Source: Chrysophaeum taylorii
Lineage: Eukaryota > Sar > Pelagophyceae > Pelagomonadales > Pelagomonadaceae
Length of the DNA: 64,000 nucleotides
Direction: 5' to 3'
NCBI GenBank assembly: GCA_029834535.1
Contig: JAQMWT010000310.1
Location: forward strand, 1 to 64,000
The position numbers and the translations under genes were made by a program. A model generated the notes under the pieces. The model was not told where the DNA came from and did no database searches. It was given only the letters and a program-made list of their open reading frames with translations. How positions within the stretch are numbered: position 1 is the first letter of the stretch; every line of letters begins with the position of its first letter. Shown here piece after piece: positions 1 through 64,000 of the stretch.

Positions 1-881
1 TCATCTTTGAGAAGGTGGAACTTCGCGGTTCGACCGCTGTACCCTCTCTGCCCAAATGACACATCACTTCGATCAAAACTTGTAAATGTCGATGAAGATC
101 GTCGGATCCCATCATAATATCGTCAACAAACGCAACCAAGTCTTGATACATCCATTTCGAAAGGTCGCTCGCCATTTGCTTGCAGAAAGAGCTCCGGCCG
201 TCTTCACACCTAGGGTAATCGCAAGAAACTGTGAGCGCCAAGTGGGCTAACCATCGTGACAGCGTCTGCGCTGCCGGATCCAACGAAGGTTGTGGTATCC
301 CCATCTAATATCAATGCATGTCCGCCATCGTCTCATCGCGAGAAAGGCTAAAGCATCATCTTGTCGAATGTTTGGCAACTGTCATTGACCAATTGATCGT
401 TGAGCTGACGTAAGTCAACTGCAGCACGGAACGCGTTTGACGTTCCAATCTCAGCTCCTTTCTTCGGAAGCATCAACACAGGAAAGCCCCAAGGTGAGTT
501 GGCCGGACGAATGACTCCATCCCGGCACCACTCGCTGATCTGCTTGCGGAGACAATCGAGCTTCGCAGGCGTCAATCGGTAGGGCGTCATCTTTATCGGT
601 CGCGGATTCGCGTCTTTGAATCGTAGAGACACAGGAGGCGAGTCCACAGGTCTCATAATCGGGTCGAAAAAGGCCCAAGAATATTGCACACAGTGACGGA
701 GCATCAGTTTCGCCTCGTCATCTAAGTGCGGATTGTCAGGAATTCCCAGCTCCTGCACAACCTTGTCAACTTCTTCCTTCGTAGGAATTTGAACTTTCAT
801 TGCTTCGTTGTCCTTGACATGCTCAGGTCTGCGGCAGTGGTGCACCCTCGGCATCGCGCGGCGCATCTTTCCATGGCACAT
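1..881 (-). pseudogene. Reverse transcriptase domain of the retrotransposon (frameshifted, partial)
   Basis: The first frame (881 to 348) holds the typical LTR-element RT entry: PYRLTPAKLDCLRKQI, then GVIRPANSPWGFPVLMLPKK and the FRAAVDLRQLND segment. A second frame takes over near 380 and gives IRQDDALAFLA and CIDIRWGYHNLR, the first catalytic aspartate region. A third frame open from 304 to the window edge contains LVAFVDDIMMGSDDLHRHL, the catalytic FVDD box (equivalent to YVDD). At least two frameshifts therefore separate the catalytic blocks. The domain should continue into the thumb and RNase H beyond position 1. The catalytic aspartates are present, so the parent element was probably active, but this copy cannot give one RT polypeptide without correction. 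Confidence 0.85.
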
Positions 882-2336
882 CGAACTTTTTCTCGTATTT
901 TAGTTTCACTTCCGGGTGGCTTTTGTTGATCCTCTCGCCTTTGACACGAACACTCGGCTCGCTCTTAATCTTCGGTTCCCGATCTCGCTCAGGATCTGGC
1001 GGAACGTCTAAATTTGGTTGTCGGGGGGGCCCAGCAGAAGAAGCATGAGACGTCCCCGGCTCATCTGTTGCAGGCGGAATCAACGGTACCTCTGGAGGTT
1101 TCCATTTGGTGCGATCTTGAAGATCATCAGTCGACACCCATCTTATGACACGTGTGCGCGTGTTTAACAGCGGAACTTGTGCGTGACGAAGGGTGGTTTC
1201 ATCAATTTGTAAATAATAATCAAACGGTCGGTCTGCAGGACTCAACGCTGACGGCAAAGCTTCGCCGCTCAGGTGAAATTCCTTGGTCACAGAGTTGTGC
1301 AGATCGAGCATTAATAAGGCCATCGTGTCAGGTGGCACGACGGACGCCAAGTGTTTCAACGAGGTCGTCCTGGAGAAGCCGGCCCAATCAAAATCAGGGG
1401 GCATCGTCAGCAACTCCGAAGTCATTTCCAGATTCAGAGATCTGTAATCGGAACGGTGCGGTCCTACGCGAAGCGGGACACGCGTAACAGTATAAGCTGC
1501 GTCTGTCGCGGCTCGTGATGATCCTAAATTGTTCATCTGAAGTAAATGTCGTTCGTCGGCGTAGCCAAGTGCTGCGGCGAACTTTTGCTGCATATTCTTG
1601 CAAGTCTTTGGAACTGCGCGCAAATGGAGCGGATGGCTGGAAACCAACAATCGCACGCGACAGCTCATCAAACTGGGAGTTATGTCGTAAAAATTGACGA
1701 CGTATACGTAAGGTGCAAACGTGCAACGTAAGAAATAATCGAAGCCTCCTGCTCTATCAACCACATGAAGAAACCAGCCATCTTGCATAATTTCATCGTC
1801 CAGTGGGTAGCGGTGACTCCTTTCCCAACATCTCTGGAGGTCAAGTTGCACAGAGCGGAGTGTACGCAGGGTGGCGACGCACACATCGACGACGACCATT
1901 CCGCGTAGGGTAAATAAGATTCGATCAACCGTAAGGTTGTAACATAGCGACCACACAATGTGTGCTGCACCACAGGAATATTCGGAAAGTTCTTGTGGTG
2001 GATCTGGTTGGCGGTGTCCGACGCATCGAGTGCTAGCACGACTCGAAACGACGTCCCACACGTTTCGTTGGCTCGTTGGAGACCTAAAGTACTGCCTCCG
2101 GCTCCACTGAACAGCATCACCACCTTGCGATAAGTGATTGGAAGCCATTGAACCTTTTCATATCGGCGGCGGATCTCCGCTTCGGTGATCTCGCGGCATT
2201 TCTTTTCATCTTCTTCTGACCTTCGAGCGAAATCGTCGCTGCCTTCAGGTCGTTTGAGGGTGGACTTGTCCGTCATAGCGGTCGTAGCGTCCTTCTGCAC
2301 CGTGCTCAGCAGCATCGGCGGGGAGATTCGTCGCAT
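823..2336 (-). pseudogene. Cytosine-C5 DNA methyltransferase domain inside retrotransposon pol (frameshifted)
   Basis: The frame from 2336 to 1680 begins with a charged leader and then shows motif I (LFSGAGGS, nt 2114-2091) and motif IV with the catalytic cysteine (ASPPC, Cys codon at 1868-1866). A WLIEQ stretch may be a weak motif VI (ENV). Near 1750 the signal moves into the overlapping frame 2148-823. That frame supplies a motif VIII-like RVRLLVS (about 1659-1639), a target-recognition-length region, the motif IX-like YRSLNLEMTSELL followed by MPPDFDW, and the motif X-like VVPPDTMALLM (about 1341-1309). Motif order and spacing fit a full catalytic domain of about 340 residues. After motif X the frame continues as a charged linker (to 823) toward RT. 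Family knowledge: enzymes with these motifs methylate cytosine at C5. One frameshift breaks this copy. Confidence 0.8.
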
Positions 2337-2340
2337 CGCG

Positions 2341-3390
2341 TCAAGTGACTAGCGACAGAAACGGTGAAAGAAAGGCTCCCTTGTCGTATCCTTCTTCACA
2401 TTCTTTCGTAAGTTCGTTGATCGTAGAGACGTTCAACTCATCTTCGTACCTAACGATATCACCAATCGCAAGGGCTTCGCCTTGTGTGACGACCGTCGGC
2501 ACTTCTTCCGTGGCAGTAACCGCCACCCGAGCAGCGGACCGGTCGCGCTCTTCGCAAGAAGAACATTCCTTCGACAACTCCCAACTGCTCGTTCTCAGCA
2601 AACGTAGCGACGAAAACCTGTCCTTTTTCCATAGGCTTCGACAAAATAACCGGTAGATTGTACATTCGACCGGGCTCGATTTGAAGCGTGCGCGCGCATA
2701 AGCGATTACTTCTCGCGTCTTCTCCCGGAGCTGGGGAGAATTTGGTCGTAGCATGTCCCCGCGTAGCCAAGGCTACCTTACGTTCCGGCGGCGGGCTTCG
2801 GAGATCTTTAATCGTGCTCAAACGAGCGTAAACTCGAGTCTTGACCAGGTCGAGACTCTGCCGAAAGGCATCGTGTTGATGATTGTAAATCGGTACGGTT
2901 ATCGGATTTCGATCGTAAATAGACCGAAAGGTCACGATTGGTGCATCGACTCGTTCATCCTTAACTTTAATCTTCTTGCGCCCGTAGACGACTTGGGTTC
3001 GACAAAAACAGATCCGATCATGGGAAAATCCACGATGGCTCCTAAAACTCGTATATCGCGCCCTCCCAACAGGAACAGATAATTCGTATCGGCTATAGCG
3101 ACAATGGGGGCAGCGAAGTCGTCGGCGAAAGCGACCCGAAGGCGATCCAACGATGGATCGTCGTCGTATTCAACCCTGATCCGTACAGCTTGCGCTTAAT
3201 CGGAAGTTCGCCTTCATCGAAAATCAACTGATCTTTGGTCAACTTTGACCATTTCTCGGCAAATATAAGAAACATCTGCCATTCCATCGACACCGATGGT
3301 CGTCGAGAATTTCGGTCCGTCACGATTCCTGTAGATGTGACAGGCTATAAACGTTAAAGTACCCGTATCTAAACAACTGAGGGTAATCAA
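2341..3390 (-). pseudogene. Retroelement aspartic protease and connector region (multiple frameshifts)
   Basis: The active-site loop LDTGTLTFIA lies at the end of the Gag frame (Asp codon 3369-3367), where family proteases have D-S/T-G. The rest of the fold continues in other frames: 3323-3093 (DEGELPIKRKLY), then 3150-2932 with ADTNYLFLLGGRDIRVLGAIVD, the C-terminal 'LLG-D...LGA' hairpin expected of retropepsins. From 2935 to 2341, two further frames carry a connector of the kind found between protease and RT (for example PGRMYNLPVILSK and GQVFVATFAENEQLGVVEG, then AVTATEEVPTVVTQGEALAI). At least three frame changes occur in about 1 kb while residue composition stays protein-like, so the decay is mostly small indels. 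No separate start codon is needed, as this would be made as part of a Gag-Pol polyprotein. Confidence 0.65.
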
Positions 3391-6300
3391 ATCATCTTCG
3401 ATCGTCTTGCCATCTCGCGGCGTCAACGAAGTGTGAGCACATCGGGCTCTGAATCGCTCATCTCCGGGGTTGGGCATCGATACCGCGGCTTGAGCTTTCG
3501 TATTATCTGTTGTCGGCGTCCTCGCCATAACGCTCGCGGCAGCCTCTTTATCTGGCGGCTTCCGCTCTTCCTCCAAGACAATCTTCGAGGGAATAAACGC
3601 TGGTAGGGGATCCTGGTCTTCGTAATCCTTGGAAGCAAACAACCCCTCCCATAAATCATTCATTTCGTCGTTCCAGAATGCATCTGTGAATTCATTCGTC
3701 GCCTGCTGATCCTCATCAGCATCGGCGATCGGTTCCGTGTCAGCTGCGGCTTTGAGTCTGCAGCTGCGCGGTTGTTCTGGTGGCTTCTTTAGCAAGAAAT
3801 TCCGAGCTTTCGTCCACCAATCCTGCAGGTTCCACGTCGGCTCGTCTTCGTCACACTTGAGAACGCTGCTAATCTTCTTCATAAATCTATCCTTTTCTTC
3901 CGGCGGCGTATCCGTGTCTCGATCCGTAGTAATCGAAACCGTTTCGGGGGGGTCCGCAGGAAAAGATGGCGTCGTCCCCGACGTCAACTCTGTCGTAAAA
4001 TCGTCGTCTGCAATACTCGCGCTGGTCATCGTCTCATCAGTCGAATGCGCGCACGAGCTATCACTGCAGAAATTCATGTCTGGCTCACAGCCAGTTCGGT
4101 CGCCAGCGGTCGTCTCTGGAGGGTCCAAAGATAAGCCGATGGCATCGAGGGCTTCCTCATCAAAAATAAACGGTGGGTCGTCCATGGACGACTCGTCAAA
4201 TAACGTTAACGCAGACACTGGTTCACAAAGTGTAGCTTCTTCATCTTCCGAATCTGAATCGCATTCCCAGTATCGTGGAGCTTCGAGTTCCTCGCTCGAA
4301 TCTTCGAGCTCATCGCTCGACATCTGCTCATAAATCTGTGCCAAAGACCGACGATTGGTCAGCACGTCGTTGGGTGGCTCGTCCATCGGTGGGCGAGCAA
4401 GATCTTCGAATGCGGCCGCGGCAAGGGCGTCGGCTGCGTCGTCGGTGCGGGTGTCCTTGTTCGGGTACACCGTCACTCCTAATGGTAACTGTTGACCGCA
4501 AGGGGTCGTAAATGCGAACGTTGCAGACGACTGTCCCGAGTCTTCTCGGTAACGACCATCGTCCGAATCTCGATCGCGAGATCTTCGTCGCCGGCGGCGG
4601 CGTGAATGTCTGCTAGAGCTCCTGCTATCTTTCCGTCGGCGCTGGCACGAGCTGCTACGGCTCTTGTCGTGGCGTCGGGGGCTCCGGCTATCTCGACGGC
4701 CTGTTCGTGTCGAAGACGATCGGCCGCGTCCATCTGTTAAGTGCTGCACGGTACTCATAACCGTGGTTAGCTGCGTGCTCATATCATTGAGTCTGCTCTG
4801 AATATCGTGAGCAGCGCTCGAACCGAAGGTGGCATTAGAACTACCGTCGTCACGCGAATGATTATCTTTCCTTTGTCGGCTCTCCCATCGTCCTCGCGAG
4901 ATGGGCTTTCTGCCGTCTTTGATGTATTTGCACATCGCTACATAATAGTCGTCGGGCTCGCGGTTGCAAATGACGCGGTTCCCGTGTTCGTCTTTGTCGT
5001 GGGTCGCTAAGAAAAACCCACAGTCCTGGCACGTCCTCTCGAACCACTTTTTCGGATTCTCTTCGAGGCGTAAGGCTTCATATTTCGTCGTCTTATCTTT
5101 TGTTCCCGAGACGAGAGCTCGTCCTCCGCGTCCAGGCGGCGGCTTCTGCGGCTTCCCGCTCGAGGGGTTCATCGAGTTTCGGCTGTTCTTCTCCGCCATG
5201 GCTGTTGCGAAGTCGTTTTCGAGCCGCGTAATCAGCGACAACGTAGACGTAAACGTCTTATACGTCATCGGTTGTCCGCTGCGCATCGTTCGCACGCGGG
5301 ATTTCAATTCGCTGGACTCCAGTCCACGTATCAAGTAAGAGATGATCTCCACGTCGTTGAGATCGCGGTTGGCCACGGAACAGTATGCCATGGCTTCTTG
5401 CTGAAATTTAATGCAATATGTATGCACGTGACGTTCTCCAGAGCGTTTCGGAACGGTCGTTTGGGTCGTGCATTGTAACTTTCGTAATGATTCCGCTGCC
5501 GTCACCGGCAGCGGACAACTCTCTCGGAAATATGTCAAAATCTTGAGGCAATACTTCTCGTTCAATCGTCGTATCCGTCGTACCACGGAACCGTACTCCT
5601 CATCGTCGATATCCCGACATAAATAGAAAGACGCTGGGTGATCGAGGTCTTTACACAGGTCTTCATATTTCTTTAAGTGTTCTCGAAAAATCGGTGCGAC
5701 CGTGTCGCGCAGGGTCGCGGGAAGCAGATATCGGAATTTCTCCAAGCTGAAATGGTCTTCGGCTAATGTACGCATCACCGCACCCGCATCTAAATCGAAC
5801 TGGTCCTGATCGCGTCCATCGAGAACCAATTTAAAAGTTTCGGTTTTTAATCCAGAGGTTGATCGCCGCTCCTTGTTGCGATCGTGTTTAGCTAACGCGC
5901 TCGCGAGTCGATCCGTAAAACCCATCAAGAACTCCTGGGTGTCGATCTTTCCGGCTCCGCGCGTCTCCTCCTTTTCTTCTTCATCATCGTCTTCATAGCG
6001 CGGCTTTCTAGCTTGCGCGCGTGATCGTGTAGTCGGCGGCTCTTCCTCAGCTCGGGACTCCGGGCTGCTCGCTCGCCTTGATCGACTCGGCGTACGTAAC
6101 TCGTCTCTTTCACGGGTCAACGAGCTTATTTGTTCCTGGAAGGCGTCCGTTCGAGCGTTGGCCCGGCGCAGTTGCTCTTTTAATTCTTCGTTCTCCTTCC
6201 GTTGTAGCCGTTCTTTTCGTTCGTTCTCTTCCCCTATTTGTTTTAAAAGTCGTTCTTGCGCGCGTTCGTTCTCTTCGCGTAATGCCCGCAAGTGAGCCTC

Positions 6301-6552
6301 GTAGAACTCATTCATTTTCGTGGCATCCGGGGGTTCTGCACGCGTTGACGGAGCTGTCGATCGTCCTCCCGCCGGTCTCTCCGTGGGCTTGTCGTAGTTG
6401 TAGTTTAGCTCTTCTTCCTCGCCAACTTCTGTATCGTGCTCTTCTTCATCGTCATCATTATCATCATCATCATTCCGCTCGTTCGTCTCATCCTGACGGC
6501 TTGGCGGTTCTTCATATCGTAGCTGCTCGACGGCAGCATCATCGTCTTCCAT
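3214..6552 (-). CDS. Gag polyprotein of the retrotransposon, reading into the protease
   Basis: This is a single intact frame of 1112 codons. The N-terminus is very acidic, followed by a long charged helix (about residues 75-160). A retrotransposon-gag-like capsid segment spans about 230-450 and includes IISYLIRGLESSELKSRV. A Cys/His cluster near 490-520 (CQDCGF...H...H...C) may be a variant zinc knuckle. After it comes an SR/RR-rich basic stretch (about 600-680), then a long acidic, probably disordered region with no family I recognise, and finally the protease LDTG loop at residue 1062. Gag would form the particle and bind element RNA; the SR-like stretch suggests RNA binding. The Gag region is unusually long. 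Start chosen at the first ATG (6552), but protein-like sequence continues upstream in other frames. Confidence 0.75.
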   Translation of the reverse strand: MEDDDAAVEQLRYEEPPSRQDETNERNDDDDNDDDEEEHDTEVGEEEELNYNYDKPTERPAGGRSTAPSTRAEPPDATKMNEFYEAHLRALREENERAQERLLKQIGEENERKERLQRKENEELKEQLRRANARTDAFQEQISSLTRERDELRTPSRSRRASSPESRAEEEPPTTRSRAQARKPRYEDDDEEEKEETRGAGKIDTQEFLMGFTDRLASALAKHDRNKERRSTSGLKTETFKLVLDGRDQDQFDLDAGAVMRTLAEDHFSLEKFRYLLPATLRDTVAPIFREHLKKYEDLCKDLDHPASFYLCRDIDDEEYGSVVRRIRRLNEKYCLKILTYFRESCPLPVTAAESLRKLQCTTQTTVPKRSGERHVHTYCIKFQQEAMAYCSVANRDLNDVEIISYLIRGLESSELKSRVRTMRSGQPMTYKTFTSTLSLITRLENDFATAMAEKNSRNSMNPSSGKPQKPPPGRGGRALVSGTKDKTTKYEALRLEENPKKWFERTCQDCGFFLATHDKDEHGNRVICNREPDDYYVAMCKYIKDGRKPISRGRWESRQRKDNHSRDDGSSNATFGSSAAHDIQSRLNDMSTQLTTVMSTVQHLTDGRGRSSSTRTGRRDSRSPRRHDKSRSSSCQRRRKDSRSSSRHSRRRRRRRSRDRDSDDGRYREDSGQSSATFAFTTPCGQQLPLGVTVYPNKDTRTDDAADALAAAAFEDLARPPMDEPPNDVLTNRRSLAQIYEQMSSDELEDSSEELEAPRYWECDSDSEDEEATLCEPVSALTLFDESSMDDPPFIFDEEALDAIGLSLDPPETTAGDRTGCEPDMNFCSDSSCAHSTDETMTSASIADDDFTTELTSGTTPSFPADPPETVSITTDRDTDTPPEEKDRFMKKISSVLKCDEDEPTWNLQDWWTKARNFLLKKPPEQPRSCRLKAAADTEPIADADEDQQATNEFTDAFWNDEMNDLWEGLFASKDYEDQDPLPAFIPSKIVLEEERKPPDKEAAASVMARTPTTDNTKAQAAVSMPNPGDERFRARCAHTSLTPRDGKTIEDDLITLSCLDTGTLTFIACHIYRNRDGPKFSTTIGVDGMADVSYICREMVKVDQRSVDFR

Positions 6553-7330
6553 ATCGGCTCTGGCTCGTTCTAGTCGGCCGAGATCAGAGCGGGTCCAAAA
6601 TGGTTGAGTCGTCGTCGTTCTCGTGCTCCTTCGGCTCCGGAACTTCTAATCGTCCACGACACGCGTAATATCGTCGTTGCGTGCGTCTTCCACCGACAAA
6701 TCTATCCGTGCAGTGGGCGGCAGAACTCGTCTCTGCCCGGCAAACAATGCCTTATCCGTGAGTTGCGATCTCACTCCGCTCGCCTGCGGCAGCGGTACCC
6801 GGGTTGCGCGTCGGTTAGAACCAAATCGCGCGTCGTCACTTCCGACGACTAACGTATCCGGCCGGGGAACTTTCCCACGGCAATGGTCCTTCTGGAATTC
6901 CTTGTCGGCGCGCTTGATCAGGGCGCGCACGGCTTGTCCGGACCGTGTAGAGAATGCAAGATGCACTAGTTCGCTGCGACCGATATAGTCGCTCGAATCT
7001 CGTATTCCTCCACCACCTGTGGCGTAAAGAGAATTTTAGGGGCTACCTGGCGTGCCTTCGAATCCTGGCTCGCCGATCGCGTCCGTGCCCTTGGTGGGAT
7101 CACTGGACGAGGATGGCCGTTCTCCCGCCACGCGACCACAAACAACTCCTGCGCCTGGTCCTCTCAACTTGAGGATCGGCTGTTGCTTTATGATCAAGGA
7201 TAATCGAAATCAGAAATCAGGGTGACACATGTCACGGAAAAGGAAGATGATGTCAGAGAAAACTCTGACATCATCGGAACGGAGTAGGGTGCCCCTGATA
7301 AGGGGGGCCCTAGAAGAGGGGTAAGCCTTA
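6553..7330 (-). other. 5' leader and probable LTR region of the retrotransposon
   Basis: On the minus strand, protein-like sequence precedes Gag in broken frames: one from about 7180 to 6975 (with ELFVVAWRENGHPRPV), then 6966-6646 (MHLAFSTRSGQAVRALIK). It may be an N-terminal Gag extension lost to frameshifts. Nearer the outer end the sequence becomes non-coding and holds two perfect hairpins. The 5' LTR should be here, but with only one LTR in view I cannot delimit it. Confidence 0.4.
7222..7274. repeat. Two adjacent perfect hairpins in the putative LTR/leader
   Basis: Arms GTGACA and TGTCAC (7222-7235, 2-nt loop) are followed by a 12-bp perfect inverted repeat, ATGATGTCAGAG at 7247-7258 and its complement at 7263-7274, with an AAAA loop. 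In an LTR, such elements can act in dimerisation, packaging or as paired regulator sites; the role here is unknown. Confidence 0.6.
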
Positions 7331-7344
7331 GGAGGCGGGAGTTG

Positions 7345-7720
7345 CCGCCACAGGGGGCATGAAGGATGTAGGTGGGTTTGTTGGGTAGGAGGGATGTTTG
7401 TCTGTTTGTCTTTAAATGTCGACTGCTAAGAAAAGGGTGTGTGTGGGGAGCATGAAGGATGTCTGTTTGTCTTTAAATGTCGACTGCTAAGAGGGGGGTG
7501 TGTGTGGGGAGCGCGAAGGATGTGGGTGGGTTTGTCTTTAAATGTCGACTGCTAAGGGGGGGGGGGGGGTGTGGGGAGCATGAAGGATGTGGGTGGGTTT
7601 GTGGGGTAGGAGGGATGTGCCTGACGGGCGGAGATAAGTACGCGGGACCTAGTCGGGGTCATCGCCGAGTCGTGGGGCAGGCGAAGAGAGGACGGGCCCC
7701 GCCCGCGGTGGGTTTGTCCC
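7345..7720 (+). repeat. Tandem repeat, unit about 62 bp, with GTCGACTGCTAAG core
   Basis: TTTAAATGTCGACTGCTAAG recurs at about 7411, 7472 and 7537, each time followed by a G-run, GTGTGTGGGGAGC and GAAGGATGT. The same block heads the second Helitron-like copy (about 34720-34800), and the core resembles the inverted ends of the MITE-like element at 60.996-61.188 kb. No coding potential is seen. Confidence 0.75.
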
Positions 7721-8702
7721 CCGATTTAGGGTAAGGATCAGGTAGGCCCGCGAGCCAGACATAGATCCTCCAAGCCGTCTACGGCGACCTCGCAGACTAT
7801 TTCCACGACCCGCGGCGGCTCTTTTAGCCAGCGCGCCATTCTCACGCCCCGTTGAAACGATGTTGTCGATGCTGACAACGCGCGTATGACCGCGGCCTTT
7901 TTTTCCCCGGAGACGAGGCGTCGGAGTTCTTTTCGGCCGACTAGGTTGGGTCGGAAGCCGACGCCTCGCTCTTTGCAGTCGAGTTTTCAACTCCCTGACA
8001 ACCAACGGCATGCTGACTTTGAGCGCGAGCTTAAGGTCTTCGCAACCTTGACCCTTCCCTCGGCCACTGCAACGGTACCAGATACATGCTCGATCGTGTC
8101 GTTGTCACCGAGGCTCCTCCAACCTGTATCCCTTAAGGCCCGCCTACGCCAAACGATCAACAACAAGAGCCAGGGCCAGGCGCCCCGCGAGGTCGGCGTC
8201 CTCTTGCCCAAGCCCGTCTTCTGCCACGTCCAGCTCTACGTGGCTCTCTGTCGATCGGCAACCCCGAGAATACCCTCTTCTGGGTCGACGACTCCACCCT
8301 ACCCCCCACGTGCTGCGCAATACCGATAAGCCCCCTCCCGGCGTCTACACGCGCACCATAGGTGAACTATAACTGGGACCAGGTGAACTTACGGAGGTTG
8401 GAGATTGGGATTAGGTGAACGTAGTGACCAGGTGAGCTTACTGGGACCAGGTGAACTTACTGGGGGTTTTAGAGTAAACTCAAAGCTTAGCGGCGTGTGC
8501 GGATTAAAGCAGCAGCTTAGATTGGCGGGGGTGAGAGCGACGAGTTCAAAGGAGAGTGGGGTGAGTGGATGTGCGAGCTCGAGAGGGTTTACGCCGAATT
8601 TACTGGGGTTAGAGATTGGGACGAGTTGAACTTACTGGGACCAGACCTGAACTTACTAGGGTTAGAGATTGGGAGTAGGTGAACTTACTGGCCTGCACTT
8701 GT
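7720..8702 (+). mobile_element. Helitron 3' fragment: Pif1-like helicase C-terminus plus tail (copy 1, decayed)
   Basis: Read over several frames, the plus strand gives the hallmark C-terminal blocks of Helitron (Rep/helicase) proteins: VVYGDLADYFHDPRRLF-like sequence, ILTPR(N)DVVDADNARM, a V-E-F-x-N-S-L-T-x-N-G-M block, CNGTRYMLDRVVVTEA (about 8069-8115), TINNKSQGQ and PKPVFCHVQLYVALCR (about 8150-8250), and a C-terminal GVYTRTIGEL ending near 8370. Stops and frameshifts break it. A tail of about 330 bp follows, full of 'GGTGAACTTACTGGGACCA' motifs. Copy 2 at 34.85-35.77 kb is near identical, and both end at the same ...GGCCTGCACTTGT point (8702 and 35772), which probably marks the element's 3' end. 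I see no clear CTRR terminus. Confidence 0.8.
8471..8560 (+). repeat. Dispersed 'AGAGTAAACTCAAAG' repeat, copy 1
   Basis: A block of about 90 bp beginning AGAGTAAACTCAAAG and ending in GGCGGGGGTGAGAGCGACGAG...GGAGAG lies inside the Helitron tail. Related copies occur at 26970-27073, 27221-27322 and 35591-35672. The two copies near 27 kb are not next to helicase sequence. Confidence 0.6.
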
Positions 8703-8793
8703 CTTAATTAATTAATACCCTCGTCTGTCTCCAGGTCGCTTTACGTATCAACAAAATTACCCGCGGTAGCAGAACGCCGCCGCCGCCGTTGGC

Positions 8794-11700
8794 ATGGTCG
8801 GCGGCGCGGGCGGCGGCTACCTGTCGCATCGCGAATGGGAGGCGCAGCTTTCGAAGATCCTCTCGACGACATCCTCGAGGATCGCGGACCTCCGGAGACG
8901 CGGAGGCAGCAGCAGCACGCTCTTCGGGGACGGCAGCGACGACGACGATGAAGCGATCGTGATCCCTCGGAGGAGGGCTCCCCCTCCCCCTCTCCCTCCC
9001 CGGGGGCCAGCCGCCGCGAGGAAGGGTCTTCCCGAAAACGAGGGTGGAGCGGGGTGTCGAGCGGAAATCGAGGCGCTGGCGGCGACGGTCGAGGGACTGA
9101 AGAGAGAAATGGCGGCGTTCTCGCGTTCGGCTTCCACGCAGGAGACGGGGATCGACGTGCTCAAGTACGAGCTCGAGGGGCGACGCGCGTGGTTTGGGCG
9201 GATGGAGGCCGAAAGAGCCGAAGCGGAGTCCTGGCGCGGGCGGGTCGAGGGCGAGCTGAGCGCGACGCGGCAGCAATTGGAGGCGTGCCGGCGCGCCTCG
9301 GACGAGGTCTCGGCCGAGGCGCGCGAGCTGCGCGCGCGCGGCGGCGGCGCCGTGGCGGCCGCGCAGCTTCAGGCGCACGCGGCCGTCGCGGCCGCGATGG
9401 CGCCGCTCCAGGCGCATCTCGAGCGCGAGCTCGCGTCCGTGCGTCGCCACGTCGCCGCGCTTCGATCGGGCGTCTCGTACGACGCCGTCGACGACGTCCC
9501 GGCGGCCCTCGAGGCGCCGATGCCCTCGGAGCTGGCTGTGAAGGGGGTCGTCGCGGCGCACGTCGCCGATGCCGAGGAGCGGGTCGAGGCGAAAGTGGCC
9601 GCGATCGTGGAGGCGCGGATGGTGACGCGTCTCGAGGACAAGACCGAAGGTTTGACCAAGGACTGCGAGGAGGCCGTGTTCGCGAGGGTCCGGGCAGCCG
9701 CGACGACGCGACGGGGGCTTTTGTCGTCGCTCGAGTACGTTGGTGGGGGCGACGAGGAGCTCGCGACGCGCCGGGAGGTGGCGGACCGCGCGAAGGACGT
9801 GGAGCGGCGCCTCGCGGCGCTCGACGACGCGGTCGCCGCCGCGAGGAAGGAGAGCGCCGAGGTCGCGGCGCGCTCGGATGCCGACGCGCGCGACGCGAAG
9901 CGCGCCGTCGAGGCCCTCGATGCCACGACGAGCGCCGCGGCCGACGAGCTCCGGCGCGCGACGACCTCGCTCCGCGAGTTCGTGGAGCTCGCCGACGTTT
10001 CTGCTCGCAGGCGAGCCGACAAGGAGCGGAGCGAGGTCGAGGCGCGTTTCGGCGCGGCGATCGACGACCTTCGCGCCGACGCCGCCGACATCCGCCGCCA
10101 TCACGCAGCTCTGGTCGCGAACGCGGGTGCTCTCGAGGACCGCGTGCGCTCGGTGCGCGACGCCGCGGCCGCGGCGGCCGACGACGCGCCCGGCGTTCGC
10201 CGCGCGGCCCGCGCGGCCGCGAGAGTCGACGCGCTCGAGGACCAGCTCGCGCGCCTCGAGACGCGCCTCGGTCCGGCGGTCGACGCGCGGTTCGCCGAGA
10301 CCCACGCCGAGGTCGGCGACCTCCAGCGCCGGACGCAGGTTCTGGAGGCCTGGCGCGACGAGCACGGCGCCGGCGGGGCGCAAAGCGCCTTGCGGACGCT
10401 CCGCGAGGGCGCCGATTCGGCGAGACGCGACCTCGACGACGCGCGCCGCCGCGTTTCCTCCTTGGAGCACCAGCTCGACCCGGTCAAAGCGCAGGCCGAC
10501 GCCACCGCCCCGCGCCTTCTGCGCGCCGAGGCTGACCTCGACCGCCTCGGTTCGAGGCTCGATAAGGCCCTCGCCGACGCGCGCGAGCGGACGGACGCGC
10601 GACGCCGCGCGGCCGACGCCGCGTGCGAAGCCCGCGACAAGCGCCTCGAAAACCTCGCGCACCGCATCGCCGAGACCGAAGAACTCAAAGCCGACCTCGC
10701 CAAGGCGCGAGCCCGCGTTTCCGCGCTCGAGACCGAGACGGCCGCCCTCCGCGACAGCTTCCATACCGCGCGCGCCGACCTCGCGCAAAACTCGTCCGAC
10801 GCCCTGCGCTGCGCTACGGCCGACCTCCGCCGCGCCGTCGCCGACTGCGACGCCAAACTCCACTCTTACAATCTCGTCGCACAAACCGCCAACTCGCGCG
10901 CCGAGGCGTGCGCCGCCGACCTCCAGCTCCTCGCGCGCAAGCTCGCCCTCGTCACCGGTGCCCAGCAGCAGCACCAACTCGCGGCGGGAATCGGCCCCCT
11001 TGCCGGGACCTTCCCACCCCCCCCGCCGCCGCCTGCTTCCTCTTCGTCGTTCCTCCTGCCTCGAAACGACCACGACCGACCATTGTCCCCGGCGCCGCCG
11101 CGAGTGGAGGAGGAGCGGACTCTCGATGATGATGATGATGTTGTTGTTCGAGACGTACCTGCACCAGCCCTGCTGCTGCCAGACGAGGTCTCGAGTGTGG
11201 TGGCCCGGGGAGCACGACAACATGATGCTCTCAAGGACGACGACGAGGAGGAGGAGGATCCCGTGGAGCGAGAAGTGGCTCGCGTTACGTACCGGCCCGA
11301 CGATGACCACCAAATTACGATTATACAGAGCGACGCAGCCACTTCTTCGGCTGACGAAGCGCCACGCACGCCGTCGTCGTCTTCTTCTATCGCGCCGGAT
11401 GTACAGCCTGACGAGGAAAACGATGAGAGCGACGACGACGACGACGACGCTGGTCCAGTCGGTGCAGTCCCCGCACCCGCGACGCTGCTCTCCCTGAGAG
11501 AGCGCCTCGATTTCTTTGCCGACGACGACGACGACGACGACGATATCGAGGAGGTGCCGATGCTTGACGAGGAGCAACGGACAACGGCGGTTGAACCAGA
11601 GCACGCGACTCCCGAAGATCTCGTCGAGGAGGACGAGGAGGTCGCGAGCTTTGATGATGACGAAGACGACGAGGGGCCGAGCGCTTCCCAAACGAAGAAG

Positions 11701-12717
11701 GAAGAGCGCTGCTTCGACGAGGTTACAGAAACGAATACCGCGAGCTTGGGTGACGAGAGAACCACGAAAAAAAGTATTCACGAGGGCGGCGAGGGACGGG
11801 AGACCGTCATAACCAACGAGAACTCTGACGAGGACGAGGGACGGGAGACTATTAAGGAGAGCTCGGACGACGACGCGGGGCGCGAGACGATGAACGCCGA
11901 GGAGAACTCTGGCGACGACGACGACGACGACGACACAAAGAAGGAGAATCTTAAAGTCGAGGAGAGCGTCTGCGAAGGAGGCGAGCAAGAGAGCGAGCAG
12001 AGCGAGGACGTGCCAACGTTCTTTACCAACGTCCCGCCCGCTTACGGGAGCCTCGAACGGTTGCCGAGTGGCAACGCCGACGACGACAACAACGACGCCG
12101 GTTCGTGGGACGACGACGACGACGACGACCAAGGAGACAGCGTCGAGGAGCAGGACGATGGGGAAGATGAATCCACCGAACCCGCGGTTGCTACGAACCT
12201 GGCTTTGCCGAGCGCGGTCGCGACGGACGACGACGACGAGAGCCGCGAAGAAGCGAGCGAAGAGGCCGACCTCGAAGAATCTCAGGACACCCCCGAAACG
12301 CCTCGCCACGCTCATCGCGTGGAAGAGGAGGAGGAGGAGGAGGAGTTTCCCGACATCCCGACGCTGGCGGACGAGAGCCCGGATATCCCGACGCTGGAGG
12401 ACGAGACCATCCCTTCGCCGGAGGACGAGACTCCGGATCTCCCGACTTTGGAAGACGGCGTGATGTCGACACCGCGGGGGGCGTTTTCTTCGGCGGCGGC
12501 AGAATCGTCGCCGGCGCAGTCCAAGAGGAGCGCGGCGTCGACTTGGTCGTTCACGCCGCGACGATACGACTTGAAGGAGGCGCCGTCGACGCTCGCCGGG
12601 AGTCTGGAATCGGAGGAGTCCTCGTCGGACGACGAGATGTCGTACAAGGCCTCGGCGAAGGACGAGGAGTTCCGATCGCAGTTCCGGCGGCGGCTGAGCG
12701 CAGCGACGAGGAGATGA
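8794..12717 (+). CDS. Large coiled-coil protein with long acidic disordered C-terminus, function unknown
   Basis: One uninterrupted frame encodes 1307 residues. A short N-terminal region is followed by DDDDE and a Pro-rich segment (about 50-75). A long Ala/Arg/Glu-rich region of about 580 residues (about 85-710) has the heptad-like composition of an extended coiled coil. The rest is low-complexity and acidic, with runs of Asp or Glu and near the end a repeated P-D-(I/L)-P-T-L-(A/E)-D/E-(D/E) motif, about four times in 60 residues. No catalytic domain is visible. Such a layout fits a structural or scaffold protein (cytoskeletal, centrosomal or nuclear), but this is inference from composition. 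The plus strand is preferred over the opposite 1203-codon frame because only the plus product has organised coiled-coil and acidic domains. Start is the first ATG after an upstream stop. Confidence 0.7.
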   Translation: MVGGAGGGYLSHREWEAQLSKILSTTSSRIADLRRRGGSSSTLFGDGSDDDDEAIVIPRRRAPPPPLPPRGPAAARKGLPENEGGAGCRAEIEALAATVEGLKREMAAFSRSASTQETGIDVLKYELEGRRAWFGRMEAERAEAESWRGRVEGELSATRQQLEACRRASDEVSAEARELRARGGGAVAAAQLQAHAAVAAAMAPLQAHLERELASVRRHVAALRSGVSYDAVDDVPAALEAPMPSELAVKGVVAAHVADAEERVEAKVAAIVEARMVTRLEDKTEGLTKDCEEAVFARVRAAATTRRGLLSSLEYVGGGDEELATRREVADRAKDVERRLAALDDAVAAARKESAEVAARSDADARDAKRAVEALDATTSAAADELRRATTSLREFVELADVSARRRADKERSEVEARFGAAIDDLRADAADIRRHHAALVANAGALEDRVRSVRDAAAAAADDAPGVRRAARAAARVDALEDQLARLETRLGPAVDARFAETHAEVGDLQRRTQVLEAWRDEHGAGGAQSALRTLREGADSARRDLDDARRRVSSLEHQLDPVKAQADATAPRLLRAEADLDRLGSRLDKALADARERTDARRRAADAACEARDKRLENLAHRIAETEELKADLAKARARVSALETETAALRDSFHTARADLAQNSSDALRCATADLRRAVADCDAKLHSYNLVAQTANSRAEACAADLQLLARKLALVTGAQQQHQLAAGIGPLAGTFPPPPPPPASSSSFLLPRNDHDRPLSPAPPRVEEERTLDDDDDVVVRDVPAPALLLPDEVSSVVARGARQHDALKDDDEEEEDPVEREVARVTYRPDDDHQITIIQSDAATSSADEAPRTPSSSSSIAPDVQPDEENDESDDDDDDAGPVGAVPAPATLLSLRERLDFFADDDDDDDDIEEVPMLDEEQRTTAVEPEHATPEDLVEEDEEVASFDDDEDDEGPSASQTKKEERCFDEVTETNTASLGDERTTKKSIHEGGEGRETVITNENSDEDEGRETIKESSDDDAGRETMNAEENSGDDDDDDDTKKENLKVEESVCEGGEQESEQSEDVPTFFTNVPPAYGSLERLPSGNADDDNNDAGSWDDDDDDDQGDSVEEQDDGEDESTEPAVATNLALPSAVATDDDDESREEASEEADLEESQDTPETPRHAHRVEEEEEEEEFPDIPTLADESPDIPTLEDETIPSPEDETPDLPTLEDGVMSTPRGAFSSAAAESSPAQSKRSAASTWSFTPRRYDLKEAPSTLAGSLESEESSSDDEMSYKASAKDEEFRSQFRRRLSAATRR

Positions 12718-12732
12718 TAGGAGTTAAAAAAA

Positions 12733-12880
12733 CATTGGGGTAAGGAATGTTAAGCGAAAAAAAAAAAAAAAAAAAATCATTGGGGTAAGGAATGTTAAGC
12801 GAAAGGGGTAAGGAATGTTAAGCGAAAAAAAAAAAAAAAAAAAATCATTGGGGTAAGGAATGTTAAGGGAAAAAAGCGGT
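12733..12880 (+). repeat. Tandem repeat between two genes (GGGGTAAGGAATGTTAAGCG plus poly-A)
   Basis: Four copies of GGGGTAAGGAATGTTAAG(C/G)G, two of them followed by runs of about 18-20 A, fill most of the 171 bp between the coiled-coil gene and the SUV3 gene. Any SUV3 promoter must lie in or overlap this array, or inside the upstream gene. Confidence 0.85.
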
Positions 12881-12888
12881 GTAGAGCG

Positions 12889-14796
12889 ATGATTCTTCGG
12901 CGGCTCCGGCGGAAGTTGTCGTCGGTGGCGCAGGAGTTGGATGAGATTCGAAGCAGCAGCAGCAGCAGCTGGAGCGACCTGCGGTCTCCCGCGCAGCTGT
13001 ACCCACGCGCGCGACTGCGAAAGCGGCGAATCGTGTACCACGGAGGTCCGACGAACTCGGGGAAGACGTACTGGGCGCTCGAGGCGCTCAAGAATGCCCG
13101 GGCCGAGGAGGGGGGGGGGGTGTACGCGGGTCCGCTGCGGCTGCTGGCGGTGGAGGTATACGAGCGGCTGAACCAGAGCGGGATATACTGCTCGCTGTTC
13201 ACGGGGCAGGAGCGGCGGGAGGTGCCTTTCGCGACGCACGCGTCGTGCACGATCGAGATGGTTCCCGTCGGGGCGTCTTTCGACGTGGCGGTAGTTGACG
13301 AGATCCAGATGATCGGAACGTTCGACCGCGGCCACGCATGGACGCGGGCAGTGCACGGGCTCGACGCGCGGGAGATTCACGTGTGCGGCGCGCTCGACGC
13401 GGCCGACCTCGTCGCGCGCGTGTGCGAAGATTCGGGCGACGACTTTGAGCTGAAAACCTACGAGCGCCTCACGCCCCTCGAGGTCGAGCCCAAGCCCCTC
13501 GTCTCGTGGCGCGACGTCCGGCGCGGAGACTGCGTGGTCACCTTCTCGCGCGACGACATCCACCTCGTGCGGAGAGACATCGAGAAAACGAACGAGGGAG
13601 CGCGGTGCGGCGTCGTCTACGGCCAGCTCCCGCCCGAGACGCGGTCCGAGCAGGCGCGGCTCTTCAACGCGGGCGAATACGATGTGCTGGTGGCGAGCGA
13701 TGCGATCGGCATGGGCCTCAACTTGAACATCCGACGCGTCATTTTCCGCAGCACGACAAAATTCTCGGCCGGACCGACGCCCGACGGCTGCTGGGAACGC
13801 CGCAGGGCGCCCGTCGAACCGACCCTCGTCAAGCAGATCGCGGGCCGCGCGGGCCGCATGTCCTCCGATTTCCAGGCCGGCGCGGTCACGGCGATGGCGC
13901 CGGACGACCTCGCCTACGTTCGAAAGGCTCTCGCGACGCCTCAGAAACCCGTGGTTCGCGCGGGCCTCTTTCCCCCCGCCGAAATTCTCGCCCTCTTCGC
14001 GTCGACGCGCCCCCCCGAGCCCCTCGCCGCCACGCTCCAGGCCTTCGCCGCCGAGTCCAAGCTCGACACCGACACCTACTTCCTCTGCGCACACCACGAC
14101 ATGGCCTCCGCGTCGGACAAACTCGTCGATTCCCTCGACGTCCCCGACCTTCTGGTTTTTTGCAACGCCCCCTGCAACCTCAATGACCGCTTCGCGGTCT
14201 CGATGCTCAAGCATTTCGCGCAGGCCCGCAAGATCCGCAAGCCCACGGGCCCCAACGTCCGTCTTCCCGTCAAGGCACCCCGCCACCTCAACGACCTCCA
14301 CGACCTCTGCTCGAAGCACAACGTCCTCGACACGTACCTCTGGCTCCACTACCGCTTCCCCGACACCTTTCCGGAGGTCGATTTGGCGCGCGCCCAAAAG
14401 GCCCGGGCGATCGCCTTGATTGCCGCGGCCCTCTACACCAACAACCTCGACCTGCCCGAGCCCAAGTTTCCGGTCGACGCCCCCGCGCGCGCGACGACCA
14501 CCACCGCCGGTATCGTCAAACGAGGTGCACGCGGGGAACACCACCACCACCACCAACAACAATCATCACGAGGCCACCACGTTGGTGTCGACAGCAAGCA
14601 CCCGAAGGAGACCACCCCGAGAGCGCCCGCGTTTAAATCCAAGCTCGCCGCCGCCGCCGTCGTCGCGAGCAAAAAAAAGGCGGCGCCCGCGTTTAAATCC
14701 AAGCTCGCCGACGCCGCCGTCGTCGCGAGCAAAAAAAAGGCGGCCAACAACGAGCTAAGACGACGCGAGTCATCATCCTCAATAAGAAGAAGCTGA
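12889..14796 (+). CDS. SUV3: SUV3-like ATP-dependent RNA helicase, probably mitochondrial
   Basis: The product has 635 residues. Motifs seen: Walker A GPTNSGKT (53-60), a GPLRLLA motif (81-87), Walker B DEIQ (137-140), the second RecA domain with YGQLPPETR, ATDAIGMGLN-type motif (ASDAIGMGLNL, 269-279) and QIAGRAGR (316-323), then the SUV3 C-terminal helical domain (to about 520). DEIQM plus QIAGRAGR is characteristic of SUV3/SUPV3L1, which unwinds RNA in mitochondria and works with an exoribonuclease in RNA turnover. The Arg-rich, acid-free first 15 residues fit a mitochondrial targeting sequence, with ATG 12889 as the start. The C-terminus is lineage-specific: a His/Gln-rich run and two copies of a 20-residue Lys/Ala-rich repeat from a DNA duplication. 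The last 18 bp overlap the convergent gene at 14779. Confidence 0.93.
   Translation: MILRRLRRKLSSVAQELDEIRSSSSSSWSDLRSPAQLYPRARLRKRRIVYHGGPTNSGKTYWALEALKNARAEEGGGVYAGPLRLLAVEVYERLNQSGIYCSLFTGQERREVPFATHASCTIEMVPVGASFDVAVVDEIQMIGTFDRGHAWTRAVHGLDAREIHVCGALDAADLVARVCEDSGDDFELKTYERLTPLEVEPKPLVSWRDVRRGDCVVTFSRDDIHLVRRDIEKTNEGARCGVVYGQLPPETRSEQARLFNAGEYDVLVASDAIGMGLNLNIRRVIFRSTTKFSAGPTPDGCWERRRAPVEPTLVKQIAGRAGRMSSDFQAGAVTAMAPDDLAYVRKALATPQKPVVRAGLFPPAEILALFASTRPPEPLAATLQAFAAESKLDTDTYFLCAHHDMASASDKLVDSLDVPDLLVFCNAPCNLNDRFAVSMLKHFAQARKIRKPTGPNVRLPVKAPRHLNDLHDLCSKHNVLDTYLWLHYRFPDTFPEVDLARAQKARAIALIAAALYTNNLDLPEPKFPVDAPARATTTTAGIVKRGARGEHHHHHQQQSSRGHHVGVDSKHPKETTPRAPAFKSKLAAAAVVASKKKAAPAFKSKLADAAVVASKKKAANNELRRRESSSSIRRS
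14623..14742 (+). repeat. 60-bp in-frame tandem duplication in SUV3 C-terminus
   Basis: Two 60-bp units (14623-14682, 14683-14742) differ at about one base and encode AFKSKLAAAAVVASKKKA and AFKSKLADAAVVASKKKA. The near identity points to a recent duplication or active homogenisation. Confidence 0.9.
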
Positions 14797-15447
14797 GGGT
14801 AGTAGGAAGAGGGGATCCAGCAGGACCTCCCGCGTGGGCCGCCGCTTGTTGGTCGCGAGCTCGTGTTTGAGCGCCGCGCATCTCGATTGCGCCGTCGCCT
14901 TGTCCCACCTGGTCTCGTCGACAGCCGGATCGTCGCAACGGCCGCCGCCGCCGCCGCCGCCGCCGCAAACCGCTTCGATCGGCGGGAGCCCGAGGTGCTT
15001 GAAGAGGTCTGGCCGCGAGACGGCCTCGAGTCTCGAACTGACGGGGCTGGTCTTGGCGCGGCGGGCCTCCGCGAGGCCCGCCTCCTCCTCTTCTAGGCGG
15101 CGTCGCCGCTCGTCCCACTTGGCGAGCTGCACGCGCTCCTCGGACGACAAAACCCCCCGCGGGTCGTCGTCGCCGCGCTGGATCACCGGCGGCGGCGGCC
15201 TGGTCTTGACGCGCCGGGCCCACTCGCGCCGCACGCGTACCCGGCGGTGTCGCGGCGATTCGACTCCTTGCGGGCGGGCCTCCTGCGCGGCGCGGTACTC
15301 GGCCGCGGCGCAGGCTTGCTGCGCACGAATCTCCTTCCGCGCTTTCCTGTCCTGGAAAAGGCGCATCGACCGCCGCTCGCCCGCCCGCGCCAACTCGAGC
15401 GTCCCTATCTCGCGAGGCATGAGTGAGTGAAACTGTCGTGACGTCAT
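14779..15447 (-). CDS. Small charged helical protein, function unknown
   Basis: The 222-residue product is rich in Arg, Glu and Ala, with long predicted helices (about 30-60 and 100-140), a Gly run encoded by (GGC)n near 160-167, and a C-terminal helical part (WDKATAQSRCAALKHELA). No family is recognised. The minus frame is preferred over the plus-strand frame across the same DNA, whose product is a Ser/Arg/Pro-rich composition artefact. The 3' end overlaps the end of SUV3 by 18 bp (convergent). The first ATG overlaps the ATG of the divergent gene at 15446, so the true start may be an internal ATG at 15420 or 15366. Confidence 0.55.
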   Translation of the reverse strand: MTSRQFHSLMPREIGTLELARAGERRSMRLFQDRKARKEIRAQQACAAAEYRAAQEARPQGVESPRHRRVRVRREWARRVKTRPPPPVIQRGDDDPRGVLSSEERVQLAKWDERRRRLEEEEAGLAEARRAKTSPVSSRLEAVSRPDLFKHLGLPPIEAVCGGGGGGGGRCDDPAVDETRWDKATAQSRCAALKHELATNKRRPTREVLLDPLFLLPSASSY

Positions 15448-16885
15448 GCGGCAGCACCCGGGCCGATGGGTGCGACCGTGCTACCGTCTTGGCCGACGCG
15501 TCGGCGGCGGCGTCTGGTCGTGCTGCGGCGCAGGGGAACAGCTGCGGCCTGGGTGCACCGAGGCCGAGCGTTCGGTCTACGAGGAGCGGCTCCGTGCGCT
15601 GGACGCCGCGGCGGCGGCCCGGGCGGCGCGGCTCGCACTCGGTGCCGAGCGACGCCGTTCGTGGGAGGCCGCCGCACCAGCGCATCGCGCCACGCGCACC
15701 TCATCATCCTCCTCCTCCGAAGCGCACGAGGTGCGAGACGTGCCGTCGTTGGTGCGCTTCCTCCGACAGACTAGCGAACCCTGGTCGCTCGCCGAGACGC
15801 TCGGCGCGGCGCTCGCGGTGGCCAACACTCTCGAGGGCCGACAGGCGTTGGTGCGGGAAGGTGTGCTGCGGTCTCTCGACGAAAAGCGGCTCGTGGGCGA
15901 CGTCGCGACGACCCGCTTCGTCCGGCTGCTGGCGGCCTTGGCCGCGTGCGACGCGTGCCGCCCCGCGTTCGTCGAACCCAAAAACGCGCACCTCGCGTTT
16001 TTCGCCGCGTCCTTGTTGCGCACCACCAGCGAGGACCCCGGCGACATCCTGACCGTTCTGTCGGCGGCTTCCGCGTCGCCCGAGGTCGCGACGGCCCTCG
16101 GGACCACCGCCGTTGTCGGGGCCGTCGCGACGGCCGCGCGCAGCGCTTTGGAGCGATTGGTCGCCGCCGCCGAAAGCGCGTCGGCGATCATCAGGAGCGC
16201 AGCCCGCGTCGCGCGGTTTGGCTTCGAAACCCTCGGCCACCTCGCCGACGCGGGCGCCGATTGCCGCGAGCGACTGCGCGCGGCGGGGTGCGTCCGGCTC
16301 TGTGTCGACGCCCTCGGCGGCGTCCGCGCGAAGCAGTTTGACGCCGACGCGGCCGAGGCGCTCGCCGCCGCCGTCTCGACGCACTGCAAACTCGCCATCC
16401 TCGATGACGGCGACCTCGACGACGCGACCGTCGCTGGCATCCCTGCCCTCTACAACGCTCTCCGCTCCCAGCTCGCCCGCGCGGACGTCCAGCTCCAGGG
16501 ACTTCGCCTCGTTTCCGCGATCTCAGAAGCGCCCGCCGGCGCCGCCAAGCTCGACTCGCTCAAAGGCGCCTGGCAATGGCTCGGCCGAACACCCCCCCCC
16601 AACAGCGGCGGGCCCCGCGCCGAGGATCTTTCACCATCCTCCACTCGTACGACAACACGCGGTGGTGCCTGGACAGCGACGCGACTGGCCTCATTCCTCG
16701 AAATGCGCGGCCTCCACCGTCGCGACTGCGACCACCTCGACGCCGTCGTCGCCGACCTCCGCTCAGCTTCCCTCTTGCCCTCGGACTCGGAAACCCGCGC
16801 CAACTGGCGCTGCCGCGTCCGCGCCTTCGAGAAACGGAACTCTCTATCAATTCTCGACCGAATCAACAATCATTCTTCTTCCTGA
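15446..16885 (+). CDS. Armadillo/HEAT-like helical repeat protein, function unknown
   Basis: The product has 479 residues. From about 95 to 380 it is a chain of Ala/Leu-rich helical pairs (for example SLAETLGAALAVANTLEGRQALVREGVLRSL and RLRAAGCVRLCVDALGG) with the spacing of armadillo or HEAT repeats, which usually form a protein-binding solenoid. The N-terminal 60 residues are Arg/Ala-rich and the last 60 polar. No enzyme motif is seen. Methionine occurs only at residue 1 and far downstream (MRGLHRR), so either 15446 is the start or an upstream exon is missing. It diverges from the 14779-15447 gene with a 2-bp overlap of the two annotated ATGs. A (A/T)-rich 3' flank follows. Confidence 0.6.
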   Translation: MRQHPGRWVRPCYRLGRRVGGGVWSCCGAGEQLRPGCTEAERSVYEERLRALDAAAAARAARLALGAERRRSWEAAAPAHRATRTSSSSSSEAHEVRDVPSLVRFLRQTSEPWSLAETLGAALAVANTLEGRQALVREGVLRSLDEKRLVGDVATTRFVRLLAALAACDACRPAFVEPKNAHLAFFAASLLRTTSEDPGDILTVLSAASASPEVATALGTTAVVGAVATAARSALERLVAAAESASAIIRSAARVARFGFETLGHLADAGADCRERLRAAGCVRLCVDALGGVRAKQFDADAAEALAAAVSTHCKLAILDDGDLDDATVAGIPALYNALRSQLARADVQLQGLRLVSAISEAPAGAAKLDSLKGAWQWLGRTPPPNSGGPRAEDLSPSSTRTTTRGGAWTATRLASFLEMRGLHRRDCDHLDAVVADLRSASLLPSDSETRANWRCRVRAFEKRNSLSILDRINNHSSS

Positions 16886-18023
16886 CAGCGAAAAAACCCG
16901 CCGACACCGAAAAAATAAAAAAACAACAAATCCTTTGTTTAAAAAAACTAGAGTTTTGACGCCGACGTCTCACTCCTTTAAAAACCACTAATAACCGTTG
17001 TCAGTTTTGACGAGATTCGCCGCTCTGTGCGGCAGCTCAATGTCTCAGGAGCTCGGGCATCGGGGGGGGATATGGCGTGATTTCTGGTCGTCCATCCGAG
17101 TCGCAAGCCCCTTCGAAGGGAAGAAGGTTTAACAACCCAAGCTCTTCGGCTGATTACCGCGTTCGCGAACTCGTCGTCGCCAGCTCAGTTTTTCAGTATG
17201 TTCGACACTAAACGGATCACAAAACGGGAAGTTGTTCAATGTGTGGTCGGTCGGTCTACTGCGCGTTTTAGTGTTCTTCCGTATTTTCTTCTTTTTACTT
17301 TTGCTAGAAAGAATTACCGATAGGACGGACGCAAAAGAATCCATAATGCTTCGGATGACGACGACGTCTTCCGTTTTTTCTCGCCGCCGCGATAAACGGC
17401 GGCGCCTTCGTGGCGAGCGACGGCGGACCGCCACGCGGCTCGGGATGACGAGACAAACCCCGTCCGGCGGCCAAGACCACCCAAGACCACCCAAGACACC
17501 CAGACCACCCAAGACACCCGCCCGCCGCCCATCGCCGACTCCCGAACCCGAAGAAGGAAGACCACCCGCCGCCCATCGCCGACTCCCGAACCCGAAGAAG
17601 GAAGACGGGATGAGGTGCGGGACCGCCCCCGGTTGATCTTATCGTGAAGGGCGAGCAGTTCGACGGAGAGTTAATTAAGTTAGCAGTTGCCCCGATCGTC
17701 GTGAAGAGGGGAAGAAAGGAGCATCGGCCGCAGAAGAAGAAGCACCTGATATTTGGGAGGTACAACACGCAGACGAACCTTGACCTCGAAGCGCTTCTGA
17801 TCTTGAACCCCCAATTTCAAGCAAATGCGGCCACTAATTTCGCGTAGTTTGGTAAAGCAAAGATCTGGTGGCAATTCTTGCGGGCATAACGCATTTCGGG
17901 CCAAGTACGATTTCCGATTAATAAGATAGCAATTGTGGCAGAAGTACTGTAGTTGTGGCGGCGCTCGGGCTGGGTCAGCGAACTACTGCGCATCAAATAG
18001 GTTGTTGGCCGGCGCAAGGCCCG
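16886..18023. other. Intergenic, about 1.1 kb, no convincing gene
   Basis: This stretch starts with AAAATAAAA-rich 3' flank. It contains CCACCCAAGAC-type short repeats (17470-17520) and a 44-bp-period direct repeat (CGCCGCCCATCGCCGACTCC... at 17523-17560 and 17567-17604). The open frames at 17232-17636 and 17644-17847 are short, lack family signals and do not support a gene call. Confidence 0.5.
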
Positions 18024-19505
18024 ATGCTCGAGATAGGCAACCTTGCTCCCGTCGGCAGCGGCTGCGACGCCCTCGCATCGGGAGGGACCTGCCTCCCCTG
18101 CCGCATCTCAAAGGTCCGCTGCGACAAGACCATACCCTGCGGACGCTGCCGTCGCCGAAACATGACCTGCGTCGCTCAGACGGTAAGAATAGTCTGAGAA
18201 CCGCCGGTCTCATCACGGTGCGTAGCAGAGAGAGCGGCGCCGCCGGAGCCGCGTCCGCCAGCAGCTCCAGCACTTCCAGCACCCTGGAAGGGATCCCAAC
18301 CACGTGAGATGAGTCATTTCTCGTCGAGGATATTTTTACGCCCGCTCGTAAAGTGATTTACTCTCTAGGTGATGGTCCCCGACTGGCAAGGTCAAGGCGA
18401 TCCCCAGTATTTCGCGGCGATGGGGGGGGGCGGAGTCGCTCTCATCCCGATGCAGCACGGGGTCGAGGACCAGCCGACGCGAGGCGCGTGCCAGGGCCGC
18501 GTCGTACTGGAGGCCGTCGGCGTGACGGCCACCGCCGCGCCCAACGCGTGGGCGCCTCCCTTTCATAACCCGCATTTCGGAACCCCCGAGGCACACGCGG
18601 CCCACCTCGACAGTCTGCTCTCCGCGAATCGCGCCTTTGCCGCCCGCCAGGCAGCAGAGGCAGATATGGCGCGGGCGACGCGTTTCCGCGACTCGGACGC
18701 CCTTCGCCGCGAAGTTCCGCCGCCACCGCCGCGCTACTACGGGCCCTACGAGCCTTTCCGCGCCGCTCGCCCAACTCCCCCCAGACCGTCGCACCAAAAC
18801 AATCTCATCTTTCACGAGCAACGCGGTTCGTCGTCGCCGCCGCCGTCGCCGTCGCGAGAATCGTGAGAAGCAACTTCGCGTCGAATAATAATTCGTCTTC
18901 GCGCAGGCGCCCTTCGCAGGAGATGGAGGAAGAGGGCTTCAAGTCCAAGTATGGTCGAACCTGGGTCCGTATCGTGAGCAAGATGATCACGCACAAGGAC
19001 CCGCGCATCCGCGCCACCGCTATCAAGCACCTCGTGAAGATCCTCGAGCTCAACGGCGACGTCGACGGGGCAGCGTCGAGCTCCGAGGAAGAGGGGGACG
19101 AAGAGGAGGAAGGGAAACCCGAGACACCCCCGAAGCCCTTCGAATCATCGCCCGCACCGCGCCCCTCGCCGACCGTCAACGCCGCCGCCGAGACGCTCGT
19201 CGACCTCGTCGCCGAGCCTTCCGAGAAAAACAACGAGCCCGCTCGATTCAAGCGGCCGCGCCTCGAATCCTCGTCGTCCACAGACTCCAAGCTTCACCGC
19301 AAGGAATCCTGCTCCTCCATTGCCACCACCGCCTCCGAGAACCGCCTCACGCCAATCGACACCCTCGAGTACATCACCATGCTCGTCCTCAACGCCCAGC
19401 AGAAGCCCGACGATCAACCCCAAAAGGACGACAACGACGCGATGTGTGTTTCGAACATTTCGAGATTTATTGCCGAGGCGCACAAAACCCAACCAAACCA
19501 GGCGT

Positions 19506-19507
<2 letters not shown>
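18024..19507 (+). CDS. Zn2Cys6 binuclear-cluster protein, spliced (three-exon model)
   Basis: Exon 1 (18024-18182) encodes CLPCRISKVRCDKTIPCGRC...C, which matches the Zn(II)2Cys6 pattern C-x2-C-x6-C-x5-C-x2-C-x6-C including the R/K residues. This is a DNA-binding domain best known from fungal transcription factors. Donor ACG|GTAAGA and acceptor CTCTCTAG remove 18183-18368 (186 bp) in phase 0, joining a Gly/Pro/Ala-rich exon 2. A second short intron (GTGAGA...GCGCAG, 18863-18906, 44 bp) would join exon 3 (18907-19507) in frame, giving 417 residues. Exon 3 has a basic helical segment (KYGRTWVRIVSKMITHKDPRI) and an acidic/Ser-rich tail. The alternative is two genes, the first stopping at 18866 and the second starting at ATG 18923; 57 bp spacing makes one gene likelier. 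The role as transcription factor is inference. Confidence 0.6.
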
Positions 19508-19536
<29 letters not shown>

Positions 19537-21750
19537 CCCCCTCGGCTCTCTCTGCTTCTCCTCCTCGTCGACATTGCTCGTACATTCGTCGGCCTTCTTC
19601 TTCTTTCGCCCCACTCTCGTCGCTCCGTCGCCCTACCCCGAGATGCGCCTTCGCCTCTTGTGTTGCTCGGCGTGGGTTTCTGGGCGGGCCACCAGCTGAC
19701 CTTCCTCGTCTGCTGCGGTGCGGTGCGGTGCGGTGCGGTGCGGTGCGGTCCCCCCTCGTTCGACACGCACACCTCTCTCCTCCCTCGCTGAAGGACGTAT
19801 GCGCGTTGTTTTCTACGTGCCCTTTAGATGTGTGTGCGCGTGTGTTTGTGTGTGGCCGCGAACGAGCGAACTGTGTGCTCGCTCGCGCGGCGTCGTCTTG
19901 TACTTCGTCTCAACAGCAATCATTGTCTTTGGTTGCCTCGAACTCTTTCATTCCATCGATTCGACTCGTCCCGAGTCGTGCGCGAGCCGAGCGTGGACGG
20001 GAGTCTGGAACGTTCGTTCGTTTATGGCGGTCGGCGACGACACGACCATACCGTCGTCGGGGCCAGCGTTATGAGGCTGGGGGGTTCAGCGTGAAGTTGG
20101 AGGATTCAGCTTGAGTGGTGGCGAAGCACTAGGCGACAGCGATGGTTGTTGTCCACCCTCCGAGGATCGAAACGGCGCTTCATGGATGCCGCCGGACTTT
20201 GTGCGGACCGGCAGACTCTCGCGCCAAGGGAGCAATAAGAACCAAGCCTCGCGGCCAGCAATCCGATTGACGACGGCAGCTCGCTCGATCTCGTTGCGGA
20301 CGACGTTGGTCTCGCAAGTTGCATCGCGCCAAAGTCTAGAGCGCGATCTTCAATCACTTCGTCGGTTCCCCGGCGCAGGTTGGAACCTCCCAGACGGCCG
20401 GTTGCAAGCCAGAACGTTTCGCGCTGGGACGGGGGAACGAAGTTTGCTGCAGAAAGTTGGTTTACGGTCGAATCGCGGTCTTCCCCCGACGTTCCTTTCT
20501 GCGCCCCTCGTCTGAACGCCGCGTGGTTCTGATCCTCCGCATTGCGGCGTTGGGAAAAGTCTATGCACTAGAAGTAAGTTCGATAGTCTCCAGCCCGTCG
20601 CGAGCGCGCGGTCGCTGTCCAAAACCTCCGAGGCGACAATAATGCTCGCCGTGCTACGCGTTGGCGATCGTGGGGTCGCGCTGTCGGACGAAGTGTACCA
20701 GGGTGCCTCCCCGAGGCCTTACTCTCGACCCCCCCTGCAAACGCGGCTCCAGTGCATTTTTTTTTTGAAATTCGATGTCAACAATTTTTGCCGAGAAAAT
20801 CTGCCCGCAAGACCCCGACATTGCTCTCAATAATTCTAGATTCTCTGGCCCAGAAAACAACTCGCCGCCTTCAAGACCCTCGATGAGAAGTGGGACGGCC
20901 AATTTTCCTGTCTGTGTTTCGATTCCCCGGCCGTCATTTTTGGGAGAATCATGAGAACTGCGTTTAATGGTGGAACCCAAGTCCGTTCAACGAAGTTGAA
21001 CCCAAGTCCGTTCAACGAAGAATTATCGGTCTTCCAGCACAAGAACTTCCGCTTTACGAGCGGGACATTCCCGCAAGGCAGAGGCAGAAACGGATCAAGT
21101 GGCACAAGTAAAAGTGGGGGATGGTCCTGTCAGAATTGGTCAAGGGGGACCCGCAACCGCGCTAATAATAAGACCTGCGTGTACCCCGGCAGTCTGTTAG
21201 AGGCCCGACAATCTGAAGGAGTAAACCACAAAGTGCGCAGCGTTGCACCTTAACTCTACAGAGCACATTTTGCGCTACAGAGTAAAGCTTATAACTTCTT
21301 TATTTTCATTGACTTACTTTGCTTTACTGCACTATGACCCTCTCGCTCGCCGTGCCTCCCAAGTCAAGGGTTTTACTTTACACGACATCGTTACAAGCCT
21401 ACGTTGCTTCACTTTGCTTACGTCACTTTTCTTTATCTTCGACTCTCAAGACACCTGACTCTACATTTAATTTTACCTTTATCGATGCCACCTCAGAGTA
21501 AAGACCTTTTACTTTACCCGAAACAATTAGAGCAATGGTGCGACACTGCGACTTAGTGACGAAGTCGCCGCGCAAGTGGTCTCACCAAAGGACCGGCTTT
21601 GCCGCCATTGCGCGCGAGCGTGCATTGCAAGCGCCACCAGCTCATTACTGGACGCCGCCGCAGCCACTTGGCGCTTTTCCAAGGTTGCAATGACTTAAGA
21701 GCGACGGCAACCTCAGCGAAGACGAGTTTGTGGTACTCTATGTATTCATG
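19508..21750. other. Gene-poor stretch with microsatellites and repeats
   Basis: A (GACA)n tract at 19504-19536 directly follows the upstream stop codon. A (GGTGC)n tract occupies about 19715-19748. The frames at 19320-20114 and similar are driven by these tracts. A dispersed repeat copy lies at 20370-20570 and a 25-bp direct repeat at 20972-21020 (GAACCCAAGTCCGTTCAACGAAG twice). From 21240 to 21530 the DNA is AT-rich with recurrent CTTTACTTTAC-type motifs. No gene is supported. Confidence 0.6.
20370..20570 (+). repeat. Dispersed repeat family X, copy 1
   Basis: It carries CCAGACGGCCGGTTGCAAGCC, AGAACGTTTCGCGCTGGGACGGGG and, further on, GCGCCCCTCGTCTGAACGCC. The same landmarks appear in order at 33235-33420, 55440-55660 and 57950-58170, about 70-80% alike by eye. 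No coding capacity seen. Confidence 0.55.
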
Positions 21751-22790
21751 AAACGTGCCGTCGAGAATGACGATTGCGTTTGCACGATCGAGATTGTGCC
21801 GCGCAACGCGATGGACCAGTCTCATTCCATATCGCCGCGCGAATCAATGGACTTCGGCTCGACAAGCTCAGAATGCAGAATACCTCATTCACAACGAGGG
21901 CTGGGATGACGTGGTGAGTCTCATCGTGCTCGAAGCCGAGGCCTTTGCTTCCATTCCTCGCGACGAGGTTGAGATGAAGCGGCGCTTGCTCGTGCCCCGA
22001 GCTGGAGATGTCCGAACTTTTTACCCGCGAGCTTTGCCGAGCGGCTGCCCGAGAAACAGACGCTGGTCAGGGTGTCGCATGTCTATAAATTCAACTGCAC
22101 GGAGCTTGACAGTGTGAGCGAAGGCGCCCTCGAATTGCTCTAAACTCATGGCAACGATGCGATCGAGCGACTCGTCGTGAACAAGTCCGGGATTCTCGAG
22201 ACCGCCAAAGTTCAGGCTCGGGCGCTTGCGATACGGCTCTGGGTCAAGGGAAACTACGGGTGATTCTATGCCACCGACGAGTCGAAGGCCGCGTAGACGA
22301 CAAAATGCATGGCGAAGGACGAGCCGCAACTACGAATCTGTGGTCATCCGTCTATATCACGCCTCTCGTAAAATGAGTCACACAGCACCTGAACATTGCC
22401 GACTACATGAGGCGTCCGACGTCAGCTCGGCCGTCGCCGAGCGCGCCCGCGGCAACATGATTTTTTGGGAGATCAAGCCCCGAACTCACTTAATGATGCG
22501 GCTTTTGCTACTCTCGTATTTTTCGCTCGCAATCTTCTTTACGCTCGGACATTGACATTCTCATCAACGCATGGCGCAAAGCCAGCCAATACCTCCATAT
22601 CACAAAGAACGACGCCGAAACCATTGTCATCCGCCGACTCCATGCGCGCGCGTCGTCCACCCGTGTCTCGCAGAAGAACGATTATCCCCCAAAATTAACG
22701 ACGAGTGCGAGTGGTTCCGCGAGAAAGGCGTCGACAGCGTGGTCGCCGAATCTAATTTGAAGCCGGGTGGAAGAAAGGACGAGTAGTGAT
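21750..22790 (+). pseudogene. Degenerate protein-coding remnant of unknown family
   Basis: Coding-like segments lie in changing frames: EYLIHNEGWDDVV...LEAEAFASIPRDEVEMKRR, FAERLPEKQTLVRVSHVYKF, GNDAIERLVVNKSGILETAKVQ, DIDILINAWRKASQYLHITK and FREKGVDSVVAESNLKPGG. In-frame stops separate them, and I found no set of short introns that restores one frame. Composition is less GC-rich than the neighbouring genes. I do not recognise the family; transposon origin is possible given the surroundings. Confidence 0.35.
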
Positions 22791-23741
22791 TCAAAACTTG
22801 CGTACCGAGACTAAAAAAAAAAGAAGTAGTCGATAAGTCGGGGTGCCAAGGTATCCCCATGGACTAATAATAATAAGACCGTCTCAGCTTGTTACGTGAA
22901 GAAGACTTCCGGACTGTTGCACGATTGTCGCTTCGCTACCTGCGGGCGACTTATCCACAGAGTTTTGCAACGACTCGCGCGAGAGAGCGGGGGTAGTCTA
23001 CGCAGGAGATTTCAGCGGCGTGTGCAGCACTAGCTCACTGGTGTGCTTATCTTGTCGCTGCCATGGACGAGAAATTCGACGCGCACAGTACGACATGACC
23101 TAACGCCGCGAGAAGAAGAAGAAGAAGAAGAAACCTTCCTTCCTTCCTTCCTTCGTTCTGAAACACATAGTTATGGTGCGCAATTTTGTAGCGGCGTATG
23201 CGAAAAGATTGTCGACCCCGAGCCGTCGTAAGAGGCAGGCCGGCACCGAGCAATTCGCCGGGGTTGTGCGCAAGTCACCTCGAAGACTTCATTGAGATGG
23301 CCCGCGCGTGGCCTCTGAGGAAAGGGGAGCCTAGAGAGACGTGAGCGGAACCACTGGCACTCGAAGTAATTGTAGGGAGCCCCAATGGCATGCCTGCCGC
23401 CTACCGTGATGACCATGCGGAGATTTTAAATCGCACTTATCGTAGATCGGCGGTTGGTGCGAAGAGGAATGATTTCTCCGCCGCCGATCGCCACGTCACT
23501 GCTTGGAAATGTAGTAGCGACGGTAAAGGTTGATGTCGAGAAGTGACAAGAATGCTAGGATATTTCGCGGTGAGTTAGTTAGACCTTGACGAGTGCTACA
23601 TGTCTGAATTGTGTTTTAGAAGGGCGTCTCGGCTGCCGAGCGCGGGCGGGCGTCCCAGAATGGTGGACCGGCGAAGGATGAGCTTTGAATAATGGGTTCC
23701 ATTGATCCAGCGACAATCCCCTCGACGCCGCTGCCGGGAAG
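22791..23741. other. Intergenic, about 0.95 kb, nothing recognised
   Basis: It contains an (AAG)n/(CTTC)n microsatellite at 23110-23155. Short open frames without family signals are the only coding hint. The promoter of the kinase gene at 23742 should be in its right part, but no TATA-like box is clear. Confidence 0.5.
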
Positions 23742-26589
23742 ATGATAAGCTCCAAGCAGCTCAATGTCGACAACGTCACCGTCGCGATGGCCTCGTCGGA
23801 TGAGGTGGCGAATCCTCCTGAGTCGCGACACGCGGGTGTCACAAGGGAGCTCCAACGCGTCCTCACGCTGTCCGCTCGCTCGCGCAAGGTGCGAAGGCGC
23901 GCGGCTACGGGAAAAAACTGCGCGCGTAGGTGGGGGCCATTTTTTTCGCGTCTATGATGCTAGTCGTTCTCACGATGCTCGGCGCGCTCTCGGTCCAGGA
24001 GCATTGGCTGCGAAACCGCGCGATGCGCCTCTCGCGACAGCTTGCCGACACCGACCGTGACTTCCGGCTGTGAGTGTGCGGAAGCGGGAACATCCCGAAT
24101 CTATTCTTTTCTCGTAGCGCTTTGAACGAAGAGTCGCGGGCGAGACTCGTCCAAGCCGTCGAGAACTGTACGTGCGTAAAGCCCGACTGGACGCTGGAGC
24201 CATCCGTCGCTGAGGACAAGTACGACAACTGGTTTAAGTTCTCGGATCGATATCGGCGAGCCAGGAAGCAGGTGACCGCCATTCGACACCTCACCAAAAA
24301 GGACTTCCGCGCTTTCCGGGACGCGTACTTCGCCCTGATCGATTTCGCGGAGGCCGGATGCAGCGAGTCGGTTAGCGAAAGACGGGCCATCACCGACGCT
24401 TATGATGACGCCGTTGACCACTTCTACCGCTCTATTCAAGCCACGACCAAGTCGCTGGAGAGCGCGCTCCTCGTCTTCGCCGTCATCGCGCTTTTTAGCA
24501 GCGTCTCCATGTTCGTGTACGGCACCTTTGCCCTCCTCGTCGCCGATCGCCGATGCCGGGTGGCCAGACAAGAGGTTGAAGTTCGCGACAACATCATCAT
24601 CTCCAAGGTCGACGAACTTGAGATCCAGAAAAAGGTGTTCGCGTAGCGTCTTCTGTTGTTGTTGTTGTTGTTGTTGTTAGCGCGTCGCGTTCAGGTCGTA
24701 GCGCAGCTCACGCACGAGCTCAGAAACAAGGCGCGTGTGCCCACGCCACTCTCGCGAGGAGGAGGTTTCTGTCTGTGCGCAGTACACGCCGTCCATCGAG
24801 ATCCTCGAGCGCATATACAGCTTACTGCTAATCGACGGCGTCGACGCTCATCACGGAGATAAGAAAACATTCTACGAATTGACGCGAACCGAAGTGGGGA
24901 CGCTCCGCGAGGAAGTTCGCCTCAGCACCGCACTCCTACGCGATGCCGACCAGCTCGTCTCGACGCGCTTGCAGCAAGTGCCTCCACTCGCCTTTGCGCG
25001 CGCGAAATAAATTGCGCGATTGCAGGTATCACAAGCTCATCAGTGGCGGCTACGAGACAGATCCAAACGTCGAGGCGCGTAAATCGCATATTCCGCGCGA
25101 CGACGAGAGTATCGTCTGGCACAGACCGTGAACCTCGACGAGCTGATGCAAGGGCGAGTCGACGAGGCTCGACCTCTTGCCAAACCAGGCGTCGTCTTCC
25201 GGATCGACAAGCCGAAAGAGATCGGGCGGGCAACCTCTGCGCGCCTCGATCTATTCCTCTTTGGCCACATTACCGACAACCTGCAAACATTAGCAGCGTG
25301 CTACTCACACACACGTTTCGTTTTTAGTTTGTCAATCACTCGCAGCTTGAACAACAGCCGGAAGTTCACTGAGAGCGGCTCCATCACGTTTGCGTTTCTC
25401 GGGGAGTTCTCGGGACAGCTCTTGTTTTCCGTCCGGGACACGGGCCGAGGAATTCCCAACGCGCTCAAGCGACGGCTCTTTCGCGAGGAAGTCGCGAGCG
25501 GCGACGTCCGAGGTGCGTGGCGCAAACATCCTCTTACCGGGATCATACGGTGTTCTTCGTTCGTTCGTTCGTTCGTTCCAGGTGTTGGCTTGTGGGCACG
25601 CGGCGCATGTTTTTTTGACATCACAGCAGCCGAGTGCGTTGCTCGCGCGCAGGGGGCTCATCAGTTGCAAGACGTTCGCCGAGGCGGTGAATGGAGATTG
25701 CTGGTTGGAGAATAGCAGCGTCGACCTGTTGGACGACAGCAACGACACCGGCACTGAGTTTCGGTTCCGACTGCCGTGAGACGTTTCGTTTTGATGAATG
25801 CGTCGCTCATTCTATTGGTCGCAGTGGTCAGATAATCATCCCGACGAAGACTTTGACGACGACGAACACAACGACGAAGGCCAGCGAAGCGAGAGGCGAC
25901 GCCGCGGTGCGGTCCGAGGCCCAGGACCCGCAGTGTGCTGCCAGCTTTGTGCCGCGAACGGTGAGCGTCATCATCGTCGAGGACTCCAAAATGATTAGAA
26001 AGAGCATCATTTCCAAGCTCAGGGTACGTGGTGCCGTCACGCAATTAGGCGACTAAGTGTCGAAGCAGGCCGTGGCCAAACGCCTCGACGTCACCTTCAC
26101 CTTCGTTGAGCACGAAACTGTGGAGAGCGTCATTCCGACGTTCTCTACCTTCGTCGACGAGGAGGACGTCGTCGTCACGGTCGACGTGCGTGTTGTGCTT
26201 GTTGCAGCGCCCTGATCCGCGCACAATTTATCTCGCAGCACAACCTCGACGCGTGCGGTGGCGTGCGCTATTGCGTCCTTGGACCGTTTTCTTCAACCTT
26301 GGAGCTCTTTTTCTCGTAGGTCCGCCGGGGGTCTGACCTCGTCGAGATGCTCGTCTCTGCAGGATTCAAGGGCATCATCTGCAGCGCGAGCGGTGACGAA
26401 TCGTCGGGCGTGGAGCACGAGCGACTTGGTGCTGACATCATCTGGTCCAAGCCGCTTCCCCCGATCACGAAGATGCAGGACTCTCTCGTCCATGCCTTCG
26501 GGCGGGAGAAAGGCCGGCGAGGCGTCGCCGACGCTGGTTCAGCCGCCGCCGACGAGCTGTTCGCGCGCACCCCGGCGGCGGCACTCTAA
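23742..26589 (+). CDS. Membrane hybrid histidine kinase A, 14 exons with 41-69 bp introns
   Basis: My model joins exons 23742-23888, 23930-24069, 24118-24634, 24695-24730, 24783-24973, 25026-25074, 25125-25282, 25346-25512, 25582-25591, 25653-25775, 25825-26023, 26069-26185, 26239-26262 and 26320-26589 into one 715-residue frame. Features: membrane segment 1 (VGAIFFASMMLVVLTMLGAL, from residue 50), sensor region with CTC, membrane segment 2 (LLVFAVIALFSSVSMFVYG), His box THELRNK (His275), N-box HITDN, G1 DTGRGIP, G2 GVGLGL, and a receiver with EDS, phospho-acceptor Asp618 (VTVD) and Lys670 (SKP). It should autophosphorylate and pass phosphate to its receiver. The intron positions were fixed by matching the paralogue at 36245. 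Donors are GT except GC at introns 4-7. No defect in any key residue is seen. Confidence 0.85.
25582..25591 (+). other. 10-nt microexon in hybrid histidine kinase A
   Basis: Between introns 25513-25581 and 25592-25652, ten bases encode most of G-V-G-L, the start of the ATP-lid G2 box. Skipping either junction loses the GxGL motif and shifts the frame. It is required to match kinase B (GSGLGL). Confidence 0.75.
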
Positions 26590-27676
26590 AATGCGCATCA
26601 AGGAAAGGGAATCGACCCCCCCCCCCCCGGGGTTGTAAGCGAAGAACGAAGATACCGACTACGTTCCGCCGCCAGAGGGGGCGGGGTGATGCGGACCCCG
26701 GACTCGCGCGTTTTACGGAGCGGCCACAGCACAAAACGGACCGCAGCATCGCGATCGCTCCTGGGGGACGTACCCACGTGGCCACGCGTGTTTGCATTTC
26801 CCGTCCGCGTAGAAGCCACGACGTGTATTTCTGCGTGTCTAAGTATCCATGTATAACTAGCAGCCCGTGCACCGAGGTCGAAAAGGGCAAAGAAACGTAG
26901 TGGGACGAGCAACGTCGCCTCGATTGTACAATTTTGCGGATGGCACAGGAGGGCCTCGAGAGGGTTAAGGAGTAAACTCAAAGGTTAGCGAACGCACGCT
27001 GCTGATCAAAGCTGCTTACAGTAGTAGTCTATATAGATTGCCCCGGGGTGAGAGCGTCGAGCTGAAATGAGAGGGTTTAGGAGAGTAAACTCAAAGTGTA
27101 GGGTTAGGGAGTAAAAACTCGAAACACGAGAGGCAGGGTGGACGCGGAAGGAGGGGGGATCAGAGCGGCATATCAGAACTTTCTTTGATTCAAGTTTGAA
27201 TCCGGCGGCAAAAGAGCGCTGGGTTAAGGAGAAAACTCGACGTTTAAGGGCAGAGCGGGCGGTGATAAAAGCAGCTCAGATTGGCGGGGGTCGGAGCGTC
27301 GAGCGGAAAGGAGAGCTGGGGTTGGTGGGAGGAAGGACGTTGACGCAAGCCGCTTGTAGGGGACGGCCGCGCGCGAGCCAAACCGCCCGGGCGCCGCCAG
27401 GGACCCGGCGGCCGAGAGACGTAGAGCTGGTGGTTCGTGAGGACAAGCCAAGACGACAGAGACGCAAGGGAGCGCCGCAGAGAGAGAATGGGTAAGCATG
27501 AAAGGCCGCGCGTGCACCGTCCGTTGAGGCGGAGGTGTTTTACTCTCTGTTTGGTACTCACACTCCACGACCCCCGAGAGTCCCGAGCCGCGCCCAACTT
27601 CAAACCACCACGCGCGTCTCAGCAATCAACGATCTTTCGGAATCTCGGAGATCTCGACCACCTGGGACTACTTATG
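26590..27676. other. Intergenic, about 1.1 kb, with repeat copies
   Basis: It contains a poly-C run (26616-26628) and two copies of the AGTAAACTCAAAG-type repeat (26970-27073, 27221-27322). Nothing else is supported. Confidence 0.5.
26970..27322 (+). repeat. Dispersed 'AGTAAACTCAAAG' repeat, copies 2 and 3
   Basis: Copy 2 (26970-27073) starts GAGTAAACTCAAAGGTTAGCG and ends in GGGGTGAGAGCGTCGAGC. Copy 3 (27221-27322) has AAAACTCG...GATAAAAGCAGCTCAGATTGG and GGCGGGGGTCGGAGCGTCGAGC. Both match the Helitron-tail copies at 8471 and 35591, but no helicase sequence is nearby. Confidence 0.55.
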
Positions 27677-30154
27677 CTATGGTGCTCTCGAGTCGTCGTC
27701 GACGGCGTCCTCGACAGTCTCGGCGGCGGCCTCCTGCTCGACCATTTCGACGTTAGACTGGTGCTTGGCCTTATCGTCGTCGTCGCCGCCGCCGGTGCCC
27801 GCGTCGGGCCGCTTGTCGGCGACGAGGAACTTGTCGTCGGTGGGCGGGGGCGCGTAGGTGTTGGTAAAGGAACGGCGACGACGCGAGACGAAAAAGTGAA
27901 GAAAGATACAGGCAGTCGCGAGGGCAAGGAAGACGACGGCGACGACGATGATGATGAGAACAGACGAGTCCTCATCGTCGGAGTTCTTCTTCTTGTTCTT
28001 CTTCCCGCCGTCCGACGACGGCGGGCTTTGCGTCGGCGGCTCGCTGGTCGGACCCGCGACGGGCCGCGCGAGACGAGTCGGCCGCGGCGCTGGCAACGAC
28101 GTCGTCGTCGGCAACGGCGTCGTCGTTATCGCCGCAGCGGTGATGACGTCGAGGACGTCGGTCGCGTTGAGGATGGTCGCGGCGCTCAGAACAGCGTTGA
28201 CCGAGGCGTCGTCGAAGACGATCGTCTTTCCCGCCGCTCGGGCGGTCAGGGTATCGAAGTAGGCGTCGGTCTCGACGACAGCCTCGTAGAGCGTATCGAC
28301 GACGATTTGACGCAACGCGGCCGCGGCGTCGTCGGCCGTCTCGGCGCGCACGAGCCCTTGGCTCGAAACGAGCGCCACGTAAGCGACCTCGGTAGTCGCG
28401 TTCTCGTCGAGCAGCGAGCGCCGACGTCTTGATGTTGTTTTCGACTCAGCACGAACGTCGGTCACCGTCGCGCCATCCAAGTTACCAGTGCCAAGCGTCG
28501 CCGCGACCGACCGGGCAAAAACCTCTATGGTGATGTCGTCCGACGCGATGTCGACGGCCTCGACGTCGTCGAAGACGATGGCGGACTCGATCGAGGCCGT
28601 CACGTTGAAGAGCGGCATCGTGGGCATGGGGATGGGGGCGCTCGAGGTGGGCTCGAGGGTCGTCGGACGCGAAGACGTCGGGGGGAGCGAGGTCGGTCGC
28701 GAGGTCGTAGGCTCGCTCGAGGTAGGCATCGTCGTCGTCGGCGACAGCGTGGTCGGGCTCGGCGTTGGCCGCGCGGTCGGGCTCGGCGAGGGTCGCGCAG
28801 TGGTCGGGCTCGGCGAGGGCTGCGCGGAGGTTGGGCTCAGCGAGGGCCTTTCGGTGGTCGGGCTCAAAGAGGGCCGCGCGGTGGTCGGGCTCAGCGAGGG
28901 CAGCTCGGTCGTCGGGCCCGGCGTGCGCGTGGTCGGCGCCTGGCTCGAGGTCGGAAACGCCGTGGTCGGCGCGGGCGTTGGAATAAGCGTCGGGTGCGTG
29001 GTCGGGGTGGAAGTCGGACGTCTCGACGGCGCCCCCGTGCTCGGGATCGACGTGGGGCATCGAGACGGCGCGTACGTCGGCGTTCGCGACGGCGCGGGCG
29101 TCGGACGTAGCGAAACGGTCGGCTCGTAGGACGGGGCGTAGAGGGTCGTAGGCACCCTCGAGGGCGCTGGGCGCGGCACCGAGGAAGGTCGAGGGGTCAC
29201 AGTTGGCGCAGCCGACGGAGTAGCGGTCGTCGGTGCGGGACTGACCGTCGGTTGCCGCGTCGGCTCGCTCGTCGTCGGAGCGTAGGTCGGTCCCGAGGTC
29301 GGCGTCGACGTCGGCCGAGGCGTCGTTGGCGCGTACGAAGGCGCCGCCGTCGTCGGTAGAGGAGTCGTCGGTGCGCGCGTTGGGTACACCGTGGTGGGCC
29401 CGTAACTCGGCGAGACCGTGGGGGCGTACGTCGGCGAGAAAAACACCGGAACCCCGAGGTACGATGCCAACGTCGTCCCGATCGTCTCGGCCATCAACTT
29501 CAACCCGTCGTCGTTTGGGTGAATGTTGTCCGCATAAAGCTCCTCGATCACCTCGCCCTCATCCAACAACGGCGGCCGCAAGTCGATGCTCAAGTCGAGC
29601 CCGTTGGCTGCCACGACCTCGTCGACGAGCGGCGGGAGCTCGTCGTTTATGATGCTCGCGTCGGGCCACTGCCCGCCGCCTCGCACCTGCGGCACCGGGA
29701 CCAGCGGTACGACCAACACATCGGAACCCAACGCTTCGCGCAAGGCGCTGATCATCGCAGCGTAGGCCTCGAGATACGCCGCAGCCGGATCTTCGAGCGC
29801 GTCCGTCCAGTAGATTTCCTTGGCGTCGTTCGTGCCGAGGCCGATCAGCACGATCTCCGCGCCGCTCTCGAGGCCGATCTGCCACTCGTCGGTGTCCTGG
29901 TACCATTCGGGAAGCTCGATCATTGTTCGCCCGCTCCGACCGAGGTTCAACACCTCGAACTCGTCGCCCAGCAACTCCTGGAGAACCGACGGCCACCGTT
30001 TTTCGTCGCTCGACGCGCGCGATCCGTACGTGTTGCTGTCGCCGAGGCATGCGACGACTCTCTGCGCCTCGCCGCCCCGCATCATCATCATCATCATCAT
30101 CGTCATGAGGAACAACCGCCAAAACGACGCCGCCGCCGCCGCCGCCGCCGCCAT
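27677..30154 (-). CDS. Cell-surface SGNH/GDSL hydrolase on a Pro/Thr-rich stalk with membrane anchor
   Basis: The product has 825 residues. An Ala-run and Met-run N-terminus with a hydrophobic core acts as a probable signal peptide, ending near GGEAQ. The SGNH domain (about 33-235) shows block I GDSN (Ser40), block II Gly, block III GTND (Asn109) and block V DNIHPN (Asp209, His212), so the catalytic triad and oxyanion residues are present. It should be an esterase or acetylesterase, substrate unknown. About 290 residues of PT(x)nPT repeats follow, a likely O-glycosylated stalk. Next is a globular segment (about 530-690) with TASIESAIVF and VARS-type pieces. Then a basic/acidic patch, one membrane helix (SSVLIIIVVAVVFLALATACIF) and a short cytoplasmic tail. 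The Pro/Thr stalk style is common in diatom and other stramenopile surface proteins. Confidence 0.88.
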   Translation of the reverse strand: MAAAAAAAASFWRLFLMTMMMMMMMRGGEAQRVVACLGDSNTYGSRASSDEKRWPSVLQELLGDEFEVLNLGRSGRTMIELPEWYQDTDEWQIGLESGAEIVLIGLGTNDAKEIYWTDALEDPAAAYLEAYAAMISALREALGSDVLVVPLVPVPQVRGGGQWPDASIINDELPPLVDEVVAANGLDLSIDLRPPLLDEGEVIEELYADNIHPNDDGLKLMAETIGTTLASYLGVPVFFSPTYAPTVSPSYGPTTVYPTRAPTTPLPTTAAPSYAPTTPRPTSTPTSGPTYAPTTSEPTRQPTVSPAPTTATPSAAPTVTPRPSSVPRPAPSRVPTTLYAPSYEPTVSLRPTPAPSRTPTYAPSRCPTSIPSTGAPSRRPTSTPTTHPTLIPTPAPTTAFPTSSQAPTTRTPGPTTELPSLSPTTARPSLSPTTERPSLSPTSAQPSPSPTTARPSPSPTARPTPSPTTLSPTTTMPTSSEPTTSRPTSLPPTSSRPTTLEPTSSAPIPMPTMPLFNVTASIESAIVFDDVEAVDIASDDITIEVFARSVAATLGTGNLDGATVTDVRAESKTTSRRRRSLLDENATTEVAYVALVSSQGLVRAETADDAAAALRQIVVDTLYEAVVETDAYFDTLTARAAGKTIVFDDASVNAVLSAATILNATDVLDVITAAAITTTPLPTTTSLPAPRPTRLARPVAGPTSEPPTQSPPSSDGGKKNKKKNSDDEDSSVLIIIVVAVVFLALATACIFLHFFVSRRRRSFTNTYAPPPTDDKFLVADKRPDAGTGGGDDDDKAKHQSNVEMVEQEAAAETVEDAVDDDSRAP

Positions 30155-30301
30155 TGTGATTGATTGATTGCTATTGCTTGCGGCAATAGCGCATTGCGAA
30201 AAATTTTCCGGCAGAACGAACTCCTTTGAAAATAAGGGTAAGCGTTAAATGTTTGGTGCATCAACAACGGTTTCCTAAGTTCCGAGAGTCGAAAGGGGAA
30301 A

Positions 30302-30866
30302 ATCCCCGTCCCCGCACCTTCCCCGCGCCCCGCACCTTCCCCGCCCCCGCACCTTCCCCGCTCCCCGCCACATCCCCGTCCCCGCACTTTCCCCGTCCCC
30401 GCACCTTCCCCGTCCCCGCACCTTCCCTCCCCGCACCTTCCCTCCCCGCACCTCCCCCGCTCCCCGCACCTTCCCCGTCCCCGCGACCTCCTCGTCCCCG
30501 CACCTTCCTCTTCCCCGCGATCTCCCCGTCCTCGCACCTCCCCCTTTCCCCGCGACTTCCTCGCTCCCCGCACTCTCCTCGTCCTCGCGCTCTCCCCGTC
30601 CTCGCACCCTCCTCGTCCCCGTACCTTCCTCTTCCCCGCGACGACCCCGGTCCCCGCACCTTCCTCTTCCTCGCGACATCCCTGTCCTCGCACCTCCCCC
30701 TTTCCCCGCGATCTCCCCGTCCTCGCACTCTCCTCGTCCCCGCATCTTCCCCAACCTCGCACCTTCCTCTTCCCCGCGATATCCCCGCCGCCCGCACATT
30801 CCTCTTCCTCGCGACCTCCCCGTCCTCGCACTCTCCTCGTCCCCGCACCTGCCCCATCCCCGCACC
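30302..30866 (+). repeat. Minisatellite array 1, 17-bp C-rich unit
   Basis: Irregular repeats of CCTTCCCCGTCCCCGCA with many variants (CTTCCTCGTCCCCGCA, CTCGCGACCTCCCCGTCC). The unit length is not divisible by three, so all frames stay open and produce Gly/Arg-rich (minus) or Pro/Ser-rich (plus) pseudo-ORFs. The minus strand is G-rich with G4 runs. Confidence 0.92.
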
Positions 30867-30956
30867 TTCCTCTTACTCCGCGGCTTCCCCGCTTTCCGAG
30901 GATCCTCTTTCCTCGCGAAGCCACACCCTCTCTCAGGGTGGTTTGCGAGTAAACCC

Positions 30957-30975
30957 GGGGGGGGGGGGGGGGGGG
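30957..30975 (+). repeat. 19-base G homopolymer between arrays 1 and 2
   Basis: It sits in the 260-bp spacer between the C-rich and G-rich minisatellites. It could be a hot spot for replication stalling or an assembly weak point. Confidence 0.85.
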
Positions 30976-31127
30976 CGGGAGTTCCTCTCGCCCAAGGACT
31001 CCTTAACCCGGGACCACCGCGTACTCTGAAACCCCCTACCCCCCCAAGCTTTCTCTCTTGTGCGTCCCGCCGGTTCAGTCCTGTAAACGTGCAGCTCTAA
31101 AAGGACAAGTACCTTAAGAGGCATAAG

Positions 31128-31476
31128 GGGGACGGGGAAAGTCGCGGGGACGGGGAAGAGAAGGTGCGGGGACGGGGAAAGTGCGGGGAAGGGAAGGTTG
31201 CGGGGACGGGAAGGTGCGGGGGCGGGGAAGGCGCGGGGAGCGGGGAAGGTGCGGGGAGGAAAGTGCGGGGGCGGGGAAAGTGCGGGGGCGGGGAAAGTGC
31301 GGGGACGGGGAAAGTGCGGGGACGGGGAAGGTGCGGGGACGGGGAAGGTGCGGGGACGGGGAAAGTGCGGGGACGGGGAAAGTACGGGGACGGGGATGTG
31401 GCGGGGAGCGGGGAAGGTGCGGGGACGGGGATGGTGCGGGGACGGGGAAGGTGCGGGGACGGGGTGGTCGCGGGCA
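31128..31476 (+). repeat. Minisatellite array 2, same unit as array 1 but inverted
   Basis: Repeats of TGCGGGGACGGGGAAGG, the reverse complement of the array 1 unit. With array 1 it forms a large imperfect inverted repeat about 1.2 kb across. Confidence 0.92.
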
Positions 31477-31889
31477 AAAAGGAAGGTGTAGCGGATACCC
31501 GTTTCTCTCGCCCCTCTAGGCCGGACCGGCTGTCACAACGCGGCCTTTCAAATAAACCTGCGGTTTTTCGAAGGGGTAAATCGGTCGATGAGTTTCGATG
31601 AGTTTCGTTCGGGTCTCTGAGGGGGTCCTCGAGGGCTGTGCTCAAAAGTACACGTGACTCCGGGGGAGCCCGTATGGCTTATGCACACTATACCTGAAGT
31701 TGGCGACAGTGTATCGAGTCCAACTTCGGCGCCCTACGTCCCGCCAGCGGTCGGAAGCGATTCAAGTCGGACCGCAGAGCGGCCCCGAAACGCGAGGGGA
31801 CTGTTCCTTTTCCTCTCGCCACGCTTTTCGTATGCCGAGGTCACCACCAGGGTCATACATATAGCTAGCCAGCGACGTTATCTTGCAGA
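31477..31889. other. Intergenic, about 0.4 kb, nothing recognised
   Basis: It follows array 2. A GATGAGTTTC direct repeat occurs near 31590. No gene or element end is identified. Confidence 0.4.
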
Positions 31890-32905
31890 GTCACCGTGGA
31901 TAGAACGTCGATCGCGCGATGGGAGGCGTGTTTGCGCTTGAGACGCGCGGCCTCTCTTTGTCGCTCGATTTTGGCGTGTTCGAACTGGGCGGTGCCACCG
32001 TCCTCGGAGCGGCACACGAGTTTATACTCGCGGGCGACGCGAGCGCCGCACGAGCCGGAAGAGGCGGAAGGTTTTCGGGGAAAATGATGTCGAAGACGCG
32101 CCCACGTTGTCGCCGCGCCATCTCACTTTCTGTTCCGGTGTTATGTTGGCGGTAGTGCTGCTTTGACTGGCCCCAGCCGTACTCAACGCCAACTCCGGCG
32201 AGCTCTTGGTGGCATTCGGTGACGAGAGTAGGATGTGGCAAGGGTCAAGGGCGAGCTGCTAATACGACAGCCGCTTCTAGGGAATCAAACCAACCGCGCT
32301 CGAAGATCGCTTTGTGAATTCCTTCGCTTTGCCGACGTAGGCCTCGGGCTTCCAGTCGGGGTGGGTGGGTCACCCGGCTGGAAGTTCATGTGCTGGTCTT
32401 GGCCAGGCTCGAGCTTGACGTTCCACTAATCGACCACCTTCTGCCGCTCGCCCTTTGCGCTGCGCTCCGACCATGAGTTCGAAGATGGCCGAATGAGCTT
32501 CGATGCAGCCCGCATCGAGTTTCGTCGAGGTTTGGAGGAGGTGCTGCGTCTTGGCGCCAACGCCGGCGGACATGTTGTCGACGTTGAAGCTGTCGGGTTT
32601 GAACTTGTCGTGTTCCGACGGTCAACCTCAATTAGGATCTGGTGATGAGGGAACCAAATCTCCATGACACCGAGGACGTCCTCGACCTGAAAACGAAAAT
32701 TGCCCGAGTCCCAGAAGCCTTGGTGCTGAATGCCAATCTTGATCGTCTGGAAAGCCGGAGACTGGAACCACTTGAAGCCGTCGCCGCTATCAAAGAGGAA
32801 GGCCTTTTCAAAGGGATACTTGAGTGTCGGATCGATCGTGAGGTCGACATCGTTTTCGCCGTCGTCGTCGTATTCGTCGTAAACCCTCTGGCACGTTGGT
32901 CGCTA
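31890..32905 (-). pseudogene. Decayed DDE-type transposase remnant
   Basis: On the minus strand, one frame from about 32905 to 32620 is strongly protein-like (RVYDEYDDDGENDVDL, KWFQSPAFQTIKIGIQH, then VEDVLGVMEIWFPHHQILIE). Other frames follow with NMSAGVGAKTQHLLQTS..LDAGCIEAHSA (about 32580-32490) and ECHQELAGVGVEYGWGQSK (about 32220-32160), ending in EHAKIERQREAARLKRKHAS. The last blocks resemble the 'H..LNPIEY.WG..K' C-terminal signature of eukaryotic DDE endonucleases, where the Glu is catalytic. Frames change at least twice and stops intervene, so it is not functional. Terminal inverted repeats were not found. Family placement is from memory of the motif and is moderate at best. Confidence 0.45.
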
Positions 32906-33059
32906 CTTGGCGAAGCTTGTCACCTGAGTTGTAAAACCCGTGGAGCCACGCGTTTCGTTCGTGGAGGCCATCAACAGTTGCAGGAGCGTCCAGCACCACT
33001 TCCAGTACATACGCTGCCGACCTGGTATCGCGCTCTTCGGCTGGTCAGCAGCGGCACGC

Positions 33060-34225
33060 AAAAGACACACATGAAGCACCACAAACCCTTACCCAGCGAT
33101 TATACTCCCTAACCCTGTGGCTTTCTCCCTTACCACCTTTCTTTTCTCCCTTACCACCTTTTTTTTTACCTTACCACCTTAATTTCCTCCTTACCCTTAA
33201 GTTACACTTCATACCACTCCTAAACCCTGCGATCGCTAACCGTATGGTTGCGATGGAGGACGGCGCCTAACACGCTTGCTCCCTGCGGCGGCCCCGGCCG
33301 TCCCGGAGTGAGACGGTGCCTGCTTACTTCCCGGGCTGGCCGGTTAGCACCCGGAAAGTCCGCGCTGGGATGGGGTTCGCTCGGTTGGGCAGAACGCGAC
33401 GGACAGGTCGATTGTTCGTGGATCAACACGTCCGCGGCCTGCGACGCTTTTGCAAGACCTCGCACAAGACCGCGCGCAGTGGCGGTCCGCCATCAACGCC
33501 TTTTCATCCCTCGCCTCTACCCCAACTGTGTGATTTTGCTCGGTGATTCTGGACCGGCTCCTGCCGGCCCAGCCTGGCTCCCATGCCCGGGAGAGGTCCG
33601 AAGTTAGTTAGTTAGTTAGTTCATGAACGCCCTGCGTGCTCACCAACTCACCCTAGATCTTGGCACATTTTTGGGAGGTTTTGGGGTTCAAATTGATACT
33701 GGATCGAGGGCGCGTCGATCGGCGTCCAAGCCTGCGGCAGTAGCGACACTGAGCAGATTTTACAGATGGAAGTAGTTATTAGTCCCAGTCTGGATGCGTG
33801 CTATCGACGCATGCAGCTAAGGCTGAGTCGCCGATCGAAGCGACTTAAACCCTCCTGGATGTCCGAACAACGAACTTGACACAAAACCCTAAAAAAGTGC
33901 GCTGTATGTGCTGTTTATGGTCGAATGAGCTTGTGCGAGAAGTAGATAGATTGCTAGATCCGGTACATCTAGGAAGGACAGCGTCGACTTGGGGTATTAA
34001 CCAACACCCAGCTGAGCCGACAACAACTGCCTCGGTTTCTCGTTTTCGAAACGCGTTCGCTCGCGCCGCGAGCGGGTTCGGATTAATTGCTGACTCACCC
34101 CGAACCAGGCCCCGCGCCACGCACTCTCCCCCCATGCGTCGCGTCGCGAGCCAGGGCGAGCCATGTACGTGTTTGAAAGGGATGTTCCTAAGACAGTCTC
34201 ATAAACATTGATGATGCTGTCTCTG
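33060..34225. other. Intergenic, about 1.2 kb, with pyrimidine repeat and dispersed repeat
   Basis: TTACCACCTTT(n) repeats (33130-33200) are followed by family X copy 2. The rest has only short frames without support. A (GTTA)n tract lies at 33604-33621. Confidence 0.5.
33235..33420 (+). repeat. Dispersed repeat family X, copy 2
   Basis: CGTATGGTTGCGATGGAGGA, CTTCCCGGGCTGGCCGG and CCGGAAAGTCCGCGCTGGGA align in order with 55440-55600. Confidence 0.5.
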
Positions 34226-34231
34226 CGATGT

Positions 34232-34675
34232 CCTCGCTCCCCGCGCCTTCCTCGCTCCCCGCACCTTCCCCGCCCCCGCACCTTCCCCGCCCCCGCGCCT
34301 TCCCCGTCCCCGCACCTTCCCCGTCCCCGCACCTTCCCCGTCCCCGCACCTTCCTCGTCCCCGCACCTTCCCCGCCCCCGCGCCTTCCTCGCACCCTCCG
34401 CCATATCCCCGCTCCCCGCCAATCCCCGTCCCCACCTTCCCCGCCCCGCACCTTCCCTCCCCGCACCTTCCGTCCCCGCGCCTTCCCGTCCCCGCCCTTC
34501 CCCTCCCCCGCACCTCCCCCGCACCTTCCTCGTCCCCGCACCTTCCCCGCTCCCCGCGCCTTCCCCGTCCCCGCACCTTCCCCGTCCCCGCACCTTCCCC
34601 GTCCCCGCACCTTCCCCGTCCCCGCACCTTCCTCGCTCCCCGCACCTTCTCTTCCCCGTCCCTGCGACTTTCCCC
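34232..34675 (+). repeat. Minisatellite array 3, 17-bp C-rich unit
   Basis: Same unit and orientation as array 1, more regular (long runs of exact CCTTCCCCGTCCCCGCA). It ends about 50 bp before the tandem/Helitron block of copy 2. Confidence 0.92.
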
Positions 34676-34719
34676 GTTCCCCTTGAGACTCACGGTTCCT
34701 AACTACTAATCGACAGATG

Positions 34720-35772
34720 TTTGTCTGTCTGTCTTTAAATGTCGACTGCTAAGAGGGGGGGGTGTGTGTGGGGAGCATGAAGGATGTGGGTGGTTTGTGG
34801 GGTATGAGGGATGTGCCTGACGAGCTGTTTGTCTGTTTGTCTGTCCCACGATTTAGGATAAGGATCAGGTAGGCCCGCGAGCCAGACAGTGATCCTCCAA
34901 GTCGTCTACGGCGACCTCGCAGACTGTTTCCACGACCCGCGGCGGCTCTTTCAGCGCGCCATTCTCACGCCCCGTCGAAACGATGTTGTCGACGCTGACA
35001 ACGCGCGCATGACCGCGGCCTTTTTTTCCCGGAGACGAGGCGTCGGAGTTCTTTTCGGCCGACTAGGTTGGGTCGGAAGACGACGCCTCGCTCTCAAGAG
35101 TCGAGTTTTGAACTCACTGACAACCAACGGCATGCTGACTTTGATCGCGAGCTTAAAGTCTTCGCAACCTCGACCCGTCGCACGGCCACTGCAACGGTAC
35201 CAGATACATGATCGATCGTGTCGTTGTCACCGAGGCTCCTCCAACCTGTATCCCGTAAGGCCCGCCGACGCCAAACGATCAACAAGAGCCAGGGCCAGAC
35301 GCCCCGCGAGGTCGGCGTCCTCTTGCCCAAGCCCGTCTTCTGCCACGTCCAGCTCTACGTGGCTCTCTGTCGATCGGCAACCCCGAGAATATCCTCTTCT
35401 GAGTCGACGACTCCACCCTACCCCACACGTGCTGCGCAATACCGATAAGCCCCCTCCCGGCGTCTACACGCGCACTGTAGGTTAACTTACTGGGACCAGG
35501 TGAACTTACTGGGGTTTGAGATTGGGACTAGGTGAATATAGTGACCAGGTGAACTTACTGAGACCAAGTGTGAACTTACTGGGGCTTTTAGAGTAAACTA
35601 AAAGGGTAGCGGCGTGTGCGGATCAAAGCAGCTTGGCGGGGGTGAGAGCGACGAGCTCAAAGGAGAGTGGGTGTGAGTTTACGCCGAACTTACTGGGGTT
35701 AGAGATTGGGTTTACGCCGAATTTGCTGTGGTTAGAGATTGGGAGTAGGTGAACTTACTGGCCTGCACTTGT
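34720..35772 (+). mobile_element. Helitron 3' fragment with repeat head (copy 2, decayed)
   Basis: It starts with the TTTAAATGTCGACTGCTAAG/GAAGGATGT repeat, then a Helitron helicase end: QVVYGDLADCFHDPRRLFQR, AILTPR..NDVVDADNARM, LNSLTTNGMLT, RYMIDRVVVTEAPPTC, INKSQGQTPREVGVLLPKP, VFCHVQLYVALCR, with a GVYTRTVG end near 35480. One or more indels and stops break the frame. The tail has the same AACTTACTGGG and AGAGTAAACT (35591-35672) motifs as copy 1. Identity to copy 1 looks above 90% over about 600 bp, so both come from one recent family. Confidence 0.8.
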
Positions 35773-36158
35773 TCGAAAATAAATCAACGTCCCTGGTGAT
35801 GACAGTCGTCAGTCGGTCAGTCAGTTTCCTGACTGATATTTTTTTCGGAGGTGCAGAAGTGCGCAAGTCCGAGAAGGCTGATGTCGGGTAATGACGTCAT
35901 CAAGAGCAACAAGAACAGCACCGCAGGGCATGCAGTCCCACGCATACATCCTGGAAGTACCGTAGGCAGGTAGGTGCCTGCAAAGCTTCAACTTGTGGGT
36001 GATGGAACTTCATCCTAATGTACCATCGGCCCTGGGTGCTTGGTTGCATATTGTTATTATTGAGTCAGCGATCAGAACCCTCTTTTGAAGCGTGCCTTTA
36101 ATAAGAATGTATTCAGGCGCACGTATTCGTGGCACATCGACCACGTGGTCCTACAACT
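35773..36158. other. Intergenic between Helitron copy 2 and kinase B
   Basis: Holds CAGTCGGTCAGTCAGTTTCCTGACTG-like imperfect palindrome around 35808-35838 (arms CAGTCAG/CTGACTG). No gene is seen. Confidence 0.45.
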
Positions 36159-36166
36159 TATAAATA
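36159..36166 (+). promoter_or_regulatory. TATA-like box of hybrid histidine kinase B
   Basis: TATAAATA lies 79 bp before the ATG at 36245, with a (CAGC)n tract at 36180-36208 in the likely 5' UTR. Position and sequence fit a core promoter; no transcript start is known. Confidence 0.45.
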
Positions 36167-36244
36167 TCATCGCAGAAAAGCCAGCCAGCCAGCCAGCCAG
36201 CCAGCCAGGCAGCCCGTGTGGGGAGCAACAACCACGAGGCCTCC

Positions 36245-38361
36245 ATGCGCGTCAAGGCCCTCACGGTGACCGTGCTCGTGAGCGTCGCCGTGGCAGCGCT
36301 CGCGCTCTGTCTGGCATTCTCGTTCGTGAGCACGAAGACAACCAAATCGGCGATATGGTTGCTTGACAAGTGCTTCAAGTACCAGCAGGATATGAAGAAC
36401 GACCTGCTCGACATACGGCTCACAGCAACGCAGTACGCGTTCGGCAACGGGAGCGACGTGAGGTCAAAAATTGAGGCGCTCGTAGCCGCGACGGACGAAC
36501 GAGGTTCGATGTTTGAGAGCCAGTTTCAGATCGCGAGGCGGCAGAGCGCGTCGCTGTGCGAGTGCGACAACCAGTGGGATCGGTTCTCCGAGCAGTACGA
36601 CTTTACCGTGGGGGTCATCGATCGTGCCTTGAACGACTACGCGACTTTTTTTCTCCCGCGCGACAACGCGTACTTCGCCAAGGTATTCGCCATCACCTCG
36701 TCGGACGAGATGATGAGCTCCGAGGATCGCAAGTTGGACGCCCGGTTCGACATCTTCAAGGATTGCGTCCTTCGAGTCTCGAGACGGTCGCGAAGAGTGG
36801 TCCTCGCCATCGCGGTCATTACTGTCTTCGTGACGCTCGCGTGCATCGCAGCGCTCGGCGCGTCGAGGATGCGCGTCCACGAGGAGAAGGAGGCCGAGCT
36901 TGCGGCGCAAGACAAGCTGGCACGCCAGCAAGCGCACGAAATGAAGAACAAGTTCTCTCCTGCGATGAGCTGCTTGCAGGCCGTATTGGACGCGACCACG
37001 CTCGACGACTACGAGCGTTTGAAGGACGACGTCGCGACCTCGCTCGCGCTCATCTTCGAGGTCCAGTCGCTCCACCAAGCAACATTGGACTGCTACAGAA
37101 TTTTCCGGAATCAGTATACCGTCAAAGAGGAGATCTTCGACGTTTGCACCTTCATGGACGAAAGGCTCAAGGCCGAGAAGGCTATCGCCAAGGCACACAA
37201 CAACAACTCGGCCGTCCATTTCGAGGCGACGCTGCCGGATGACTACAGAAATTGCGACGCCGTCCACATAGAGACAGACCATTACATCTTGAGTCAGGAG
37301 TCCGGAGTCACTCCGTCTTTTTTCCTGCTTTCTTGTTACCACTTCGTGGTGTGTCTTTTTTCGACCGGCCGCCCGCCGCGTCGTAATCTCGCGACGACGA
37401 CAACGATGTCGCGCGTAGCTTGTGTGCCTCACACTAGGGAGCAGGTCACATCGTCACCAACTTCCTCAGCAATAGCCGCAAAAACACGTACGAGGGCGTG
37501 ATTCGGCTCGAATTTTGCGGCTCCGATGGACGCGGGCGACTCGTGTTCGCAGTCCGCGACGACGGCGTGGGGGTCCCCGAAGCCATGCGGCCCAAGCTTT
37601 TCGACAGCGGCGTCACGACCGGCGACACCAGAGGCTCGGGCTTGGGTTTGCCGTCGTGCGCGCTTTTTTGCCGTACCGCAGGGGGATACATACGACTCGT
37701 CGACAGCCGCGTTCAAAACGCGAACGGCGAGGGCGGATTCACGGGTGGATTCTCGCTCTTCGAGTTCGCCGTGTGCGGGCGTGTCGTTACTACCGATCCC
37801 TCGAAAGAAATAGATGGCATCGCCCAAGTCGTCGTCCAGCCAGCTACGAATGACCCCGGTCTGCCCGACTTCCTTCGCGTGGTCGTCATCGACGACTCGG
37901 GCATCAATCGCAGGTGCCTGATAAACTCGCTCGACAAGGCGCGCGCGTTGGCCGGCGCCACCCAGTGGACCTTCGACGAATACGAAACGATCGAGGCCGC
38001 CAAGCCCGTCCTCCGCATGCTCGCGTCCGACCCGAAGGTCGTAGTCACCCTCGACGAGAATCTCCAATCGAGGGGCGGAGTCATCACTGGCTCTCAGGCG
38101 ATACGCTGGCTCAAGTCTGAGTGTGCTTTCGTCGGCGTCATCGTCTCCGCGAGTGGTGACCCCGAGGTCAGCGAACTTCACCTTCAACTCGGGGCTTCCG
38201 TAGCGTGGGGTGCGTCCCATCACGTTTTTGCCCGCCGCCTCGAGACACGTTTTTCCCTACCCGCAGGCAAGCCCGCTCCGCAACCTGCCGTTGCTAAGTC
38301 CGACCTCGAGACCTGCTTCTCGCGCGATGTCCACACCGGCTTCGGCATACGCGACATCTAA
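36245..38361 (+). CDS. Membrane hybrid histidine kinase B, three exons
   Basis: Exons 36245-37292, 37445-38209 and 38267-38361 give 635 residues. Membrane segment 1 (VTVLVSVAVAALALCLAFSF) is followed by a sensor region of about 150 residues with CEC (105-107), membrane segment 2 (VVLAIAVITVFVTLACIAAL), His box AHEMKNK (His231), N-box HIVTN (Asn355), G1 DDGVGVP, G2 GSGLGL, and a receiver with DDS and Asp553 (VVTLD). Intron 2 is 57 bp (GTGCGT to CCGCAG), a multiple of three with no stop. Removing it creates AWGKP with Lys606, the invariant receiver lysine, which is otherwise missing. Intron 1 (152 bp, donor A|GTCAGG) is set by alignment to kinase A. A paralogue of the gene at 23742, with far fewer introns. 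Upstream exons cannot be excluded. Confidence 0.85.
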
Positions 38362-40125
38362 GAAAAGAAGTCCCGTCCTTGACCTCGAGTTAGACCACCT
38401 CGAAACACAAACTTGCTGGGCGAACTCCAGACACAACATCATTAGGAACTCATTCTTCGCCGAAGACCATCGTCGTATACAGCACGAGAACCTTCGCCGG
38501 CCGCTGGGACAACGCCCCTCTGTCCAACCTCCGTGCACGCACTGCGACTCGACCGCACCTGGAAACTCCTTAACATCTCGACAAGGTCGACTGTCTGTAG
38601 ACCCCCTTGCAAATATACCATCGACATTCTTGTTGCCGCATGGAGGCTCGGCTATAATTGCCGGCTCTAGAGTAATAACTTATCAATATCATTCTACTGT
38701 GGATTATTGCCGGAGAGGAGGCTGGTCAACAACTGAGATCTGGTTCTATTCTTGCCCCCTCCCGTCAAAAGCCGCTTATAGGTCCAGGTTTTAGCTGTCC
38801 CTGCAAAAGCCGATTGAGAGAGCATTGAGAGAGGGAGAGAGAGAGAGAGAGAGGGAGAGGGAGAGAGAGAGAGAAAAGCGGACTGTGCCGTCACATGAAT
38901 GTGCGCTTTTAACTTCGATAGCCTGATAGGTACAGCACTTCCGACAGTACACTGCCGAAAAAAATCACTCTGCGGTTAAAAATACTTTCTATTCCACCGA
39001 AATCCTCCATTCTGGCTCCTCAAGCATGGGAGCTGCTTGCCACAATTGTGTGGTCATCCTTTCTGGTTCTTCGAGCCTGCCATAACAACAACAAGCTTAA
39101 GAATATATTGTGGGCTTGTCTTCTCTCTTCCCCTCTGCGATCCTCCAGTCTTGCTCTTCGAGCACGGGAGTTGCTTGCCATAATGAAAACTATCAAATCA
39201 TTCGTTCAGATTCTATGAGCCTACCATAATAATAACCGCATCATAGCTTGCTTCAAACGATTCGACGGGTGCAGAATGGATTCACTCTTTTTAATGCCAT
39301 CACGACAACATTAAAAAAAAAATCGAGCAAGGAAGCATGACAACATTGACGAGAAAACTGAGGAGTCGGAGTTGGCATGCTCGTATACCTTGCTCAAAAT
39401 TTTTTAAACATTCCTTCTAGAGGCTACGTCGTGCATCGCAGGCGGCACCGACGGCCCTAAATTTTCTAGCCTACTGCCGACAAAGAACAACTGTCTCTAG
39501 GTGTGAAAAACTTGTCGCTGACATACTGCCTGAGTTGGTGGACTGATAATAGCCAGGGTCTCTCGGTGGTTTTGTGCGTCTTCTCGGAGTCGCCATCCTC
39601 CTCGCGTTCGCGCGTCTGTGTCGGCTTAAGTTGTTGAAACGTGCGCTTGGGAGTGGGCTATGGTGCCAGCGTCAACTAAGCAACAATATTCGCGCCGCAG
39701 CAACCAGGAATGCCCAAATGATATATTATGATTATGGTTAGCAACTCCCAGGCATATTTTATACCACTAGCAGCAGCACGGTGCCGAGTGAGGCGCATAA
39801 CAAAAAATAGCTCATGAGCATTGACATGGTCAATTACCACATGCCACTGCCGCACCTTTCCGTGGCCACCGTCTACTCCACCACACCAACACTGACGCAA
39901 GGTAAAGCGGGTTATTCATCGAGCCGGCACGTAGGACACTTTGCACTCCACTCTTAATATCATCCGCACACGATGATGATTTCGGTGGCCGGTGGAGTAT
40001 GTGGTGACTGCAAAAAACATATCTCGCAAAGTGCGAGACTCGACTTGTAGGAGCGCAAGCTGCGACAAGGTGAGCACGATAGCTGCGGACGTCAGTCACA
40101 GAAGGCGCGTCGCAGCACGTTGTGG

Positions 40126-40186
<61 letters not shown>

Positions 40187-40692
40187 GTTGGTTGGTTGGT
40201 TGCTGCTGAGATTACACGTGCTGCCGACGAAAGGCGTGTACTGTCTGTCAGCTGTGGAATCACCATGTTGGTCGCAAGGAGCACCATAACACATCACCAA
40301 AATTAGACAGTCCACGCTTGCCGGGTACCGCAGCCGGTCGAGAGGAGTGGTGATCCAGCGAGAATACATACCACGTCCATTGCGAGGCTATAGTTGCTTG
40401 GCTTGCAGACCACGACTGTCAGCATGCCGAGTTGGAGCTTTGACAGCAACATTTGCATTTGAAAAAGTTGTGGTGCTGATGTTGCTGCTGCTACTGTCTG
40501 GGCTGCTACACAAACGACGTAGCCAGCGAACATTTAGACGTGCCATTTGCCGCGCCCTGTATGAGGCTGAAGCGGCGCCAGCGACCTCTGCTGCCGTACA
40601 ACAGCAGCGCACTTTATCCGCCTCAAGTTCAATATCCACAGACCACTGGTGCCAACCATCCGTTTTCGGGAAGAAGCACCGGCCACGTCATC
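38362..40692. other. Gene-poor stretch of 2.3 kb with microsatellites and duplicated segment
   Basis: Contains a (GA)n tract at 38818-38875; an imperfect direct repeat of about 138 bp period (TCCTCCATTCTGGCTCCTCAAGC near 39005, TCCTCCAGTCTTGCTCTTCGAGC near 39141); and a (TGTC)n tract at about 40125-40187 followed by (GGTT)n. AT content is higher than in the gene blocks. Apparent frames at 39830-40369 and 40347-41153 come from repeats or shadow the next gene. Confidence 0.6.
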
Positions 40693-41924
40693 ATGCAGCG
40701 TCTTGCAGCAGCGCACGAGACGCCGGAGCGGTGGGTGACGTGGGGGGCGTGGGAGGACGCGCCGCTGAGCAAGGAGGAGTTGGTCGGGTGCGGGGTCGGG
40801 CGGTTCGGCCTTTGGTTTGTGTGGGGTCCTTCGCACTTGACGAGGGCGGAGTTGGAGCCGTTGAGGCAGGTGGGGGATCCGGCGATGGACGCGGCCTACG
40901 CCGAGGCGCGGAGCGTCGATGCCCTGCTGCGGAGCGAGGCGTCGAGCTGTCGGGCGATTGTGCACGCCGAGACGCCGTCGTGGGTCGACTGGACGCTCGT
41001 CTCGCGGGGCCAGCGGGTTTGCGCGACGTACCTGCCCCACGTCGGATTGTCGCTCTACTACATCTCCCTTATCGGTGGCTTCGCGGCCGCGGCCATCGCC
41101 AAGACGCTCGCGACGTCCAAGCTCGCGGGGAGCCATCGCGCTGCCGTTCGTAGGCTGTGAGGAGACGCGCGTACGTACTTTCACGCCAATCGCAGGCTGG
41201 GGACGGGGGCTTTCGTGTATCGCGTCTGCTCTATGGACCTCAGACCCGGCGGCGAAGCGTGGCGCGATGCCATCCGCGTTCGCCACGTCCACGCCGCCGT
41301 CCGCGCTCGCGACCCGACCGCGGCTAATCTCGAAGATTCCATCGTGACTCTCCTCGCGTTTTCCTACAACGTAATCGTTGGCATCGAAATACTCGCAGGC
41401 CATCCGATTTCTTTGGAAGAGAAGGAAGCCTACCTTCATCTTTGGCGCTACGTGAGGTCTCGTGCGTGCCCCTCTGATTTTTTTTCTTTCCCCAGGTAGG
41501 GTCACTCCTCGGAATTCCCGACGACCGCAATCCGTGCTCGTCGCTTTCCAGAGCCAAGGCGACGTTAGAGAGTATCTTCATGCACATCCTCGAGCCTGAC
41601 GACTATAGCCGGGCGCTGGCCCAGAACATCCTCCGGCTTCCGCCACAGTCGCTCTTGCCCTACGCATACCGGGCCGCCCTCTTCCGCGTTTTGCTCGGGA
41701 ATCAACTTGCCGACGCCCTCCACCTCCCTCCCACGACCACCGTCGTCCGCGCGCGCGTCGCGCTTGTCCAACTCACTTTTTTCGTCTATTCCCGACTCCT
41801 CACATTCCCGGTCATCCGGCACGTCTTCATCGCTTCCCACGCTCTCGCCATGCGGATCGTTCTCGCAGCCTATCGTAGTTTCTACGAGAAGAAAAAAACA
41901 CCCCGCCGTCCGCTCAGGACTTGA
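40693..41924 (+). CDS. MpaB/DUF2236-type ER-bound oxygenase-like protein, three exons
   Basis: Exons 40693-41156, 41196-41451 and 41496-41924 are joined by removing 39- and 44-bp introns (GTGAGG...CGCAG and GTGAGG...CCCCAG) and give 382 residues. Family landmarks: RRLLGTGAFVYRV, VRHVHAAVR with the conserved His, a SIVTLLAFSYNV helix, EEKEAYLHLWRYVGSLLGI and PDD. This matches the DUF2236 family that includes the fungal mycophenolate-pathway oxygenase MpaB' and bacterial rubber oxygenases, heme or metal proteins that cleave or oxidise hydrophobic substrates. The substrate here is unknown. A hydrophobic segment (LSLYYISLIGGFAAAAI) fits membrane association. Start 40693 is preferred; ATGs at 40540 and 40561 would add an unrelated basic leader in repeat-derived DNA. 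Confidence 0.75.
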
Positions 41925-42033
41925 ACAAAAATATGAGAACAAGCAATAATCTGACTTGCCCTCGCGTGTGTTGGTGGTAGAACCTGGGTCATAAACGCGA
42001 GAAAAATCGACGGCTCCCTGCCTCGCGTTTTGA

Positions 42034-43806
42034 TCAATGCCGTCGATTTCGCGCGCGTAGCGAGTAGGTTTCGAGCCGAGTCGCCAGCAGCTCGGTTCGC
42101 ATGGCCGCTATAGAAGCTTCCAAGACGACGGTTTTTGCATCGAGGCTGGGGGGGTTGGTTTGTTCGCGACGCCGAGAGAGATTTTTTTTGCCTCGGCGCA
42201 GCATCTCGTTTTTGTTGTCTTCTCGACTTTCGAAAACGGCAAACCCCCCGTTTGTCTTTTTCGAGCCTGCAGTAGCGTAGGACGAGGTGCCATCTGGCGT
42301 TGTCCTCATCAATCTTCGACTCTCGTTTCTTACGCAGGCTGTTGTCTCGGCGCGAGCGAAAGATTCGCACGACGTCGTCGTCGTCTCGGGGTCGCGTAGC
42401 GCGTCTTTATGACGGGGGTAGTGATGGTCTAGTGCCAAAGTCGTGGTGACTCGTTTGCTCTTCGCGGGTCTTTCTTCGCGGGACGTCGAGACCGTCGCGG
42501 ATCGCGGCGCGCGGCAGCCAAGGGCGAGAATCTTCGGTTCGACGCTATCGCTGCTCAGGTACGCCGCCGCGTCGTCGTGGTTCGAGTGGTTACTCCGCCA
42601 GTCATCTTGCTCTCGAAATGTCAGCGACGCTGTCTTCGCGTCGCCCCTCGCCGTCGGCATCAACGAAGAAGAAGAAGGACGTTGTTGCTGGTCTTTCGTC
42701 GTACTATTCTTCCTAGTGGCGCGCTCGTTGTCGAGGTGCGACCACCCCCACTCTGACGACGACGACGGGGGCAGCGTTGTTCGGGTAAAATCGCAGACTG
42801 GCGCGACCACGTTAGAAAAAGTCTTTCCAAGAGTCTGGACTGTCGCCGCGAACTGACGTCCCTCGAACTTTCTTTGCTTCTCCTTCTTGGCGTGGGCTTG
42901 GTGAAGCGCTGCACTCGCGACCTGATTGTCGCTTTGTGGGGCCTCTTCTCGCGTATATATTTCGACGCGGTGGGGCGGTTCGACCGCCGGGCACGTTTCG
43001 CCGGGCGATGTCGTCGATTCGAGTCCCGGCTGGAATTCGGGGATTTTATCTGTCGGCGTCCTGGTCTCGTTGCCTCGAGCCACCGTGCTTCCGACGAGCG
43101 CGCGGCGGCGCGCGGTGACGTAGGCGTCGGTGGCGCGGGCCTCGAGCAACGCGAGCCTCGGTGCGAGCAATTCATCGCACGCCTCGAGCGCCTTAACGGC
43201 TCGAGCGATAGTCCGCGCAGCTTGGTTGTCAACTTCGCAGCTCATGCCCCCAATTTGGTCGGCGATTTGGGATCGCAGCCGCTCCCCTTCGAGCAGCACG
43301 AGGTTCGCCACGAACGCCGGCACGTCCTCGGCCGTCATCGCGCGTCGTTCGAGAAGCTCGGCCATCGCGACGGCGCGGTGCTCGCCGCGCACAAATTTGA
43401 GGTCGACCGGGCGAGACATTTGGATCATCTGCTTGAGGCCTCCAAAGGCCACAATACGGTCTAAATCGTCTAGATTGTCGTCGTCGCGTATGGCGATCGT
43501 CGCCCCGTTGACGCCGACGAGCTCGTCCGTCGGGAAGAGCGCCGAGCTTTCGTTCGGGTGCTCCACGTGCACGATCGACAGCGTGCACCACCGAGGCTCG
43601 CCGCGACTTGGGGGCGGTCGTCGTGCGAGCGCGAGCGTGAACCCGAGATTTCCGCCTGCGCCGGAGGCGTCACGGGGGTATAGGTCGAGCGGCTCGCGCC
43701 TCGGAACGATATCTCGAAACTCTTGTTTGCCGCATCGGCGGCAGCCACGTACGCTTCGAGGGCCTGCGCACACTTTTTTGTGAGGCGTGCGTCGGACCGC
43801 GAGCAC
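42034..43806 (-). CDS. Protein with N-terminal PDZ-like domain and long disordered tail
   Basis: The product has 590 residues. Residues about 50-145 read like a PDZ fold: LGFTLAL carboxylate-binding-type loop, TLSIVHVEH, DELVGVNGATI, then DRIVAFGGLKQMIQ and RPVDLKFVRG, in the PDZ order. A helical segment (about 150-235, EDVPAFVANLVLLEGERLRSQIADQI) follows. The remainder is Ser/Thr/Arg-rich and probably disordered, with a short C-terminal helix (LEASIAAMRTELLATRLETY). PDZ domains bind C-terminal peptides and organise complexes; no partner can be named. The reading frame is open throughout and starts at the first ATG. The minus strand is preferred because only this strand gives a domain-like product. 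Confidence 0.6.
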   Translation of the reverse strand: MLAVRRTPHKKVCAGPRSVRGCRRCGKQEFRDIVPRREPLDLYPRDASGAGGNLGFTLALARRPPPSRGEPRWCTLSIVHVEHPNESSALFPTDELVGVNGATIAIRDDDNLDDLDRIVAFGGLKQMIQMSRPVDLKFVRGEHRAVAMAELLERRAMTAEDVPAFVANLVLLEGERLRSQIADQIGGMSCEVDNQAARTIARAVKALEACDELLAPRLALLEARATDAYVTARRRALVGSTVARGNETRTPTDKIPEFQPGLESTTSPGETCPAVEPPHRVEIYTREEAPQSDNQVASAALHQAHAKKEKQRKFEGRQFAATVQTLGKTFSNVVAPVCDFTRTTLPPSSSSEWGWSHLDNERATRKNSTTKDQQQRPSSSSLMPTARGDAKTASLTFREQDDWRSNHSNHDDAAAYLSSDSVEPKILALGCRAPRSATVSTSREERPAKSKRVTTTLALDHHYPRHKDALRDPETTTTSCESFARAETTACVRNESRRLMRTTPDGTSSYATAGSKKTNGGFAVFESREDNKNEMLRRGKKNLSRRREQTNPPSLDAKTVVLEASIAAMRTELLATRLETYSLRARNRRH

Positions 43807-44191
43807 CTCGGTCGCGCGCTGGTCCTCCGCAGTCGTGTGAGCCTAATAATAATATTTAGCTTCGTAAACGTCGCGTTTACGGACTTATTATTATTATTTA
43901 TTAGTGGACAACATCGTTCACTACCTGTGGTTTCCTCAGCACACGGAAAGAGGATGCGGCCTGGCGCGGGCGGAGCCGATTCATCAATGACGATGATGAT
44001 AATTCAAGTCGTCCCTGCCACCTGAGCGATGATGATCTGCTGATATTATTATCATCGCCCATTTGCGTAAACATTAAAATGAAGTTTTTGAGCCGTATCC
44101 TTTACGCGCGCGATAATAATAATAATAAATAATAATAATAACAGGGACGACGACGACGACGCCGTAGTAATTTAATTTAATTTAATTTAAT
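43807..44191. other. AT-rich intergenic region with palindrome and microsatellites
   Basis: GTAAACGTCGCGTTTAC (43865-43881) is flanked by AATAATAATA and TTATTATTATT, making a long imperfect palindrome (about 43842-43905). Further on lie (AAT)n, (GAC)n and (TTTAA)n tracts (44110-44195). It holds the promoter of the PDZ-like gene and the 3' flank of the SAC3 gene. Confidence 0.6.
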
Positions 44192-47100
44192 TTAGTGGAG
44201 ACTGCGGAGCTGGCGTTCGAAGACGGCGTTTGCGCGGCGATGTCGCGCGAGGGCCTCGAGGAGCTCGTGCTTGCGAGGGTGATCTCGAGGAGGGGGGGGG
44301 GGTGGTTGGATCTGATCGAATCGCGGTTGTTGTGGTCCTCGCTTCGTCGGCGGTGGTGAAAAAGTCCTCCAAGTCGGGAGGGATGGTTGGTGTCGTGGTT
44401 TTCCAAGGTCATAACGGTCGTCGATGCGCTGGTAGGCGAGTTCGGGGCAGGGGGCGAGGCGGGCGGCGACGAGGGCGGCGAAAACGGTTTGGTAGTCGCG
44501 AGGTTGTTCGAGAGCCGTTCTGAGGGCTGCTCCGAGCGCGTTGGGAGGCGACGGGTCGAGGGCCGCGACGTAGTCGTCGGTCGCAGAGGGTCGCCAGGGC
44601 GGGACCTGCGCGGAGAGGAGAGCGGCCGCGCAGCGGTCTGTTCGGTCGCGCCAGTCGGCGGGCAGCGGGGCTCCCGGGACGAGGCGGGGGCCGACGGGGA
44701 CGAGGGCCGCGCGCGGGCCCGTCGGCACCTCGTCGGCGTCTATCGGCGAGTCGCGGAGCGAGGAAGCCGCGGCGGAAACGGCGTCGTTGAAGTCCCGGAT
44801 CGCGCGGTCGCGGACGTCGGTAGCACTTTTTTCGGTCGTCGTAGCCCTTTCGGCCGCTTTCGTCAAGACGAGGTCGGAAGGCGCGTCGGCTCGAACGAAC
44901 GCGGGCAGGCGCGCCGTGCGTAGGGCGAGCCAGCGGAGGGCCTGGTCGACGCGCGCCGGCGGGACGACGACGACGGCGGGAGCCGCGGTAGCCAGAGGCG
45001 CGGCGTCGGCGGCGTCGAAGCAGCAGACGACGGCGAGGGCCTCGAGGGTCGTCGTTAGTTTCGCGGCGGCCTTGGCGACGATGTCGACGTCGTCGGCAAT
45101 TACGGCGACGGCGGCGTTCGCGGGGGGTCCGAGGAGAACGCGGACGCCCGGGGCGTCGCCCGGGTCGAAGAGGACGGCGTCCCCCCCGAGGACCGCGAGG
45201 CGCCAGACAACGTCGGGCGGCGCGACGCCGGGGATATCGGGAAGCATCCCGAGGAGCGTTTGGGCGACGGCGCGGCTCACGTCGACGCGGAGGCGGCGCG
45301 GTTCCCGGCCCGGCAGCTCGCGGGGGCGCTTCCTTCTGTTCGGAAAAACGTCGTCGTCGTCGTCGTTCAAGGTTCGCGTTTCCCAGGCGAGACCGTGGGA
45401 AAAGGAGGCGACGACCTCGTCGAAGGCGCCGCGCTTGGCGACGCGCGCCATCGCGCGGTGATGCCAGAGCCGGAGCCAGAGGGCGGCCGAGCGCGCGGCG
45501 TCGAGGCGGCGCAGGTTTCGGCGGTCGCGCGCGCGGCGTTCGAGCTTGCGGAGCGTGGTCCTCTTCAAGTGCGCGGTCGCGCGGCGCTCGTTCAGCGCGT
45601 CGACGCGCCGCCGCTCCGCGTCTTCGAGGGCCCGGCGCTCGCGCTCCAAGGCCTCGGCCTCGAGCCGCCGGGCCTCGGCCTCGCGGATTCGCCGAGCCTC
45701 CGCGGCTCGCCGCTCGGCCTCGATCCGCCGCCTCCGGTCCTCGGCCTCGCGGAGCCTCCGGTCCTCGGCCTCGCGGCGCCTCCGGTCCTCCAAAGCGCGC
45801 CGCGCGCGCTCGGCGGCTCGCGCCTCGAGTCGCCGCCGCTCGCGGTCGAGCTCCGCCGCGCGTCGCTTTTCCGCCTCGGCCTCGAGGCGCCGTTTTTCCA
45901 GAGCCGCCTTGGCCTCGAGGTCGCGCTTGGCGCGATCCGCCGCCGCCGCCGCCTCGCGCGCCTCGCGCTCGGCCTTTTCCGCCGCGCGTCGTCGCGCGGC
46001 CCGCGCCCGGAGCTCCTCGGCCGACGGCGACACGATCTCGCGCAAGGGCGCGTCGTCGTCGCCGTCGTCAAAGATGCCCGACCGGCGGAGCGACGCGGGC
46101 GTAGGTTCGGGCGGCGGCTCGTCGGCGGCGAGGTCCTCGTCGGCCGTCTCGGCGTTGAGGTAAACAACAGAATTGGTGCGCGCGACGCGAAGGCCGGCGT
46201 CGCGCGCCGCGTCGGCCGCGTCGGCGACCGTCTCCGAGCCGAGGACGCGCGCGAGGCGCGAGAGCGGGTACGGCTCGCCCTTGGCGTAGGCGCGGCCCAT
46301 GACGCTCAGGGCGGCGGCGCGGACGCCGCGCGCCATGAGAGCGACCAAGAGACACTTGACCAGGTAGGGCGAGGCGCGCGCGATCGAGAAAAATCGGAAG
46401 TAGTCGAGGCGCGCGCGGCACGACCTCGCTGCCGCCGCCGTCGCGACCTCGGGCGCCGAGTAGAGCGAGGGCCGCGTGGCCGCGAGCCGCGACAGCAGCT
46501 GGCCCGCGTCGTGATCGTTGTCGCCGAAAAACAGAATCCAGTACGCCGTTACCTCGGCCTCGTGCTCGCTGACGACGACGCCGCGCGCGTGCGCCATGTC
46601 GTAGAACGCGAGCAGCGCCGTCAGGATTTCCGAGAGGGATTCGGCGTTGTGCTTGCCGTGCGCGGGCCCCGCGCGCCACTCGGGATGCGCCGCCATGCGC
46701 CTCTCCATCGCGATAAAGTACCGCGCCATGCGCTCGAACACGTCCACGACCGTCTCGTCCACCAGCCCGCCCTTGGTGTAGTTCTGCAGAATAAAATCCT
46801 TGCGGATCGCGCGGAACCGGTCCCACAGAAACAGGTACGTCGAGAGCCCCTCGTCGCCGCTTCCTTCTGACGACGACGACGACGTCGTCGTCGTCGTCGT
46901 CGCCTTGCTCACGACGTGCGTCTCGAGGTGGTCCAAAGTCGCGAGCAAAACCCGCGGCGGACGCACGAGCTCGGGCACGTTCTGGATGCTTCCCGCGTCC
47001 GACCGCTTGTACCGCTTGACCGCGAACTCGCGCGCGGCGACCTCCAAGTTATTGGAACTTTTTAGAAAAGCCGCGGGCGGCGGCTTCTCCCACGCGTCCA

Positions 47101-49123
47101 GCTCGTTGTGCCGCGCGCGCTCCTCGATCTCGCTCTGCGGGCACATTTGCTCGCACGTCCCCACAATCGCTGCGGCCGGCGGCTCGTCCCCGTTCGGACG
47201 AGCCGGTGCGGGCCCGCGCCTCCGAGCCGGCCGTCTTTGCGGCGGCGACGTCGACCGCGCGGCCGCCGCGGCCGTCGCCGCCGTCGTCGTCGTCGTCGTC
47301 GAAGAACACACCCGCACGTCCAGCGGCCCCGACGAGAACGCGTCGATACCGTGGAGCTGCTCGACCGCGAGCTCGGCGTGCGACGCCTCGTTGAACATGA
47401 CGAGCCCGTACCCCTCCTTTTGAATCGCCACCAGCGACACCTCACCGAAAGTGTCGAAGATCGACTTGAGCCGAGCCTCGGTCGCGTCTCGGGGCAGCCC
47501 GTCCACGCGCACCGTCCGGGACATGCTGCTCCCCTTGGCCTTGGGGGGAAGAACACCACCACCACCGCCGCCGCGCGTTTTTGACTCCCCCGAAGTGTTG
47601 AAGATGGCCGTCTTGTGCTGCTTGGCGTTGATGTCCTCGCCGTAATAATAGTCCTCGTCCTCCTCGACGCCTAACTCCTCGTCCTCCTCGTCGCTCGCGT
47701 CCGGGGGACCCCCCTCGTTCGTCAGCAGCTGCGGCGGCTGCTGCTGCTGCTGCAGTCCCGGGGTCGATCCTTGCGCGCGACGCACCGTCGCGTGGATCGG
47801 CGCCGAGAACCCGGGGAAGAGGTCGGTCGAGCTTTTTACGACGCCCGCGGCCGCCGCCGCGTCGCGCTTCGTCGCGTAATTCGCCCACCCGTAGGCCCGC
47901 CCGTCGCGGTGGATCGTCTTGACGCTCTGCAGACCGCTGCTCGCCTTGCGCTGCTCGAGCACGCGCCTCAGCTGCTCGTCGCTGCAGCTCGGCGGGAGCG
48001 GCTGGAGCTTGAGGCAGTACGACGCCGCCGCCGCCGCCTCGGCCTGCGGCGGAGAGTGCGAGCCCGCCTGCGGATGGGCTTGCGCTTGAGCGCGCGCCTG
48101 TTGGACGGCGACCTGCACGGTCTTGCCCGTCTGGAAGAGGTCCGTCCCGCTCGTCTCGCGCGCCGCGCGCTCCGCTCCTCGAGCGTCCTCGAAGTTCACG
48201 TACGCGATCGGGTGCCGGCCCTGTTGCCGCGCGACCTTGACCGACCGAATCCCCCCAAACCCCTCGAAGGCCGCCCGCAGCGTGGCCTCGTCCAGCGTCG
48301 CCGGCACCCGCGACACTACCACCGCCTTGGCCGGGTCCTTTTGCGCCGCCGCCGGCCACGACTGCTCGCCCGGTTGTTGTCGCCGCTGCTGCGCCGCCGC
48401 GCGCGCGCCCGTCTTGGCGCTTTGGAACGGTCCCTCTTTCGTCGCCCCGAATACGCTGCTGCTGCTGCTGCTGCTGCCCTTCGCCGCACCGAACGCGCCA
48501 AAGCCCTCGCCGAACGACGCCTTGCTCGCCTCGCCGCCGAACGGCGCCTCCACCGCCCGTTGCCCAAACGCGCTTCCGCCGAAAACGTTGCTCTCCTCGG
48601 GCACCAGCATCCCGCCCAACCCTTCTTGCTGAGGTCGCTGCCCGAAGAACCCGCCGCCGCCGCCGCCGAACGGCTGCATGTTGCTGTTCTCCGGCTGCTG
48701 CTGGAAGCCGCCTCCACCAAAGGGCTTCTTGTTGTAGTTCTCCGGCGACGGGTCTCGTCCGCCGCCGCCGCCGCCGCCAAATGGTGAGCTCTCGTTCAAG
48801 GCGTTGCCAAAGGCGGCCGGCTGGCCCAAGCCGACCCCCCCCCCAAACGTCGTCGTCGTCGTCGTCGTGTCCTGGCTCTGCTGGCCGAAGGTCGCCCCGC
48901 CCCCGAAGATGCTGCGGCCACCGGTACCGGAAGGAAGAAGAGATGCACCGCCGCCGCCGCCGAAAGAGCCACCTCCCCCGAGGGTGGAGCCCAAGCCAAA
49001 GCCGCCACCCCCGAACGGCGACTGCTGGCCGCCGCCGCCGCCGAAGGACGCGCCGCCCCCGAAGGACGGCTGCTGGGCCCCGCTGGCTCCGAACATGGTT
49101 GTTGGTGTCCTCCTCGAGTCCAC
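44192..49123 (-). CDS. SAC3: SAC3/GANP-type mRNA export scaffold with FG repeats and three RRMs
   Basis: One intronless frame of 1643 residues. Residues 1-250 are Gly-rich with many FG/FGGG motifs, as in nucleoporins. Three RRM-like domains follow: about 267-345 (VVVSRVPATLDEATLRAAF), 368-452 (CLKLQPLPPSCSDEQLRRVL) and 533-610 (TVRVDGLPRDATEARLKSIF). The SAC3/GANP/THP3 helical domain runs from about 652 (GTCEQMCPQSEIEER, with KRYKRSDAG) to 1000 (KGEPYPLSRLARVL). A long Arg/Glu/Ala coiled coil (1020-1270) leads to a C-terminal globular part. In yeast and animals Sac3/GANP is the scaffold of TREX-2, which couples transcription to mRNA export at nuclear pores. FG plus RRM plus SAC3 matches animal GANP; three RRMs is unusual. 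It diverges from the EEP gene over only 53 bp. Confidence 0.9.
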   Translation of the reverse strand: MDSRRTPTTMFGASGAQQPSFGGGASFGGGGGQQSPFGGGGFGLGSTLGGGGSFGGGGGASLLPSGTGGRSIFGGGATFGQQSQDTTTTTTTFGGGVGLGQPAAFGNALNESSPFGGGGGGGRDPSPENYNKKPFGGGGFQQQPENSNMQPFGGGGGGFFGQRPQQEGLGGMLVPEESNVFGGSAFGQRAVEAPFGGEASKASFGEGFGAFGAAKGSSSSSSSVFGATKEGPFQSAKTGARAAAQQRRQQPGEQSWPAAAQKDPAKAVVVSRVPATLDEATLRAAFEGFGGIRSVKVARQQGRHPIAYVNFEDARGAERAARETSGTDLFQTGKTVQVAVQQARAQAQAHPQAGSHSPPQAEAAAAASYCLKLQPLPPSCSDEQLRRVLEQRKASSGLQSVKTIHRDGRAYGWANYATKRDAAAAAGVVKSSTDLFPGFSAPIHATVRRAQGSTPGLQQQQQPPQLLTNEGGPPDASDEEDEELGVEEDEDYYYGEDINAKQHKTAIFNTSGESKTRGGGGGGVLPPKAKGSSMSRTVRVDGLPRDATEARLKSIFDTFGEVSLVAIQKEGYGLVMFNEASHAELAVEQLHGIDAFSSGPLDVRVCSSTTTTTTAATAAAAARSTSPPQRRPARRRGPAPARPNGDEPPAAAIVGTCEQMCPQSEIEERARHNELDAWEKPPPAAFLKSSNNLEVAAREFAVKRYKRSDAGSIQNVPELVRPPRVLLATLDHLETHVVSKATTTTTTSSSSSEGSGDEGLSTYLFLWDRFRAIRKDFILQNYTKGGLVDETVVDVFERMARYFIAMERRMAAHPEWRAGPAHGKHNAESLSEILTALLAFYDMAHARGVVVSEHEAEVTAYWILFFGDNDHDAGQLLSRLAATRPSLYSAPEVATAAAARSCRARLDYFRFFSIARASPYLVKCLLVALMARGVRAAALSVMGRAYAKGEPYPLSRLARVLGSETVADAADAARDAGLRVARTNSVVYLNAETADEDLAADEPPPEPTPASLRRSGIFDDGDDDAPLREIVSPSAEELRARAARRRAAEKAEREAREAAAAADRAKRDLEAKAALEKRRLEAEAEKRRAAELDRERRRLEARAAERARRALEDRRRREAEDRRLREAEDRRRRIEAERRAAEARRIREAEARRLEAEALERERRALEDAERRRVDALNERRATAHLKRTTLRKLERRARDRRNLRRLDAARSAALWLRLWHHRAMARVAKRGAFDEVVASFSHGLAWETRTLNDDDDDVFPNRRKRPRELPGREPRRLRVDVSRAVAQTLLGMLPDIPGVAPPDVVWRLAVLGGDAVLFDPGDAPGVRVLLGPPANAAVAVIADDVDIVAKAAAKLTTTLEALAVVCCFDAADAAPLATAAPAVVVVPPARVDQALRWLALRTARLPAFVRADAPSDLVLTKAAERATTTEKSATDVRDRAIRDFNDAVSAAASSLRDSPIDADEVPTGPRAALVPVGPRLVPGAPLPADWRDRTDRCAAALLSAQVPPWRPSATDDYVAALDPSPPNALGAALRTALEQPRDYQTVFAALVAARLAPCPELAYQRIDDRYDLGKPRHQPSLPTWRTFSPPPTKRGPQQPRFDQIQPPPPPPRDHPRKHELLEALARHRRANAVFERQLRSLH

Positions 49124-49176
49124 GCTCTCCTTACCCTACTTTAATAATAAATAAAACCCTCGAATCATGACATGAC
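49124..49176. promoter_or_regulatory. 53-bp divergent promoter interval between SAC3 and EEP genes
   Basis: TACTTTAATAATAAATAAAA is the only AT-rich block. Both genes must use this interval or start inside each other. Confidence 0.5.
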
Positions 49177-50550
49177 ATGACGCGGGAGTTGGTTGTGGCG
49201 TCCTACAACTTGCTCGCTCCCCTGTACGTGCGACCGATCGACCTCCGGAGCGGGAGCATCCAGGGGTTCGCAGCGTTCGAGTGGTGCAAGGACTCGGACC
49301 TCGAGTGGACAGGTCGCCGCGAGCGGCTCTGCGCGCGAATCTCGAAGCTCGCCTCCAAGGCGGACGTGATCGCGTTCCAGGAGGTCGAGTTCGAGGCCGG
49401 CAAGCCGCCGGCGTGGCTCCTCGAGTGTGTGGAGGCCCACGGGCTGGAGGTCGCGGGCACGCCGACTGCGAGCGACCTCGATCGCATCGCGGAGCGAAAC
49501 GCGCGGGTCGTCGGGCGTCGGACGGCCGTCGGGTGCTTGACCGTCGCGAGGTCCCGCGCCTACGCCCGCGCGCTGTCGTCGACGTCGCTCGTGACGGGCC
49601 ACGGCGACGGGTGGGTCGTCGCGAACGTACATCTCGACGCGACCTCGGAGATGCGGCGCCTCGAGACGGTCGAGCGCGCGATAGAAGCCTCTCGGTGGGA
49701 AGAGGGTCCCGATCTGCGGCTGGTTATCGCGGGCGACTGGAACGCCGAGCTTTTGCCCGGCTCGCCGCTCGGGGCCTTGGTGATGGTCTCCGACGCGACC
49801 GAGGCCGAGGTGCGGCGCGAGATGGCCTCGGCGCGCTGGACGGATTCCGTCGAGGCGTGGGACGCGTCGCGCGCGCGGGCGCGCGCGGCGAGGGACCGGC
49901 TGAGGGTGGCGCTAGCGCGCGTCGAGACGGGGCCCACCAGGGTCGGTTTGGAGGAGGGGGTCATGCGGGCGCGGTCCCTCGACCATTTGGTCTACTCCGC
50001 TCGGACCTGCGAGCCCTCTTCTCGGGCCGCGCGCTCGCTCGACTCCGAATCCCTCGCGATCGGCCTCCCGAATGCCCGGGAGCCGAGCGACCACGCTCCC
50101 GTCGCCGCGACCTTTCGTGCTCTGACCGGTGGTCCTCCTTTCCCGGGCCTCGACGATGAACTCGCCGCGCTTCTCGACGCGGAGGCTGCCGATCGGGCGG
50201 CGACCAACGCCCTCCTTCCCCGCGCGGACGGCGACCACCACCACGACAAGGGGAAGAAGAAGAAGAAGAAGAAGAAGAAGGAGGAAGAGATTACCACCCA
50301 AAGTCCGGTGGCAGAACAGATCCGGGAGGCCCGGAGACTCCGAGCCTTGTGCAAGGAGCGCGCGGCATCGCGACGTCGAGATTTTGTCGAGCGCCACGGC
50401 CTCGACGACGGAGCCGGCCACCGGCCCGCGCGGGACTGGTTCGAGCGGTACCTCCTCGCCATGAGGCGCACCCCGACCATGTCGGAGCGTGGAGACGCCC
50501 CGCCCGGGGGTGTCTCCATTCTCGTAGACGCCTGGGTCAAACATTATTAA
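49177..50550 (+). CDS. Endonuclease/exonuclease/phosphatase (EEP) family protein, CCR4/nocturnin-like fold
   Basis: 457 residues. Catalytic motifs of the EEP fold are in order: SYNLLAP (about 9-15), metal-binding FQEVEFE (about 67-73), ANVHLDA (about 149-155), GDWNAE (about 187-192), LDHLVYS (about 268-274) and SDHAPV (about 306-311). The N-terminal 'YN(L)LA' and 'FQEVE' patterns resemble CCR4-type deadenylases, and the enzyme probably hydrolyses RNA or a phosphoester; substrate not deducible. A Lys run coded by (AAG)n (about 362-370) links the domain to a C-terminal Arg-rich helical tail of about 85 residues that I do not recognise. Start is the ATG at 49177 just after TGACATGACATG. Intronless. 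Shares a 53-bp AT-rich divergent promoter region with SAC3. Confidence 0.85.
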   Translation: MTRELVVASYNLLAPLYVRPIDLRSGSIQGFAAFEWCKDSDLEWTGRRERLCARISKLASKADVIAFQEVEFEAGKPPAWLLECVEAHGLEVAGTPTASDLDRIAERNARVVGRRTAVGCLTVARSRAYARALSSTSLVTGHGDGWVVANVHLDATSEMRRLETVERAIEASRWEEGPDLRLVIAGDWNAELLPGSPLGALVMVSDATEAEVRREMASARWTDSVEAWDASRARARAARDRLRVALARVETGPTRVGLEEGVMRARSLDHLVYSARTCEPSSRAARSLDSESLAIGLPNAREPSDHAPVAATFRALTGGPPFPGLDDELAALLDAEAADRAATNALLPRADGDHHHDKGKKKKKKKKKEEEITTQSPVAEQIREARRLRALCKERAASRRRDFVERHGLDDGAGHRPARDWFERYLLAMRRTPTMSERGDAPPGGVSILVDAWVKHY

Positions 50551-50760
50551 TTAATTTATATTAAAATCCCCCCCCCTCCTCGTCGGGCTGGAACGGTCAA
50601 ATATTTTCCTCACCCGACCGAGCTCTCTCTCGGAGGGGAGGGAGGGAGCGCCACCCTCATAACACACCACCAAACATTAGATTACGCGGCGCCGTCCGTC
50701 GCTCCCTGGTGTGGAGCACCGTAGAAATAAGGATGGGGCGGTGAATAAAGAGTCGTCGAG

Positions 50761-51372
50761 ATGACGTCGTCGTCGCGGCCGTTCGACCTCCAGATCAAGC
50801 TCCTCATGATAGGGGACAGCGCGGTAGGGAAGACGTCGCTGTTGTTGCGGTACGCAAACGACACCTTCTCGAGCACCTTCATAACGACGATCGGGATAGA
50901 CTTCAAGATAAAGACGATCGACCTCGACGGGAAGCGCGTCAAGCTCCAGATCTGGGACACGGCAGGCCAAGAACAGTTTCGGACCATCACCCGGTCCTAC
51001 TTTCGCGGAGCTCAGGGTATCGTTCTCGTCTACGACATCACCGACCGCGGCACCTTCAACTCCGTCCGGAGCTGGATGGCCCAGATCAACGACCACGCCG
51101 ACGCCCAGGTCAATCGGGTCTTGATTGGGAACAAGGCCGACTTCGAGACGGCCCGCCAGGTGTCGACCGAGGAAGGCCAGAGGCTCGCCGACGAGTACGG
51201 CGTCAAGTTCTTCGAGACCTCGGCCAAGAACGACGTCAACGTCACCGAGTGCTTTACCACAATCGCCCGCGAGGCCAAGGCGCGCATCCCGACCGACCCA
51301 AACAACAATCGACAGGGACAAAGACTCAACTCGGGCCGCGCTTCCGGCTCTAAGCCCGGCTGTTGCAAATGA
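50761..51372 (+). CDS. Rab-family small GTPase, Rab8/Rab1-like
   Basis: 203 residues. G-motifs: GDSAVGKTS (18-26), Thr in TTIGIDFK effector loop, WDTAGQE, GNKAD, ETSAK. The '[22 protein letters not shown]' neighbourhood and switch II resemble Rab8/Sec4 and Rab1, which direct vesicle traffic from the Golgi or to the plasma membrane. The C-terminus GCCK carries two cysteines for geranylgeranylation. The residue after the catalytic Gln-Glu is Gln (GQEQFRTI) rather than the common Arg. Intronless, starting at the first ATG after GTCGAG. A (GAC)n tract and T-rich DNA follow the stop. Confidence 0.95.
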
Positions 51373-51506
51373 TCTCATCATCACCTTTCTTCCAAATTTC
51401 GAGCGACCGACCGCGTGGTCGTTTTTACTCTTACTCCCCCCCAAAGCTCCTGGTCTCGCGTCGCCGAATTCCGAATTCCGAATTGAATTCGCGACCGCTC
51501 GAGGTC

Positions 51507-51549
<43 letters not shown>

Positions 51550-52139
51550 TTATAATTTGATCCTGCATCCTCCTTCTTCTTCTTCTTCTTCTTGCTGCAC
51601 GTCCTCCGCGCCTCCTCCTATGTAGAACAAACGAACGAATCAATGCCTTTTCGCGCACCCCCGGCTTTTCGCGCGACCCCTTCTTCTTCTTTCTCTTCCG
51701 AGAGGCTCGGCCGCACCAAATAACTAGGGACAGCCAACCTGCGTGCCGCGGTCTCCTTCCTTCCTTCCTTCCTCCCTTCCTTCGTCTGCACATCGTACAT
51801 CTTCATCGTGTCATGGTCGTGAGGGCGTCGTCGATTTCTCTGGCGGCACGCGCGCGCGGCACCACTCACGTACCCACCGCCCTCCCCTCGCAGCGCAGCG
51901 CAGCGCGCCACGACCATTCGGTCCTCGTGTCTTCTTCATTCCTCCTATTTTAGTCCTGCTCGCTTCTTCGTCTTCTTCTTTGTTCCCACCATCAAATTCT
52001 CTTTGCCACCACCACCACCACCACTACCACCTTCGTCTTCTTCTTATAAGAAGTGGCGGTCTATGCCCGGCCCGCGGTCGCGTCGCGAAGGAGAAGAACT
52101 ATAAGTCAATAAGTCTATATCCTAAAGTCTATATCCTAT
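51373..52139. other. Intergenic with several microsatellites
   Basis: GAATTC-rich spot (51470-51490), (GAC)n at 51508-51548, (TTC)n at 51570-51590 and 51960-52045, (TTCC)n at 51757-51782. The open frame 51743-52480 is built from these tracts. Confidence 0.7.
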
Positions 52140-53336
52140 ATGCCCCCGCCTCTCGTCCGCAAGGCCTTGACGCGGCTGGTCGCGGTGTACGAGCAAGAGC
52201 TCTCGCGCGTCGACGAGCTGCTGGGCGAGTCGACCCCCACGCTGGGCTACGAGCTGTCGCGATGGAAGGAGAAACCAAGCCGCGAGACGACCACCACGGC
52301 GCTCGCCGAGGTCGCGAGGTCGGTGCGCGGGCGCGCCGAGTCGCGTGCGAGATCGAGGGCGGCTCGGGTGTGCGATCTGGACGCCCAAAGGCGACAGCAC
52401 GCCGCGCACGTCCAATGGCTGCGGCCGAGGAAACCCGAGCTCTCGTCGGCCGTCGCCGAGCGCGCCGCAATCCTCGGTAGAAAAGCGACGCCCCGAGCTG
52501 CGGGCGAGTCGGCGTTCCGACGCGCGATGCGGTTACCGCCGCGGCGACGACCGCGCGGCTGCGGGACCTTCGTGCTCGTGCCGGCGAGCGAGGATTCCGA
52601 GGCGCGCGCGGTTATGGACGACGCGGTCAGAGCACGCTCGCGCTTCGAGGCGCGCTGGAACTCGGTCGCGAGCGTTTTGGTCGTGCTCGAGGCGAGGCAT
52701 CTCCGAGGACGCATCGGAGTCGACCTCGCGACGCGACTCCGGAGGGCGGCAGGCGGGGAGTCGACGGTCGGCCGCGACCAGTTCGTGCGTGCTATCAGTC
52801 TTATTTTCGACGGCATCTCCGAGCGAGCGGCCAACACGCTATTCTCCTCCTTCGATCCATTCATGACTGACCGCGTTTCCTCCGGCACTTTCGTTGCGGC
52901 TTTTCTGGCCGTGCGACCGGCGCGATTTTTTGACAGAGTTCCCCCGACCTGCCGCGACGACGACGACGACGACGACGACCCGCCCGAGCAGCTCGAGGAT
53001 CTCGCATCTTTTTTGCGGACGGCCTGCCTCGCGTATCAAGATCCTCAGCAGCTCGAAGAAGAACACCGCCTCGAAGTCGACGAGGCCCACGAACTCCTCT
53101 CCCTCTTCGCCGCGGACCAAAGTACCCTCGCGGCCGTGCTCGACGCACTATACCGCCACGTCACCCGCCCGCTCACAACGGACGACCTCTTCGCCACCCT
53201 CCGAGCCGCCCCCGACCTCCTCCGTTTGTTTCACAACCAACTCCTTGCCTTCCGCGCAAAAGTCCAGGCCGCCTACGTCGACAAACTAAAGAAGCGAAAC
53301 AGGGCCCTCGCCGACGCGAAGATCAACCACGCCTAA
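52140..53336 (+). CDS. Hypothetical protein with weak EF-hand-like region
   Basis: 398 residues. Helical N-terminal region (about 1-35, 60-110), then a central part (about 160-270) with paired helices and QFVRAISLIFDGISERAANTLFSSFDPFMTDRVSSGTFVAAFL, which has the helix-loop-helix layout of an EF-hand pair but lacks convincing calcium ligands. An Asp run (DDDDDDDD, about 277-284) is followed by a helical C-terminus (EEEHRLEVDEAHELLSLFAADQST..., KVQAAYVDKLKKRNRALADA). No family is certain; an EF-hand-derived regulatory or flagellar protein is possible. Intronless; ATG at 52140 follows a CTATAT-rich leader. CTTTCTTTC repeats begin right after the stop. Confidence 0.6.
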   Translation: MPPPLVRKALTRLVAVYEQELSRVDELLGESTPTLGYELSRWKEKPSRETTTTALAEVARSVRGRAESRARSRAARVCDLDAQRRQHAAHVQWLRPRKPELSSAVAERAAILGRKATPRAAGESAFRRAMRLPPRRRPRGCGTFVLVPASEDSEARAVMDDAVRARSRFEARWNSVASVLVVLEARHLRGRIGVDLATRLRRAAGGESTVGRDQFVRAISLIFDGISERAANTLFSSFDPFMTDRVSSGTFVAAFLAVRPARFFDRVPPTCRDDDDDDDDPPEQLEDLASFLRTACLAYQDPQQLEEEHRLEVDEAHELLSLFAADQSTLAAVLDALYRHVTRPLTTDDLFATLRAAPDLLRLFHNQLLAFRAKVQAAYVDKLKKRNRALADAKINHA

Positions 53337-54567
53337 ATTTCTTCTTTCTTTCTTTCTTTCGTAAACGAACAAGGGAGACTGGGCTGGGGCTGTTTATTAT
53401 CGATGTCGGACGAGCCTGAGTTCCAAAGTTTCGAACGCTGGCACCAAACGTCCGTCTTTGGGAGATAGCGTTGTCGTCGTCGTCGATACCGCCGACTTTG
53501 TCTTCACCATCCAACTCTACGCGCGCTGCTGCGCGTCGTGTTGGTCAACACACATACCACATCCGTCTGCGAACCGCCTGCGTACAACAAACACAAAGGC
53601 AAGCACAATCCACGGGCCGTCACGCAAGGATATCGTCTGTGCCTGTGGTGTTTCGTTGCCTTCCGCGCGTTAGCCTCGATCTCCAGTTCACCACGTTCCC
53701 CGACCACCGCCAGTTTCCCCACAGGATTCTACATGGCAGGCGCTCGCGCCAAGCAAGCTTTCCCAAGGCCCCAAGTCCAAGAGCTAAAGGCAGCCGACGT
53801 CCAACTCGACCGAAATGGTCCACAGACCCTCGCCTCGCTGACGAAGACGACGACGAAGACTACTCTTCCTCCGATTCACAACGCTCTGAGCACATTCTTG
53901 TAGGGCCCGCTGCGCAACACATGCTTTGTATTCATTCCTGTGTGACTCATTGTGCGCTTATTCGCGCGGAAATGGCCTCCAACATGTAGCTTATCAACAA
54001 CAACGAATGGGCAACCCCTGCATGTACAAACGTTGGGCGGTAACCCACACCGTTTTGGCGCGTGCTCTGCCGACGCGCCGTGCGTTATGCCTTCTACGTC
54101 GTGACTCCTGCTCAAAAACAACCCCGCCTAAAAGCGAAACAGACGAAAGGTTTGCGGCTTTCGATGTGCTTGCGCGAACGCTGGCGATCCTTGCGTCGCA
54201 AGCGCAGTCCAACAACGTGAGGCTTCGAGCTCGCGACGACGCCGGGCTGCGCGCAAGCCGACCTTCGAATGTTACGCGCGAGGTGCATGCCTGATGGCGC
54301 GGTGCGAAGCGCGCAACAACGTGACCTCGCGAGCGGTAGCCAAGAAGATCTCTGGTTAGAGTCACAAAGCCCTCAAGCACAGCAACGCCCGCACCCCTGC
54401 TGCTGCCAAATCGCACGCATCACCCCCCCCCCGTTGAACGAAACTACTACCGGTGCGCATTTTCATACACAGAGTACTTAGCGCCCAGCGTCTTCACTTT
54501 CGCACCCCTCCCTCCCTCCCTCCCTCCCTCCCTCACAGCAGTCGACCTTTACGTACCCCGACAGTTA

Positions 54568-54760
54568 TTCATTCATGGGCGGCCAAAGTCGCGACCGGCC
54601 AAGGTCGCGACCGGCCATTTCCAGCGCGACTTGGGCTTACTAGCAACCTAGCACTCTTTCGCCGCTTTCTTTCATTCATGAGCGGACGAGGTCGCGACCG
54701 GCCAAGGTCGCGCCATTTCCGGCGAGACTTGTGATTAATAGCAAATTAGCACTATTTCGC
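54568..54760 (+). repeat. Imperfect direct repeat, 103-bp period
   Basis: TTCATTCATG at 54568 and 54671 each lead into GGTCGCGACCGGCCAAGGTCGCG, CCATTTCC, GCGACTT or GCGAGACTT and AGCAA..TAGCACT.TTTCG. Each unit also holds the palindrome GGTCGCGACC. Confidence 0.8.
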
Positions 54761-55439
54761 TCCTTTCTTGCGTGTGGTTTGCGCATGGGTGACGACCAGC
54801 CGGAGAGCACCCACCCAAATAGGGAAATTGTCATTATATACAGAAGTTGACCTCGGTTATCAAGCTGCTGCATGTGCCATTTCTAGGGGCAGAACGCCCA
54901 GCACGGCCTTTTTTTGCCGTGCATGAGTGCCGGGGTTCCTCGAGCCGTCGACACGGCGCTCATTTTCGCCAAAAATGATCCACATTAGCCGCAGGGTTTT
55001 TTAGCAGCTCGCGGCTCTGAATGCCGACAGCAAGATGCCAATTATGCGCTTTCCTTCGCTCTTCTTTCCTTTCCGAGTTGCAGCGCGAGAATTTGCAAAA
55101 TTCGCCGAAGCCCATCGCCCCGCCAAGGTCACGGCCAGTCCTATCACACATCCCACTCTCCAGACCTCCCTCCGCGCAGCCAGAAGCTCCTTCTCCCTTT
55201 CCCGAGCTGCAACGTCGGGCTGTGCTCAGTACTTTGCTTGGACGCACTACGCCAAGCACGGTAACATCATGTCGACTAAGAGTCATGTGGTGGTCCATAT
55301 TATGGTGGTCCTCACGTGATGAGGTCCCTATATTCATGGCCCAAGCGAACGTTATGTGGGCCATCCGTGTGGCCCATATGACTCTAGTAGCCCCATTGTG
55401 CGCCCATTGACCTTTAAACGCACATGACCCCCGATCGCG

Positions 55440-55660
55440 CACCGTTATGGTCGGATGGAGGACGATGCCTTCTGAACCTATGCCTTGCGAAGGTATCGGC
55501 CCTCCCGGCGTATGTTGGCACCTTGTCGCTTCCCGAACGGGCCGGCTGGCAGCCGGAACGTTCGCAGCGGGGCGGGGTATGGCCATGGGGCGCAGAAAGA
55601 AGTTGACGACGATACTGATGGTGAGTCCGAATGTCCGCGGTCTCCAAAAACGAGGCGGAA
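55440..55660 (+). repeat. Dispersed repeat family X, copy 3
   Basis: CGTTATGGTCGGATGGAGGA, CGGGCCGGCTGGCAGCCGG, AACGTTCGCAGCGGGGCGGG and GGGCGCAGAAAGAAGTTGAC; close match to 57950-58020. Confidence 0.6.
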
Positions 55661-56484
55661 GAAATTAGAGTACGTACGGCCGGGGTCTCAACAGGGCATT
55701 CCGCAAATTCCACATACCAGCGAAGTCATAGTACTCCCTCGCTCAAGACCGTGACAACTGGCGACAGAGTATCAACTTGCCCTTCGAACGCCCGGTGACT
55801 CCGATTATCAGCGCCGTGGCGCGTGATATATCAGGCTACGCCCCACGCCTCTCGATAATTAGGCCCAAAGGCCGTAGATCCCGAGATCTTGGAGAGTAGA
55901 AAACAATCGCACCCCAGTGCGGTGGTGTCTACCAATTACGGAGCACATAAGTTTAGGCTTCGGATACGAAGATGCCTCGAAACGCCGTAACGCCGCTCTC
56001 CCTATTCTCGCTCCTCTCTTGTGATTTAGTTTGTAGGTTCTCTCTTCGTCGTCCCCTGTGGTCCTTTTATTCTTCGTGATCCTGGCCATTTGAACCTGTT
56101 AATAGAATGGGCATGCTGCCCATGGTGTGCGGCGCGCCGAGAGCCGTGTCCGCAACTTCAAAGAACCACGCATTGGGCTTATCTAAAGAGATATGTGCTC
56201 CCAACCAAAAGAATGGTTCCCGCAATTCGCCTTCGCCGGTTCTGTTTGGATATTGAAGTTTACGTAGGCGAGTGGAGGTGTGACCACATACTGACGCTCT
56301 TATTATTATTTTGCTGCGTGGCTTTAAAAGCCCTACGTCCCCCTGTGGCCTACGCACGCAAGCAAAATAAAGAATTAGGCTGAGAGATTTTAATTACTTT
56401 TGTGTGTGAACATGCGCAGAAGGTGAGCGTGCTGATGCACAGAGTGGTGCGCAGCGTTAGGCTCGTCCCGTTTTCGTCGCGATA

Positions 56485-56889
56485 ATGTCGCTTGCAAGCG
56501 ATGACCTTCAAACAACTCCGGAGACACCGATGCGGCGAATCGTGGCGACGGAACCCCCCCCGCTTCGCCGCAAGAAGCGACGCTGCAAATCGCTGCAGCC
56601 ACGTCTCGAGTCGATCGGCAAGAAAGAGATCAAACGCCTCCAATCCATGTTCACAGCGACGTGCGAATACGGCGCAAGGCATCTGAGCGACGGCGAGGAC
56701 GAGCCCGTGTCGTGGCGACCGCCGGACACGACCTCGTGGGCACCCAGGTGGAAACCGATCGAGCCGTGCCGGCAGGGCGCCCCGCAGGAAGGAGCCAAGA
56801 GTTGCGTCGAACGCGGCTCGCCGCCCCCCTCATCATCCCGCGTCAACGAAGCCCCGAAGAAGCTCCTCGGGACGCGCGCGATGTCTTAA
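56485..56889 (+). CDS. Small basic protein with nuclear-localisation-like motif (tentative)
   Basis: 134 residues, open from ATG 56485. RRKKRRCK (about 28-35) looks like a nuclear localisation signal, followed by a helical stretch (SIGKKEIKRLQSMFTA) and a Trp/Pro-rich, then Ser-rich tail. No family recognised. GC content and codon pattern rise locally relative to the flanks, the main reason to keep it. It could equally be a fragment of a spliced or decayed gene. Confidence 0.35.
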   Translation: MSLASDDLQTTPETPMRRIVATEPPPLRRKKRRCKSLQPRLESIGKKEIKRLQSMFTATCEYGARHLSDGEDEPVSWRPPDTTSWAPRWKPIEPCRQGAPQEGAKSCVERGSPPPSSSRVNEAPKKLLGTRAMS

Positions 56890-57663
56890 TTTGTACTCCG
56901 TGTGTGCCATCGATCGTTCGCGTGTTTGACTTAGTTCGGGTTGCTGCGACCTGCGACACTACGTGTTTATTATCACCCGCGATACAATCCATCATCTACT
57001 TGCCGAGGGCAGACTGACCGCCCCCTTCAACGCTCGCTTCGTGCGCTCCGCGTCAGGCGCGCCAATCGAATGCTCGCGCCCCCAACCTCAAGCGCACCCC
57101 TCGGGGTAGTTCGACACCCCCTTGAGTGTGGCACATCCTTACGTAAAACCGAACTGCCCCGCTCCTTATTGACGCTCCTAGCCGACCCTACCTCCCCCGA
57201 GAGCAAATATATTTTAACTCGCTCGAGCATTCGGCAAAGCCTACAAATGTCCTCATCCGACCACCAAAAAAACGGGCCCCTCCTGCCTCGGAGGTCCACG
57301 GAGCTTTCTCTTTTCTGGCTAGAGCTGTTGTCGCTGCAGGCGATCGCGCCGGTAAGGTCGTGGAATTTTCGCAGACACGTCGGGTATGTGTCGAGCGGGG
57401 GGACATCATCGCGGCACAGCAGCGGCAGCGGCAGCAGCAGCATCGCCTCCGTTCGAACTACGCACGGCACGCGCGCGTGAATATTCAGAACGAGCAGCGG
57501 GTGCTACTGGCGGCCGGCTTTTCTGCACCGACCGTGCGAGGCCCACGGCGATGATACCACCAACCCCGAAATTCCCCCCCAAAAAAAATCTCTCAAGTTG
57601 CTTCGTAAGCCCCACCTTAACTCAAAGTTTGCCCCAATTTGTTTGAAATTATTTTAGATAAAA

Positions 57664-57770
57664 TTCCAAAGATATCTTTGCACGATTTCAATATGTTTTT
57701 GCCCATAAGTATGTTGTTCCAAAGATATCCGTGGCAAATTTCAAGATGAATTTGCCCATAAAGAATCGTG
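57664..57770 (+). repeat. AT-rich direct repeat, 53-bp period
   Basis: TTCCAAAGATATC is repeated at 57664 and 57717, each followed by a ...TTTGCCCATAA... block. It sits in the most AT-rich 300 bp of the window. Confidence 0.8.
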
Positions 57771-57949
57771 CTTGTTGAATAGAACTGTTCAGTATGATAT
57801 TTTGTTTGCACATTTTTGTGGAGTACTTGATGTTAGAGTCGTTGTTTCGATAGAATTCGATAGAACACGCAAAATCAGTGCACACTAGTCGTTGTAGTAA
57901 TCTGCGCATAATACTTTCTAAAGCATTGTAGTACTATTTTTGCCGCCCT

Positions 57950-58170
57950 CCTGGAAGCCGGAACGTCCGCAGTTGGACGGGGTATGGACGTGGGACGCAG
58001 AAGGAAGTTTACCACGAAGTTGATTCTCAGTCAACCCGCGGTCTCCGCGCTGCACAACGACAAGCCTGATATGACCACGCTCCGCCGACTCACCTGTCGG
58101 CGCCCCTCGTCTGAACGTCCCATTCTTCTAATCCCGCGAGCTTCGTCGTTGGGAATATTAGTTAGGAATA
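57950..58170 (+). repeat. Dispersed repeat family X, copy 4
   Basis: TGGAAGCCGGAACGTCCGCAG, GGACGCAGAAGGAAGTTTAC and GGCGCCCCTCGTCTGAACGTC; the last element is shared with copy 1. Confidence 0.6.
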
Positions 58171-58886
58171 TTAGCCCACACCCCATGCACTCGGCAGGCC
58201 TATAGTAACTAACTTACTAACTAGAGGCCAGCCAAATGCGTGAGGCGTAGGCTAATCCCAGGGCCATGGCGCGCGGGAGTAGGGCCACTGGGCGACGACT
58301 GGCTTGTGGATAATAATTTAATGAGCCGGTTAGTATATGCGGCCTACAGTTCTGGTCGAGCTTGGCGAGGACCCCACGGGAGTCGGCACAGGTTGAGCTT
58401 ATCTGCGTCTATCCACAGGCTGCTGCCGTTCTAAAGCTTCGTAAGGAGACTACGAGCGGAGTACAACCCCCCCCCCCATCCCAGCTCGGATTGGACGTTA
58501 CGCGAGGTCGTCCGGGCGTGGTCTATAAAACGGCCTCTCGGACCTGAAATTGCAAAATGACCTCTATTGGTGTCCCCTCGAAGATAAGTCGCACACCTTT
58601 CCTATGCGGCAAGACAGGGGCAAATCTAAAAAAAAAATATCGACCGAACCGACCAGGCCAGCTCATCGAGGTGGTATTTTCGGAAAGCGTAGTGGGTCAC
58701 ATCGACGAATTTACCTTCCTACCACCCCCCCCCGAACCAGTCTGCGGTCACCTCCCGCACGCGACGCTATCACTCAAACTAAATGATCCCCCCAGTGACA
58801 GGCGCCTCCCAATCAATGGCCTGCCACGTGTGCAAAAGGCTGGCGGCGCTAGGGGGTTCGGGCTAGAACTCGTTCCATTTCGCAGG

Positions 58887-60890
58887 TTACGCTTGGAGCG
58901 GCAGCATTCTTTCGTGCATGATGATGGCACGAATGTCAAAGGTGCTGTTGCTCCGCATAGGGTCGGCGATACGACAACTGACGGAGGCTAGGCGGAGGAG
59001 CGTGATCCGCGAGGCATCGTTATCGGAGGTGTCGCCATCGAGGTCGGAACTCCAGCGGTCGTCGTCGAGTCGCGCCACGGTCTGCGCGACGTAGCGACCA
59101 CCCTTCGCATCAGAATTAGTGATGCACCGCGTCGCGTAGACTGTCCTTGCAACATCGGTCGAGGTGCAGCAAAGTGTCTGGTTGGCGTCGCTTGCGACAA
59201 ATCGGTAAAGGGATACCGCCGTGATCTGGTGGCTATGGTCGTCGTCGTCGTTTTCCATTTCGATGTCAAGCGTCGCTCCTGGGCGGAGACGCAGAACGAT
59301 CTTGACGTCGACGCGCGTAACGCTTGGCATGAGGTCGTGGAAGTTCCAGGACCCCGCCAAGTCGAGCCGGACCTTGTCAAATTTGACGCTGGCTGTTGCG
59401 TTGTCTCTGTTATGGCCGTTGTCGCTTGATAACGCGAGAAGGCTTTCCCTCTTTGAGAACTTGGTCGCCGCGTCGCTGGCGAAGAGGCACGACGTCTGCT
59501 GGGCTACGTTCTCCCTCGTCTTCGTCGAGTTTATCGAATCGTCGTCGTCGTCGTCGTCAAGATAAAGACCGCGTCGCGCCAGCAAGCCCGTCGTGTGACC
59601 CAGGTTGTCCGCGATCCCTCCAAAACGAGATATGCTGCCTTTATTTCTCTCGTCCTCAAGAAAGGCGTGAAGGAGGACGGCGATCCAGGCATGCCCAAGA
59701 TCATTTGGATGGCCGTTGCGCTCGCCTCGGCGGTTTGCGATGAGCAAAGGTAGCGCCGCCTTGAGCGTCTCGCGTGACTCGGCCGGCGCGCACTGCAGAC
59801 TCGGAGCAAAGCTCGCGCGAGCGTCTATGACGGGCAAGTCGTATAGGTCGGCGATGGCGCGCATCGACGTGTACACAGCGCCCGGGTCGTCGACGGGCTC
59901 TATACCGGCGAACGCGTTTGCGCTCGAACCGCACCGTACGTCGAACACGGGTTGCGGGCACCGCGCGGTGCGCGAGGATTCGTGCATTTTACCGTGCTTG
60001 TTGATCCCAGGCTGGAGTTCGAGAAGCAGCACGATGACCGCTGGGGCTCCTGGTAAGCCAAGGAGTCGTCTCACCAGTCGTTCAAACTCCGCGGGCTCGT
60101 GGCCGAGTGCGCAGTCATTCACGTAAAATTCGAGGATCCAGGCGTCATACGCCCCAAGCTCGACGTCCACGGGACCGTTTGCGTGAACGCACGACGCCGC
60201 ATTGCAGCGTGACGAGACGATATCCTCGAGACATGCGGCCGAGAACGATGACGTCGTCCCACCTTCGGCGTAATTGAACGCGTGTCGCAGCGAACCGCAC
60301 TGATTGTGCCACAAGGGGCTAATCCGCTCGAACTGTTGGTACATGTTCCAGTCACTCCAACACGAGCTCTCCATCAAGCATGCGTCCGAATCTCGAGGAA
60401 TGGTCGCCTTGTGCTGTCGTTTCGGCCCTAAATCGGTCGCGCGAGATTCCACGCCAAACTGCTCGTCGGCTGGGCGCCACTGCAAGTACTCGAGAAGGTG
60501 CACGTAGCCAAAGATTCTCTGTGTCGCTCCGCCGCCCGCCGATATGCTGCCGCCGAGCACGGCGATTCGCGGCTGACCTTTATTTAAGGTCGTGGCGACG
60601 CGGTCGGTCACGATTTCGAGTCGGGAGAAAGCGCACCTCACGCACCCCGCCGACAGTAATGTCGTCAACGCGGATTGCGCACGACTTTCGTGCGCAGCCA
60701 CCGCCGACATATTCAGCACTTCCATCGTCCGCGCCTCGAGATTGTAGTCATCAGTCACAAAGGTGTCTTTCTTATAAAATGGCCAGCTCGCCTCGAAAAA
60801 AAAATCGTCAGACCTCGCGGGGAAGGCGTCCACCATTGCCCTCGCGACTACTGCGATCATGATCGTCGTCGCCATCATCGTCATCAACAT
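58887..60890 (-). CDS. Secreted SGNH-hydrolase-like protein
   Basis: 667 residues in one frame. Hydrophobic N-terminus (MATTIMIAVVARAMVDAFP) is a probable signal peptide. SGNH landmarks: IAVLGGSISAG (block I, Ser about 115), EGGTTSS (possible block II, about 210), EFYVNDC (block III Asn, about 258) and GHPNDLGH (block V, His about 400). This variant pattern (GGSIS, GHPN) is seen in uncharacterised secreted proteins of protists and plants-like esterases; likely substrates are acetylated or acylated polysaccharides, but this is inference. A C-terminal region of about 200 residues (after an Asp run, DDDDDDDD near 446) contains a beta-rich section (KVRLDLAGSWNFHDL). Several Cys in the mature part fit disulfides outside the cell. 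No membrane anchor, unlike the stalked enzyme at 27677. Confidence 0.7.
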   Translation of the reverse strand: MLMTMMATTIMIAVVARAMVDAFPARSDDFFFEASWPFYKKDTFVTDDYNLEARTMEVLNMSAVAAHESRAQSALTTLLSAGCVRCAFSRLEIVTDRVATTLNKGQPRIAVLGGSISAGGGATQRIFGYVHLLEYLQWRPADEQFGVESRATDLGPKRQHKATIPRDSDACLMESSCWSDWNMYQQFERISPLWHNQCGSLRHAFNYAEGGTTSSFSAACLEDIVSSRCNAASCVHANGPVDVELGAYDAWILEFYVNDCALGHEPAEFERLVRRLLGLPGAPAVIVLLLELQPGINKHGKMHESSRTARCPQPVFDVRCGSSANAFAGIEPVDDPGAVYTSMRAIADLYDLPVIDARASFAPSLQCAPAESRETLKAALPLLIANRRGERNGHPNDLGHAWIAVLLHAFLEDERNKGSISRFGGIADNLGHTTGLLARRGLYLDDDDDDDSINSTKTRENVAQQTSCLFASDAATKFSKRESLLALSSDNGHNRDNATASVKFDKVRLDLAGSWNFHDLMPSVTRVDVKIVLRLRPGATLDIEMENDDDDHSHQITAVSLYRFVASDANQTLCCTSTDVARTVYATRCITNSDAKGGRYVAQTVARLDDDRWSSDLDGDTSDNDASRITLLRLASVSCRIADPMRSNSTFDIRAIIMHERMLPLQA

Positions 60891-60995
60891 CCCGAGGGAG
60901 GGAACAATTCTCAGTGCTTGAATTTCTGTTGTCTTCTTGAAAAGTAAAAGCCGAGGTAGGACATATTCTTTTTCTTCTTCTTCTCACAAGTATTT

Positions 60996-61188
60996 GTTTT
61001 TAAGAGGTCGACTGCTAACAAGAGGGGGGGTGCTGTGTATTCGTTCCTAACCACACGGAACATCTTAATGATTTGGCCTTTACAGTTCGTGACGTAAAAG
61101 GAACGCCGCACGCAAAAGCTCGCGCAACCCCCCTCCTTTAAATGACCCCGGCAGTTACCCCCTCCTAGTAGTCGACCTTTAAAAAAAA
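60996..61188. mobile_element. MITE-like element of about 190 bp with imperfect terminal inverted repeats
   Basis: Left end TTTTTAAGAGGTCGACTGCT(A) with AAGAGGGGGGG, right end complementary as CCCCCTCCTAGTAGTCGACC followed by TTTAAAAAAAA. The ends pair over about 30 bp with a small gap. The left-end core recurs at 7411, 7472, 7537 and 34733, and the right-end core at 54539, so the family is spread over the window. The inner 120 bp have no coding frame. No clear target-site duplication is visible. Confidence 0.55.
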
Positions 61189-61585
61189 CCCAGGCGGCAG
61201 TGCAACTCACGCGCGCAGCCAATACACCCTGTGGGCTCGCTCGCCGAACACGCCGCCATTTCCTATAATATAAACAGTATGGTCAGCCACGCCCAGGGCG
61301 GCACACGCAGCGGGCGGACATGACGGTGGGGATTGGTCACTCTCGAGAAACTCTTCGTTTAGCAACAACAACAACAACAACAACCACAACAACAAAAGTT
61401 CGGTATTGAGTGACAAGTCGAACGACGACGGTGGGGGTCGAGCGCAGCACAGCGCAGTACTTAGATATTAATTGAGGCGGACGATACAAACAACACACGG
61501 TAGGTTGGTTCGAAGACGAGATGATCGCACCACACTATAGATCGATCGCATCGCATCGGATCGGATCGGATCGGATCGGATCGCA
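61189..61585. other. Intergenic with microsatellites
   Basis: (AAC)n at 61362-61393 and (GGATC)n at 61553-61582 immediately beyond the 3' end of the transporter gene. Confidence 0.6.
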
Positions 61586-63121
61586 TCACGGGAGGTCGAT
61601 GGTCGCAGGAGTTGTCGTGGTGGATCTCGCGAAGAGGCGCTCGATGTCGTCGAGGGAGACCCCTTTAGTTTCGGGGAGGTAGGCGTAGACGAAGAGAACG
61701 CCGCAGGCGCAGACCGCGGCGAAGAGAAAGAAGGTGCCCTCGGGCGTGAGGAAAATGACGGCGGAGGCGTAGGACTCGGTGATAACGAAGGACATGAGCC
61801 AGTTGATCATGGTGGCCGCGGCGGAGGCGGCGGTGCGCGCGCGCGTAGGGAGGAGCTCGGCCATGAGGGACCAGGGGAGGGGTCCGAGGCCGATCGCGAA
61901 GGAAGATATGTAGACTACGAGGGCGACGAGGGCGACGGGCGGGGCCGTTCGTACGGAAAAGTACACCCCCATGAGGGTCGCGGCGAAGGCCATCCCGGAG
62001 AGCGAGGCGATGAGAAGGGTGCGGCGGCCGAGCCTGTCGACGAGGGGGACGCCGACGGCCGTCATGACGAGCTGGATGGCCATGACGACGACGCCGCCGA
62101 GGTCGCGATTGGACATGCCGGCGTCTCCGAGAATGTCGCCGGCGAAGAAGATAACCGCATTGACGCCCGAGAACTGTTGGAAGAGCATGAGGGCGAGGGA
62201 AATTCTGAGGGGTATGCGGCAGGCGACGTCGACATCCGCGGGGGCGCAGGCGTAGGGGAGCATCATTTTGAAGACGTCGATCGCGGCGCGCTCCTCCGTT
62301 TTCGAGCTCGCGGCGTTGGCCGCGAGGTCTTCGAGCTCGCGGCGCGCCTCGGGTCCCTCGAGGCATCCGCCGCGAAGCACCGAAAGAGCCCGGCGCGCCG
62401 CGTCCATCTTGCCGCGGCCCGCGAGCCAGGTCGGCGTCTCGGGCAGCGCGGCGGCGCCGACGGCGAGCGCGGCGCCGAGTCCCGCCCCAATCCACGCGAC
62501 GAGGCGCCAGCCGCTCGGATGGATGGACTTGGCGTGCGCCCCGCAGCTGTACTCGCGGCGGGAGTGCGGGAGCGAAAACCCGACAAAGTATATGGAGAAA
62601 ATACCAAAGGTGACTGCGAGCTGGTTGGCCGACAACAACGCGCCGCGGAGGCGTCGCGGCGCCGTCTCGGCGATGTAGACGGGCGTCGTCGAGGAGCAGA
62701 GACCAACCCCCAGGCCCACCACGACGCGCGCCACGATCACTTCGGCGGCCGTGCGACTGAGGGCTGTCGCGGCCCAGCCGACGACTAGAGCCGGAGCGGC
62801 GGCCGTTACGAGCGCGCCGCGTCGGCCGACGGCCTCGACGATCTTGCCGCCGCCCAGGGCGCCCGCGACGCCGCCGATATTCAGGATCGACGACCACAGG
62901 GACCCCAGGCTCGAGCTGACCGAGGCGGAGTCGTCGTCGTCGCCGCATTTGAGGTCGTGGAAGATTGATCCCTGCATCGCGGGGAGCGTGGGGCTCGAAA
63001 ACCCTAGCGCGAACCCGAACGACACGGCGCCGAGAGCCGCGAGGGCCGTCGCCAGGATGGCCACCGACCACCGTTCCTTCTCTTCAGAGATGAGAGCCTG
63101 GCCGAGGTCCTCCGCCATCAT
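61586..63121 (-). CDS. MFS sugar transporter (SLC2/GLUT, sugar-porter family)
   Basis: 511 residues with about twelve membrane segments. Sugar-porter signatures: GGKIVEAVGRRGAL (loop 2-3), PVYIAETAPRRLRGAL after TM4, PETPTWL after TM6, QQFSGVNAVIFF in TM7, DRLGRR between TM8-9, and PETKGVSLDDIE after TM12. These place it in the facilitator or proton-symport sugar family; the closest animal type would be the SLC2A6/8 class, with a plasma or endomembrane site. The substrate (hexose) is inferred. Intronless, start at the first of two Met. Diverges from the FUN14/EF-hand gene with a 132-bp gap. Confidence 0.95.
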   Translation of the reverse strand: MMAEDLGQALISEEKERWSVAILATALAALGAVSFGFALGFSSPTLPAMQGSIFHDLKCGDDDDSASVSSSLGSLWSSILNIGGVAGALGGGKIVEAVGRRGALVTAAAPALVVGWAATALSRTAAEVIVARVVVGLGVGLCSSTTPVYIAETAPRRLRGALLSANQLAVTFGIFSIYFVGFSLPHSRREYSCGAHAKSIHPSGWRLVAWIGAGLGAALAVGAAALPETPTWLAGRGKMDAARRALSVLRGGCLEGPEARRELEDLAANAASSKTEERAAIDVFKMMLPYACAPADVDVACRIPLRISLALMLFQQFSGVNAVIFFAGDILGDAGMSNRDLGGVVVMAIQLVMTAVGVPLVDRLGRRTLLIASLSGMAFAATLMGVYFSVRTAPPVALVALVVYISSFAIGLGPLPWSLMAELLPTRARTAASAAATMINWLMSFVITESYASAVIFLTPEGTFFLFAAVCACGVLFVYAYLPETKGVSLDDIERLFARSTTTTPATIDLP

Positions 63122-63253
63122 TCGATCGTTCTGCTGCTGCTGTTTCTTCGCAACAATCCAATCAGCCTTTGTAGTAGCAATATCAGCCTTTGTAGTAGTA
63201 GACAGTAGTAAGTCTCAGCTCTTTCTTTCAAAACCCTCCTTTTTTCCTTCCTG

Positions 63254-63790
63254 ATGTTGCTTCTTTTCCTCGTGGTCGTCGGTGCGTGCGGCGCACGGCC
63301 CTCCTCCTTCACGTTCCAGTCGATCTCGCGCGGCGGGGTGGCGACGGCGACGCTCCCGGCGCCCCTCGAGTCGCTCCGCGGGAAAAAGATCCACAAGTCC
63401 TGGTCGGGGGACGCGCTCGACACCGCGAAGAGCGGCGTCGTCGGCACCGGTACCGGTCTCCTGTGTCGGGCGGCCCTCAAGGTGGCGAGCGGGTTCGCCT
63501 TCAACCTGGCCTTCACCGCGACCGTCGCCGCTGTCGGGGTGTGGTCGGGGGTCGTGACGATCGACTGGCGGCGCGTCCGTGGCTTCCTGGCGAGCATCGG
63601 CGTCCCCGAGTCGATCCTCCAGACAAAGCACTCAATCCTCCGACGCATCGACGCCGATGGCGACGGCCGCCTCTCCTCGCAGGATGTCGAGGTTATGAAG
63701 AACGAGCTCCGGCGCCTCGCGACCCGGAACGAGCACTCGACTCTGGGCGGGCTCCTCGGCTTCGTCCTCGGCTTCTGCGCGATCTTATAA
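63254..63790 (+). CDS. FUN14-like membrane protein with a C-terminal EF-hand
   Basis: 178 residues. A hydrophobic N-terminus ending near CGARP may be a signal or transit peptide. The middle (about 60-115) has two glycine-containing membrane segments and ends in VVTIDWRRV, resembling the G-(Y/F)-x-x-(V/I)-(D)-W pattern of FUN14 proteins, which sit in mitochondrial or plastid outer membranes. DADGDGRLSSQDVE (about 136-149) is a canonical EF-hand loop with Asp, Asp, Asp and a Glu-range position. A final hydrophobic segment (LGGLLGFVLGFCAIL) ends the protein. The combination suggests calcium-sensed control of an organelle membrane protein. Intronless. Confidence 0.7.
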   Translation: MLLLFLVVVGACGARPSSFTFQSISRGGVATATLPAPLESLRGKKIHKSWSGDALDTAKSGVVGTGTGLLCRAALKVASGFAFNLAFTATVAAVGVWSGVVTIDWRRVRGFLASIGVPESILQTKHSILRRIDADGDGRLSSQDVEVMKNELRRLATRNEHSTLGGLLGFVLGFCAIL

Positions 63791-63811
63791 ATAATAATGA
63801 TAATACTAAAG

Positions 63812-64000
63812 TTAGTCGTCCGGCTGTTCTCGGACCCAAAAGCGGATGGCGTCGTGGACCGAGCCGGCGCAGACGTCCTTGTCCCACGGGCAGCCGTGGG
63901 CGCGCGCCCACTTGAGGAGGTCAAGGTCGCCAGTTCGGGCGGCCACATAACAGGTCATCGCATCCCAGTCGCAGCCATTGGCGCGCGCCCACTGGAGTAC
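63812..64000 (-). CDS. Ankyrin-like repeat protein, C-terminal fragment (runs off the right edge)
   Basis: Sixty-two codons before the TAA at 63814-63812 read LQWARANGCDWD, ARTGDLDLLKWARAHGCPWD and then VHDAIRFWVREQPDD. The repeat unit of about 26-28 residues with 'GxLDLLKWARxxGCPWD' is the large ankyrin-like family of many algal and stramenopile genomes and giant viruses. No start codon lies in the window; the main part is to the right. The function is probably protein binding. It is convergent with the FUN14/EF-hand gene, 21 bp apart. Confidence 0.85.
   Translation of the reverse strand, partial: VLQWARANGCDWDAMTCYVAARTGDLDLLKWARAHGCPWDKDVCAGSVHDAIRFWVREQPDD

Follow-up and report, generated by a model that had tools for sequence, protein, structure and literature searches.

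What is a cytosine-C5 methyltransferase (MTase) doing inside an LTR retrotransposon, and does it belong to the element or to one damaged copy of it? The question is raised by the left end of the window, by which we mean the whole stretch of 64,000 nucleotides that was analysed. The preliminary description had read this region as an LTR retrotransposon with a built-in C5-MTase, in an alga other than those for which such elements had been reported. The host is indeed another alga, the pelagophyte Chrysophaeum taylorii, which is a stramenopile. Its genome has been published as 71 Mbp in 702 contigs, and the main text of that paper contains no words starting with 'repeat' or 'transpos' (PMC10366177). 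The assembly analysed here comprises 70.8 Mb in 697 contigs.

Positions 1-7352, on the minus strand, are a broken Ty3/Gypsy LTR element with a pol-encoded C5-MTase. The order of its parts is 5' LTR, gag-like ORF, LDTG protease, connector, C5-MTase domain and reverse transcriptase (RT). Contig C310 starts at window base 1, so that the window holds the 5' part only and the RT is truncated there. The 5' LTR (7018..7352, minus strand, TGTGGCG...CGCCACA) is 335 bp long and matches those at the 3' ends of two copies on contig C5 with 98.8% identity. Adjoining it is a primer-binding-site-like stretch (6993..7017, minus strand), placed identically after the 5' LTR in both of these copies; an exact 20-mer from it occurs at 95 sites in the genome. 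The gag-like ORF (3214..6645, minus strand, 1143 aa) continues into the protease, and its section 5050-5940 has 134 genome matches at 55-100% identity. Because a Pfam gag match is absent, the label gag-like was assigned by position and conservation among copies. The protease was identified by its LDTG active site motif (3361..3372, minus strand), which has no Pfam retropepsin match. The pattern T-[LV]-S-C-[LV]-x-x-G was found in 28/32 loci (L031-L062), as LDTG in 27 and as LNTG in one (L038). A connector from protease to MTase (2341..3200, minus strand) is in pieces in the window copy.

The MTase domain occupies 1259..2207 on the minus strand, with ends derived from motif positions; its core in open copies is 316 aa. 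Motif I (LFSGAGGS) lies at 2114-2091, the catalytic Cys at about 1868-1866 within an ASPPC that begins at 1880, the motif VI Glu, by motif placement, at about 1754-1752, motif VIII (RVRLL) within 1662-1645 and motif X (VVPPD) at 1341-1327. The frame is broken between motifs VI and VIII, leaving motifs I, IV and VI in ORF 2348-1680 and motifs VIII-X in a different frame, ORF 2157-823. The start of a Ty3-type RT (348..899, minus strand) was recognized by likeness to copy L061, the piece alone having no Pfam match. The rest of the RT, with FVDD at 130-119, is cut by the contig end (2..304, minus strand) and matches RVT_1 below the cut-off (E 0.0076). Window positions 1-4632 are 97.6% identical to L061 at the nucleotide level. 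All motifs named in the preliminary description (LDTG, LFSGAGGS, SPPC, RVRLL, VVPPD and FVDD) were thus located on the minus strand. The span that it gave, 823..3390, takes in the MTase and protease motifs, but the gag-like region, at about 3.4-6.6 kb, lies outside it, as does the RT (899-348 and 304-2).

The genome was then searched with the MTase piece of the window, and the best 150 of 846 candidates were scored (75-100% identity). 132/150 scored matches are free of stop codons across the matched stretch. The two copies on contig C5 are each open in one long frame, of 3,063 and 3,067 codons, and frame lengths that are equal in the MTase and gag searches imply that gag and MTase share a frame in other copies, for example on C477, C22 and C56. 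Family members with open frames, of the kind that the preliminary description had advised retrieving, are L061 and L062. Both carry the MTase within one pol frame, together with the LDTG motif, connector, RT, RNaseH, integrase zinc finger and integrase core. The L061 RT matches RVT_1 at E 7.6e-12, and in the PDB its RT-RNaseH comes closest to Ty3 (E 2.9e-68). In a search with the RT, 95 of 1,326 candidates were scored, and at least 50 of the 95 copies have an MTase match upstream on the same strand. MTase and RT are 1093-1118 bp apart in 49/50 and 763 bp apart in one. The other 45 have no upstream MTase among the matches listed; three of these were read, and all three carry a cut or degraded MTase. 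The MTase core is constant at 315-316 residues in 26 distinct open cores, with the exception of L045, whose alignment extends to 327 columns. The C5-MTase is therefore a repeated pol module of a Ty3/Gypsy family.

LTR pairs of 335-336 bp with TG...CA ends were found in two copies, the C5 elements of 10,275 and 10,288 bp, and the window holds a 5' LTR alone. Over 336 columns the LTRs of one C5 copy have no mismatches and those of the other have four, which implies recent insertion. A target-site duplication is absent from these two copies, the flanks differing in both, which could be explained by recombination. Assignment to Ty3/Gypsy follows from the PR-RT-RNaseH-IN order and the Ty3-type RT, with PR recognized by the LDTG motif alone. 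The Ty3-like RT, the LTR pairs and the recurrence of the MTase bear out the reading of an LTR retrotransposon with a built-in C5-MTase.

Both C5 copies lack a match to window positions 5984-4632, the middle of the gag-like ORF. Derivatives were surveyed in 28 of 150 linker matches, mainly those that start late. A gag match was found upstream of the linker in 15/28, at a distance of 3398-3579 bp in nine, 1051-1099 bp in four (C189, C237, C525 and C322), 2707 bp in one and 4591 bp in one. The one short-gap copy that was read (L099, on C322) has an open frame with neither protease motif nor MTase. We infer that the short-gap copies are deletion derivatives that need the help of other copies, not autonomous relatives without an MTase. 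Since derivatives without PR and MTase exist in several copies, the MTase module is dispensable in cis. The preliminary description would have taken intact members without the domain as a sign of chance insertion. On this point the three copies read among the 45 have a cut or degraded MTase, and L099 is without both the MTase and the protease motif.

How good is the evidence that the domain is a C5-MTase? On the window piece PF00145 scores 21.2 bits (E 2e-4), just below its cut-off of 22, and within whole frames of 3005 and 3026 aa it scores 18.4 and 18.9 bits, also below. On the isolated 316-aa core of L061 it scores 25.7 bits, above the cut-off, and it matches 14/15 scanned family members at E up to 0.1. 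PF00145, whose failure to match would have refuted the preliminary description, thus does match; the gag and retropepsin profiles gave no match. The SGAGG of motif I, C115, E153, R185 and R187 are invariant in 19/19 aligned open cores. These were drawn from the 26 distinct cores; of the seven omitted, six are >96% identical to L061, and L045 differs over a stretch that includes motif VIII. An element profile of 15 sequences was compared with a profile of 42 Dnmt2 proteins using hhalign, which gave a score of 83.8 (E 6.6e-11) and paired SPPC with SPPC, LIEQ with LENV and RVRL with RPRY. The maximum for 28 column-shuffled decoys was 22.8, so the homology is more than chance. Against 11 prokaryotic C5-MTases, one of them a 216-aa piece, the score was 77.3 (E 3.9e-10) over 249 columns from motif I to X. 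Two cores also have matches among the DNA methyltransferase families of PHROGs, at 1e-7 to 1e-6. With the curated dcm model of NCBI the score was 18.5 bits, far below the model's cut-off of 100.65. The motifs deviate in having V instead of Q after the catalytic Cys and EQ, not ENV, in motif VI. Loss of the motif VI Glu was considered and rejected; hhalign and the alignment with P0124, a related transcript described below, place WLIEQ at motif VI, and the Glu is therefore kept. FxGxG, PC, the motif VI Glu and RxR are thus all present, at positions given by profile alignment.

The class of the enzyme was approached in several ways. In the PDB the sole C5-MTases at E <1 are three Dnmt2 proteins (0.02-0.04, best E 0.022, to the motif I-III block); the five GGA1 rows beside them are noise. 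With the limit relaxed to E 10, 4/5 C5-MTases reached are Dnmt2, and no Dnmt3 chain was reached. Scored singly against the element profile, 42 Dnmt2 proteins gave 16.2-66.7 (median 43.7) and 11 prokaryotic C5-MTases gave 11.6-41.0 (median 25.7). With profiles matched in size at 11 sequences, eight Dnmt2 subsets scored 73.3-89.9 and 6/8 exceeded the prokaryotic 77.3; the subsets straddle that value, so that the profiles favour no DNMT class clearly. In a 29-row tree, unrooted and with long branches that drew a warning from the tool, P0124 groups with the element MTases in one clade (100/99), and 14 Dnmt2 rows make up another (99/100). The Dnmt2 branch of this tree contains no element MTases, and a place sister to Dnmt2 is compatible with it. 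A Dnmt2 origin, suggested by the PDB ranking and the single-sequence scores, was accordingly held unproven after the size-matched profiles and the tree. The host has a Dnmt2 of its own (P0003, CTAYLR_008533).

A profile search of a 5.8-billion protein set, in which 6,104 candidates were scored, returned one match, P0124. It is a marine eukaryote transcriptome entry with 29% identity (E 1e-24), colinear with the polyprotein across the end of the connector and the MTase, and it stops before any RT. P0124 keeps the catalytic Cys, the Glu and both Arg and has lost the PP preceding the Cys. It could represent a retroelement or else a relative of cellular origin. Since a sequence from another marine eukaryote shares connector and MTase, the unit is not private to the C. 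taylorii genome. The pol region as a protein query gave no matches, for which the length limits of the search are perhaps responsible.

Selection on the MTase was estimated from open cores, a choice that favours low ratios; 17 were loaded and 13 compared. Between subfamilies A (seven cores) and B (four cores), 28 pairs gave dN 0.115 and a saturated dS of 2.27, two of the four windows yielding no finite estimate; the ratio is about 0.05. Within subfamilies dN/dS is about 0.2. These values indicate that the MTase is under purifying selection, and point to its presence before the A/B split and its retention since. CpG depletion was not found, the observed/expected ratio being 1.31-1.38 in the element and 1.34 in window positions 9001-64000. 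Between-copy transitions, taken unpolarised from 30 loci each compared with one copy, were most frequent at CpT (0.0169), followed by CpG (0.0114), CpC (0.0097) and CpA (0.0075). The absent CpG footprint would be compatible with methylation in other contexts, RNA targets or repair.

What might the MTase do for the element? We judge the chances about even that the Gypsy enzyme, encoded in gag-pol between protease/connector and RT, methylates the element's own nucleic acid within the particle. The reading builds on the position of the domain, the open frames, the invariant catalytic residues, purifying selection and recent insertion. The element protease would free the MTase, or the MTase would stay fused to RT, inside the virus-like particle. 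There it would methylate cytosines of element nucleic acid, most likely new cDNA and possibly RNA or primer tRNA, and the methylated copy might then pass as host-like or be protected before integration. A location in pol would put the MTase in the particle with RT, which makes cDNA the first choice and RNA the second. The invariant catalytic residues and the selection on them argue for an enzyme that is probably active. Undepleted CpG, the motif deviations, the low dcm score and the derivatives without PR and MTase were counted against methylation of the element's own nucleic acid.

Two other readings are appreciably less probable, and we rate them alike. The target of the enzyme could be RNA instead of DNA, as it is for Dnmt2: either the RNA of the element or its primer tRNA. 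The packaged genome of such an element is RNA, no CpG footprint was found, and Dnmt2 proteins score higher singly and are the sole C5-MTases below E 1 in the PDB; yet size-matched profiles have no clear Dnmt2 preference, and the tree separates the element MTases from the Dnmt2 clade. The domain could also be a weak or dead fold, kept for binding SAM or nucleic acid or as a polyprotein spacer. Its motifs are divergent, P0124 has no PP before the Cys, and only about 75 residues separate motif VIII from motif IX, where target recognition in known C5-MTases sits. A spacer, however, would not keep the Cys, the Glu and both Arg, which are invariant even in P0124, or show such strong selection. It is improbable, to a greater degree, that the MTase acts on the host, altering chromatin where the element has inserted or farther away, or bringing the host some benefit, although many copies could raise host methylation, as is proposed for Symbiodinium in the available text of PMC5890265. 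That chance insertion or an assembly artefact placed an MTase fragment in one broken element, as the broken frame and marginal PF00145 score of the window copy alone might suggest, is refuted to near certainty by the same module in the same place, with a core of constant length, in dozens of copies on different contigs.

A search of the C. taylorii genome with PF00145 gave 57 matches, of which 30 were fetched. Two look like host genes (L001, a Dnmt2, and L002), and 28/30 (L003-L030) are a repeat distinct from the Gypsy family. L063, the only copy that was read, is of the Copia type (RVT_2 E 1.6e-38). In it a C5-MTase-like domain (32.1 bits) is flanked on one side by a protease-like motif and on the other by an integrase whose rve match, at 17.2 bits, is below the cut-off. 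TLPCQ and VENV are present in this domain, and motif I is weak. This second MTase was absent from the preliminary description. With the Copia MTase as query, 150 of 403 candidates were scored in a search that gave 151 matches, and 66 pairs from 12 open copies have a median dN/dS of about 0.15. Its best PDB matches are prokaryotic C5-MTases (E 0.007), and its profile has a weak link with that of Dnmt2 (probability 23%). Comparison of the Copia and Gypsy MTase profiles gave no link (probability 0.4%); the two were therefore acquired in separate events or are now too diverged for a relationship to be seen. No relative of either MTase was found in viral contigs.

The precedents cited in the preliminary description, Symbiodinium and Klebsormidium, are correct. 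De Mendoza et al. 2018 reported SymbioLINE-Dnmt, SymbioDIRS-Dnmt3 and KnitGypsy-Dnmt3 (PMC5890265, available text, to which the following comparisons by description are limited). Like the C. taylorii element, KnitGypsy-Dnmt3 of Klebsormidium nitens is an LTR-bearing Gypsy element, free of introns, whose Pol ORF includes a cytosine MTase, and it is under purifying selection (Ka/Ks < 0.2 in KnitGypsy). Its MTase, however, clusters with Dnmt3 and its repeats are DIRS-like, whereas the C. taylorii element has ordinary LTRs, a divergent MTase assigned to no class and a stramenopile host. The KnitGypsy enzyme produced no methylation in yeast, which was counted against methylation by the C. taylorii element, although its authors call the result inconclusive (PMC5890265). 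SymbioDIRS-Dnmt3 and SymbioLINE-Dnmt also have an MTase in retrotransposon coding regions and many copies, and the SymbioLINE MTase is an orphan as well, but these are DIRS and LINE elements, not Ty3, in a dinoflagellate host (PMC5890265). SymbioDIRS enzymes, which are of another DNMT class, methylate CG in yeast (PMC5890265), a precedent that speaks for methylation by the C. taylorii element.

Among enzymes with structures, Dnmt2/TRDMT1 provides the best C5-MTase match, at E 0.02, but in the tree the element MTase falls outside its clade. The C. taylorii element resembles yeast Ty3 in its RT-RNaseH and PR-RT-RNaseH-IN order; Ty3 itself has no MTase. Sarre et al. 2025 (PMC12344493) name Copia and DIRS elements as carriers of DNMT3 and refer to de Mendoza et al. 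2018 for this. The available portions of PMC9998398, PMC12477816 and PMC3145265 report no MTase-bearing retrotransposon in pelagophytes; the Ectocarpus paper among them reports a Sola DNA transposon that has an MTase of the N4/N6 type. Our literature search, in which subscription journals were thinly covered, found no such report for pelagophytes either. Elements of this kind are known; what looks new, as far as the searched literature goes, is the lineage, the orphan MTase and the finding of two captures in a single genome.

Cytosine methylation usually silences transposons, and elements that carry the enzyme reverse that logic. In the literature searched, earlier reports were confined to dinoflagellates and one charophyte. 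With its two MTase-LTR families, apparently unrelated, its MTase-less derivatives and its recent insertions, this stramenopile genome of 71 Mb would make the benefit of the enzyme to the element testable. Tentatively, and with rather less confidence than we give to methylation within the particle, we suggest that an orphan C5-MTase lineage in retroelement polyproteins may have spread among lineages of marine protists, with connector and MTase travelling as one unit. Taken with the Copia capture, this would imply that pelagophyte LTR elements are under recurrent selection for methylation of their own nucleic acid, which might be RNA and not DNA. As far as the sequences indicate, an element of this kind may put chemical marks on its own DNA or RNA while copying itself.

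A C5-cytosine methyltransferase (MTase)-like domain was also found in a Copia family of the C. taylorii genome, both in the element read (L063, G000:C96:61000-70999) and in 28 PF00145-matching loci of the same repeat (L003-L030). The genome search produced at least 151 matches to this family. The domain is placed between a protease-like motif and the integrase, with a long stretch separating it from the integrase downstream. A profile comparison of the Copia domain with the Gypsy MTase revealed no link between them.

Among Gypsy copies L031-L060, the commonest transition context (unpolarised) was CpT, not CpG. The middle of the window copy's gag-like ORF is absent from the two longest open copies, L061 and L062, which carry ∼1.15 kb of other sequence in its place. 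Tandem repeats of ∼61 bp adjoining the 5' LTR and dispersed repeats of 19–43 bp occupy window positions 7404-7602 and 8385-8691, and repeats resembling these also lie just beyond the 3' LTR in L061, one of the copies on contig C5. A host gene in the window encodes a protein with SAC3/GANP and RRM domains (44195-49135, minus strand); a GDSL lipase (27680-30244, minus strand) and an endonuclease/exonuclease-family protein (49171-50547, plus strand) are also encoded there.

In L082 and L083, cut and partly inverted internal sequence abuts the LTR directly, an arrangement that might be left over from self-integration.

Gypsy derivatives of the L099 type (G000:C322:72290-73840) lack both the protease motif and the MTase. 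Their frame remains open between gag and the RT linker. These derivatives are a possible natural control for the role of the MTase.
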